Of a stretch of 38,530 nucleotides of DNA, positions 1-38,530 are shown piece by piece (positions within the stretch are counted from its first letter, which is position 1; each line of letters opens with the position of its first letter). A program made the translations under genes and the position numbers. The notes beneath the pieces are model-generated. The model did no database searches. It was not told the origin of the DNA and saw only the letters and a list, made by a program, of their open reading frames with translations. The stretch is taken from positions 1-38,530 of the IMG/VR virus record IMGVR_UViG_3300035698_032113, one strand, 5' to 3'. Source of the DNA: a virus.

Positions 1-77
1 GTTTGCACTCGGCAGCCCGCCATTTGCTTTGCAACTTCGCACTGGTTGTCGGGCGTGAGGTGTGGGCAATGCATCAT
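1..77 (-). CDS. Partial Cys-containing small protein, start only
   Basis: An ATG at 77 overlaps the TGA of the fibre-like gene as ATGA, the same coupling used by most late genes here. It reads leftward MMHCPHLTPDNQCEVAKQMA and continues off the edge with no stop. Only about 25 residues are visible, with three Cys (positions 4, 13 and 22), so a small metal-binding or disulphide protein is possible. I do not recognise the family. The reading frame is supported by the overlap, not by homology. It is probably the next gene of the tail operon. Confidence 0.5.
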   Translation of the reverse strand, partial: MMHCPHLTPDNQCEVAKQMAGCRVQ

Positions 78-3022
78 GCTGTCATCCCCGCTACTGCTCC
101 GTCGTATGAGCCAGACGAACTTGGTGGATCTCCGGGGTCTTCACAATCACTGTCAACCAATTCCCAGCCGCACGACCAGATCCACGTACTGTTGCATGGT
201 TCGCTGGATCCGCTGCTGTCTTCGGAGGGCACGTCGTCCGAGTCGCTTGTGCTTGGTCGATCAGAACCTTCGCTGTTGGAGTCGCTTTCGCTGGGGCGAT
301 CGGAACCGTCGTTGCTGTCGCTCGGTCGGTCCGAGTCGGATGTGGAGTCGTTGCTTTCGGACGGCGAATCGCTGTCGCTGCCAGACGAATCGCCAACGCT
401 TGGGTCGTCGCTAACACTCGGTCGGTCGCTGTCGGAGCCTTCCGAGTCAGATTCACTTGTTGATGGCGGGTTGGATTCAGAATCGGAACCGCTCGACGAC
501 GCTACAACGCTTGTTGAGCCATCGCTAACGGAATCACTGTCGGAGGTTGAGGTGCTCGTTGATCGAGAATCGGACCCAGACTCGCTGCCGCTATTGGAGT
601 TTGAACCGCTACCACTACCTGAACCCGATCCACTATTGCTTCCGCTGCCTGAATCGCTGTTGGAGTGCGATGTGGAAGCGCTCAGTGAGTAGCTTTGTGA
701 ATCCGAACTTCGGTCAATGCTTGATTCACTCGGTGGCTCACTTCCAGACTCGCTAGCGGATTGTGATGTTGATTCGGAAGTCGACTGTGATTCGGAATGA
801 GATTCGGATTCGCTTGAATCAGAAACGCTGTCGCTGCTTGCCGATGAATTCCAACTGTAGGATCGCGATCCTTCCGAGTCAGATTGGCTAGTTGACTCAC
901 TCTCTGACACGCTTGAAGCGGATTGGCTCGATTCAGACTTCGATGATTCGCTGGTCGATGACTCGCTTTCGGAGGCAGACGATTGCGAACTGCTGATGGA
1001 TGGTGTGCTGGTTGAGTCACTGGATTCGCTGGATTCGGAGCCGGATGAATCACTCGACGAACCGGAACCACTTGATTGCGAGTTACTCGATGAGGAGTCA
1101 CTTACCGATGAATTTGATCCCGACAGACTTGGCAAGCTGATTGACGTGCTGTTGGACTCGCTCGATTCGGATTTTGACGAATCACTCGATGAGCCAGAAC
1201 CACTGGATTGCGAATCGCTTGATGATGAATCGCTGGCGGATGAGCTTGATCCCGACAGACTCGGAAGGCTTACCGATGTACTTGAATCGCTCGATTCGCT
1301 GGTCGATGAGTCACTGGAATTGGAATCGGATGAACTGCCAGACGAACCACTCGATGCCGATGATGATCCATCGGAACTCGATGAACTACTGACGCTCGGC
1401 AGACTCGTGGACGTGCTTGAGTCGCTGCTCTCCGAAGAATCGCTGGATTGACTACTACTGGCACTGCTGGATGACTCACTTTCGCTGGAAGATGAGTCTG
1501 AACTATCGCTCGAATCGCTGCTGGATGCCGACGAACTGAGCGACGAGTCGCTGCTATCGGATGAAGAAGACTCTGAAGATGACGAATCACTACTCGACGA
1601 CGACTTCGATGAAGACGAGGAACTTCCGGAACTTGATGATGGGCTACTGGATGACGAACCACTGCTTGACGATGACGAACTGCCGGACGACGAGGAAGAA
1701 GGCGATCCACTGCTCGACGAGCTTGAACTTGATCCCGATGAACTGCTGCTGCTGGAGGATGATGGGGAACTGCTAGAACTCGACGACAGGCTCGATGAGC
1801 TTGAACTGCTCATGCTTGAGCTGCTCGATGATCCGTTGCTGCTTGACGAACTGCCTGACGATGAGGAGGACGACGACGAGGATGATGACGGCGACGACGA
1901 AGAACTGCTTGATGATGAATCGCTGCTAGAACTGCTGCTGGAACTTGAACTTGATGAACTGCTGGAGCTGGATGAACTGCTTGAACTACTGCTGCCGTCA
2001 CAGCAACGGCAACCGATTGTCAAATAGGCCGACGTGTCTTCATGGAAGTGGCAGACGATTTGCTGGCTGGCGAGCAGGGCGTAGTCACAGACGTTGTAGA
2101 CCGAGACTTTGACGCCGATCGGTTTCCACGACGTGCCATCGAAGCGAAGTTCACGCGCCGTGCCCCACGACTTTGCTTTCAGCCGTTTGGCGGGCTTGCA
2201 GAGGAGCGTTTGCTTGGGCGGGTCGATCACCCATGAGCGGTGACCGTCGAAATTGACGACTAAGTATTGGTCTTCATCGGAACCGTCGATCGGACCGCGG
2301 ATTCGCTGTGCCGAATGATTGCGTGCGGTGATGCGGACGGTCTCGCCGGCGGGATCTTCAACCGCTTGAATCTCGCCGTCGTTGTCGAGTTCGTACAGGT
2401 CGCAATCGGCACTGCCCGTTCGCATTCCCTTGCGTGCTTGGATTCCACCCTTGGGAACCTTCACGAAGTAAACGGGATCGGCCGGTCGACCTAACCGAAC
2501 AACCGCCCACTGATCGCCGGTTTCATTGGCATCGCGCCGCCACAGAATCTGTGTGGTGCCGTCGGGCTTCGATTGCATAATGTCGCTTGCAGTCTCGCCA
2601 ACATCGGCAAAGCGGTGCCAAGTCTTGGTGACATTGACTCGTGCGGCCACCACACCATCGAACACGACCCGACCGACTTTGTCAGCCGCGATCGGTTCGA
2701 TGGCAACCCCAACGCGACCGGTGTGTTCGTCTTCGGTTGGTTTGACGCACTGGATCGTCGCGTCGCGAACGAAGCGGGCCAGTTCAACGGGACCGACAGT
2801 CGGATCGGTAAGCGGTGCGTCAAACCCAACGATCCCGCCAATCGGAACCAACTCTTCCGTCGTGTTGTGAACACGGACCGTCGATGCATCCCGCAAATGC
2901 GTGCGTGGTCCAGCGCCGCCAGGCAGTCGGTTGCGATGCAACGCCTCGGCCGCCACCAACAACCGGTTGTATTCGGTCGCGGTGATTTTGAATTGATCGC
3001 CAGGTTTGACGCGTCGGGCCAT
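74..3022 (-). CDS. Fibre-like protein with giant Ser/Asp-rich stalk
   Basis: A protein of 982 residues. Residues 1-343 have ordinary composition. Residues 344 to about 938 are almost pure Ser with interspersed Asp, Glu, Gly, Asn and Thr, resembling the SD-repeat stalks of staphylococcal Clf/Sdr surface proteins. The last 42 residues are ordinary again and rich in Trp and Cys (C943, C951, C960), and a CRCC cluster sits at 338-341 just before the stalk, so the stalk is bracketed by Cys clusters. Ser is written with mixed codons (AGC, TCA, TCG, TCC, AGT). Three imperfect units of about 44 residues carrying SLPS-type motifs occur inside the stalk. The start overlaps the upstream stop as TGATG. 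Position at the end of the tail genes suggests a tail fibre or tip protein; that role is inference. Confidence 0.75.
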   Translation of the reverse strand: MARRVKPGDQFKITATEYNRLLVAAEALHRNRLPGGAGPRTHLRDASTVRVHNTTEELVPIGGIVGFDAPLTDPTVGPVELARFVRDATIQCVKPTEDEHTGRVGVAIEPIAADKVGRVVFDGVVAARVNVTKTWHRFADVGETASDIMQSKPDGTTQILWRRDANETGDQWAVVRLGRPADPVYFVKVPKGGIQARKGMRTGSADCDLYELDNDGEIQAVEDPAGETVRITARNHSAQRIRGPIDGSDEDQYLVVNFDGHRSWVIDPPKQTLLCKPAKRLKAKSWGTARELRFDGTSWKPIGVKVSVYNVCDYALLASQQIVCHFHEDTSAYLTIGCRCCDGSSSSSSSSSSSSSSSSSSSSSSSSDSSSSSSSSSPSSSSSSSSSSSGSSSSSNGSSSSSSMSSSSSSSLSSSSSSSPSSSSSSSSSGSSSSSSSSGSPSSSSSGSSSSSSSGSSSSSPSSSSGSSSSSSKSSSSSDSSSSESSSSDSSDSSLSSSASSSDSSDSSDSSSSESESSSSASSSQSSDSSESSDSSTSTSLPSVSSSSSSDGSSSASSGSSGSSSDSNSSDSSTSESSDSSTSVSLPSLSGSSSSASDSSSSDSQSSGSGSSSDSSKSESSESNSTSISLPSLSGSNSSVSDSSSSNSQSSGSGSSSDSSGSESSESSDSTSTPSISSSQSSASESESSTSESSKSESSQSASSVSESESTSQSDSEGSRSYSWNSSASSDSVSDSSESESHSESQSTSESTSQSASESGSEPPSESSIDRSSDSQSYSLSASTSHSNSDSGSGSNSGSGSGSGSGSNSNSGSESGSDSRSTSTSTSDSDSVSDGSTSVVASSSGSDSESNPPSTSESDSEGSDSDRPSVSDDPSVGDSSGSDSDSPSESNDSTSDSDRPSDSNDGSDRPSESDSNSEGSDRPSTSDSDDVPSEDSSGSSEPCNSTWIWSCGWELVDSDCEDPGDPPSSSGSYDGAVAGMTA
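209..1993 (-). repeat. Low-complexity Ser-rich coding tract
   Basis: This is the DNA of the Ser stalk. Its plus-strand face is full of GCT, CGA, TGA and GGA triplets, which creates many spurious plus-strand Leu/Asp/Glu reading frames. Within it, a 132-135 base period is visible: the block CTTGG or CTCGG after GACAGACT recurs at 1128 and 1260, and a related block at 1395. Mixed synonymous Ser codons argue that the protein sequence, not simple triplet slippage, is being kept. Confidence 0.85.
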
Positions 3023-3813
3023 CAGTTGACCCCCAACACGTCAAAGTTTCCGCCGGGATAGACTTGCTCGACGTAGGCGGCCTCGGGGACTTGCAGTACG
3101 CGATCGCCGACCACCTTTTCGCCATGCTTCACCCACAGATAGTCCCAACCTTGCTTGGTAACTCCGGTGATGCTGCCCAGCGAAAGACTGAATTCGTTGG
3201 GTCGAGCGGCGAAGTGGTAAGTGACATCGACCCAGTTTTGTTCGTCTTCGCCGCCTTCACCTCCAAGGAACAACGCTTCGCCCGCCGCAAAGATCGACCA
3301 GGCGTTTTGGTTCACGCGGCCGGTCATCGCGACCATGGCGAGCAGGTACGAAGTCGAGACAAACTCAAATCGTTTGCGTACCGAGAACTCAAACGCGGGA
3401 ATCGTCACATCGACGCCGGCAACTCCGGAATCGCTGACGCCGATGGCACCCTCATAGATTGGCGCGTTCACGCCGGGTGCAGCATAGATACCCCGCGTCT
3501 GCAGCGACTGATTCAGGTGAGTGGTTGCGCCTGTTGTGTTGAAGGTTACCGGGTCAAGCTTGGTCTTGTTGATGGTTGCGCTGACCAGAGCGTGTTTGGC
3601 GTTGATGAACTCCGCGTCGATTTGCAGGAAAGGGATCAGTTCATTGTGGTTGTTCTTGTAGTACTGATAGAGCGCACTGGCAGCCGCAGCCGGATCAACG
3701 GCCCCACCGTTCGTCGCGACATAGGAAGTGAAATCGGAGTGCGACTTTCCCCGCGACGCCGTTTCGGAAAGTGCCGCGACTTCAAAGTTGTATCCACCAG
3801 CGGAGAATGGCAT
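3022..3813 (-). CDS. Minor tail protein, unknown family
   Basis: A 263-residue protein lying between the tape measure and the fibre-like gene, with TGATG overlaps on both sides, so it is part of the tail operon. It starts MPFSAGGYNF and is rich in beta-prone stretches with Gly, Val and Thr. It has no signal peptide and no membrane segment. In siphophages the gene after the tape measure usually encodes a distal tail or baseplate component, and that is the likely role by position. I do not recognise a specific domain. The C-terminal part (about 190-263) contains many aromatic residues, as in tail-tip adaptor proteins. Confidence 0.6.
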   Translation of the reverse strand: MPFSAGGYNFEVAALSETASRGKSHSDFTSYVATNGGAVDPAAAASALYQYYKNNHNELIPFLQIDAEFINAKHALVSATINKTKLDPVTFNTTGATTHLNQSLQTRGIYAAPGVNAPIYEGAIGVSDSGVAGVDVTIPAFEFSVRKRFEFVSTSYLLAMVAMTGRVNQNAWSIFAAGEALFLGGEGGEDEQNWVDVTYHFAARPNEFSLSLGSITGVTKQGWDYLWVKHGEKVVGDRVLQVPEAAYVEQVYPGGNFDVLGVN

Positions 3814-6800
3814 CAGCTAAACACCATGCCTCCCGACTGCGAACGTTCGACAAGGCGTCGAGTGTTCTCGGCGGTCTGAATGATTGCCCGTTTCATGTCT
3901 TCTGTGAACTCGCCGCCTGCCATCGTGGGCATTTGCAATTGGGATGTGCTGCTGGCGATCGCGGAATCGAACGCTGCGAGCGAGCGTCCGACGGAAGCAA
4001 ATGCTTCAGTGATTGCGGCGATGTCGAGTGTCGGCGAGGTTTCAAGGTCAGTCGGACTAGTCAGGTTCAACGATTCAGACTGATCGTTTGATTCTCGCAA
4101 GTCGATCGTCGCATCGCTTTCGTGGACGACAAGCGGTTCGACCGACTGCGATTCGCTTTGCACGGAAACACTCGGCGGAGTTTGCGCCGGCAGATTGATG
4201 TTGTTGGGCTGTTGGCTGATCGCGACCGAAGGCGCGTTGACGTCTGGCACCGCAATCTGGGAAACGGTGACATCCGGCGTGTCGGATGCCGGTAAGTTGA
4301 CGTCTGGTGTTGTGACGTCAGGCGAAGCGATTGTCGTATCGCTGTTCGCATTTACGACTACATCCGGCGCGGTCACACTCGGTGCGTCCCCCGCAACCAC
4401 GTTGACATTCGGAGCATTGACAACGATGTCGGCAAGGTCCTTTCCGGGATCGCCGATCGGATTTGGATCGTCTTCTTGCTCAGGTTGCAGTTTCAATTGT
4501 GGCGCGACGATGACTTCGACGAGATCATTCTCTGCCGCAATCGGTTCGAGCTTCTTGAGTGGCGCGGGAGCCTGTTGTGGAATCGTCGACGCACCACTCC
4601 CCAGTCCCAAACCACGTGAATCGAAATTCCCAGCAACTTCGGCTCGATCTGCTTCAGGGCCGTCGGTGAATTGATCCATCGCAGCCTGAGCGTCCGGGTT
4701 CAAACCGAGACGGAGGTCTTTGGCGTTTGGAGGTTGCAACTCGGGATCGTCGATGCCAGGAAGATCGACCTTCGGGATGTTGACCGCACCGGGTTCGGGA
4801 ATCTTCGGCGGAGCTACCGGCGGTTGAGGCAGGACCGGCTCGTCGGGCTTTGGTTCAGCGTCTGACGGTGCGGTCGAATTGTTGGCTCGGTCCACCGCGG
4901 CGTCGAACTCTGCCTGCGCGGTTGCGATTTGCTCGTCGCCTTCCTTGCTGCGATCTTCAGCGGTGGGACGCCCTGCTTCGCGTGCCGCTTTCGCTTCGGC
5001 TCGCATCTGGTCCAGTGTCTTTTGCACGCCGGAGGTCGTGTCGTCGATGATCTGCTGGCGATTCGTCTGCGCCGCATCGTTTTCGCGAAATTGCTGTTCC
5101 TTGGATTGGTCAACGACAACGTTCTTGGCGTCGGTCTCATTGTCAATCGCTCGCATGTCAGCGTCGATGTCCTGACCTTCGCGAGCCTTGCGCCGTGCTT
5201 CAAGTTGAGCGGCGATGCCCTTTTGCATCTCGACCCGGTTAGATTCGATCTGCTTCTTGCGTTTTGATCGACGTTGTTGCCGTTCAATGATGGCTTGCTG
5301 ACGCTGTTGCTCTTCAGCCGCATCGGCAGCGCGGGTGTCTTTGTCGATCTTCGCCATTTCGACATCGACGTTGATGTCGTCGTCGAACAGTCCTTTGAGT
5401 TTGATCCACGCTTTTTTCAGGAAGCCGACCGTCGAATTCCACATCGACTTCACTTGGCCGACAAATACGGTCCAGGTATCGGCAAGGTAATCGACGGTTT
5501 CGACCCAAGCATTCTCTACGCCAGCCAATGCATTGATGAGCACTCCGCCAATCTGCACGGACACGTCGCCCGCAATGTCGACTAGCTCATGGAGTTTTAA
5601 GAATCCCTTCTTGAGAAATCCAATCGTATTGTTCCATCCCTTTTGAACGGCAGACGTGAGGATCGTCCAACCGTCGGCCATGAATCCGAGCGTGCTGTTC
5701 CAAACGCCGGCGAGTCCGGACAAGGCACCAATGAGAACATCCCCGATCGCGTAGGCAGAATCGGCCCACACGTCGGAGATATATTGAGTGAAGTCGGCCC
5801 AGAGGCTCTTGATGTACGTGGTGCCTTTGACCCACTGCAGCTTCAAGTAGGTCCACAACACGTCGGTCGCTGCAGTGATCTCTCCGGCGGCCAGCGCGTT
5901 GGCGATCGCACCAAAGGCGGCGAGAGTGTCGGCTTTGAGTGTCTCGAAAACACCTTTGAGATACTCGACGGCCTGGCCAGCGATGCCGGTTGAGTAGAGG
6001 AAGTAGCCACCGAGTGCTGCGACGGCTGCGACAACGAGGCCCAGCGGTGTGAAGAGTAAACCAACGGCGGAGACGATCACACCGATCGACGCGCCGATGA
6101 AAGAGAAGATCGAGGCGAGTCCGCCAACAGCGAACGAAGCGACAGCTGCAAACGAACCAAGTGCGAACAAGGCTGCGCCGATCGTGAAGATGGCGATGGC
6201 ACTCGCGGCGGCGATCTTGACGATCTTTTGGTTCTTGTTGATCCACTCGATCACGCCGGATGCGGCGCGACTGAATGCTTGCACCATCGTCGTGACGCTG
6301 CCTTCGAGCGATTCGCCGATCGCAATGGCGACGCCTTCGATCGACGACTTCAAGATTCGGAACGCACCACCGAGTCCACCTTCCATCTCTTCCGATGTCT
6401 TGGCGGCAATGCCTCCAGCTTTTTGCAGCTCTTTGTAAAGGTCGCGAGTGTCGGCAACGGACTTTCCGATCGAACTGGCGGCGGTGATTCCCAGTAGACC
6501 GAAAACCTCGTTCAGCTTCTCGGCCTTGTCGGCGGTGCCCATCTTTTCGGTGGCCGCGGCGACCTCACCGAGAATGTCGACGAGCGATCGAGCGTTGCCT
6601 TTGGCATCTTTGGTCGTAACGCCGAAAGTGGTTTTGAACTTTTCGGATTCCGCGGCACTGATCGTCAGAAGCCGGCGCATCGCATTACCGGCCGACGAGC
6701 CTTGAATTCCCATGTTGCCGAGTGTGCCGAGGATCGCGAGCGTCTCTTCAAGACTCATGTTTGCGTCAGCGGCGACGGGGCCGGCGTAGCTGAGTGCTTC

Positions 6801-7349
6801 GCCGAGAGATTCCACAGTATTGAAAGACTTGTTGGCTGCCGCGGTCAGACCATCGGCAACACGCGTCGCTTCGCCAGCTTCCATCCCGAACTGGCGAATC
6901 GTGGCTGCCATGATTCCAGATGCCTGGGTAGCATCGGTGCCAGTGGCACGAGCCATGTTCATCACGGCGGCAGTCATCTTCTCGATCTGCTCCGGTTTAA
7001 AACCGGCGCGACCAAGTTCGGTCATCAGCGAAGCGACTTCGCTAGCGGAGTAACTTGTGGTTGCTCCGAGTTTTTTCGCGGTGTTGCGCAAGGACTCGAG
7101 TTGCGTGCCCGTCGCCTGCGTGATCGCAGCGACGCCCCGCATCGCATCGTCGAAGTTGGAGAAGATGGCAACGCTGCCGGCCAGTGGTGCCGCAGCGGCC
7201 GCGCCGAGTCCCATCAGCTTGGTGCCGAGCAACCGCGTCGACGCACCGAACGATTCCAAACGCTTTTGAGCTGACCGTAGACCCTTTACGAATGCTGCAT
7301 CCTTGGTCAGCAGTTCGACGTAGGCGGATCCGGCTCGGACTTGGGACAT
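3813..7349 (-). CDS. Tape measure protein, TP901 type
   Basis: A 1178-residue protein, the longest credible gene here, in the tape-measure position after the tail chaperones. Residues about 60-300 match the TP901 tape-measure core (ASLMTELGRAGF, GIMAATIRQFGMEAG, LAILGTLGNMGIQG). Hydrophobic segments lie at about 375-455. Two similar blocks of about 65 residues follow at about 540-660, each with a W-N-S/N-T-x-GFLKK motif. A charged, Arg/Gln-rich coiled-coil-like stretch comes next. The C-terminal third is Pro/Asp/Val-rich with repeated PDV and PSV motifs. The family sets tail length and is threaded through the tail tube; by the usual 0.15 nm per residue it would fit a tail of very roughly 175 nm. 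It starts inside the end of the preceding chaperone frame. Confidence 0.93.
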   Translation of the reverse strand: MSQVRAGSAYVELLTKDAAFVKGLRSAQKRLESFGASTRLLGTKLMGLGAAAAAPLAGSVAIFSNFDDAMRGVAAITQATGTQLESLRNTAKKLGATTSYSASEVASLMTELGRAGFKPEQIEKMTAAVMNMARATGTDATQASGIMAATIRQFGMEAGEATRVADGLTAAANKSFNTVESLGEALSYAGPVAADANMSLEETLAILGTLGNMGIQGSSAGNAMRRLLTISAAESEKFKTTFGVTTKDAKGNARSLVDILGEVAAATEKMGTADKAEKLNEVFGLLGITAASSIGKSVADTRDLYKELQKAGGIAAKTSEEMEGGLGGAFRILKSSIEGVAIAIGESLEGSVTTMVQAFSRAASGVIEWINKNQKIVKIAAASAIAIFTIGAALFALGSFAAVASFAVGGLASIFSFIGASIGVIVSAVGLLFTPLGLVVAAVAALGGYFLYSTGIAGQAVEYLKGVFETLKADTLAAFGAIANALAAGEITAATDVLWTYLKLQWVKGTTYIKSLWADFTQYISDVWADSAYAIGDVLIGALSGLAGVWNSTLGFMADGWTILTSAVQKGWNNTIGFLKKGFLKLHELVDIAGDVSVQIGGVLINALAGVENAWVETVDYLADTWTVFVGQVKSMWNSTVGFLKKAWIKLKGLFDDDINVDVEMAKIDKDTRAADAAEEQQRQQAIIERQQRRSKRKKQIESNRVEMQKGIAAQLEARRKAREGQDIDADMRAIDNETDAKNVVVDQSKEQQFRENDAAQTNRQQIIDDTTSGVQKTLDQMRAEAKAAREAGRPTAEDRSKEGDEQIATAQAEFDAAVDRANNSTAPSDAEPKPDEPVLPQPPVAPPKIPEPGAVNIPKVDLPGIDDPELQPPNAKDLRLGLNPDAQAAMDQFTDGPEADRAEVAGNFDSRGLGLGSGASTIPQQAPAPLKKLEPIAAENDLVEVIVAPQLKLQPEQEDDPNPIGDPGKDLADIVVNAPNVNVVAGDAPSVTAPDVVVNANSDTTIASPDVTTPDVNLPASDTPDVTVSQIAVPDVNAPSVAISQQPNNINLPAQTPPSVSVQSESQSVEPLVVHESDATIDLRESNDQSESLNLTSPTDLETSPTLDIAAITEAFASVGRSLAAFDSAIASSTSQLQMPTMAGGEFTEDMKRAIIQTAENTRRLVERSQSGGMVFS

Positions 7350-7573
7350 GGAGGATAGTTCTCACGGGGTTGGAATCTTGCGCCGAGAAGATGTGCGACT
7401 TGTTCCACAGTGGCTTTCACCGGAACTGACCGCGTGACCGTGTACGGATTGAAGTCATCCGGCTTGAACGGCTTTCGTCGGCGTTTGCGATCGCGATTGA
7501 TCTCGGCGGTCAGTGCCATCACGCTGCTGGCGATGTTCCAGTCGTGTTGGCGTTTCGCTTCGGCCATTTGCAC
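7307..7573 (-). CDS. Tail assembly chaperone, frameshift extension (gpGT-like)
   Basis: The in-frame ATG at 7573 gives 88 residues, but the same frame stays meaningful upstream to about 7655. It reads DIERLIIRLAGII and GVDPGPLTLRQLVQMAEAKR through the end of the preceding gene, with no ATG, GTG or TTG in that stretch. The core, with QHDWN followed by a helix and a basic RDRKRRRKPF tail, resembles the T domain of lambda gpGT-like chaperones. The frame lies at -1 relative to the upstream gene, as expected for programmed frameshifting. The 3' end overlaps the tape measure start. It probably acts as a C-terminal extension on a minority of chaperone molecules and helps fold the tape measure. Whether the ATG at 7573 is ever used is unknown. 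Confidence 0.7.
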   Translation of the reverse strand: MQMAEAKRQHDWNIASSVMALTAEINRDRKRRRKPFKPDDFNPYTVTRSVPVKATVEQVAHLLGARFQPRENYPPCPKSEPDPPTSNC

Positions 7574-7587
7574 GAGTTGGCGGAGCG

Positions 7588-7660
7588 TCAGAGGTCCGGG
7601 GTCGACTCCGATAATGCCGGCGAGTCGGATGATGAGTCGCTCAATGTCGGCACCGCGAGT
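7588..7660 (-). other. Candidate -1 programmed ribosomal frameshift region
   Basis: In this overlap the zero frame gives a Ser/Asp-rich tail while the -1 frame gives a helical, phage-chaperone-like sequence that joins the downstream frame. No perfect X-XXY-YYZ heptamer was found. The best partial candidates are the CCCCGGA run near the end of the upstream gene and the GCAAAC near 7657. The direction (-1) fits the lambda G/GT arrangement; the exact slip site is not resolved. Confidence 0.5.
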
Positions 7661-8088
7661 TTGCGTTCCAGATCCTCCACAATCCGGTCCACCAGATTCG
7701 GATCGTCCAGCCGTTTCTCGATCGCCGCCAAGCCCCTCGTCTCGATCATCTTCTGTTTGTCGGCCGCCTTCCGCAGAAGACGGCGGCGGGACTCCGGGAA
7801 ATACGCGACCAACCCATCGACGAGTGCTTTGCAGGCTTCGTCGATCGAGTCGCCGGCCAATCCCTCGGCAAATGACTCGTCGTCAACATCTTGCTGGTCA
7901 GCTTGTGGTTTGCAAATCGCGAACAACACATCGCCCAGCAACAATGGATCGCTGGACAGTCGCGTGACCAAGTCACCGTCGATCGCGTCGAGCAATCGCA
8001 CGTCGGTGAGTGCCTTCACGCGGCGAAGCGTGGTGTTGTCAATGTCGACGATCCAAACGCGACCACGACGATCAATGAATTTCTGCAT
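7588..8088 (-). CDS. Tail assembly chaperone (gpG-like)
   Basis: A 166-residue, mostly helical acidic protein directly after the tail tube gene and before the tape measure, the standard slot for the G chaperone. Residues 1-20 (MQKFIDRRGRVWIVDIDNTT) are beta-like; the rest is helical. The final 20 residues are a low-complexity Ser/Asp/Pro tail. In that same DNA the -1 frame encodes a convincing conserved-looking sequence, so the tail is probably just the out-of-frame reading of the frameshift product. It would coat the tape measure during assembly. No enzymatic motif is seen. Confidence 0.72.
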   Translation of the reverse strand: MQKFIDRRGRVWIVDIDNTTLRRVKALTDVRLLDAIDGDLVTRLSSDPLLLGDVLFAICKPQADQQDVDDESFAEGLAGDSIDEACKALVDGLVAYFPESRRRLLRKAADKQKMIETRGLAAIEKRLDDPNLVDRIVEDLERKLAVPTLSDSSSDSPALSESTPDL

Positions 8089-8110
8089 GGAGTTCCGTTC
8101 CGATTATTGA

Positions 8111-8524
8111 TTAGGGCGTGCCGCCACCGACGTTCATGCCGCTGCCGGACGATGATTGCGTTGGTTTCAGCGTGACATCAGCCGACACGACTTCTTCGAG
8201 GTTTTGATTGACGTTAAAGTTCATGACTTCGCACGTCAGTGTCAGCGAACCGCCGGCGTCGGAGATGCCAACGTCTGTCGGCGTTCCGCTGCTCCAAAGA
8301 CCTTGCAGCATTCCGAACGCGGTGTCACCGTTCTTGTTGAGCACCGTGAATTCGATGGACGCATCTTTCAGTGTGCCGACCGTGGCTCGCCAACCGTTGT
8401 TGTCGCGGGTCGATGCATCGGCTTCGGCTTTTTCCAGATTAACCGTCAAGTCCTTGACGTTCTTGATCTCGGCCCCGTCGATGGTCAGGACGGCATCGAG
8501 ACCGAGTTTAACTTCTGCTGACAT
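8111..8524 (-). CDS. Major tail tube protein
   Basis: A 137-residue protein just upstream of the tail chaperones. The sequence starts MSAEVKLGLDAVLTIDGAEI and alternates short beta strands (DASIEFTVLNKNG, SLTLTCEVMNFN, VVSADVTLKP). The Asp/Ser-rich STRDNNGW turn is typical of siphophage tail tube subunits of the TP901-1/lambda gpV fold. It ends in a Ser/Gly-rich tail. Products of this kind polymerise into the tube through which DNA passes. The ATG at 8524 has a plausible upstream purine-rich site. Assignment rests on position plus general sequence character. Confidence 0.75.
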   Translation of the reverse strand: MSAEVKLGLDAVLTIDGAEIKNVKDLTVNLEKAEADASTRDNNGWRATVGTLKDASIEFTVLNKNGDTAFGMLQGLWSSGTPTDVGISDAGGSLTLTCEVMNFNVNQNLEEVVSADVTLKPTQSSSGSGMNVGGGTP

Positions 8525-8551
8525 GTTTCGATTCCATCCTGGGTCGAGAGA

Positions 8552-9109
8552 CTATTTCACCGAGTCGCGCCAGAACTTTGGCAGGCGAGCTTGGTTGGCG
8601 ATGAGTGCGGGTTTCATGAATGGGCGTTTGGGATAGCGACGTGGCTTGGATGCTCCGCGTCGTTCGTTTTCTTCTTCGATCAGTCGTGTGGCTCGGTTGG
8701 CTTGGGCGACCGTGAGCAGTTTGATGCGGGCAAACTTGCCCGGCTGTTTCGCTCGGATCGGTCCGTGTTCGCCAACACGGAACCGGTGTCGCTTCAGTTT
8801 CCGGCGTTTGGTTACAACGCCGCCGAATTCGTGCAGGTTCCACAGCCGGCCAGCGATTTCGTTGACTGGGCCGATAACCGCTTGTTCGCGTTGGCGGTCC
8901 ACCTCATAACGGAGAACGCGGCGAAGCATTCCTGTTGGTGAACTGGGTGGCGATCCGGGTTTGGATGGCTTCTTGCGTTTGCGGATGGATCGTTTTGCGG
9001 TCGTCCGGACTGTGCCAGCCGCATGACCAAGGCTTTTAAAGGTCGCTTGGTTGACCTTCTTTTTCAGTTGGCCCGGCGTGAATTGCACGCGAGCCCGAAT
9101 GTGCATCAT
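8552..9109 (-). CDS. HK97 gp10-like connector or tail-completion protein
   Basis: A 185-residue basic protein. The chosen start, ATG at 9109, overlaps the preceding stop as ATGA and begins MMHIRARVQFTPGQLKKKV; ATG at 9106 is an alternative. The middle has a helical Lys/Arg-rich stretch followed by KPGSPPSSPTGMLRRVLRYE and AVIGP. This is the pattern of HK97 gp10-like neck and tail-completion proteins (a GxPP loop, then a beta strand ending in viGP). The C-terminal half is strongly basic. It lies between head-completion genes and the tail tube, matching a head-tail joining role. Confidence 0.68.
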   Translation of the reverse strand: MMHIRARVQFTPGQLKKKVNQATFKSLGHAAGTVRTTAKRSIRKRKKPSKPGSPPSSPTGMLRRVLRYEVDRQREQAVIGPVNEIAGRLWNLHEFGGVVTKRRKLKRHRFRVGEHGPIRAKQPGKFARIKLLTVAQANRATRLIEEENERRGASKPRRYPKRPFMKPALIANQARLPKFWRDSVK

Positions 9110-9549
9110 TTCGCCATCTCGAAGGTCAACGAAAGCAGACTCGTGAATTGATTGTACTGCGTCCAGTGCTCGGAGGAGTACAACACCGAGTTCTCTACCT
9201 TGATACAACGGGCAGCGACAAACGAGTTGAGGCGTTTGAGACGGAAGTAGTCGGCCAGTTCTTCGACGAAGAAGACCAACGGATCAATCTCCTTGGCGTC
9301 ACCCTTGCTGAACTTCTTTTGCACCGCGACGTCGATCGTTGCATGGAACTTGTTGGACGCTCGATCGAGTGGTAGGTATTCGACCTCGCGAGGCACCACG
9401 GTGACTCGAAGTTCCTTCATATCTTCGAGATCGAAGTTGGGAACATAGAGTCGTTGGGCGGCAAGATTCTTCTTGCTGAAGTCGCCAGCGTTAATTTCCG
9501 CGACGACACTTTCGGCAATCTGAATAACGGTGGCGGGCGTTGTTGTCAT
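9106..9549 (-). CDS. Putative tail terminator or completion protein
   Basis: A 147-residue protein whose start, ATG at 9549, overlaps the upstream stop as ATGA; the stop overlaps the downstream start the same way. It begins MTTTPATVIQIAESVVAEIN and continues with mixed alpha/beta sequence including RVTVVPREVEYLPLDRAS and IDVAVQKKF. Short proteins of this layout (helix, then several strands giving inter-subunit contacts) at this position are usually tail terminators of the lambda gpU type. I see no diagnostic motif, so the specific role is inferred from order: connector, terminator, gp10-like, tube. Confidence 0.55.
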   Translation of the reverse strand: MTTTPATVIQIAESVVAEINAGDFSKKNLAAQRLYVPNFDLEDMKELRVTVVPREVEYLPLDRASNKFHATIDVAVQKKFSKGDAKEIDPLVFFVEELADYFRLKRLNSFVAARCIKVENSVLYSSEHWTQYNQFTSLLSLTFEMAK

Positions 9550-9926
9550 ACAATCGTGTCCACTTGTTTGGTATGAATCCGCAGTTTGATGCGGAACGGG
9601 TCGCTGTATCGCCACGGCGGATCGCTGCCGATCGACATCACTTCAAAGACAAAGGTCGTGTCGCCGTCGATTTCAACAATCCTGTCGCCGCGACGAGGCA
9701 GCGTTCCGATGATCGACAACAACAGGCTGTCGGTGTCGATCAGGAAGTCACGGACTTGGGCACGCGTGATGATGCCTTCGCCGTCGTCTTGTTCGTACAG
9801 TGACTTGGCAATCGTGGCCGATAACTCGACGCCAAGTTCGTCGCGTCGGTAAACGACTTGCCGAGAAGCGTGCTGCGTCAGTTTGCCGGCCAACCACGCC
9901 TGGCCGTTGCGTAGGATGTCGGTCAT
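9546..9926 (-). CDS. Putative head-tail connector protein
   Basis: A 126-residue protein starting MTDILRNGQAWLAGKL at 9926, an ATGA overlap with the membrane protein gene before it. The N-terminal helix is followed by beta-rich sequence with RRDELGVELSATIAKS and PPWRYSDPFRIKLRIHTKQV, similar in style to small beta-barrel head-tail stopper proteins. The motif RNGQxWLxxxL followed by a strand-rich domain is what I would expect of a phage connector, but no named family is claimed. It sits at the border between the three envelope-related genes and the tail genes. Confidence 0.5.
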   Translation of the reverse strand: MTDILRNGQAWLAGKLTQHASRQVVYRRDELGVELSATIAKSLYEQDDGEGIITRAQVRDFLIDTDSLLLSIIGTLPRRGDRIVEIDGDTTFVFEVMSIGSDPPWRYSDPFRIKLRIHTKQVDTIV

Positions 9927-10213
9927 TGTTTGCGGGCGGCCGGTTTCGCCGGTGCCTTCAACAGTGTCGATGCCTTGTCGCTGAGTTCGTCCAGCCACGC
10001 TTCGTTGGATCGGCGTTGATACTCGCTAGCGATCGCGTCCGACTCCTCCTGCAATTGCTGTTCACGCAGATTGACGTACCGTTCCTGGGGTTGAAACGGA
10101 TTGAGGACGCTGTTGGTTTGAGGCGTGTCTCGCTCTCGCTTCTTCGACGGAAGCAGCGCGACTGCGATCAACAACAACACAACCACGGTTGCGATTCCGG
10201 TTAGTAAAGTCAT
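9923..10213 (-). CDS. Small single-pass membrane protein
   Basis: A 96-residue protein with a hydrophobic segment at about residues 5-21 (GIATVVVLLLIAVALL), then a basic KKRERD patch and a long charged helix-prone tail with Gln/Glu-rich RYVNLREQQLQEES. The topology is that of an N-terminally anchored membrane protein with a soluble domain, as in some spanin- or Rz-like lysis proteins, though that is only a possibility. It starts 3 bases after the stop of the previous membrane protein and ends in an ATGA overlap with the next gene, so it is translated within the late operon. No family recognised. Confidence 0.6.
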   Translation of the reverse strand: MTLLTGIATVVVLLLIAVALLPSKKRERDTPQTNSVLNPFQPQERYVNLREQQLQEESDAIASEYQRRSNEAWLDELSDKASTLLKAPAKPAARKQ

Positions 10214-10216
10214 CTA

Positions 10217-11164
10217 TCACATGCCTCGCTTGATGAGAATGAATCCGAGTAGAAAGACGGCAAGCACAATCATCGCGATGGTTGCCAGTTCGCCTGCCGA
10301 TGCCCACAGCAACGCGTTGCGAGTGTCATTCGCTCTGTCAAACAGAACGTCACGAACTCCGTCTCGGTCGCGGTTGCCCGGCCGCCAACCGTCGGTGGGC
10401 TCAACGGGACAGTACCCGTCGGGGCAGTCTTCTGAGTTGAGTTGCAGCTTGGGTGAGATCGCGTCGTCCCATGAATAGCCTCGCGTTTTCAGTGCACCAG
10501 TCTTTTGGGCCTGGCGAGTCTGTTGATACAGCTGATAGCCTTGGTGGAGATCGGCGTACAATTCAGCGGCAGTTGCTGGCAGCATTGTTCGACCAGCCGC
10601 GTGAACATGTCCGCCAGTGTTGTCCTGAAACAGGACCACAGGAAACTGCTCAACGGGGACAATTTTGGCGAAACGCGTCTGATACAGTGCGTTGCCTGAC
10701 GTGTAGACTTGGAAGTCACAGTCGGTTCGCAGCTTGTAAAGTTTCGGATCATGGTTGAACCAATCGAGCAACTGCTTGCTCTTCGCATCACCGCCGATGA
10801 ACAACGCGATTTGATACTTTTTCTTCGATGGCTGAGGTTGTGGCGCAGCGACCGGCACGACAGGTTGAGGAGCGATCGTCGGCGTGTAGATCGCCGTCGG
10901 TTCGCAAGTTGGGCAAATCGACACCGACTGTTGCTTGATTTCACCTTGAGCACTCAGGTTCACTGACTGCGGCTCGTCAAACTTTTCGATCCGGCCAACG
11001 CGAGGTGCTGGCGAAACGGCATTGGGTACATTCCAAGCCTCGTCTTCGGGCTGCGCGGTCGGACATGGTCGCAGTGCCGTGAACACTCCGCCTAGCAACA
11101 GTGCGTGAATGATCGCCAACACGACGAGCCCCACGCTCAAACGGATCCGAATTCCATCGTTCAT
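10217..11164 (-). CDS. Bitopic membrane protein with thioredoxin-like domain
   Basis: A 315-residue protein with membrane segments at both ends: about 9-31 and 292-312. Between them are a Pro-rich linker with a CPTC motif at 84-87, and a compact alpha/beta domain at about 116-215. That domain has YQIALFIGGD, a following helix, DFQVYTSG and a loop ending FPVVLF, which looks like a thioredoxin-type fold with its cis-proline strand. It lacks the usual CxxC inside the domain. A second Cys pair (DCPDGYC) lies at 247-252. The start overlaps the lipoprotein gene stop as ATGA. Both genes would act at the cell envelope; the purpose inside a virion-gene operon is unknown. Confidence 0.6.
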   Translation of the reverse strand: MNDGIRIRLSVGLVVLAIIHALLLGGVFTALRPCPTAQPEDEAWNVPNAVSPAPRVGRIEKFDEPQSVNLSAQGEIKQQSVSICPTCEPTAIYTPTIAPQPVVPVAAPQPQPSKKKYQIALFIGGDAKSKQLLDWFNHDPKLYKLRTDCDFQVYTSGNALYQTRFAKIVPVEQFPVVLFQDNTGGHVHAAGRTMLPATAAELYADLHQGYQLYQQTRQAQKTGALKTRGYSWDDAISPKLQLNSEDCPDGYCPVEPTDGWRPGNRDRDGVRDVLFDRANDTRNALLWASAGELATIAMIVLAVFLLGFILIKRGM

Positions 11165-11766
11165 TGAATCACCTCATAACTTCGATAGGGCAACGAGCTG
11201 GCTGGGTCGTCGAGGACCGTGAGTGCGAAACCGCCATAGCCAGCCCAAAGGCGAACGAATTGTTCACGCGGTGTGAGTTCAAAGCGGCCGGGATAGTTGT
11301 TGTCCAGAATCGCGGCGTATTGCCGGCCGTCACGATTGACCCAACCGACGAACGTGCAACAGTGGGCTGGTTTCCACCAAAGAATCGCACCGCGCCGAGT
11401 AGCGGTTGCCCAATCAAGGAATCGCGGGTCGGCTTTGATCGTGTAGCTGTAGTCGATGTCGGCGGCGTCGAGTCGGCTTCGTAAACGCGAGTCATATTCG
11501 CCGTCGCTGTATGTCGACCGCCAACGTTCGCCGAGTTCAAACTCGTTAAGCCAACGCAAGTGATTGACCAACGACGCGTGAACACAACTGCCTTGATTGA
11601 GTTTGCCAGTCCAATTGCGTTGATGCAGTTCGTCAGGCAGATTCGCGGCGGGTTGCTCTGGCGCAGGTGCTGGCAACGGTCGCACTTGAATGGGTTGCTC
11701 TGGCAGGCATCCGCTTGCCAGACACAGGACGCACGCGGCGATGATTGCTCGCAGTTTTGCGTTCAT
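11161..11766 (-). CDS. Lipoprotein with papain/C39-like peptidase domain
   Basis: A 201-residue protein starting at 11766, preceded by a good AAGGAG site. Residues 1-20 form a lipoprotein signal (MNAKLRAIIAACVLCLASGC) with lipobox LASG|C20. A Pro-rich linker follows. The domain from about 48 has GSCVHAS (Cys61), PAHCC (His135) and ILDNN (Asp155/Asn156), spaced like the Cys-His-Asp/Asn set of papain- or C39-type peptidases. It would be exported and anchored in a membrane after processing. A peptidase at the envelope could be an endolysin-like or superinfection-related factor; this is inference. It heads a set of three envelope genes wedged between head and tail genes. Confidence 0.68.
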   Translation of the reverse strand: MNAKLRAIIAACVLCLASGCLPEQPIQVRPLPAPAPEQPAANLPDELHQRNWTGKLNQGSCVHASLVNHLRWLNEFELGERWRSTYSDGEYDSRLRSRLDAADIDYSYTIKADPRFLDWATATRRGAILWWKPAHCCTFVGWVNRDGRQYAAILDNNYPGRFELTPREQFVRLWAGYGGFALTVLDDPASSLPYRSYEVIQ

Positions 11767-11780
11767 GCAGTGAGTGCTCC

Positions 11781-12128
11781 TTAACTTTTGAAAATGACCC
11801 AAAGGATCGGATTGATTTGTTCGACCGTTGAAACGAATCGGATGGGAAGTCCGCACATCACTTCCGGTTTCAAGTACAGCGGCTTTGATGTGTTGAAAAG
11901 CTTGCTGCCCGTTGAGGACGAGCGAACGTAGTAACCGAGCTGAACGACTTCTTCGTCGGGAAGTAACGCTTGCACTCGCCAGGTCGCTTCCGTGGAGGCA
12001 ACTGCGATGCAAAAGCAGGTTGCGAACGGTGACGCTCGCAGCCAGTGGCTCGTTTTTCGGTCTTCGGCGAACTCCAGACGCTCGATCGCCTTGGCCCGGT
12101 CGGCCGTGACTTGGCTGATCGACGCCAT
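11781..12128 (-). CDS. Hypothetical head-region protein
   Basis: A 115-residue protein after the DUF2190 gene. Two ATGs lie in frame, at 12134 and 12128; the second is preferred because an AAGGA site sits 5-6 bases before it and overlaps the first. It begins MASISQVTADRAKAIERLEF, followed by beta-rich sequence with TWRVQALLPDEEVVQLGYYV and KPLYLKPEVMCGLPIRF. No membrane segment or catalytic motif is seen. It could be a head-completion protein, given its place right after the decoration-type gene, but I do not recognise it. Confidence 0.55.
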   Translation of the reverse strand: MASISQVTADRAKAIERLEFAEDRKTSHWLRASPFATCFCIAVASTEATWRVQALLPDEEVVQLGYYVRSSSTGSKLFNTSKPLYLKPEVMCGLPIRFVSTVEQINPILWVIFKS

Positions 12129-12136
12129 ACCCATCC

Positions 12137-12466
12137 TTATTGACTCAGTCGAACGCGGACGGTGGGTGTGTTAGTGCCGGCGGACAAGATCGCTTTGCCG
12201 AGCTGTTTATTGCCGGTCGCGGTCGTGACCGATTGGCCAGCGGTTGCGTCCCAGTAGACCTTGGCACCGGCAGACACCGAGATCGCGGGATCTTTGGCGA
12301 CGTCAAAGACACCTTCGACGCTGATCGCCCCGAGCACGTTGGCTTTGATGTCGTGCTTGGTGATGCCGACCAGTTCGCCTTGAACGACGATACTGCCGGC
12401 TGGGAGATCGGCGTCAGGCGTAAAGTCGACAGCCGCTCCCTCTTGAACAAAATCTGCTGCGGACAT
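12137..12466 (-). CDS. DUF2190 head decoration-like protein
   Basis: A 109-residue, strand-rich protein starting MSAADFVQEGAAVDFTPDAD. The pattern VQEGxxVDFTP, DLPAGSIVVQGELVGI, ISVEGVFDVAKD, GAKVYWDATAGQSV and VRVRL is typical of DUF2190 proteins. These small phage proteins follow the capsid gene in many Mu-like and lambdoid clusters and are thought to decorate or stabilise the head. A GAGG site precedes the ATG at 12466. Its position directly after the capsid fusion gene agrees. Confidence 0.85.
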   Translation of the reverse strand: MSAADFVQEGAAVDFTPDADLPAGSIVVQGELVGITKHDIKANVLGAISVEGVFDVAKDPAISVSAGAKVYWDATAGQSVTTATGNKQLGKAILSAGTNTPTVRVRLSQ

Positions 12467-12512
12467 GAGAACCTCAAACGGATGGAAATCAGAAACGGGA
12501 GATCAACGTCGC

Positions 12513-14528
12513 TTACGCTTCGCCGGTGACTTTCACTGCGGCGCGGTGATCTTGAGAGTTCACACCGAAGTCGATGTAAGAGCGGAATCCCATGCCAAGC
12601 ATGTTCGGCGGCATTTCGACGCGTTCGATCACCGGAGTGCGTCGACCGTTCAGGAACACGATCTCGAACGCCGGCAGAATGCTCGGGTTCGCGAACAGAT
12701 ACCAAGCCTTGCCACTCGCTCCGGTGTAGTACGAGTCCGACAAGTGCGGCGTGCTGATGACGCGGTACTTGTTTCGGTGCGGGTTGTCGACCGGAATCTT
12801 GGTCGGCGAACCTTGCGCGTCCATCATCAACTGCGCCGAGCCCATCAAAAGTTCCGCTTCAGTTTCCAATTCAACCGGAACGACCAAGAACTCCGGTCGA
12901 ATATTGATCGGCTTTTGATCCTTCGGCTTATTGCCTGGTCCTGCTTTCTGCTTGCGGAACGTCGTCTTGGCGACCGTCAAACTGTCAGGACCGAACTTGG
13001 TGTCGGTGCCTGTCAGCATGTTGCCATTGCCGGCACTGAAGAACCCAGCGTTTTTGAGCAACAAAGTGAAGAACAGATCGTCGATCGACTCCGCACCCGA
13101 GCGTCCCATTTGACGTGGGATATCCATGAAGGCGGAAAGATCGTCGTTGATGATGTCCTGCCGAGTCAGCATCAAGATTTGACCGTAGGTGTCAGCCTTG
13201 TTGCTATACTTCTGTTCGGACAGTTTCCCGTGCTTCAATTCGCCATCAGGAGCGACCTGTTCAAAGCCTCCGGTCCCAAGCAAACGGTATCGCGAGACTT
13301 CCTTGAAATCCGACACAGTCCCCACGCTACACAGATCAAACGCAGCGATCGGAGTGTTGGTGTAAGCCGCCAGCAGCGTCTTGTTCATCACGTTTTCGAG
13401 GATGCTCGGCAGACTCATCGTCGAGAAACCGGCACGGATCGTCGCGGTCCCGTCGCCGAACACACGCGGGACGTCGATGCCTTCCATGCGAGCACACTCG
13501 GCAACCAGTTCTTTCAAACCGATGTGCCGCATTGGCTCGGCCATGTCGATCGTGCGTTGACCGTAGCTGGCGATGATCGTCCTTTCATCGAGTCCAACCG
13601 ACAAACACGCGGCGGCTTCGAGGACTTCGCGTGTGAAACCAGCCTTTGATGTGCCGGAATCAGGAGCTTTCGGTCGTTCGCTTCGCAAGACAGTCAACTC
13701 CGTTCTTGTGATACTCCAACCTTGTTCAATCGCATCGGCTTCGATCGAGGCGTGTTTGTTGTCACACACTTTGCGAATCCCGGCGATGCGACGCGACTCG
13801 GCCGCGGCCTGAGCACGCATCTCGGCAACCGGCGAGGAGGCTTGCTTGGGTTGGGGTTTTGGTTTCGTGCTCATGTTCAGACTTGCGTTGACGGGTTCGA
13901 GGTCGTCCGTTTCTTCGTCGGTGTCGGTCGGTTCGTCGACGTCGGCGTAGTTGCCGGCCGCCACGCGTGCTTCGGTATCGTCGTCGGCCCCAAGGGCAAC
14001 GAACGACACTTCGCCCAGCGTTGACTTGCGAGCGACGTAGACCGGCCCTTTGAAATCGCGGCCGTTCGCGTTCGCTGTCTTGCCTTCAGGGATGAAGACC
14101 ACCTTGTCGGCACTCGCACCCAGCGACGCTTGCCACGGGAATCCGTTCTCACTGGTCGCGATCACTTCCTGTGCGGTCGCGCCCACACCAGAGATCACGC
14201 CGGCAACTTCGAGCGACTTGTCGGTGATCGCGATGTCATCGGTGTGCCCGACGATGCTGCCGCGATCATGGTCCTTCAAAATCGGGCGAGACTTCCGAGT
14301 GACTCGCAGACCGGCCAAGTCGACGACCACTGGATAAGGCCAACCGCCAAGCCGCATCGCACCGCCGGTGTACGCCGTCATGGAGAACTTGCGTAGTGCC
14401 GGCTTACCCTCCTCCGGCGTTTCCGCCGCAGCGAGCGTGATCGTCGCTGCGTCATCACAAACGATTCGCAGTGAACTCGGGACGGATTCGGCGTCGGCTT
14501 CAAGCGGCGCGGGAGTTGTCTTCGGCAT
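12513..14528 (-). CDS. Prohead protease-major capsid fusion (gpT-like)
   Basis: One 671-residue reading frame carries two virion functions. Residues about 45-185 look like a U35/HK97-type prohead protease, with His87 in KDHDRGSIVGHT and Ser135 in PWQASLGAS as likely catalytic residues. After an acidic linker (about 190-240) and a Pro/Lys/Gln-rich stretch, residues about 330-671 resemble the Mu gpT-like major head subunit (SLPSILENVMNK, TLLAAY, RQDIINDDL, GSAQLMMDAQGSP, NPHRNKYRV). The protease may cut itself free. The start at 14528 has GGAAG nearby and overlaps the portal gene end by 29 bases. This fused layout is known in some phage clusters; autocleavage here is assumed. Confidence 0.85.
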   Translation of the reverse strand: MPKTTPAPLEADAESVPSSLRIVCDDAATITLAAAETPEEGKPALRKFSMTAYTGGAMRLGGWPYPVVVDLAGLRVTRKSRPILKDHDRGSIVGHTDDIAITDKSLEVAGVISGVGATAQEVIATSENGFPWQASLGASADKVVFIPEGKTANANGRDFKGPVYVARKSTLGEVSFVALGADDDTEARVAAGNYADVDEPTDTDEETDDLEPVNASLNMSTKPKPQPKQASSPVAEMRAQAAAESRRIAGIRKVCDNKHASIEADAIEQGWSITRTELTVLRSERPKAPDSGTSKAGFTREVLEAAACLSVGLDERTIIASYGQRTIDMAEPMRHIGLKELVAECARMEGIDVPRVFGDGTATIRAGFSTMSLPSILENVMNKTLLAAYTNTPIAAFDLCSVGTVSDFKEVSRYRLLGTGGFEQVAPDGELKHGKLSEQKYSNKADTYGQILMLTRQDIINDDLSAFMDIPRQMGRSGAESIDDLFFTLLLKNAGFFSAGNGNMLTGTDTKFGPDSLTVAKTTFRKQKAGPGNKPKDQKPINIRPEFLVVPVELETEAELLMGSAQLMMDAQGSPTKIPVDNPHRNKYRVISTPHLSDSYYTGASGKAWYLFANPSILPAFEIVFLNGRRTPVIERVEMPPNMLGMGFRSYIDFGVNSQDHRAAVKVTGEA

Positions 14529-15993
14529 TGTCTTCCGTGACCTTGGTTGAGGGTTGAGTTTCAGTTTCGTCGCTGGCCGACAGACCAAGCTCACGCATCA
14601 GCGACACTTCTTTGGCACGCTGTTTGAGTTCCGTCTCCCAATCACGCCCCTGCCGCGCAAATTCGATGGCCAGAGTAGTCGTATGATTCAGGAGACGGAT
14701 CTTTTGGGCGTTGGCTTCCTTGGCCGGATCGACATGCTCATGCCCATCCCAAAACCATTGATGCTCGAATGTGGAGTCGAGCGTGCGAAGCGAATTGGGC
14801 AGATAGCCCTCGATGAGAATGGCTTCGCGAAGCCAAGCGATCAGAACGCGATCCAGAATGACGCGAGCAAGTTGTGCCTGCTCGACGCGGATCGACTTGA
14901 AGTAGGTTTGGTGGTCGAGTCGCCCACTCGCATAGTTGTAACCCGACGAATTGCCAGCGGCGACGTTAAAAGGCATGTTCAAACAACGAGCGATTTCGTT
15001 GAGAATTTCTTTCTTAAACTCGGCGTATGTTGTCGAAGGTTGCTCCGACTTCATTTGAGCCATCTTCCAGCCGCCCGGCATCGTGAGCAGCATTCGCTTT
15101 TCAAGTTCGATCGGCTCGAATGGTTCGGCGGAATCGGCTTCGCCGTTGGCCGGCGCGTCGGTGTACAGGATGCCGGCGAACTCGGCAGCGGTTTCGGCTG
15201 CAGCAAGTACGGCAAGCGTGAAGCGTCGCAGTTGTGCGAATAGAGGCAACGCCGGCGTGATGTCGGGGATGCCACGAATCTGTCCTGGTCGATCGCAGCG
15301 GAAGTAGTGCAACACTGCGGCGGCCGGCACGGTGTCGAATTCTTCGTCGATCGTGAACGTCACATCGCCCGGATGCTCACGCAGGACGTCGTAAGTGATC
15401 GGGTTCCCGTCGGCATCAAACTGAATGCCGTCGTTGTATCGAGAACGGTCAGCAACCAGAGTAGGCGAAGCTACTTGGTCCGCCTCGATCAAACGCAAGT
15501 CGAGTTTCACCTTCGCGTCGATTCGCTCGTTGCTGGTCAGCAACCCAAATGATTCACCGTCCGAAACGCGAGCCAGCCGCATCGTTCGCAGCTTTTCCGC
15601 CAGTCCAACGGCTTCTGCCCAAGCAAAGAACTCGGCTTCAACAAAACGATTTGCAGCGTCATCGGCCGTCAGCATTTGAAGCCGTGGCCCGGTGCCCACG
15701 ACATCATTTGCAAGAGTCAGCGTGATCCCGCGAGCGTAGCTGTTGTTGGCAACCTCGTACCGCGAACGATTGCGAAGCGTGCGGCGCACATCTGTGCTAT
15801 TCGCAGCCGCAGCCGACAAACCGTCGGCTCGCGACCAATGTTTCATGTTGTCGAGCGTCGTATTCGCGGCGTCGTACCTCGCACGAAGCCGCGAAAAGAA
15901 GGGCTGCCGGGGTGAGCGTCCCGGCGCGGATGAAGAGCGGGAAGCTCCGCCGCGCCATGCTTGCTCGATAATCCCTGACAAACGTTTCAACAT
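14500..15993 (-). CDS. Portal protein, lambda gpB family
   Basis: A 497-residue portal. The start at 15993 begins MLKRLSGIIEQAWRGGASRS and has an AGGA site upstream. Recognisable family blocks: FFSRLRARYDAANTTLDNMK, LRNRSRYEVANNSYARGI, LTLANDVVGTGPRLQM, LRLIEADQVASP, HYFRCDRPGQIRGIPDITPA, and NMPFNVAAGNSSGYNYASG with the SGYNYASG motif typical of lambda-type portals. Twelve copies form the ring at one vertex through which DNA is pumped. Length fits the family (about 480-550). It follows the terminase and a small 65-residue gene, as in lambda order A-W-B. Confidence 0.92.
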   Translation of the reverse strand: MLKRLSGIIEQAWRGGASRSSSAPGRSPRQPFFSRLRARYDAANTTLDNMKHWSRADGLSAAAANSTDVRRTLRNRSRYEVANNSYARGITLTLANDVVGTGPRLQMLTADDAANRFVEAEFFAWAEAVGLAEKLRTMRLARVSDGESFGLLTSNERIDAKVKLDLRLIEADQVASPTLVADRSRYNDGIQFDADGNPITYDVLREHPGDVTFTIDEEFDTVPAAAVLHYFRCDRPGQIRGIPDITPALPLFAQLRRFTLAVLAAAETAAEFAGILYTDAPANGEADSAEPFEPIELEKRMLLTMPGGWKMAQMKSEQPSTTYAEFKKEILNEIARCLNMPFNVAAGNSSGYNYASGRLDHQTYFKSIRVEQAQLARVILDRVLIAWLREAILIEGYLPNSLRTLDSTFEHQWFWDGHEHVDPAKEANAQKIRLLNHTTTLAIEFARQGRDWETELKQRAKEVSLMRELGLSASDETETQPSTKVTEDNAEDNSRAA

Positions 15994-16057
15994 CCGTGTT
16001 GGTATCCTATTGCCGTCCCCGGCAGCCCTATGCACTTCGCGATACGAAAAAGAAAGA

Positions 16058-16255
16058 TCAGCCGGCCGACGGCGGCACGATCTTGTTAAAACGCAAACCC
16101 CGATTGGGTTTGCTAACGGCGTTCTTGCCAGCGAGATGCTTGTCGGCGGCGATTTGCTCGGTCAGCTTGTGCTGCTCAACCGAACCCGCATCGCCGGATG
16201 CCTTGGCAGGTCCAGCAGCGTTTTCTCGGATCACATCTTTCAACTCTTCAGGCAT
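16058..16255 (-). CDS. Small gpW-position protein
   Basis: A 65-residue acidic-to-basic protein between terminase and portal, the slot held by gpW in lambda. It reads MPEELKDVIRENAAGPAKAS and then GSVEQHKLTEQIAADKHLAG with a basic C-terminus (RGLRFNKIVPPSAG). Its sequence is not like classical gpW, so the head-tail joining role is only positional. It lies just downstream of a 15-base motif shared with 33377-33391, which may be a promoter; the distance from motif to ATG is about 35 bases. Confidence 0.55.
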   Translation of the reverse strand: MPEELKDVIRENAAGPAKASGDAGSVEQHKLTEQIAADKHLAGKNAVSKPNRGLRFNKIVPPSAG

Positions 16256-16276
16256 GGTAAATATTGGGTTTGAAAA

Positions 16277-16295
16277 TTTGCTTCATCCCAGGTTA
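16277..16295 (-). promoter_or_regulatory. Shared motif, possible late promoter (copy 1)
   Basis: Minus strand ACGGCATAGGTAACCnGGG in the gap between terminase and the 65-residue gene. The same 15 bases plus GGG recur in the gap at 33373-33391. Both sit 35-55 bases before an ATG in the same orientation. A 15-base repeat alone is expected about once by chance in a window this size; the placement is what makes it interesting. Confidence 0.35.
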
Positions 16296-16346
16296 CCTAT
16301 GCCGTATTCCGCGACCCTTGTACGCGATTCTGTAGAAAGCCTCGAT

Positions 16347-18614
16347 TTAGTTCCGTTTTCGCTTCTGCATTTCTTTGAAGCTAACGCGTTCACGCCGGCG
16401 TTCGGGTTCGACATCAGTGCCGAACAGCAACGCTCCCTGCATTGACGCAGCGACGGCGCAGCCGACGAGACAATCGAGCCAGTGATTATCGGGATGTTCC
16501 GGACGGACTTTCCATTCGTCCACCGTTCGGCCTCGGCCTTCGGTTTTGATGAAGTACTCCGCAGTGACTTGCTCGGCGAACATTCGATGCGTTTCGGGCT
16601 GATTGCCGTAGACAGACATACATCCGCGATCGCCCATCGCAACGGCGAGTCTCGCGTGCGTGAACGACTTCCACCAATTCGTGTCGTAGATGATGTGACG
16701 GATGGCGCGTTTGCCGTGGACGCTCGGGACGCGCCAATTCAACCCGACGCGATCGCCAGGCCGGCGTTTGTATTCGCTGAATGGATTTGAGGACGCTCCG
16801 ACAAACCGACCGTGCGAAGGTAATAAGATCGAAGCGTGTGGGCTCTGTCGGCAAAACTGATAGACGACGTTCGTCGAATGTCCCCAGTTCGCGTCGATCA
16901 AACACCGACCGATCTTCATTGCCGCGCCGTCGTCTCGTTGCCACTCACGGCCGAGCAAATCCTCGGTGAGCGTCTCAAGGCCGGCATAGATACTTCCTTC
17001 CAGGCCTGTGCCTTCCGCAGCGATCGCCAGCGTTTGGCGTGCATCGCGAAGGGTGTAGTACGCGCGGCTTTGATCGGGATACGCTCCATAGTCGAGAACG
17101 TAGCCCGTGAAATCGTCCTCCCATGCGGCGACGACGTAGAACAAGAGCTTTTGTTGCACGTCGATGAACGCGGTGAGATGGTTCGCCGAAATGGGAACGC
17201 ACTGTCGATCGAGTCCGTTGATCTTCGCGGAAACATGCTCGGCCGTAAGTTGATCGGCACCAACGCGTTCTTCAGGTAGTGGTTCGTTTTGGTATTCGGC
17301 GAAGAACGCGGCTTCGTCTTGAAGCTTCAAATTCATCGCGTGTTGGATTGCCGACAATTCATCGTGGTTGAATCGTTCTGCCCAAGCAACGTCGGAACCT
17401 TCGTCCATCGCCTCCTGGTTTTGACGATAGAACTCGGTGCCGGCGGCTCCCCCATCACCGGCTCGCAAACCCTCGGCACGAATCTCGGCGTAGCGTTGCC
17501 ACAGCGTCTCGTTCGTGGGAAACGAGTTTACCATTCGCGTTCGGGCACCGTTCCATTCCGGGTGCTTGTCGCGGTCGAGGATGTTGTCGGCCATATCGCC
17601 AGGGCGAATGACCGTGCAAGGCATGATGCCGGAGATCTTCTTTCCGGGACCGGCAAGCCCAAGTACCGCACCGGCGAGGATCGCTTCACGGTTGGAGCAC
17701 TGTGATAGCGATCGCGCACTCTCGTCCGTTTGCGGGTCATCGAGTACGACCAACGACGGTCGAGCGGTTCGGCCATCCGGTCGCTTGAACTTCATTCCGC
17801 GGATGCGGCCGGTCAGACCGGCAACTTTGATGATCGCGCCACTCGCTTTGCTGCCGGCAATCGTTGGCAAAACAACTTCTTTCGCTGTCCAACCGATTTG
17901 TGTGCGTTTGCCCTGATAGAGCTGACCATTGGCTCGGTTGGAAATTCCGTCCAACGCCTGGATCGGAAAGCAGACTTCGGGATAGTCACCCAGCAGCAAT
18001 TCATTGGCGTCGAGTTCCGTTTTAATCGAATCGAGCATGTCGCACGCGTGACCTTCGTCGCTTCCGATCAAGCAGACGAAATCGCGATAGCCGTTGAGCA
18101 CTGCCCAAATGCAAGCGACCTCGGCCAGCGAACTCTTGCCGCTACCCCGAGCCATCGCGAGCGAAAACAATCCGCCGCGAACGACGGCTTCCTCGATCCG
18201 CTCAATCACCTTCAAGTGGTCCGGCGACCATTGCAAATGAAACGTAAGCGAGAAATACGCTTCGCAAAAGTATCGAAAGCTACCGGCGGCCTTCGCTTTC
18301 CGCTGCGGATCCTCGATCACGGGCAGGTCGCCAATGTCGCGTCCGGCTAATGCGATCGCTGCGTTTCGGGCGCGGGCTTTGTCCTTGACCTTGCCATACG
18401 GATCTTCGTCGGCCGGCGGTTTGGGGCGATAGCGTTCTTCGATTAGCCACGCGGTGAACCGGAGCAGATCGACGTGTATTCCATCACCGATGCGATTGCC
18501 GGCTCGCGTTCGATAGCGATAGAGCTGGCGTTCGTTGATCACCTCGCCAAGCGGCGTGCTATTGAGCGTTCGGCAGCATTCGCTGGGTTTCATTCTTCGC
18601 GGATCAGTCGCCAC
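16347..18614 (-). CDS. Terminase large subunit, GpA-like
   Basis: A 755-residue DNA-packaging motor. The start is a GTG at 18614 preceded by AGGAG at a good distance, overlapping the upstream gene by 11 bases. ATPase part: Walker A ARGSGKSS at 155-162, Walker B LVVLDD at 288-293. Nuclease part: acidic residues at TAFIDV (Asp485), LIDANWG (Asp574) and WLDCLVG near the C-terminus. It cuts and translocates phage DNA into proheads together with the portal. It is longer than many terminases because residues 1-65 form an extra helical domain with LLRFTAWLIEE. A similar segment occurs in the small protein encoded just upstream, suggesting a small-subunit-like module. Ends in a Lys/Arg tail. Confidence 0.92.
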   Translation of the reverse strand: MATDPRRMKPSECCRTLNSTPLGEVINERQLYRYRTRAGNRIGDGIHVDLLRFTAWLIEERYRPKPPADEDPYGKVKDKARARNAAIALAGRDIGDLPVIEDPQRKAKAAGSFRYFCEAYFSLTFHLQWSPDHLKVIERIEEAVVRGGLFSLAMARGSGKSSLAEVACIWAVLNGYRDFVCLIGSDEGHACDMLDSIKTELDANELLLGDYPEVCFPIQALDGISNRANGQLYQGKRTQIGWTAKEVVLPTIAGSKASGAIIKVAGLTGRIRGMKFKRPDGRTARPSLVVLDDPQTDESARSLSQCSNREAILAGAVLGLAGPGKKISGIMPCTVIRPGDMADNILDRDKHPEWNGARTRMVNSFPTNETLWQRYAEIRAEGLRAGDGGAAGTEFYRQNQEAMDEGSDVAWAERFNHDELSAIQHAMNLKLQDEAAFFAEYQNEPLPEERVGADQLTAEHVSAKINGLDRQCVPISANHLTAFIDVQQKLLFYVVAAWEDDFTGYVLDYGAYPDQSRAYYTLRDARQTLAIAAEGTGLEGSIYAGLETLTEDLLGREWQRDDGAAMKIGRCLIDANWGHSTNVVYQFCRQSPHASILLPSHGRFVGASSNPFSEYKRRPGDRVGLNWRVPSVHGKRAIRHIIYDTNWWKSFTHARLAVAMGDRGCMSVYGNQPETHRMFAEQVTAEYFIKTEGRGRTVDEWKVRPEHPDNHWLDCLVGCAVAASMQGALLFGTDVEPERRRERVSFKEMQKRKRN

Positions 18615-18810
18615 GGTGCATCTCCTGTAAGAGCCAAGCGGTGTAGACGACCAAGTTGATCGTGCCGTCGACGTTTGTCGGTACGCCGGCTTCTAGATCG
18701 GCGCGGATTTGTTCTTCCGGTACTCGCTGGCGGTACGCATTACTCAGCAACTTTGAAAGTTGCTCGATCGAAAGTTTGGTGGGGTCAACATTCTCGCGTT
18801 TGTCGTCCAT
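18604..18810 (-). CDS. Small terminase-associated protein
   Basis: A 68-residue protein starting MDDKRENVDPTKLSIEQLSK at 18810 with a GGAG site 6 bases upstream. The segment INLVVYTAWLLQEM near its end resembles VDLLRFTAWLIEE in the N-terminal 60 residues of the terminase, and both are followed by similar spacing to the end of the domain. It probably contributes a DNA-recognition or adaptor module for packaging, in the place of a small terminase subunit, though it lacks an obvious HTH. Its 3' end overlaps the terminase start, so the two are translationally coupled. It is the first minus-strand gene after the divergent plus-strand block. Confidence 0.6.
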   Translation of the reverse strand: MDDKRENVDPTKLSIEQLSKLLSNAYRQRVPEEQIRADLEAGVPTNVDGTINLVVYTAWLLQEMHRGD

Positions 18811-18897
18811 GACGGGCTCCGTTTGGCGTGACCGCAACACGCCGCACACGTTGGCGACTGTCGCGAAGGCTTGCATGTTTGGCATGGTCGGCCGCAT

Positions 18898-18964
18898 GTT
18901 TCAGGCGGCGACGTTCGGCCAAAACTGGCGGCGTGTGGGGGTGAAAAGAAAGCTGGAGATTACT
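18898..18964. promoter_or_regulatory. Divergent intergenic region before the cassette block
   Basis: The minus-strand terminase operon and the plus-strand amidoligase gene diverge here. The stretch contains GGCGACGTTCGGCC, an upstream part of the cassette element also seen before later copies, and an A-rich GAAAAGAAAG run. A minus-strand promoter must lie here or just inside 18811-18897, but I could not assign -35/-10 boxes with confidence. Confidence 0.35.
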
Positions 18965-19060
18965 GAAACATTACTGCCGCACTTCGCTTGAGGTGTTCCG
19001 AAAGCCATGGCTCCATGTGCATTCAACAAACGAATTCACACGCCTTTCGGAGACCCAACC
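18965..19060 (+). promoter_or_regulatory. Cassette leader element, copy A
   Basis: First copy of the repeated leader. Core GCTTG at 18986-18990, 15 bases, CATGGCT at 19006-19012, then a spaced CATGTG, then TTCGGAGACCCAACC directly before ATG 19061. The AGCCATGGCT here is palindromic. It lies before the amidoligase gene. Confidence 0.75.
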
Positions 19061-19918
19061 ATGCACGCAAACAACATCGCCTTCGGCATCGAAATCGAAA
19101 CCCACATGCCCGGCACCGACGCCACGCCGATCGGCGGATACCACAACGGCTTGCCGGTTGCCTGGCTGCCCGCGGGTTGGAAAGCCGAACGCGACGGAAG
19201 TATTCGCACGCCGGCCGGACGCAAACCCTGCGAATTTGTTTCGCCGGTCCTTCGCGGCTACGAAGGACTCGCCAACGTCGAAACGGCCGTCGACGCGATC
19301 AAAGAACGCGGCGCACGGATCAATGAATCTTGCGGGCTTCACATCACGGTTTCCTGGAACGGAGACGCCGCGGCCTTGGCTCGCCTGATTTCGCTGATCG
19401 CCAACCACGAAAGCGCTATCTACGCTTCGACCGGCACCAAACGCCGCGAACGAAACCAATGGGCGAAGCAAATCAAAACGTACGGCAACAAAGATGTAGC
19501 GAAAACACGCTGCGAACGAGACCGCTACCACCTTTTGAATTTGACGCACCTCGCCGCCGGCCGAAACCGGATTGAGATTCGGGCCTTCGCCGGCACGCTC
19601 AACAAAACGAAATTGATCGGATACATCCAAATGATTTTGGGCTTGGTAGAACTCGCCCTCAATACGCGACGCTGCAGCGGATGGGATTACGCGAAGAAAC
19701 CCGGCACTAAGAGTTGCTGGGACCGACCGGACGCCGGCCACGGCGAAACGGAACTCAACCGGCTCTTCTACCGGCTCGGTTGGACGAAGGGTTGGTACAA
19801 GGGCAACCTTCGCAACAAACGATTTGGCGAACTTTCGGTCGGCGAACAAACCTGCGATTGGAAACCAATCAAAAAGAAGCTTCTCGACCTGGCCCGCAAA
19901 TACGACCAAGCGGTCTGA
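19061..19918 (+). CDS. Amidoligase (glutamine synthetase-like fold)
   Basis: A 285-residue protein matching the putative amidoligase enzyme family, COOH-NH2 ligases with a glutamine-synthetase-like fold. Visible family motifs: FGIEIET at 8-14 (metal-binding Glu), DGSI at 45-48, CEFVSPVL at 57-64, CGLHITVS at 91-98 and RIEIRAFAGTL at 170-180. Such enzymes are predicted to join a carboxyl to an amine using ATP, for example tagging peptides or making small amides; the substrate is unknown. The start at 19061 is set by a GGAGACCCAACC site and the shared leader; an upstream in-frame ATG at 19007 lies inside the leader and is unlikely. It is its own transcription unit, closed by a strong terminator. 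It may modify host or phage protein or cell wall. Confidence 0.82.
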   Translation: MHANNIAFGIEIETHMPGTDATPIGGYHNGLPVAWLPAGWKAERDGSIRTPAGRKPCEFVSPVLRGYEGLANVETAVDAIKERGARINESCGLHITVSWNGDAAALARLISLIANHESAIYASTGTKRRERNQWAKQIKTYGNKDVAKTRCERDRYHLLNLTHLAAGRNRIEIRAFAGTLNKTKLIGYIQMILGLVELALNTRRCSGWDYAKKPGTKSCWDRPDAGHGETELNRLFYRLGWTKGWYKGNLRNKRFGELSVGEQTCDWKPIKKKLLDLARKYDQAV

Positions 19919-19942
19919 CGGCCGACGGCCCTCGCCACACGC

Positions 19943-19975
19943 AACGCCGCGGTTAGCACCGCGGCGTTTCTTGCA
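19943..19975 (+). terminator. Intrinsic terminator after amidoligase
   Basis: Perfect 10-bp stem AACGCCGCGG / CCGCGGCGTT (19943-19952 and 19959-19968) with loop TTAGCA, followed by a T-rich TTTCTTGCATTCTTT. It lies 24 bases after the stop, so it ends this unit before copy B. Confidence 0.82.
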
Positions 19976-20089
19976 TTCTTTGCCGGCACGCGTGCAACGT
20001 GTCGCGTCAACGGCGTATGTGACTAATAGCGGGCGACTGTTTCGCATCGCGACACACGCGGCAACGTCGGGCCACGTTCGCGAGTTCGA

Positions 20090-20206
20090 GAAACATTCAA
20101 AAAGACTCAAGATTGCTTCCGAGATTCGCTTGCTGTGTTTTGAGTTCCATGGCTCATGTGTGGACATACGAAACGGTTTTTCATTCACCCAAACGGAGAC
20201 ACAAAC
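20090..20206 (+). promoter_or_regulatory. Cassette leader element, copy B
   Basis: GAAACATTCAAAAAGACT, GCTTG at 20128-20132, 15 bases, CATGGCT at 20148-20154, CATGTGT, then AAACGGAGACACAAAC before ATG 20207. Upstream GCGGCAACGTCGGGCC at 20060-20075 is also shared with other copies, so the element is longer than the core. Confidence 0.8.
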
Positions 20207-20482
20207 ATGACCATTTCCCAACTGATCGAGTTGCTCGAAGACTTCCGCGAACAACACGGTGACGACACCGAAGTGCGTTTGATGACGCAACAAAACTGGC
20301 CCTTTGAAAACCGCATCGCCGGCGTGACCAGCGGCGCGGAGATGAACGAAGCGAGCGACGACGAGCCTTGCGAATACGTCGACGACCAAGACGTTGCCGA
20401 AGACGCGATGGTCTACATCGTCGAAGGTGGCCAGATTTGCTACGGCAGCAAGCGGGCATGGGAAACCTGCCGCGACTCCTAA
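20207..20482 (+). CDS. Small acidic protein of cassette B
   Basis: A 91-residue protein beginning MTISQLIELLEDFREQHGDD, with a helix then strand-like TEVRLMTQQNWPFENRIAGV and a very acidic middle (EASDDEPCEYVDDQDVAED) before VYIVEGGQICYGSK. No membrane or signal segment. The layout (a helix of LL-x2-F-x-x-x-x-G-D-x-x-V, then qxxWPfexxIxGV) recurs in short phage and plasmid proteins of unknown role, from memory. Start chosen by the GGAGAC site and leader; an ATG at 20156 lies inside the leader. Strongly negative charge would fit a DNA-mimic or protein-inhibitor role, but that is speculation. Confidence 0.72.
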   Translation: MTISQLIELLEDFREQHGDDTEVRLMTQQNWPFENRIAGVTSGAEMNEASDDEPCEYVDDQDVAEDAMVYIVEGGQICYGSKRAWETCRDS

Positions 20483-20499
20483 TGGCCGGCCAAGAATAG

Positions 20500-20534
20500 A
20501 AGTTCGGAAAACATTCACAGTGTTTTCCGAACTT
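20500..20534 (+). terminator. Perfect 14-bp hairpin at end of cassette B
   Basis: AAGTTCGGAAAACA (20500-20513) pairs perfectly with TGTTTTCCGAACTT (20521-20534) around loop TTCACAG. It lies 18 bases after the preceding stop and runs right up to the GCTTG box of copy C (20536). There is no T-tract, so it may be a terminator without U-run, a bidirectional terminator, or a control hairpin next to the promoter. Confidence 0.6.
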
Positions 20535-20614
20535 CGCTTGATTGATTCGGCACCGCATGGCTCATGTGTGTCACCGAAACAATTCTTTCCCTTTCCGCAA
20601 ACGGAGACACAACC
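20500..20614 (+). promoter_or_regulatory. Cassette leader element, copy C
   Basis: GCTTG at 20536-20540, 15 bases, CATGGCT at 20556-20562, CATGTGTGTCACCGAAAC, then GCAAACGGAGACACAACC before ATG 20615. In this copy the 5' part is replaced by the perfect hairpin described separately. Confidence 0.82.
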
Positions 20615-20830
20615 ATGGCCAAAGCAAAAAACCGCCAACGAGTCGAAGACGCATACACCGCTGCACACATCCGGGCGTTGACCTTGCTCGAAGACATGCA
20701 CCAAACAATCGAGGACATGCCGGCCCCCGACGACGAACATTCCATCAATTGGGAACACGTCGGTTCGCTGCAGTATGTCTGCGAGAAGCTCAAGAAATTG
20801 AAGGACTTCGTCACGCCGGCCGGTGAATAG
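20615..20830 (+). CDS. Small helical protein of cassette C, paralogue of cassette G
   Basis: A 71-residue protein, MAKAKNRQRVEDAYTAAHIR followed by LTLLEDMHQTIEDM and INWEHVGSLQYVCEKLKKLK. It is predicted all-helical with no membrane segment. Its helix-W-x-HV-x-x-L-x-x-V-x-x-x-L pattern is shared with the 77-residue product at 23857-24090, so the two appear to be paralogues. Role unknown. The start is fixed by GGAGACACAACC; the upstream in-frame ATG at 20564 belongs to the leader. A GC-rich hairpin follows. Confidence 0.75.
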   Translation: MAKAKNRQRVEDAYTAAHIRALTLLEDMHQTIEDMPAPDDEHSINWEHVGSLQYVCEKLKKLKDFVTPAGE

Positions 20831-20850
20831 ATTTACTTCGGCAACACTTC

Positions 20851-20872
20851 GGCCGCGCCGGCAAGCGCGGCC
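20851..20872 (+). terminator. GC-rich hairpin after cassette C
   Basis: GGCCGCG (20851-20857) and CGCGGCC (20866-20872) form a 7-bp stem with an 8-base loop, 21 bases after the stop. No T-tract follows, so termination is only likely by analogy with the other cassettes. Confidence 0.45.
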
Positions 20873-20985
20873 GCCTCTCGTTGGACTGCCGCCGACCTTC
20901 GCCCGTGTCGCGTTGTTTCGCAGCGACTCGGCAAACCATGCCGACATGTTTGGTCGGACCACAAACGCCAACGTCGGCGAAGCTT

Positions 20986-21104
20986 GCAAACATTGAAAAA
21001 GACTGGGAATTACTGCCGATATCGGCTTGCTGCGTTCAAAAACGCATGGCTGATGTGTGTCACCGAAACGAATTCTTCCCCCTTCCGCAAACGGAGACGC
21101 CACC
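20986..21104 (+). promoter_or_regulatory. Cassette leader element, copy D
   Basis: CAAACATTGAAAAAGACT, then GCCGATATCGGC palindrome overlapping GCTTG at 21025-21029, 15 bases, CATGGCT at 21045-21051, GATGTGTGTCACCGAAACG, then GCAAACGGAGACGCCACC before ATG 21105. It shares its last 60 bases closely with copy C. GCCAACGTCGGC at 20968-20979 lies further upstream. Confidence 0.82.
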
Positions 21105-21404
21105 ATGGCAAACGCAAACGAGACCAAGACACCCGAAACCGCCATCCGAGCCGAACTAGCGAAACTCGAATGGATGATTCCCGACGCCCAACGCGACCTC
21201 GCCAAGGCCGCCCAGCAAATGGCCGCCCGCGCGATCGACGCGGTCAAACAATGCGAGGCGATGATGGCCGACGAACCTTGCACGATGGGTTGGACGGAGT
21301 TCGCCGAACAAGATGCCCGCCGCGCCGGCGAACTGAAAGCACGGATGACCGCGTTGTTTGAACGCCGCCAAATGTTGCAGTACCTCTTGGACACAAACGA
21401 CTGA
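21105..21404 (+). CDS. Small helical protein of cassette D
   Basis: A 99-residue protein starting MANANETKTPETAIRAELAK. It is predicted helical throughout, with heptad-like stretches (LEWMIPDAQRDLAKAAQQMA, RAIDAVKQCEAMMADE and LKARMTALFERRQMLQYLL) suggesting coiled coils. No export signal or catalytic motif. Family unknown. Start chosen by GGAGACGCCACC-ATG and the leader. It forms a single-gene unit ended by a terminator. It is the one gene of this block whose frame differs from the others, so its antisense openness is incidental. Confidence 0.72.
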   Translation: MANANETKTPETAIRAELAKLEWMIPDAQRDLAKAAQQMAARAIDAVKQCEAMMADEPCTMGWTEFAEQDARRAGELKARMTALFERRQMLQYLLDTND

Positions 21405-21429
21405 ACGCCGGCGACTTCGCCGCTTCGCC

Positions 21430-21474
21430 GACACGCCGCGACGTTCCCCCAACGCCGCGGCGTGTCTTGTTCGT
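21430..21474 (+). terminator. Intrinsic terminator-like hairpin after cassette D
   Basis: GACACGCCGCG (21430-21440) pairs with CGCGGCGTGTC (21456-21466), an 11-bp stem with a 15-base loop, followed by TTGTTCG. It lies 25 bases after the stop. Confidence 0.68.
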
Positions 21475-21542
21475 CGCATCGTTTGCCGGCCCTGCCAAAC
21501 GACGCAACACGACGCGTTTGTCGGCCACGTCGGGCATGGGAA

Positions 21543-21661
21543 GAAACATGCAAAAAGATTGCAAATTGCTGCGCGGATCGGCTTGATGCGTTTGAAATTG
21601 AATGGCTCATGTGTGTCACCGCAAGACGGTTTTCAAATCCTTTCTCAACGGAGACACACGC
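21543..21661 (+). promoter_or_regulatory. Cassette leader element, copy E
   Basis: GAAACATGCAAAAAGATT, GCTTG at 21581-21585, 15 bases, AATGGCT at 21601-21607 (first C changed to A), CATGTGTGTCACCGCAAGACG, then CTCAACGGAGACACACGC before ATG 21662. GGCCACGTCGGGC lies just upstream. Confidence 0.8.
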
Positions 21662-22315
21662 ATGACCAACGCAGCAAACGAAACCAGCTACGCCATGATG
21701 AAGAACATCTTTGAAACCCTCGAAGCTCACGCACCGCACGAAGCCCGCGACATTCGATCGGCGTTCCACGATGTTTGGGAGTACCTGTACTACTTGTCGG
21801 AATACCTTGACCACGCAGCAAGCCGACTCCATGGCGAACAACGCGAGGTGTTGACACAGGAATATCAGTTGGTGCAAACGGCGATCGAAACAATGAGCAA
21901 AAGTAGTTTGCCGGCGATCATGCCGGACGAAACAGAATCGAATTCCGCCGCGCCGACACCAACCGAAACGGCGGAGCGGAATGTTGAACCGGTACGCATG
22001 GAAGAACAACCGCAACCATGCGTTTCGCAACCGCCGGCCGCCGATGCCGTACAAGCTTGTTCGCGAACGACCCGAAACAATACGCCGGTCGCACAACCGC
22101 TTCCCGCACATCGCCGCAAAGCATCCGAATCCCCAATCGACAAAACAGCGGCAACGCTGCGAATCCTCGATCTGCTTCGCGGCGAAGTGGAAGGGTTCGA
22201 GTTCGACGGTACACACGACCCGGAAACAACGGAACTGTGTTCGCTCGCGATTGGCGACCTTCACGATGCGCTTCGTAGCGCCGCGGACGCTTTCTACGAA
22301 CAACTGCGACTGTGA
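21662..22315 (+). CDS. Two-part protein of cassette E, partial paralogue of cassette F
   Basis: A 217-residue protein. Residues 1-80 are helical, with EARDIRSAFHDVWEYLYYLS and LTQEYQLVQTAIETM. This part matches the 84-residue product at 22475-22729 in layout (IRxAxxxV/I, LSExL, LxEExxL/xEY), so the two look paralogous. Residues about 85-155 are a Pro/Thr/Glu-rich linker. Residues about 158-217 form a second helical part with TAATLRILDLLRGEVEGFEF and ELCSLAIGDLHDALRSA. No known domain. The start is fixed by the leader. Function unknown; repeated helical modules suggest protein-protein contacts. Confidence 0.75.
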   Translation: MTNAANETSYAMMKNIFETLEAHAPHEARDIRSAFHDVWEYLYYLSEYLDHAASRLHGEQREVLTQEYQLVQTAIETMSKSSLPAIMPDETESNSAAPTPTETAERNVEPVRMEEQPQPCVSQPPAADAVQACSRTTRNNTPVAQPLPAHRRKASESPIDKTAATLRILDLLRGEVEGFEFDGTHDPETTELCSLAIGDLHDALRSAADAFYEQLRL

Positions 22316-22333
22316 GCCGGCCATTGGATGGGG

Positions 22334-22379
22334 AGTAATCGCAGTCTTTTGGAAACATTGCAAAAGACTGCGGATTACT
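22334..22379 (+). terminator. Long hairpin after cassette E
   Basis: AGTAATC-GCAGTCTTTT (22334-22350) pairs with AAAAGACTGCGGATTACT (22362-22379), a 17-bp stem with a single bulged base and loop GGAAACATTGC. It lies 19 bases after the stop and overlaps the 5' part of leader copy F. The loop carries the conserved GAAACATTG of the leader. There is no T-tract after it. Confidence 0.6.
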
Positions 22380-22474
22380 TCCGAAATCCGCTTGAGCTGT
22401 TTGCAAACGCATGGCTCATGTGTGTTAACGCCGAACGACGGCGACCAACAAACCTTTTCCCCGGAGACAGAAAC
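22352..22474 (+). promoter_or_regulatory. Cassette leader element, copy F
   Basis: GAAACATTGCAAAAGACT, GCGGATT...AATCCGC (7-bp stem), GCTTG at 22390-22394, 15 bases, CATGGCT at 22410-22416, CATGTGTGTTAACG, then CCCCGGAGACAGAAAC before ATG 22475. The distance to the ATG is the longest of the set. Confidence 0.8.
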
Positions 22475-22729
22475 ATGCCGATGAACGAAACCAAAACCGC
22501 CCGCGCTAACGCCCTTCGCCCACTCTTCCGCAACATGGACCCGCACAAGGCCCAAGAGATTCGCCAAGCGTACTACGCCATCTCGGACAACCTCGGAGCT
22601 TTGTCCGAAGCCCTCGAGATCGCCGACCTCGACAACGGCGGACCGGCCGGCCCGCTGCTCGAAGAGCACTACATCTTTTGCGAACTGTTGCGAAGGTTCG
22701 ACGAGAGCGTTCTGGGGGCGATCCTCTAA
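22475..22729 (+). CDS. Small helical protein of cassette F
   Basis: An 84-residue protein, MPMNETKTARANALRPLFRN, then HKAQEIRQAYYAISDNLGAL and LLEEHYIFCELLRRFDESV. All-helical, no export signal. It aligns in pattern with the N-terminal part of the cassette E protein (helix with EIRxAxxxI, then LSExLE, then LLEExYxxxxLL), so one probably arose from the other by cassette duplication. First gene of a unit that continues with the HARE-HTH gene. Start by GGAGACAGAAAC. Confidence 0.73.
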   Translation: MPMNETKTARANALRPLFRNMDPHKAQEIRQAYYAISDNLGALSEALEIADLDNGGPAGPLLEEHYIFCELLRRFDESVLGAIL

Positions 22730-22751
22730 TACGCCGGCCGAAAGGCAAACG

Positions 22752-22769
22752 CCGCGAATGGAATCGCGG
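22752..22769 (+). terminator. Weak hairpin between cassette F genes
   Basis: CCGCGA / TCGCGG (6-bp stem, loop ATGGAA) in the gap after 22729. A second small hairpin CGCAGG / CCTGCG lies at 22813-22829. Neither has a T-tract, so the downstream genes are probably still transcribed; a full terminator is doubtful. Confidence 0.3.
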
Positions 22770-22879
22770 TTCGAGACGCAAGGACGAAAGCCGAAACGCA
22801 AACGGGCGTTGTCGCAGGTGGTGCCTGCGGCCTGACGATGGCAGCCAACCACGAACGAAACCCAAACGGAGAGACGAAG

Positions 22880-23374
22880 ATGAAAAAGACAGACGTAACG
22901 ATCGGTGGCGAGTACTTCGCGAAGGTCACCAACAAAAAGGTCACGGTCCGAATCGACGCGGAGAACCGCAGTGGCGGCTGGGACGCGACAAATCTTTCCA
23001 CCGGAAAGAAAATTCGGATCAAAACGGCCGGCCGGTTGAGTGGACCGTCCGGCAGTACCGCGGCAACCGAAACGCCGGCGACTGAGACGCGTTCTCGCAA
23101 ACGAGTCCCGAAGAAGAAAGACGCGACGACAACGCCGGCCAGCGAGAAGAAGCTTTCGTGCGTCAACGCAGCGTTGCAGATATTGGGCGACTCGACTGAA
23201 CCGATGAACGCCCAAGAGATGATTGCCGCGATGGTCGAAAAAGGTTTGTGGGAAAGCCCTGGCGGTAAGACGCCGCACGCCACGCTGTACTCGGCCATCC
23301 TCCGCGACATGAAACGCGGAGATGAAAGCCGGTTTGTGAAAACCGAACGCGGCCGGTTCACGGCGCGGGCATAG
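22880..23374 (+). CDS. HARE-HTH domain protein
   Basis: A 164-residue protein starting MKKTDVTIGGEYFAKVTNKK. Residues about 1-55 form a small beta-rich domain of the type GGEYxAKVTNKKVTVRIDAE. A Lys/Arg/Thr-rich basic linker follows. Residues about 95-164 match the HARE-HTH winged-helix domain (CVNAALQILGDSTEPMNAQE, MIAAMVEKGLWESPGGKTPH, TLYSAILRDMKR), a DNA-binding module also found in restriction and chromatin proteins. It probably binds DNA. Start chosen by AAACGGAGAGACGAAG; this gene has only the 3' ribosome-site part of the leader, not the promoter-like core, so it likely reads from the cassette F promoter. Confidence 0.8.
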   Translation: MKKTDVTIGGEYFAKVTNKKVTVRIDAENRSGGWDATNLSTGKKIRIKTAGRLSGPSGSTAATETPATETRSRKRVPKKKDATTTPASEKKLSCVNAALQILGDSTEPMNAQEMIAAMVEKGLWESPGGKTPHATLYSAILRDMKRGDESRFVKTERGRFTARA

Positions 23375-23383
23375 GACGTAGCG

Positions 23384-23617
23384 ATGAAATTCATTTGCGA
23401 CGTCCGCCAGGTCACTGACTTGGCCGAAGGAGAATCCGCACCGCCGGAGCCCGACATGGGTTACGAGTTGCGGTCGACCGCCGGCAACAACTTTGAAACC
23501 GGCTTGGTGGAGTATGTGGTCCGCCGCGGAGACGCGATCTTCGCGCGGACGACGGCTGGCGACGAGTTCGCGGTCACGGGCAAGAACGCCCACGTTTTGG
23601 TGCCGCTCGGCTTCTAG
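23384..23617 (+). CDS. Small beta-rich protein
   Basis: A 77-residue protein, MKFICDVRQVTDLAEGESAP, then PDMGYELRSTAGNNFETGLV and EYVVRRGDAIFARTTAGDEF. Predicted mostly beta; no signal or membrane segment. It lies 9 bases after the HARE-HTH gene and shares its unit. Not recognised. A terminator follows, closing the three-gene unit. Confidence 0.7.
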   Translation: MKFICDVRQVTDLAEGESAPPEPDMGYELRSTAGNNFETGLVEYVVRRGDAIFARTTAGDEFAVTGKNAHVLVPLGF

Positions 23618-23633
23618 CCCGAACGCCGCCGAC

Positions 23634-23668
23634 AACGCCCGACGTTTGCAACGTGCGGGCGTTTCGTC
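23634..23668 (+). terminator. Intrinsic terminator-like hairpin after cassette F unit
   Basis: AACGCCCGACGTT (23634-23646) pairs with AACGT-g-CGGGCGTT (23650-23663), a 13-bp stem with one bulged base and loop TGC, followed by TCGTCGT. It lies 16 bases after the stop. Confidence 0.7.
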
Positions 23669-23756
23669 GTGACTGGCGTAACGATGCCCCACACATGGCT
23701 CGCTAAACACGCGGCAACGTCGCGGGCTTACGGCTGCCGGCGAAAAACACCCAAGT

Positions 23757-23856
23757 CTTTTGAAATGTTTTGCGGACTTCGCTTGATGTGTTTTCAAAGT
23801 CATGGCTCATGTGTCGTTGTACGAACTGGTTTTCAAACACAAACGGAGAAAACAAA
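23757..23856 (+). promoter_or_regulatory. Cassette leader element, copy G
   Basis: GCTTG at 23781-23785, 15 bases, CATGGCT at 23801-23807, CATGTGTCG, then CACAAACGGAGAAAACAAA before ATG 23857. CGGCAACGTCG at 23710-23720 lies upstream. This copy has the most divergent ribosome-site tail. Confidence 0.78.
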
Positions 23857-24090
23857 ATGGCAAAGATTGAATCGCTCGCCGCGCGGCCGGTCGAACCGGC
23901 CGCGGCTTATGACAACGCTCACCAAATTTCACGCGACCTGTTGCAACACATCGAGTTGCAACTCGACCGAATGATTCGGCCCGACAACAAGGCACTGCGT
24001 TGGACGCACGTCCGAGCACTGAACTTGGTCAACGCTCAACTTTCTGAAGTCGCCGCATTGGTCGACGAAACCAACAACGCTCGCAACTAG
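23857..24090 (+). CDS. Small helical protein, paralogue of cassette C product
   Basis: A 77-residue protein, MAKIESLAARPVEPAAAYDN, then ISRDLLQHIELQLDRMIRPD and ALRWTHVRALNLVNAQLSEV. It shares the helix-D/N-x-W-x-HV-x-x-L-x-x-V-x-x-x-L pattern and MAK start with the cassette C product, so they look like paralogues. All-helical. Heads the last plus-strand unit. Start fixed by the GGAGAAAACAAA site. Confidence 0.74.
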   Translation: MAKIESLAARPVEPAAAYDNAHQISRDLLQHIELQLDRMIRPDNKALRWTHVRALNLVNAQLSEVAALVDETNNARN

Positions 24091-24100
24091 GAACACAGCT

Positions 24101-24322
24101 ATGCAAACCAACATCAAGGCGGGCGATCGAGTGAGGTTGCTTTCGATGACCGACGACCCTGATCCGATTCCCTCCGGCAGCACCGGAACGGTGGTCAGCG
24201 TTTATCCGCAAAGCGATTGGACGCAAGTCGATGTCGATTGGGACAACGGCCGGTCGCTGATGCTTTCCATTCCACCGGATCGAGTCGCAGTAATCTCGCC
24301 GCCGGCCGACAACACGAACTGA
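24101..24322 (+). CDS. DUF4314-like small beta protein
   Basis: A 73-residue protein, MQTNIKAGDRVRLLSMTDDP, then PIPSGSTGTVVSVYPQSDWT, VDWDNGRSLMLSIPP and RVAVI. This is the pattern of DUF4314 (GDRVRLxxMxDD/DPxP..G..GTV..), a small SH3-like beta-barrel family frequent in mobile elements. Role unknown. It lies 10 bases after the previous gene, with GGAACACAGCT upstream of the ATG, so it is translated from the same message. Confidence 0.78.
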   Translation: MQTNIKAGDRVRLLSMTDDPDPIPSGSTGTVVSVYPQSDWTQVDVDWDNGRSLMLSIPPDRVAVISPPADNTN

Positions 24323-24331
24323 GGAACAACG

Positions 24332-24652
24332 ATGTCCACACGAGCCATGATCGCAGTCCGCCGAAAAGATTCGTTCTACGACGCTGCGTACTTACATTTT
24401 GACGGATACCCCGAACACACTGGAGAAACCCTAATGCAACATCACAACACTCAAACGGCTGCCGAAACGCTGGTTGCCGGTGGCGAGCTTCGATGCCTCG
24501 ATCGTAAAACGGGAACACCGGAGCGATACGCCAACGCTCGCCCGCCAGCGATCTTGCCGAAGCATGATTCGCTAATCGAATTCGCGAAAAACTGTGGGGC
24601 TCAATACGTCTATGTCTTTGACGACGGAGCTTGGTCCTGCAAGGAACTCTAG
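24332..24652 (+). CDS. Conserved phage-type hypothetical protein (STRAMIAV family)
   Basis: A 106-residue protein, MSTRAMIAVRRKDSFYDAAY, then LHFDGYPEHTGETL, with a C-terminal YVYVFDDGAWSCKEL. The opening STR-A-x-I-A-V and the HxDGYPEHTGxxL segment recur in short phage and plasmid proteins of unknown function, from memory. It lies 9 bases after the DUF4314 gene with a GAGGAAC site upstream. It ends only 3 bases from the convergent methyltransferase stop, so no terminator separates the two. Confidence 0.75.
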   Translation: MSTRAMIAVRRKDSFYDAAYLHFDGYPEHTGETLMQHHNTQTAAETLVAGGELRCLDRKTGTPERYANARPPAILPKHDSLIEFAKNCGAQYVYVFDDGAWSCKEL

Positions 24653-24655
24653 CCA

Positions 24656-25966
24656 TTACCGCATGTTCTCCTCACGCTTGCCAACCGGGATCGGCGATTC
24701 CCCGGTGCGTTCGAGAACGGCAGCGTTGCCGGTGAAGCGTTGGTAGCGGTCAACGATCACGTCGCAGTACGGCGGATCGAGTTCCATCAAGAACGCCTTG
24801 CGTCCGGTTTGCTCCGCGCCGATCAGCGTTGAACCGCTGCCGCCGAACAGATCGAGCACGTTGTCACCTTTGCGTGACGAATACTGCATCGCTTTGACGG
24901 CGAGTTCCGCCGGCTTGCCGGTGAGATGTTCCAACTGTTGTGGTGGAATCTTCTTGACGTGCCAGAGGTCTGTCGCATTGTTCGGCCCGAAGTACTTGTG
25001 GCCGGCCCCTTCACGCCATCCGTAGAACGCCCATTCGTGTGCGCCCATGTAATCCTTGCGCGTCATCACTGGGTGCATTTTGTCCCAGATAATGGCCTGC
25101 GAAAAATACAGCCCGCTTGATGCCAACACGCCCGGATAATTTCCGATGTTGGAAAAGCCTCCCCAGATATAAAAGCAACGGCCGGGTTGCAAGACGCGAG
25201 CGATGTTGCCAAACCATGCTTTCAACAGTCGATCGAACTCTTCGTCGGAAACGAAGTCGTTGGCCAGCGGTCGATCCTTCGCCCGCATCTTCTTCGGCCC
25301 ATCTTTCGTCTTACCTTTGCCAGCCTCGAACGAGCTATTCCCGGCCGCGATCGCGTTCTTGCTGCGGGGCTCGACCTTCACGTTGTATGGCGGATCGGTA
25401 TTGCAAAGCTGAATCTTTGCGCCGTTCAAAAGTCGATCGAGGTCTTCGATGCTGGTTGAGTCTCCGCACAGCAATCGGTGATCGCCGAGGATCCAAAGGT
25501 CACCGGGCTGGGTGATCGCATCGTCGGGCGGTTCAGGGATGTCATCCGGGTCCGTCAAACCTTGCGTCACGCCGGGTTCGAGCAACGCAGCCAGTTCGTC
25601 CGAATTGAAACCGAGCAGCTCGCAATCGAATCCCGAGTCCTGCAATGCACCAATTTCAAGCGGCAGCAGATCGTAGTCCCACTGGGCATTCTCGCCGGTT
25701 CGGTTGTCGGCGATTCGGTAAGCGCGGACGGCTTCCGGTTCCATGTCCTTCGCAACGTGAACAGGAACTTTCGCAAGGTTCAAAACCTTGGCGGCTTTGA
25801 ACCGAGTATGGCCGACGATAATGACGCCGGCGGTATCCACAACGATCGGTTGGCGAAACCCGAACTCGTTGATGCTTTGTACGACGTCGGCAACCGCGTC
25901 GTCATTGATTCGAGGGTTGTTTTCGTAAGGCTTGATCCGATCAAGCGACCACATTTCGACCTGCAT
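24656..25966 (-). CDS. ParB-domain DNA adenine/cytosine-N4 methyltransferase
   Basis: A 436-residue protein. Residues about 1-125 form a ParB/Srx-like domain (DRIKPYENNPRI, then GFRQPIVVD and IIVGHTR). The C-terminal domain is an N6_N4-type methyltransferase with motif IV DPPY at 191-194 before motif I DNVLDLFGGSGST at about 368-380, a beta-class order. It would transfer a methyl group from S-adenosylmethionine to DNA amino groups, probably masking the phage from host restriction. Start at 25966 chosen for its AAAGGA site and the domain boundary; the frame stays open to 26143 but that stretch is low-complexity. No cognate nuclease is seen, so it is an orphan enzyme. It faces the last plus-strand gene tail to tail. 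Confidence 0.9.
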   Translation of the reverse strand: MQVEMWSLDRIKPYENNPRINDDAVADVVQSINEFGFRQPIVVDTAGVIIVGHTRFKAAKVLNLAKVPVHVAKDMEPEAVRAYRIADNRTGENAQWDYDLLPLEIGALQDSGFDCELLGFNSDELAALLEPGVTQGLTDPDDIPEPPDDAITQPGDLWILGDHRLLCGDSTSIEDLDRLLNGAKIQLCNTDPPYNVKVEPRSKNAIAAGNSSFEAGKGKTKDGPKKMRAKDRPLANDFVSDEEFDRLLKAWFGNIARVLQPGRCFYIWGGFSNIGNYPGVLASSGLYFSQAIIWDKMHPVMTRKDYMGAHEWAFYGWREGAGHKYFGPNNATDLWHVKKIPPQQLEHLTGKPAELAVKAMQYSSRKGDNVLDLFGGSGSTLIGAEQTGRKAFLMELDPPYCDVIVDRYQRFTGNAAVLERTGESPIPVGKREENMR

Positions 25967-26066
25967 GGCAGAGTCCTTTCCAAGGGAGAGAGAAATGGAA
26001 AGGGTTCGGTCGTTCGGTGGGTAGTTAGATGATTGGTTGGGTAGTTGGTTGGCCGCCGGCGCAGGA

Positions 26067-26273
26067 TTACTTATCAGCAGCGTTGTCTGTTGTCGTTTCG
26101 TCCTTCGCGTCATCAAATTCTGAAGAGAACGGATCGAGCTCAACTATCTTGCCGTCCCGCCAGAGGACGATCGGCGTGTTGTGCTTCCGCGCTCGTTCGA
26201 CCACCACCTTCCGGGTCTCTTTCATCGCGGCGTTGGCTTGCTTGGAGAATTCGCTTTGATTGTCTCGAATCAT
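26067..26273 (-). CDS. Antitoxin-like partner of zeta-type toxin
   Basis: A 68-residue charged protein, MIRDNQSEFSKQANAAMKET followed by RKVVVERARKHNTPIVLWRD and an acidic tail. Its ATG overlaps the toxin stop as ATGA. Small charged proteins in this place next to COG4185-type kinases are typically antitoxins. The toxin-first order differs from most TA pairs. Its family is not recognised, so the antitoxin role is by context. Confidence 0.62.
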   Translation of the reverse strand: MIRDNQSEFSKQANAAMKETRKVVVERARKHNTPIVLWRDGKIVELDPFSSEFDDAKDETTTDNAADK

Positions 26274-26869
26274 GGATTCATCTCCGGCGTGGTTTGTTTC
26301 AGGAATTCAAAGCGATCGTCGTCGGCAACAAGCAACTCGCCCAACTCGAAACGAATGATCTCGATGGGAGGCGATTCCGCTCCGTCAAAGACGATCCAAC
26401 TATCGACAATCGGTGTGTAGAGCTTCGCGAAATTGATGACACCCTGTCGATACCGACGTCGGATCGTTTCCTCGGGAATGTTGTGGCCACCTTGTTTGAC
26501 TCGTCCAGCAACTCGCAGCACAGCGAGCCTGGGACTCGGCAGCCATACAAACACCAGGACCACATTATATCCGAAATCTTGCTTGAGCCGATGGATACGC
26601 CCGGCGTGGGAACGACCGGCGAGCGTTGTTTCAAAACTGAATGTAACCCGATTCTGTGCCAGTTCATCAATCCGTTCTAGCATCAGGCGTCCGGCAATCA
26701 ATGCTTGAGAGTCTGGATCCGCCGGCGAAAGTTCTGCTGCGATGATGTCCGCGTTCACAAACCTGTCGCACGCAGCAAAACGTGAGAGGTATTGCTGGGC
26801 GAACGTTGTCTTGCCGGCACCATTTGGGCCGGCGATGACGTAAACGGTTGGATTGGTGGGCTCGCTCAA
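26270..26869 (-). CDS. Zeta toxin family nucleotide kinase
   Basis: A 199-residue P-loop kinase of the zeta/COG4185 family: YVIAGPNGAGKTTF near the N-terminus (Walker A GPNGAGKTT), FVNADIIAAELSP, SFETTLAGRSH and VFVWLPSPRLAVLRVAGRVKQGGHNIPEETIRRRY. Zeta toxins phosphorylate UDP-sugar precursors of the cell wall or act on other nucleotides. A TTG start at 26869 is likely because no nearer ATG fits and AAGGA lies 11 bases before it. Paired with the small gene downstream it would form a toxin-antitoxin addiction or defence module. The substrate is not visible. Confidence 0.85.
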   Translation of the reverse strand: MSEPTNPTVYVIAGPNGAGKTTFAQQYLSRFAACDRFVNADIIAAELSPADPDSQALIAGRLMLERIDELAQNRVTFSFETTLAGRSHAGRIHRLKQDFGYNVVLVFVWLPSPRLAVLRVAGRVKQGGHNIPEETIRRRYRQGVINFAKLYTPIVDSWIVFDGAESPPIEIIRFELGELLVADDDRFEFLKQTTPEMNP

Positions 26870-27325
26870 ACTGATTGGATTCCTTTTGACGGTATTTTAC
26901 GATGTGAATTAAGTTTTACCAACGCGACATGTTTTGTTCGGACACTCGAAACTAACTGTGCCTAATAGGGCCGCTGTTCCCGTAGCCCTGACCAGATACA
27001 CGATCGGCCGGGAGTACCTAATCTTTGGTCGGGGGTCGATTAGGCACCGAGAATCGAATCCGTCACCCTGAATCCGTCCGGCTCCCCCCTCACGCGAACG
27101 TGGACGCATCGCGGGGGTGTGGGCGTGACAGGGGGACATATACATGGAAAAGAGAGATTCACTTCTATATTTACAGGCTTTTCTTCGTTGGAGATCCGTC
27201 ACCAATCCGTCACTGGGCATGGTGACGGATAGGGACGGATTCGGTTGATTTGAATGGTTTGGTCGAAGATTGAGGTGTAAATGCGTCACTGGTGGTGACA
27301 GTTCTGGGACGGATTAGTGACGCAT
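26870..27325. other. Gene-free region, candidate replication origin
   Basis: A 456-base gap. The minus-strand frame at 26909-27289 has poor coding character and is taken as spurious. Its left part (26959-27048) contains GTGCCTAAT and ATTAGGCAC in inverted pair, plus AGTACCTAATC near GATTAGGCACC. Its right part holds ten copies of a 9-base repeat (listed separately). Between them lies an AT-rich segment at 27131-27185. An origin next to the primase-helicase gene would be normal for a phage. Confidence 0.5.
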
Positions 27326-27338
27326 CTATGGGACGGAT
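27058..27338. repeat. Ten copies of an ATCCGTCAC-type repeat (iterons)
   Basis: Copies at 27058 and 27072 (ATCCGTC[AC]), 27194 and 27205 (ATCCGTCAC), 27222 (GTGACGGAT), 27232 and 27306 (GGGACGGAT), 27281 (ATGCGTCAC), 27317 (GTGACGCAT) and 27330 (GGGACGGAT, inside the end of the Prim-Pol gene). Both orientations occur. This density in 280 bases is far above chance and resembles binding sites for an origin-binding or repressor protein. Confidence 0.7.
27131..27185. other. AT-rich segment between repeats (possible unwinding element)
   Basis: GGGACATATACATGG followed by AGAGAGATTCACTTCTATAT and TTACAGGCTTTTCTTC: markedly AT-rich in a GC-rich window. It lies between two groups of repeats, as a DNA unwinding element would. 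Confidence 0.45.
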
Positions 27339-29503
27339 CCGAGCTGATAGCCACGAGCAGGCTTGGTGGCGGTTTCGATGATGATGCTTTCAATCTCACC
27401 CTGCTCGCAAAGCGTCAACACGATCTGGTCAAAATCGGCGGCCTTCAGTTTCATTGCACGCATGAGTTGACGTCGCTGCATCGTTCGCGACGGTTGTTCG
27501 CTTAGCTTCTTGATGAACTTCAGACACTCGGCATGAAACGGATTCTCGGCGACGTGGACGGACGCGAGATACAGTTGCCGACGCGTTTGATGCATCGCGA
27601 ACTCGGTCGCCCACTCAACGGCCGGCAGTCCAATGAGCGGTTCGATGTGGTTTTCACTGCACGCATAGATCAACGCCAGCTTCTTGGCGTGCTCACATGT
27701 GCGACTCCATGCCGTACGAGCAACCTCGTCGATCGCCTCTTCGGCTGCGTCGTATTCGCGCTCGGTCATCAGTCGTAAGTGGTCGATCGCTTCGGCCGCA
27801 TCAGGCGTGGTTTGGACCACAAGCGGTTTGGGGTGGAAGTTCAGGAAGTTGCCAGAGCCAGGCTCGAAGTCCGCCCACCACTTTGCAGTGTCGAGGATGT
27901 CCTCGGGAAGGTCGCGTGCTGAACCTGGTGTTTGCCCACTGCCACGCCTGCCGACGTCGATGATATTGAGCCGTGCAAAGAACCCGTTGGTCAACATCCG
28001 CTTGGACAACGATTCGTAGAAGTACTGGGGCGTTGCCGTTCCGAACAGGGTTAAGTGTGGTTGGTCGATATGGATGGCGTCTTTCTGGTTCGCCTTCACA
28101 CGGATGGGATAAACATCGCCGGCTGAGGTGTAGAGCGTGAGCAAAATGTTCGGAATCGACTCGCGGCTGTTTTCGCGGTCGAGGTTGATCTGACGCAGCA
28201 CTCCGTCCATCTCGTCATTTTGAAAAAGCATGCGGCCGGTTCGCACCAAGGCGTCCTGGATACCTTCACCAGATGCGAATTTGTCGCCGAGCGATCCGGA
28301 CATGCCGATTTGAAACAGAATCTGCGAGTTGACTTTGCGTGGAAACTCCTTACCGGTTCCGCTACTGGCGAGAGCGAGCAAATACAGATTCGTACGCAAG
28401 TCACCCGACGTGCAGACTTTTCGGCCGGCAAGAAACGACTGCAGAGCCATCGCGCCGCAGAACGCGAGACCGATGTTTGGATAGGGAGCGTTCGCGAGCG
28501 TGAAGTCCATGACTCGGCGAACGAAACCCGGCACGTCGAATAGTCGCTCGGGTAGTTGTCCAGGATCAGGCGTCGATTCTGGAGGCGGAGGTTGGGCTGC
28601 AATTGCTGGCTGCGAACTGCCGACCATAAACTTGCTCAGGTCCACATCGTTGTCGATCGGTTCGATTGGCCCATCGTCACGAAGCCAGCCGAATGGGCGA
28701 TCGTGTGGTTTTGTCGCTGCTTGGTTGACCTTGTGTTGCAGTTCCTTGTCCGACCAAGGAGGGTTGCAGACTGGGTTGTAGTGCTCGGTCAGTATCGCGA
28801 GCGAAGTCGCTGGATCGAGACCAAAGCCATGAACGAGTGCCGTTGCTGCGGCATAAGTTTGCGAGTGACCGCCACTGCCGGCGATCGCGGGTGGCATCGC
28901 GTTGATATAGGCGATTGCCCGCGATTCTACGTCGTTGCCCACACGCGGCGACGGTGGCGGCAACACTGCGGTTTGTTGCGGTGGTTTTGCCGTTCCGCGT
29001 TCACGAACAACAGCATCCGCCAACGCTTTGACGCAAGCGGCCAACATGAGTGAGGGAACGGCGGTCGGTTCGCCGCCGAGTGTTTCGTAAGTTTCGCCGT
29101 CGGGATGCTTACTTGGACCGACGACGGTCTGCGCTCCGGTTGAACGTAGTTCTACGATCATTGAGCCGTCGCTGGGATCGGTATGCTTTTCGGTCGTCGC
29201 GTCAACGGCGATGTACCAGCGATGGGACCGCAGTGCCGAAGGCCGGCCGGTTATCGCAGGTGTAGGCGGAAGATATTGATCGGCAATCTCGATCGCTTCG
29301 TCGCAATCCAGGTCAACATCGACGAGCCAACCAGATGGTTCGCCGAGGATGATGCCAATATTGCATTTCTCGGGGAACGCCTCGGGGGACAGTCGCAGGT
29401 TCGTCCAGTCACGGCGCGAGGGCGATTTCGATTGTGGGCGCAGCGGCACGCAGTACCAGCCTCGCTGGAAATAGATCGCAACTTGCTCACGCACATCGGC
29501 CAT
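27326..29503 (-). CDS. Bifunctional primase-polymerase/helicase
   Basis: A 725-residue replication protein. Residues about 1-180 resemble the Prim-Pol domain: the acidic run LVDVDLD (Asp62, 64, 66), HRWYIAV and RSTGAQTVVGPSKHPDGE. Residues about 320-600 look like a DUF3987-type AAA/helicase domain with SGTGKE at 381-386. Note the residue after GK is Glu, not Ser/Thr. A LIKxLSEQPxRTM-type HTH-like segment lies near the C-terminus. It primes and unwinds DNA at replication. The start at ATG 29503 overlaps the helicase stop as TGATG; a TTG at 29506 also exists. Immediately downstream is the repeat-rich candidate origin. Confidence 0.85.
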   Translation of the reverse strand: MADVREQVAIYFQRGWYCVPLRPQSKSPSRRDWTNLRLSPEAFPEKCNIGIILGEPSGWLVDVDLDCDEAIEIADQYLPPTPAITGRPSALRSHRWYIAVDATTEKHTDPSDGSMIVELRSTGAQTVVGPSKHPDGETYETLGGEPTAVPSLMLAACVKALADAVVRERGTAKPPQQTAVLPPPSPRVGNDVESRAIAYINAMPPAIAGSGGHSQTYAAATALVHGFGLDPATSLAILTEHYNPVCNPPWSDKELQHKVNQAATKPHDRPFGWLRDDGPIEPIDNDVDLSKFMVGSSQPAIAAQPPPPESTPDPGQLPERLFDVPGFVRRVMDFTLANAPYPNIGLAFCGAMALQSFLAGRKVCTSGDLRTNLYLLALASSGTGKEFPRKVNSQILFQIGMSGSLGDKFASGEGIQDALVRTGRMLFQNDEMDGVLRQINLDRENSRESIPNILLTLYTSAGDVYPIRVKANQKDAIHIDQPHLTLFGTATPQYFYESLSKRMLTNGFFARLNIIDVGRRGSGQTPGSARDLPEDILDTAKWWADFEPGSGNFLNFHPKPLVVQTTPDAAEAIDHLRLMTEREYDAAEEAIDEVARTAWSRTCEHAKKLALIYACSENHIEPLIGLPAVEWATEFAMHQTRRQLYLASVHVAENPFHAECLKFIKKLSEQPSRTMQRRQLMRAMKLKAADFDQIVLTLCEQGEIESIIIETATKPARGYQLGSVP

Positions 29504-31164
29504 CAAAATGGTGCCTCTTCCAACGCTGAGTTTGGAATCTCGCCGAGCGTCTGTTTGATAATGCGATCGTATTTCTGGCCGGATATGGATCGAACGGATA
29601 CCGATGTTGGAGCAGCGAGCAAACCTGACTCAGCCAAGTCGATTGCATCTTCCGCATTTGTCGGACAAGGATCGAGACATCGGTCACGCCACCACGCTTC
29701 GGCTTTGCGTCTGGCGTAGCCGGTGTGCTCAATGCAGATGAACTCGCTTTGCCAATGATCTAGGCCGATCATGTAGTCCACTCGCAAGCAACGAGGCGCG
29801 TCTTCGTCAGCGTCGCGTTTCCGATGGATGCGATAGATGATGTCTTGGACGTCGTACTCCGTGTCGGTGACCTCGCCAGACAACACGCCGGCCTCACTTG
29901 CCTCGGCATCGTGGGCTTCGCGTTCAGGTGGCGGGAACGGATGACCACATTCGGGACAGTTTGCATAGCCACAGGCAACGAGCGCATGACACTTCTCACA
30001 CTCTTTCGCCGGCGGACCTTGATCAGGACGTTTCGCTTTGTCCTTCGGTTTGATTTGGTCGATCGGACCGTGACGCTCGATATTGCCGCCAAAGTCCAGG
30101 ACCAGGCAATTCTGCTTGTCGGGATGCCGTCGAAAACCGCGGCCGACGCATTGATAGAGCAATCCGGGTGACATGGTGGGACGCAACATCACCACGCAAT
30201 CGACACGCGGCGCATCGAAACCGGTGGTGAGGACATTTACATTGCATAGAAAACGCAGCGGTTCTGTGCCAAGTAGCGAAGTCGGAGCATCTCCGCGAAA
30301 TCGAGCCAACAGTTCGTCTCGTTCGTCGGCCGGTGTCTCGCCAGTGACAAAGCCGCACTCGATACCATGGTTCTGTTGCAACACTTCGACGACTCGCCGC
30401 CCATGTGCGACGGACGACGCAAAGATCAACACTGCCCGCCGATCCTGCGTTAGCTCTATGATTTCGGCACACGCGGCCGACACGAGGGCGTCGTCGTTGA
30501 CCAACGACTCCACTTCTTCGCTGATGAACTCGCCAGCCCGCATGTGCAGTCCACCAAAGTCGGCACGGTGTACGCCGGCCTTGGAGACGAGTGGGCTGAG
30601 ATAGCCGTCGCGGATCAATTCCTTGATGCCGATCTCGTAGCAGACTGAGTTCAGGAAATGATCCGACGAACAAATCATGCCGGAATCGAGACGGAACGGT
30701 GTGGCGGTCAAACCGATGACGCGAACGTGAGGATTGATGACTTTGCAGTCGGCCAGGAACTGCCGGTACATGCCGTCGCCCTTCTTGGAAATCAAGTGGG
30801 CTTCGTCGACCACGATTAGGTCAAACGGATCGAGGTCGCACGCTCGTTTGTAGATGCTTTGGATGCCGGCAACGAGAACCGATGTATTCGTGTCGCGTTT
30901 CTTCAGACCGGCGGAATACAGACCGACCTTGATGTCCGGACAAAGCCGGCGAACCTTGTCGGCGTTCTGTTCGAGTAGCTCTTTCACGTGAGCCAGGATC
31001 AGCACGCGACCGTTCCATTGTTGAACGGCGTCAGATGCGATCTGCGCCAGCACGAGACTCTTGCCGGCACCCGTTGGCAATACCGCGACGGGATTGTCGT
31101 CGCTGTTTCGCAGGTGCTCGTAGACCGCATCGACGGCGGCTTGTTGGTAGGCACGCAGCTTCAT
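29503..31164 (-). CDS. DEAH-box DNA/RNA helicase with zinc ribbon
   Basis: A 553-residue superfamily 2 helicase: motif I PTGAGKS at 30-36, motif II DEAH at 120-123, GLTATPFR (motif III), GFDAPRVDCV and QCVGRGFRR (motif VI, Arg fingers). A Zn-ribbon-like CEKCHALVACGYANCPECGH follows, then a C-terminal domain. The start at 31164 overlaps the RusA stop as TGATG and has GGAAAGG upstream; a longer frame to 31200 has no such site. Such helicases unwind branched DNA in phage replication or recombination, here next to RusA. Confidence 0.9.
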   Translation of the reverse strand: MKLRAYQQAAVDAVYEHLRNSDDNPVAVLPTGAGKSLVLAQIASDAVQQWNGRVLILAHVKELLEQNADKVRRLCPDIKVGLYSAGLKKRDTNTSVLVAGIQSIYKRACDLDPFDLIVVDEAHLISKKGDGMYRQFLADCKVINPHVRVIGLTATPFRLDSGMICSSDHFLNSVCYEIGIKELIRDGYLSPLVSKAGVHRADFGGLHMRAGEFISEEVESLVNDDALVSAACAEIIELTQDRRAVLIFASSVAHGRRVVEVLQQNHGIECGFVTGETPADERDELLARFRGDAPTSLLGTEPLRFLCNVNVLTTGFDAPRVDCVVMLRPTMSPGLLYQCVGRGFRRHPDKQNCLVLDFGGNIERHGPIDQIKPKDKAKRPDQGPPAKECEKCHALVACGYANCPECGHPFPPPEREAHDAEASEAGVLSGEVTDTEYDVQDIIYRIHRKRDADEDAPRCLRVDYMIGLDHWQSEFICIEHTGYARRKAEAWWRDRCLDPCPTNAEDAIDLAESGLLAAPTSVSVRSISGQKYDRIIKQTLGEIPNSALEEAPF

Positions 31165-31682
31165 CACAGCGCCTTTCCGTTGTGACGCTTGGCTGCCCAC
31201 GTTGGAACGCTGCTTGGTGACATCTCGCGATTGGCCGCCTCGCAGACACTGCAGATGCGATTGCCTGGTCCGGTCGACTCGAATGAAGCGTCACAACGTA
31301 GGCATGTACGAAAGCCAGCTTTGCCGATCGGTGCTGGTAAATTCTGCACCACTACATCAGCGCGGGGTTTGTCGGGATCCGGAGTGAATTTCTCCACCGT
31401 CAAACGAACGATCTGGCTGTCATCCAAATACGCACCGCCGAATTGCAGAGCGTCCAACAAAGCTTTGAGTGAGTTGTCGACATCGCGACGACGACGATCA
31501 GGAGGGACCAAGCGAATGTCGACGATCAGATCGCCTTCATGCGCCGTGATGTTTTTCCGATTGAGAAGTGAACTGACCGCTGCTTGGTACTCGCGGCCTT
31601 TCTTGCTGACCAACACACGATTGCCCACGTGTCGCCAGTAAGTATTGACTGACGGTGGGAAAGGCAATGAAAGCTTGAGCAT
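31164..31682 (-). CDS. rusA: RusA-type Holliday junction resolvase
   Basis: A 172-residue protein starting MLKLSLPFPPSVNTYWRHVG at 31682. RusA motifs: PPSVNTYWR, RRRDVDNSLKALLDAL (Asp/Asn active-site cluster) and YLDDSQIVRL (second acidic pair). It cleaves four-way junctions formed in recombination or packaging. It has an extra C-terminal zinc-finger-like CLRCDASF...CSVC extension, not present in E. coli RusA (about 120 residues). No good Shine-Dalgarno precedes the ATG; GTG 9 bases upstream is an alternative. An intrinsic terminator ends only 22 bases before the start. Confidence 0.87.
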   Translation of the reverse strand: MLKLSLPFPPSVNTYWRHVGNRVLVSKKGREYQAAVSSLLNRKNITAHEGDLIVDIRLVPPDRRRRDVDNSLKALLDALQFGGAYLDDSQIVRLTVEKFTPDPDKPRADVVVQNLPAPIGKAGFRTCLRCDASFESTGPGNRICSVCEAANREMSPSSVPTWAAKRHNGKAL

Positions 31683-31703
31683 GTTGCGAACCACGATGGA
31701 GTA

Positions 31704-31746
31704 CGAAAAAGAAAACGCTCGACCGACTTCCGTGCCGGCCGAGCGT
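31704..31746 (-). terminator. Intrinsic terminator between DUF669 gene and rusA
   Basis: On the minus strand ACGCTCGGCCG (31746-31736) pairs with CGGTCGAGCGT (31725-31715), an 11-bp stem with one G-T pair, followed by TTTTCTTTTT. It lies 30 bases after the DUF669 stop and just before rusA, so resolvase, helicase and primase may be under attenuation or antitermination. Confidence 0.78.
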
Positions 31747-31775
31747 CTGTTCTGGAAGCGATCAACGGGCAAGGG

Positions 31776-32234
31776 CTATCGCTTCCAAGGGGCATCCGTT
31801 CCACCAACTTTCGCCGCGGCGATCGGTGCAGCCACAGCGTCCTTCTTCGAGTAACCTTTCACTTCGTTTTGCAACTCGCCGGTGTCATTGCGACGTTTCA
31901 CACGGACGTGCAGCACACACGGCAAGTTGTGCAGATCCGTTGAATCCGAGGGCACCAAGACGCCGACGGATCGGCAGATCGCGGACAACTCCCGCCGGGC
32001 GATTTCCACCGCGGTCGCGTTGGGGTTGTCGAGGTTGAGTCGCACCCAGAGAAGACGGTTTGCATACTCTCCCTCCACGATCTGGAAGGTCATTTGGAGA
32101 TAGTTTCCGGTCCCCGCTTTGGTCGGCTTCATTTCGCTGTCAGTAATGACAGCGACGTATTTACCAGTTGGGATCGGTTCGAGGTCATCGGATGGTTCGA
32201 CAGTGTTGGCATCAAAGCCTTGGAGGTTCGCCAT
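31776..32234 (-). CDS. DUF669 recombination/replication-associated protein
   Basis: A 152-residue protein starting MANLQGFDANTVEPSDDLEP at 32234, with AAGGAA upstream. DUF669 signatures: PTGKYVAVITDSEMKPTKAG, GNYLQMTFQIVEGEYANRLL, and ARRELSAICRSVGV, with a C-terminal basic SKKDAVAAPIAA tail. DUF669 proteins sit next to Sak4/RecA-like ATPases in phages and probably help single-strand annealing or replication. A longer in-frame ORF to 32510 exists but lacks a site. Preceded by the ATPase gene, separated by 50 bases. Confidence 0.86.
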   Translation of the reverse strand: MANLQGFDANTVEPSDDLEPIPTGKYVAVITDSEMKPTKAGTGNYLQMTFQIVEGEYANRLLWVRLNLDNPNATAVEIARRELSAICRSVGVLVPSDSTDLHNLPCVLHVRVKRRNDTGELQNEVKGYSKKDAVAAPIAAAKVGGTDAPWKR

Positions 32235-32284
32235 GGTTAGTTCCTTGGTTGGTTGGAAAGGGAAATGGAGGTTCAAACAGTGAT

Positions 32285-33043
32285 TCAGTTGGCCGACATA
32301 GCGGCGACGAACGCCGACCACGAGAGCGGCAATTCTTCCGCGATGCCGTAACGATTCTTGGCAACGCAGCTCGGCGAACCATAAGCACGCATCACGCGCT
32401 CGCCGCCTTCCTTGCCGATCGCATGAGCGATGGTGCGTTTGCGATTGAATCCGCCGTCCTCGCTTTGCGTTCGCATCTTGCGAGTCGCAAACAGCACGGC
32501 GTCGCACCATTCCTTCACGAGGGCCGCGGCGTGCTTGTGCAATCGCGGCGAGTAGCGGTCATAGGGTGAGGACTCTGGATCCTCGAACCGCTCGACCTTG
32601 GAATGCGCGATCAAGACACTCACCATGCCGCGAGACCGCAGCACATTGAGGTGATCGAGTACTTCACGCCACAGAGAAAGGGCGTGCATGTATCCGCGAG
32701 CGTATCCGCCATCGACCTTCTCGATCGACTCGACGGCGTATTGTTGGCAGAGCTTGTCCCAGACGAGTCGCTCCAGCCAATCAAGCGAGTCGATCACGAC
32801 GGATTCGTAATCGTGCTTCTCGTTGACGAGCGTTTGCAATGCATCAACGACGTCATCAAATTTAGTCGCCAGCGGGAAACGATGGCATTCGATTTCGTCC
32901 AGACCGTCTTCAGTCTGAATGAAGATCGGTTTGGGGGCTTCGCTGCCGAAGGTCGATTTGCCGATACCTTCGACACCGTAGAGCAACACGCGAGGCGGCT
33001 TCGATTGCCGGCCGGATTGGATGGTTTCGAGTAAATTGGTCAC
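32285..33043 (-). CDS. RecA-like ATPase, Sak4 type
   Basis: A 252-residue ATPase. The GTG start at 33043 is chosen because AAGGAG lies 11 bases upstream, whereas the longer frame to 33133 has no such site. Walker A GVEGIGKST at 23-31 and Walker B ESVVIDS at 80-86; later AHSKVERFEDP and KEWCDAVLFATRK. This is the AAA/RecA-like single-strand annealing ATPase family (Sak4) found before DUF669 genes in phages. It likely assists recombination-dependent replication with the RusA and helicase downstream. Length matches the family (about 220-260). Confidence 0.85.
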   Translation of the reverse strand: MTNLLETIQSGRQSKPPRVLLYGVEGIGKSTFGSEAPKPIFIQTEDGLDEIECHRFPLATKFDDVVDALQTLVNEKHDYESVVIDSLDWLERLVWDKLCQQYAVESIEKVDGGYARGYMHALSLWREVLDHLNVLRSRGMVSVLIAHSKVERFEDPESSPYDRYSPRLHKHAAALVKEWCDAVLFATRKMRTQSEDGGFNRKRTIAHAIGKEGGERVMRAYGSPSCVAKNRYGIAEELPLSWSAFVAAMSAN

Positions 33044-33086
33044 TGGTTGGATGACTCCTTGGTTGGGTGTTTGGAAAGTGGTTGGG

Positions 33087-33320
33087 TTACAGAGTCGGAA
33101 TCGCTTCGACATCGAAATTGCCGTCGCGATCACTGGTCACGAGGTAATGCTTGAAATCAACTTGCACGACGAAACGCTGCTCGCTGCCAAGTTGCTTGCG
33201 GAGCGATTTGCAGGCCCCGGTAAAATCTCTCGAGGCTTCGTTGAAGCGGTCGGCCGATCGCAAGTACCGACCGACCGCCAAAGAAATCGCCACACGACGT
33301 TCGATGTCCAAACCGTTCAT
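33087..33320 (-). CDS. Small hypothetical protein in recombination block
   Basis: A 77-residue protein, MNGLDIERRVAISLAVGRYL, then FNEASRDFTGACKSLRKQLG and VQVDFKHYLVTSD. Helical N-terminus, strand-like C-terminus. Starts at 33320 after AGGTTAGTGA. The gap before it carries the motif shared with 16277-16295. Function unknown; position suggests a recombination accessory. Confidence 0.6.
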   Translation of the reverse strand: MNGLDIERRVAISLAVGRYLRSADRFNEASRDFTGACKSLRKQLGSEQRFVVQVDFKHYLVTSDRDGNFDVEAIPTL

Positions 33321-33372
33321 TCACTAACCTGGTTGATGGGAAGTTCGATGTTCCGACGACCCATTGGCCGCC

Positions 33373-33391
33373 CCTGGTTACCTATGCCGTG
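33373..33391 (-). promoter_or_regulatory. Shared motif, possible promoter (copy 2)
   Basis: Minus strand ACGGCATAGGTAACCnGGG, identical over 18 of 19 positions to the motif near 16277-16295. It lies just downstream of the sigma gene stop and about 53 bases before the ATG of the next gene. CAAG occurs upstream at similar distance in both copies. Confidence 0.35.
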
Positions 33392-33415
33392 AATTGGCCG
33401 GCTTGCACGCCAAAC

Positions 33416-34030
33416 TTAGAAATTGGTCACGCCGTACTTCGTCAGATGCTCGGCGATCTCGGCACGCATCGCGTCGAATCGACGCCGCGGCAAACGGAAC
33501 TTCGCCATCGTGCTGCTCATGGAGTGACCACGCAGGTACTCGCACACCCGTCGCAATTCTTTGGGCATTTTCTGCATCGCAACTTCCAACGCGTCCGCTT
33601 CGTCGATCGCGTCGATCGGATTGCTGCAACACGACTGGTTTCGTCGTACGTGATCCTCGTCGGAGATTTCGCCGCCCAGCGTCGCGTAGGTTTCATCCAC
33701 GGTGTCGACCGGCATTTCAAACGACTGCATGAGCACGTTGTTGCCGATCGGGTGCCGTTTGTGGCGTTTCTTCGATCGCAACAGTTCTCGCACGCCCGAG
33801 TTGATGACTCGATTGATGAACGTGTTCAACTTGGACCGATCCGGGTCGTAGCAATCCGCCTTTTGGATCAAGTACATCAGCAGCTCTTGGGCGATGTCTT
33901 CGGCATCAGAATCGCTGAACTCAGGCCGCCGATGAAGTTGCTCTGCCTTCATCTGCGCCGTCTTCATCGCGAAATCGTTGAGAACTTCGTCGCCGAGCCG
34001 TTCGCCGTCCGTTTGAGTCGTTGCACTCAT
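33416..34030 (-). CDS. Sigma-70 family RNA polymerase sigma factor
   Basis: A 204-residue protein, MSATTQTDGERLGDEVLNDF. Region 2 lies at about 41-95 (DAEDIAQELLMYLIQKADCY, SKLNTFINRVINSGVREL), a good match for sigma core-binding and -10 recognition. An acidic/Cys linker follows, then a region 4-like helix-turn-helix at about 145-197 (MPKELRRVCEYLRGHSMSST, FRLPRRRFDAMRAEIAEHL). It is the compact ECF-like type. It would redirect host RNA polymerase to phage promoters. The start at 34030 has CCGGAGACACC-ATG, the same ribosome context as the plus-strand cassettes. Its targets may be the GCTTG-N15-CATGGCT sites; this is untested. Confidence 0.85.
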   Translation of the reverse strand: MSATTQTDGERLGDEVLNDFAMKTAQMKAEQLHRRPEFSDSDAEDIAQELLMYLIQKADCYDPDRSKLNTFINRVINSGVRELLRSKKRHKRHPIGNNVLMQSFEMPVDTVDETYATLGGEISDEDHVRRNQSCCSNPIDAIDEADALEVAMQKMPKELRRVCEYLRGHSMSSTMAKFRLPRRRFDAMRAEIAEHLTKYGVTNF

Positions 34031-34210
34031 GGTGTCTCCGGCTGGAGGCATCGAGTGAACGCGTCGTTCGCCGAAGACCGCAAAGAAACCGCGTCGCAAC
34101 AGACTGGTCACGAAACACGCGGGCGGCCGGCGAGGGGATCGAAGCGTCACATCCTCACAGCGAAGACGTGCCGCGACATTTCCTGTCGCTCAGCGACTTT
34201 TGGAGTCGCC

Positions 34211-34876
34211 CTACAAATTTTCAAATTTCTTTTGCAGGTCCTTTACCGAACCAGGTCGCTCCTCCGGGGACTCGAACGGCCGCGAACTTTCATTCCACCA
34301 GTGACGCAACAGCACCTTTCCGTCCACCGTCTCCACCGCAGTGAAACCCAGAGCCTGAAAGAACGACAGCGTGCCGAGATCGGCCTCGTCGACGAATGTT
34401 TCGATTCGTTGCCGTCGTTCTGGGGAAAGCTTTTGCTTCAACTTCTCCATCAGTTGGCGGCCGAACGATTGCAACCGACACTCCGGGTCAACGACGATCC
34501 GCTCCACCGTCAATCGGTCGTAGTACAACGCGTAGCTCACCGCGCCGGCAAGTCCCGTCTTGCGGCCCCGTTTGCACGGCACCCGGATTGCCAATGCGAT
34601 GCAGTTCCGGTGTCTCATTCGTTCGGTGTATTGCTCTTTCGACCAAGCGTCTTTGCACGTTTGCTCGATTTTCTGCAACGTCGGCATGTCCTTTTTGATC
34701 AGATAGGTGACTTCACCGATGGCAGACGGTTTTGAGGGCGACGGTTTTCGACGCCGCCTTCGCTTCACCGGGAAATCTAACTTCAGAAACGATGCCAGTC
34801 CCTGCACCTCCGCAGCGGTCAGTCGCAGGCCTCGTTCCTGTTTCAAAGCATGCTGAATTCGTTCTTTTGTGTTCAT
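34211..34876 (-). CDS. GNAT family N-acetyltransferase
   Basis: A 221-residue protein. Residues about 1-50 are a basic N-terminal extension. The GNAT fold follows: VERIVVDPECRLQSFGRQLM at 124-143 contains the Q-x-x-G acetyl-CoA loop, and SFFQALGFTAVET at 171-183 is the family's C-terminal strand-turn. It would transfer acetyl groups to an amine or protein N-terminus. Start at 34876 follows ACGGACACAAAA, a weak site with a similar look to the cassette tails. Substrate unknown; alternatively it modifies host factors such as ribosomal proteins. Confidence 0.8.
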   Translation of the reverse strand: MNTKERIQHALKQERGLRLTAAEVQGLASFLKLDFPVKRRRRRKPSPSKPSAIGEVTYLIKKDMPTLQKIEQTCKDAWSKEQYTERMRHRNCIALAIRVPCKRGRKTGLAGAVSYALYYDRLTVERIVVDPECRLQSFGRQLMEKLKQKLSPERRQRIETFVDEADLGTLSFFQALGFTAVETVDGKVLLRHWWNESSRPFESPEERPGSVKDLQKKFENL

Positions 34877-34906
34877 TTTTGTGTCCGTAAAAATGGTTGA
34901 GTCGAA

Positions 34907-36067
34907 TCAAACCAGCCAATCCACATCGGTCGGCGGTGAATAAGTCAAAGTGATGCCTCGGGAAATCGAAGCATCCAAATGGTCGGCAAGTGGTTTCAGC
35001 TCACGATTCAAAATGTCGATCGTTCGGCGAATCGCCAGCGATACCGACTGACTGACCTTCTTCATGTCGTCGACCTCGCGAGCCTTCCCGCCGCGACCAA
35101 GTACGGATGCAAAATGCAACGTCAACTGCTCCTTTTCGATCTGCAACGTTTCCAGCCGACTCAGATCATGATTGGATTCCGCGACAGCGATTTCTTTCAT
35201 CAGCTCGTTGTAGCGGTCACGACATTCGGCGACTGATTGCTCATCAGCCAGCTCACCCGATGACCCAGTCAATTTGCGTTCGTCAATCCCGATACGACTG
35301 GCCAACAACGTGACCGCCGGCACAACGCGATGCGGTGTCGCCAGCAACCGAGCGATGTAAAGCGGCCCAACCTTGTTTTCCAGAAAAACCTCTTGGCCCT
35401 CAAAACGCACCACCCACATCTGCCCCTTGCGATAGAACGCATTGCCGGGACGTTCGGCGGAGAAAGGAATCGCTTGCCGCAGCCGGTTCGGTCGCAACGT
35501 TACCGAGTCCGCGTTGAATTCAAACGTCTCGGCGAGCGTCAGCGTTCCCGCAAAACTATCCGCGGGCAGTCGCTGACCCACGACGATCATTCGCGACGCA
35601 TCACGGCGATCAACCAACTGGGACGCTCCGCGATGAGTTGCGAATACCACCGGAAAAGGCTCACCGCCAATTCGTATGTCACCGATCCGCCATGCCGCGT
35701 TTGGCAACAGTGTTTCCGCGGTTCTCCCGGCTTCAACCGCGTCGGCAAGCACACTGGCAATCCCAGCCGGATTGACCGCCCACGTTTGCAACTCCGCCGC
35801 GTCGATCAGACCGCCCTCTCCGTACGGACAGACCTCGTAAAACTCCGCCGCCTCGCCGTCGCCGTTTTGAACCACGTCGTGTGACATGCAAAAGTCGCAC
35901 GACGTATCGACTTGGAGACACGGTCTTGCCGGCGAGATGATGCCTCGTGATTCCAACCTATCCACCGCGTCATTACCTTCGATAAATCGCAGTTCGGTTC
36001 GCATCAACGTGGCCGAATCGGTCCACTCGCACTCAAGCAGCCGAAGCAGCGTCGGTATCGACCGCAT
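34907..36067 (-). CDS. Unknown protein with C-terminal regulatory-type helical domain
   Basis: A 386-residue protein. Residues 1-95 include Cys pairs (CLQVDTSCDFC, then YEVCPYGEG). A beta-rich middle (about 110-245) precedes QEVFLENKVGPLYIARLLAT. The C-terminal part, GIDERKLTGSS..., CRDRYNELMKEIAVAESNHD, LETLQIEKEQLTLHFASVLG and RTIDILNRELKPLADHLDAS, then TLTYSPP, matches in layout a helical module seen at the end of some bacterial regulator and ATPase proteins (from memory, family unnamed). Start at 36067 with GGGGAGTGACGC; it overlaps the upstream gene by 35 bases. The pair may act together. Not recognised as a whole. Confidence 0.58.
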   Translation of the reverse strand: MRSIPTLLRLLECEWTDSATLMRTELRFIEGNDAVDRLESRGIISPARPCLQVDTSCDFCMSHDVVQNGDGEAAEFYEVCPYGEGGLIDAAELQTWAVNPAGIASVLADAVEAGRTAETLLPNAAWRIGDIRIGGEPFPVVFATHRGASQLVDRRDASRMIVVGQRLPADSFAGTLTLAETFEFNADSVTLRPNRLRQAIPFSAERPGNAFYRKGQMWVVRFEGQEVFLENKVGPLYIARLLATPHRVVPAVTLLASRIGIDERKLTGSSGELADEQSVAECRDRYNELMKEIAVAESNHDLSRLETLQIEKEQLTLHFASVLGRGGKAREVDDMKKVSQSVSLAIRRTIDILNRELKPLADHLDASISRGITLTYSPPTDVDWLV

Positions 36068-37232
36068 GCGTCACTCCCCAAAAGGCCAGATACTTTTCGG
36101 CCAATATCCGCTGCGTGGTGGTCAACTGTTTCAACGTGCTGCGATTCGGACTGGTGACCGCGAATGAAAAGTCGTCATTTTCAGCCATTTGAAATCGCAG
36201 CTCAACTCGCTTCAATTCCATCAACGCTCGGGGCAAATTGTCTTCGCGAATGAAGTGATCAATGAAATGATGTAACGATTTTGATCCGTATTCGTTATTC
36301 GGCTCAAACGTCGCCCCAGACTTGGCACCGCGGATCTTGATGCGAGCCGACAACACCAGAACTTCCGTGATCGCATCTTGCGGAAAGGTCGGAAACAGAA
36401 ACGATGGATCTAAGATTCGGCCCAACGTGAACGGCTCGGCGGCCGGGTCTTCGGGCGGCAAATGCACGCCGAGAAACTCACGTGCGCAGATCGGTTGCAA
36501 AGCCGCATGCACTTGCTTGCCGCCCTTGGCATAAATGTCGAAGTAGTGGTTTTGTTCGTCATAAACGACAACGTTCTCGAACGCATGCGTTTCACACTGA
36601 CGTTCAAACCGATGCTTGCCGTCGACCAGTTTCAAGAACGTTTGTCGGTAATCATCCAAGCTGACGAACAAGTAATGCAGCCCTGGTCGACGCATCGAGT
36701 ACTCGACGTGGCAATGCCGGCCTCGCCCCTGCCTCGCCGAATAGTAAGCCGAGATCGCGTTGGCAAACGCAGCGAGTGCTTTCGGCGAAGTCAGTGGTTT
36801 TGCCACCGGCACGTCGATACGCCGCTGCGATGAGCGACCACCGATCACACGGTCGGCTTTGGAAAAACGCATCGCCTCTTGGTACGCCTGCGGCGCTTCC
36901 AAATAGGCGATTGCGACCAAGTCGTAGCGGCTTTCCAGTTGTTCGAGTTCAACCAGCAAGTCATCCATTCCGGACTGCTTGATCTGTTGAAAAACGACCC
37001 GCTGAGCGCCTTCGCCGGTCATCAAGTGAAGGTCGCGCAGCATCACTTCGGCTCGATCATGATTGACGTCATCGAGCGACTGATACGCCTCAAAAATCGG
37101 ATCAATGTCCAGTTCCGCCAATTCGGAACACCTCACCGTCAGCGGCACTTTTAGCCGCGCAAACAACTCTTCCAACAATCCGTTGGACGTCTGCCGCAGC
37201 ACATTCCGCGGATTAAAACCAGCTAATGACAT
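36033..37232 (-). CDS. Unknown protein, partner of 34907-36067
   Basis: A 399-residue soluble-looking protein, MSLAGFNPRNVLRQTSNGLL. The sequence contains FARLKVPLTVRCSELAELDI, EYSMRRPGLHYLFVSLDDYR, FERQCETHAFENVVVYDEQN, HYFDIYAKGG and LVLSARIKIRGAKSGATF. No membrane segment, no catalytic signature I can name. The C-terminal Glu/Arg-rich and Asp/Asn-rich stretches include RVELRFQMAENDDFSFAVTS. It starts after GGAGGG and precedes its partner with a long overlap, so they are translated together. Such overlapping pairs of uncharacterised genes in an early operon could be a defence or anti-host pair. Confidence 0.6.
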   Translation of the reverse strand: MSLAGFNPRNVLRQTSNGLLEELFARLKVPLTVRCSELAELDIDPIFEAYQSLDDVNHDRAEVMLRDLHLMTGEGAQRVVFQQIKQSGMDDLLVELEQLESRYDLVAIAYLEAPQAYQEAMRFSKADRVIGGRSSQRRIDVPVAKPLTSPKALAAFANAISAYYSARQGRGRHCHVEYSMRRPGLHYLFVSLDDYRQTFLKLVDGKHRFERQCETHAFENVVVYDEQNHYFDIYAKGGKQVHAALQPICAREFLGVHLPPEDPAAEPFTLGRILDPSFLFPTFPQDAITEVLVLSARIKIRGAKSGATFEPNNEYGSKSLHHFIDHFIREDNLPRALMELKRVELRFQMAENDDFSFAVTSPNRSTLKQLTTTQRILAEKYLAFWGVTHAVDTDAASAA

Positions 37233-37274
37233 CGTTACACCACCCTCCCAAGAAGCAACCGTAAACTACACACT

Positions 37275-37313
37275 AAACAATAAAGCCGAAAACAATGCCT
37301 CCGAGTTGGAGGC
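37275..37313 (-). terminator. Intrinsic terminator of the repressor operon
   Basis: On the minus strand GCCTCC (37313-37308) pairs with GGAGGC (37302-37297) around AACTC, followed by ATTGTTTTCGGCTTTATTGTTT. It lies about 20 bases after the metallopeptidase stop (37335), so it likely ends the XRE-ImmA message. Confidence 0.75.
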
Positions 37314-37334
37314 GTGAACAAACCCGCGAAGCCG

Positions 37335-38066
37335 CTACTCCGCGAACAGACCGAGGTACTCCAATTGAATCCGCATCGCCTCGTCCGACACCGCGAACTG
37401 GTCCGCGATAGATTCACAGAACACCTCACGCATCAAACGGATCGGATCCGGTTCGACTTCGATGCCGTCGCTGTCGATCAGAAATCGTATCGGCTCCGTC
37501 GACGGAACGAGTTCGCAAAGTTGGATGTTGCAAATCGCATCGTCGCTGCCCGTCAAACTGCGCCACGCCGGCCTCAGCAACCATTCCGGCATCAGCAAAC
37601 AACCAGCGAACTCGTCGGCTTGTCGTTCGATCAACGGACGAGCGTGATCCTTGCGACAAATCACATCCGGCATTTCATCTTCACCGTACAACACCGCATG
37701 TCCGTCCTCGTCCAAGAACAAGAACCGGTGCAACTGCCAGTGCGCCACTTCATGAGCGAGCGTGAAGTGGTAACGACCGATCAGATCAGGAAAGCGATCG
37801 GGATTCAGCGAGTCGTCTATGAGAATGTGTTGCCGCGAGAACCAGATCGCACCATGAACGCGACCGCCCAATTGGCTTTGCAGATCCGAGAACCCGAACG
37901 TTAGCGGCAGCACCGACGTTACGACGTCCTCAATCTCGACGGGCGGTTTCGTGATCGGCCCGAGTCGCTTTGCGTACTCCGCCAGCACCGCGTCGGCCTC
38001 GGCAGCGATCTGGCGAGACGACAGCGGCGGCACTTCGATTCCCTGTGCCAACAAATCAACGACCAT
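37335..38066 (-). CDS. ImmA/IrrE-type metallopeptidase
   Basis: A 243-residue protein with HEVAH at 105-109 (zinc ligands and catalytic Glu), RYHFTLAHEVAHWQLHRFLF around it, and LIERQADEFAGCLLMPEWLL further on (third ligand Glu and a family-typical turn). ImmA/IrrE proteins cleave a partner XRE repressor under stress and so trigger excision or lytic growth. Start: ATG at 38066 after GGGGAAG is preferred over a GTG at 38072 that overlaps the repressor stop. Upstream XRE gene is in the same operon, as in ICEBs1 and many phages. Confidence 0.87.
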   Translation of the reverse strand: MVVDLLAQGIEVPPLSSRQIAAEADAVLAEYAKRLGPITKPPVEIEDVVTSVLPLTFGFSDLQSQLGGRVHGAIWFSRQHILIDDSLNPDRFPDLIGRYHFTLAHEVAHWQLHRFLFLDEDGHAVLYGEDEMPDVICRKDHARPLIERQADEFAGCLLMPEWLLRPAWRSLTGSDDAICNIQLCELVPSTEPIRFLIDSDGIEVEPDPIRLMREVFCESIADQFAVSDEAMRIQLEYLGLFAE

Positions 38067-38068
38067 CG

Positions 38069-38434
38069 TCACTTCCCCCGCTTTTTCATTTTGCGAATTT
38101 GTTCTTTGATGACTTCAAATTGTTCCGGCGATAGCCCAGTGGCTAACCGCATCAGTTCCGGCATGTCTTTCGGGTGCTGCCTCACCATGACATCCACGTC
38201 ATCCGGCACACGATCAGCCAACCGAATCCATTCGTCGGAATCCTCGCCCAGCAACTCGGCGATCTGCGTGACACGGTCCGCCGTGGGTGGCGCAAAATGA
38301 TCCTGTTCGACCTGCGACAAATACGTTGCCGAAACGCCAACCTGCTCCGCGAACTTGCGCAGCGTGATCTTCTTCGCCAGACGTTTCTCGCGCAGCACCG
38401 CACCAAACGAGTTCGCACCACGAGCTTTTTTCAT
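38069..38434 (-). CDS. XRE-family repressor-like regulator
   Basis: A 121-residue protein. Residues about 10-65 are a Cro/C1-type helix-turn-helix (LREKRLAKKITLRKFAEQVG, then VSATYLSQVEQDHFAPPTAD and RVTQIAELLG). The C-terminal part is acidic then helical (SPEQFEVIKEQIRKMKKRGK). It likely represses early promoters and is the substrate of the metallopeptidase. The start at 38434 is chosen for GAGGAG 9 bases upstream; ATG 38443 would overlap that site. It is the first gene of the repressor unit. Confidence 0.85.
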   Translation of the reverse strand: MKKARGANSFGAVLREKRLAKKITLRKFAEQVGVSATYLSQVEQDHFAPPTADRVTQIAELLGEDSDEWIRLADRVPDDVDVMVRQHPKDMPELMRLATGLSPEQFEVIKEQIRKMKKRGK

Positions 38435-38530
38435 CGCACCCATCTCCTCGCCGAGCCAACGCCCGGTATCCACTGCAACCATCCCATGGCAATCTCCATC
38501 AATCCGAATCTCACACCAAAAGCCGCAAAA
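38431..38530 (-). CDS. Possible 3' end of an upstream gene
   Basis: A frame open from the right edge to a TGA at 38431-38433, which overlaps the XRE ATG as ATGA, a coupling common here. It ends MEIAMGWLQWIPGVGSARRW and looks hydrophobic. No start is visible because the sequence ends. The overlap makes it plausible, but 32 residues are too few to judge. Confidence 0.25.
   Translation of the reverse strand, partial: FAAFGVRFGLMEIAMGWLQWIPGVGSARRWVR

Follow-up and report, generated by a model that had tools for sequence, protein, structure and literature searches.

The array of small genes spans 18.95-24.65 kb of the window (the complete 38,530-nucleotide stretch of viral DNA analyzed here) and contains seven copies of a leader element, all on the plus strand and each ahead of a small gene, with the units in the order AMD / D / T1 / M / H5 / H6+HARE-HTH+g8 / T2+DUF4314+g11. 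Leader 1 (18944..19060) precedes the gene for AMD, an Amidoligase_2 protein of 285 aa (19061..19918; Pfam, 3.5e-19) that leads nearly all arrays; leader 2 (20086..20206) precedes D, a 91-aa protein (20207..20482; 61 first-gene family members); and leaders 3 (20494..20614), 4 (20983..21104) and 5 (21539..21661) precede, respectively, T1, a 71-aa helical protein of family T (20615..20830), M, a 99-aa protein (21105..21404), and H5, a 217-aa protein with an H-family domain at the N-terminus (21662..22315). The sixth unit consists of leader 6 (22348..22474), H6, an 84-aa three-helix protein of family H (22475..22729; AlphaFold2 pLDDT 90), a HARE-HTH protein of 164 aa without its own leader (22880..23374; Pfam, 2.2e-12), and the 77-aa protein g8 (23384..23617). 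Leader 7 (23739..23856) opens the last unit, which encodes T2, a 77-aa protein of family T (23857..24090), a DUF4314 protein (24101..24322; Pfam, 3.1e-13), and g11, a 106-aa phage protein (24332..24652; phrog_1987, 2e-22). A minus-strand gene for a ParB_N + N6/N4 DNA methylase (24656..25990) follows, as at the right border of most arrays. The preliminary description of this DNA had proposed seven plus-strand units with a common leader, one to three small genes in each, and amidoligase, HARE-HTH, and DUF4314 among the products; all of this is borne out, with Pfam agreeing on the three products. Some arrays contain several paralogues of family H, for which a fold search against PDB and viral models produced no useful match. 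Comparison of H and T gave no support for a single protein family; a relationship of T to two rarer families is possible.

The leader core is GCTTGM-N14-MATGGCTNATGTG, with the centers of the two blocks about 24 bp apart. The exact form GCTTGM-N14-MATGGCTSATGTG is found in six of the copies (20128-20160, 20536-20568, 21025-21057, 21581-21613, 22390-22422, and 23781-23813), compared to 0.04 expected from shuffled sequences; in the remaining one, leader 1 (GCTTG at 18986), the second block contains a one-base insertion (CATGGCTCCATGTG), and the score is 33 vs 68-89 in the other six. The copies are located about 80 bases upstream of an ATG with a GGAG-type ribosome-binding site (RBS), the distance from the core start to the start codon being 79-82 bases in most of them. 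A weight matrix search of IMG/VR and planctomycete genomes detected about 450 leader copies, with none in reversed-sequence controls. The spacing is fixed: 94 IMG/VR stretches carry the N14 pattern vs 3 with the N15 pattern that served as its control, and only a single spacing was found (159/159). A-tracts in the leader are phased at about 10-11 bp, with peaks at -36, -27, -16, and -6.

A search of planctomycete genomes, which had been suggested as a check, recovered the leader as a phage-linked family, with matches in Pirellulaceae and otherwise only chance-level singletons. Exact matches to the 14-mer core in 12 host genomes are all leader copies; one of them is on a short contig and the others are in prophage arrays, always in the array orientation. 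Control matches numbered 0. A scan for sigma-70 promoters found none. Taken together with the confinement of the core to leader copies in the 12 host genomes, this suggests that expression of the array probably requires a phage factor, and the leader looks phage-specific rather than host-autonomous.

Alternatively, the leader could act as RNA within one long transcript, as a protein-bound element controlling translation or stability or as the target of a small RNA. The near-constant distance to the start codon, which is also seen in the SAS/ESAS elements of Cluster K mycobacteriophages (PMC3203893), fits this possibility, but there is no base-pair covariation in the leader, the strongest couplings between alignment columns being those of adjacent bases rather than pairs, and A-tract phasing at about 10-11 bp suits DNA. 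We accordingly rejected a conserved RNA structure as a general feature of the leader. A small RNA target was rejected as well, given that the window holds no complementary copy of the leader elsewhere at up to 2 mismatches. An RNA role thus appears improbable. A leader peptide translated from ATGGCTCATGTG was also considered and rejected because the reading frames stop or shift differently in each copy.

The hairpins that the preliminary description placed at the ends of several units are indeed there: stable folds, with z-scores from -2.3 to -5.0, were detected at six of the seven internal unit ends, the boundary between H6 and HARE-HTH being the end without one. They include hairpins 3' of AMD (19941..19972, z -2.4), T1 (20850..20873, z -2.3), M (21430..21466, z -4.2), and g8 (23637..23666, z -2.8), and one separating H5 from the core of leader 6 (22340..22372, z -3.5). 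The folds come without U-runs, and a plus-strand scan for classical U-run terminators gave a single hit, not above chance. A hairpin overlaps the upstream part of the leader in only a subset of copies (T, H, and rarer leaders), as does the 17-bp hairpin at 20499-20535 in leader 3, and such hairpins are consistent with being the end of the preceding unit.

Comparison of related phages reveals between 2 and 11 leaders per array, as well as variation in unit order. In five comparisons of relatives, we observed unit-length insertions or deletions (372-558 bp) that begin and end at an identical point of the leader, whereas in several other pairwise comparisons the gaps were scattered rather than clean units. 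Because units differ in number and order and the indels break in register within the leader, the view of the array as a series of cassettes, which a fixed order of the seven units among relatives would have undermined, survives. An integron-like array, with the leader as a site-specific recombination site, would also produce unit-length indels that break in the leader. However, the breaks occur at variable positions (-39, +6, +8, +9, and +42), as in homologous exchange, no conserved structure is present in the leader, and each unit comes with a leader and an RBS of its own; the variable breaks, in particular, make this explanation highly improbable. A leader is more similar to the leaders that precede its gene in other phages than to the remaining leaders of its own phage (0 of 200 permutations), which indicates that leaders travel with their genes. 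The amidoligase, D, HARE-HTH, and DUF4314 genes recur in nearly all arrays, and the GC content of the array (0.570) resembles that of the flanks (0.570 and 0.561). The suggestion of a modular accessory region thus holds insofar as whole units are gained and lost, but not with respect to these four near-constant genes and the phage-like composition, so that the array is best described as a conserved frame with optional units.

The HARE-HTH gene, which has no leader of its own in the window, is associated with a ribozyme. A type II hammerhead ribozyme, absent from the preliminary description, was identified at 22789..22850 on the plus strand (Rfam RF02276, 39.2 bits, gathering threshold 37), with the core GAAA/CUGACGA intact. 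An RF02276 match is present before HARE-HTH in the window and in 13 of 13 further array loci, with scores above 39.2 bits in most relatives. In the 42 loci where HARE-HTH does not come first after a leader, the ribozyme was always present; in the six where HARE-HTH does, the ribozyme was always absent, although at least five of these six come from one phage type, so that the p-value of this exclusion overstates independence.

A candidate for the factor that would read the leader is encoded 9 kb downstream of the array: an ECF-like sigma factor (33416..34042, minus strand; Sigma70_r2, 6e-9; phrog sigma, 7e-11). Regions 2 and 4 are both present, and the family profile matches chains of ECF region 2 and sigma region 4. 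All the intact arrays examined have one gene of this family 5-14 kb further on, encoded by the opposite strand, and the pairing holds also in phages with another terminase. Among the 199 family genomes, 41 encompass both the sigma gene and the array and 128 have neither (Fisher, 6e-18); three exceptions to the pairing were inspected, and all proved to be truncated or degenerate prophages. Some genomes with weak leaders or just one leader also lack a sigma gene of this family. One genome contains an extra sigma gene that adjoins a serine recombinase in surroundings poor in phage genes. The phage record collection contained no relatives of the sigma factor and only distant amidoligases. On the strength of this linkage, we tentatively consider the ECF-like sigma factor the leading candidate, and the stronger proposal, that the leader is a promoter read by this sigma factor and the array its regulon, is a serious possibility, if somewhat short of an even chance; a phage-linked core unlike sigma-70 promoters fits it. 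However, the median identity within the sigma family is 23% and the mean difference 72%, whereas the leader core hardly varies, and in the amidoligase phages partial Mantel tests detected no co-divergence of sigma and core beyond that of HARE-HTH or of the methylase (partial r -0.14 and 0.05). Both observations argue against sigma as the reader. Furthermore, the sigma factor could serve late genes instead, and its linkage to the array may reflect merely the descent of one phage type.

The constancy of the core across phages fits a conserved reader, and it is quite possible, though less likely than not, that the host RNA polymerase recognizes the leader together with another conserved factor (a host protein, the HARE-HTH protein, or the ParB-methylase), resulting in moron-like expression in the lysogen. 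The HARE-HTH and methylase genes remain linked to the leader even in distant phages, and their divergence parallels that of the leader. Nevertheless, no host gene was found to have the element in the 12 genomes, which would be odd for a host factor.

Considering the sequence evidence as a whole, the most likely interpretation, to which we assign a probability of roughly 0.6, is that the array, carried by a temperate Pirellulaceae phage, is a set of small transcription units, each with its own start. The leader would be a phage-specific promoter combined with a ribosome-binding region, consisting of a -35-like GCTTGA, a fixed 14-base spacer, and a -10-like CATGGCTCATGTG, with the upstream, helically phased A-tracts resembling an UP element. 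Each unit would comprise a leader, where transcription probably starts, one to three small genes, and a closing hairpin that may stop transcription. The repeated leaders would additionally serve as recombination seams, so that units come and go as wholes and in register. In the sixth unit, the hammerhead would cut the shared transcript in vivo and thereby give HARE-HTH its own 5' end. A more ambitious version, in which a dedicated ECF-type sigma factor and HARE-HTH, whose domain is also found in the RNA polymerase delta subunit, drive a new promoter class in a self-contained phage regulon, with cassettes swapped by leader exchange and a ribozyme replacing a promoter, is doubtful. Should the regulon reading be true, promoter repeats would let a phage collect and drop cassettes by leader exchange, with the ribozyme standing in for a promoter. 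At any rate, the leader provides a well-delimited promoter-like element, linked to phages, in a phylum whose phages have seldom been studied, and cassettes are seen directly to come and go with breaks at a regulatory repeat. The alternation of leader and ribozyme before the same gene offers a natural comparison that makes the role of phage hammerheads testable.

Among known systems, morons are the closest in layout: small genes with a promoter-like start and a hairpin end, lodged between phage operons of the opposite strand and variably present at one site among close relatives. That likeness, proposed at the outset, extends to the gain and loss of units and to hairpins at most unit ends and less clearly to an autonomous promoter, in view of the phage-linked core and the lack of a sigma-70 match. 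Unlike morons, the array consists of tandem units behind one shared phage-specific leader, several of them nearly constant, and shows the base composition of the phage rather than a foreign one. Sigma factors that phages encode and that recognize a dedicated promoter class, such as T4 gp55 and SPO1 gp28, are similar in the combination of a phage sigma gene with phage genes behind a non-host promoter-like element, but here divergence of the candidate sigma is not matched by the candidate promoter. Integrons differ in having structured attC sites and a fixed crossover. The SAS of Cluster K mycobacteriophages is a 13-bp GGGATAGGAGCCC that overlies the RBS and is scattered through the genome; SAS/ESAS resemble the leader as conserved repeats at the starts of some phage genes that are essentially absent from the host and in which RNA pairing is without support (PMC3203893). 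The leader differs from SAS in its consensus and in its position upstream of the RBS; it has two blocks and lies some 45 bases ahead of the start codon, and its copies form a single tandem array. Finally, type II hammerhead ribozymes lie between prophage genes and have been proposed to split long transcripts into mRNAs of gene length (PMC3088659); the ribozyme in the array is likewise placed between phage genes but, unlike those, is tied to HARE-HTH and found only where this gene is without a leader of its own.

Eleven small plus-strand genes lie between the small terminase gene (minus strand, 5' end near 18.8 kb) and the ParB_N/DNA-methylase gene (24656-25990) of the window, a 38.5 kb virus record whose late and replication genes occupy the minus strand. 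The preliminary description of this region as an array of leader-headed units was borne out: seven leader copies are present, one ahead of each of seven units, and six of the seven contain an exact match to GCTTGM-N14-MATGGCTSATGTG (0.04 expected by chance), with copy 1 (18986-19019) carrying a one-base insertion within the second block. Weak first leaders are also found in a few relatives (array loci L230 and L249). The unit products previously assigned as amidoligase, HARE-HTH and DUF4314 proteins were recognised as members of the Amidoligase_2, HARE-HTH and DUF4314 families; the remaining array proteins, which have no recognised family, are small and mostly helical. The base composition of the array is that of the phage. 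Elsewhere on the minus strand are encoded a protein of 982 aa that contains a very long repeat rich in serine (74-3022) and, beside a small gene, a P-loop protein whose sequence suggests a zeta-type toxin (26067-26869). The region ahead of the small terminase gene (18817-18960, minus strand, and its counterparts in relatives) is strongly conserved and carries AAACATGC motifs (two in the window, 21 bp apart) along with a long inverted repeat, TCGCGACA...TGTCGCGA; AAACAT motifs resembling those of this region are found upstream in the leaders.

The leader is a well-defined family. Searching IMG/VR with the core pattern produced 94 stretches, and the pattern with one extra spacer base produced 3; among 84,980 genomes, the matches came mainly from Pirellulaceae (Rhodopirellula, Rubripirellula, Stieleria, Aporhodopirellula, Roseiconus and uncultured relatives), with scattered singletons at about the chance number that we estimate from the pattern length. 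A weight matrix recovered about 450 leader copies and none in reversed controls, the inter-block spacing was the same in 159 of 159 copies, and the start codon, nearly always ATG with a GGAG-type ribosome-binding site, follows about 80 bases after the start of the core. A search of 12 host genomes for the exact 14-mer ATGGCTCATGTGTG found nothing but leader copies: those within prophage arrays, all in the array orientation, and a single one on a short contig (G051:C189), which the leader model matches too; the backward control of this 14-mer produced no matches in these genomes. Between two and four related prophages of this type coexist in single Pirellulaceae genomes (G043, G044, G045, G048, G049 and G069), and each prophage has an array and a sigma factor of its own.

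Among 105 effective leader sequences, column coupling is strongest between adjacent bases, without any outstanding paired columns, and pairing within the spacer's weak palindrome does not exceed expectation. Relative to GCTTG, A-tract maxima lie at -36, -27, -16 and about -6, a period of roughly one helical turn; from centre to centre, the two blocks are separated by about 24 bp, near the usual -35/-10 distance. Given these phased A-tracts and block distance, the lack of paired columns, and a search of the array that found no sigma-70 promoter, we infer that the leader is a promoter of another class.

A candidate reader is the ECF-like sigma factor encoded at 33416-34042 (minus strand). Leaders were present in 13 of 16 genomes searched, and every checked array of at least three copies on a long contig is followed, beyond its 3' end, by one sigma-family gene on the other strand. 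Among 199 family genomes, sigma and leader occur together in 41 and are both missing from 128, with 12 having just the sigma and 18 just the leader (Fisher 6e-18); those exceptions that were inspected more closely proved to be truncated or degenerate prophages, and two leader-only genomes with single or weak hits (G168 and G178) carry more divergent sigma-like genes nearby. Where the phage terminase is unrelated or distant, the leader and HARE-HTH are still present, in most cases along with the helical family H, the methylase and a sigma. Against this assignment, the median identity within the sigma family is 23%, whereas the leader core hardly varies, and in partial Mantel tests across the amidoligase phages, sigma and core showed no association once HARE-HTH or methylase distance was taken into account, with a small residual over all 43 loci (partial r 0.11-0.12). 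On balance, we put the reading of the leader by the phage sigma at somewhat below even odds; the sigma may serve the late genes instead. The sigma gene diverges far faster than its neighbours in the comparison (mean distance 0.72 vs 0.22 for the methylase and 0.36 for HARE-HTH).

Directly before the HARE-HTH gene lies a type II hammerhead ribozyme (22789-22850), and Rfam detected the same type in all 13 of the additional array loci that were searched, as well as in L216-L218. Among the 48 loci with a HARE-HTH gene, the ribozyme is present in all 42 where no leader is directly ahead of this gene (40 from motif search, L217 and L245 from Rfam) and in none of the six where one is (L211-L214 and L259, even at a lenient Rfam threshold, and L215 at the gathering threshold); the Fisher value of 6e-7, calculated on an earlier 41/42 count, is a guide only, most of the six being related phages. 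Ahead of this one gene, the ribozyme and the leader seem to substitute for one another. Hammerheads have been proposed to cut prophage transcripts into gene-length mRNAs (Perreault et al., PMC3088659).

The suggestion that whole units are gained or lost with breakpoints at the leader agrees with the relatives, whose arrays contain 2 to 11 leaders. Named by the first gene family after each leader, the unit order is amidoligase-D-T-M-H-H-T in the window, amidoligase-D-T-H-T in an example from marine prophages and amidoligase-M-H-H-D-T-W, with optional units, in the freshwater group. Five comparisons revealed a unit-length extra piece with both ends at one leader position (558 bp at -39, 432 at +8, 372 at +6, 441 at +9 and 390 at +42), the pairs behind the 558 and 390 bp pieces differing elsewhere too; other comparisons of relatives contain scattered gaps. 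Outside the core, leaders of the same gene in other phages are more similar than other leaders of the same phage (identity 0.584 vs 0.526; a value as high as that observed arose in 0 of 200 label permutations). This similarity, together with the indel ends within leaders, indicates that leader and gene are inherited together, with exchange inside leaders; homologous exchange fits better than a site-specific recombinase because the break positions vary. In L241 (1190-4777) and L231 (789-4214), a piece encoding three tyrosine recombinases of the recombinase-in-trio type separates leader 1 from the start of the amidoligase gene or lies within that gene, and L242 shows an equally long gap (1175-4764; coordinates with the array on the plus strand). 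As for the unit-end hairpins, stable folds were found at six of the seven internal ends in the window (fold z -2.3 to -5.0); in families T, H and some less common families, they extend over the upstream portion of the leader that follows. Because the hairpins lack U-runs, they can be called terminators only tentatively.

A literature search found no paper naming both "HARE-HTH" and "hammerhead ribozyme" and no study on prophages of the array-bearing type. The likening of the units to morons holds for the layout, which is common to both, but morons have neither the shared phage-linked leader nor the conserved frame of the array. Among described systems, the SAS/ESAS repeats of Cluster K mycobacteriophages (PMC3203893) come closest.
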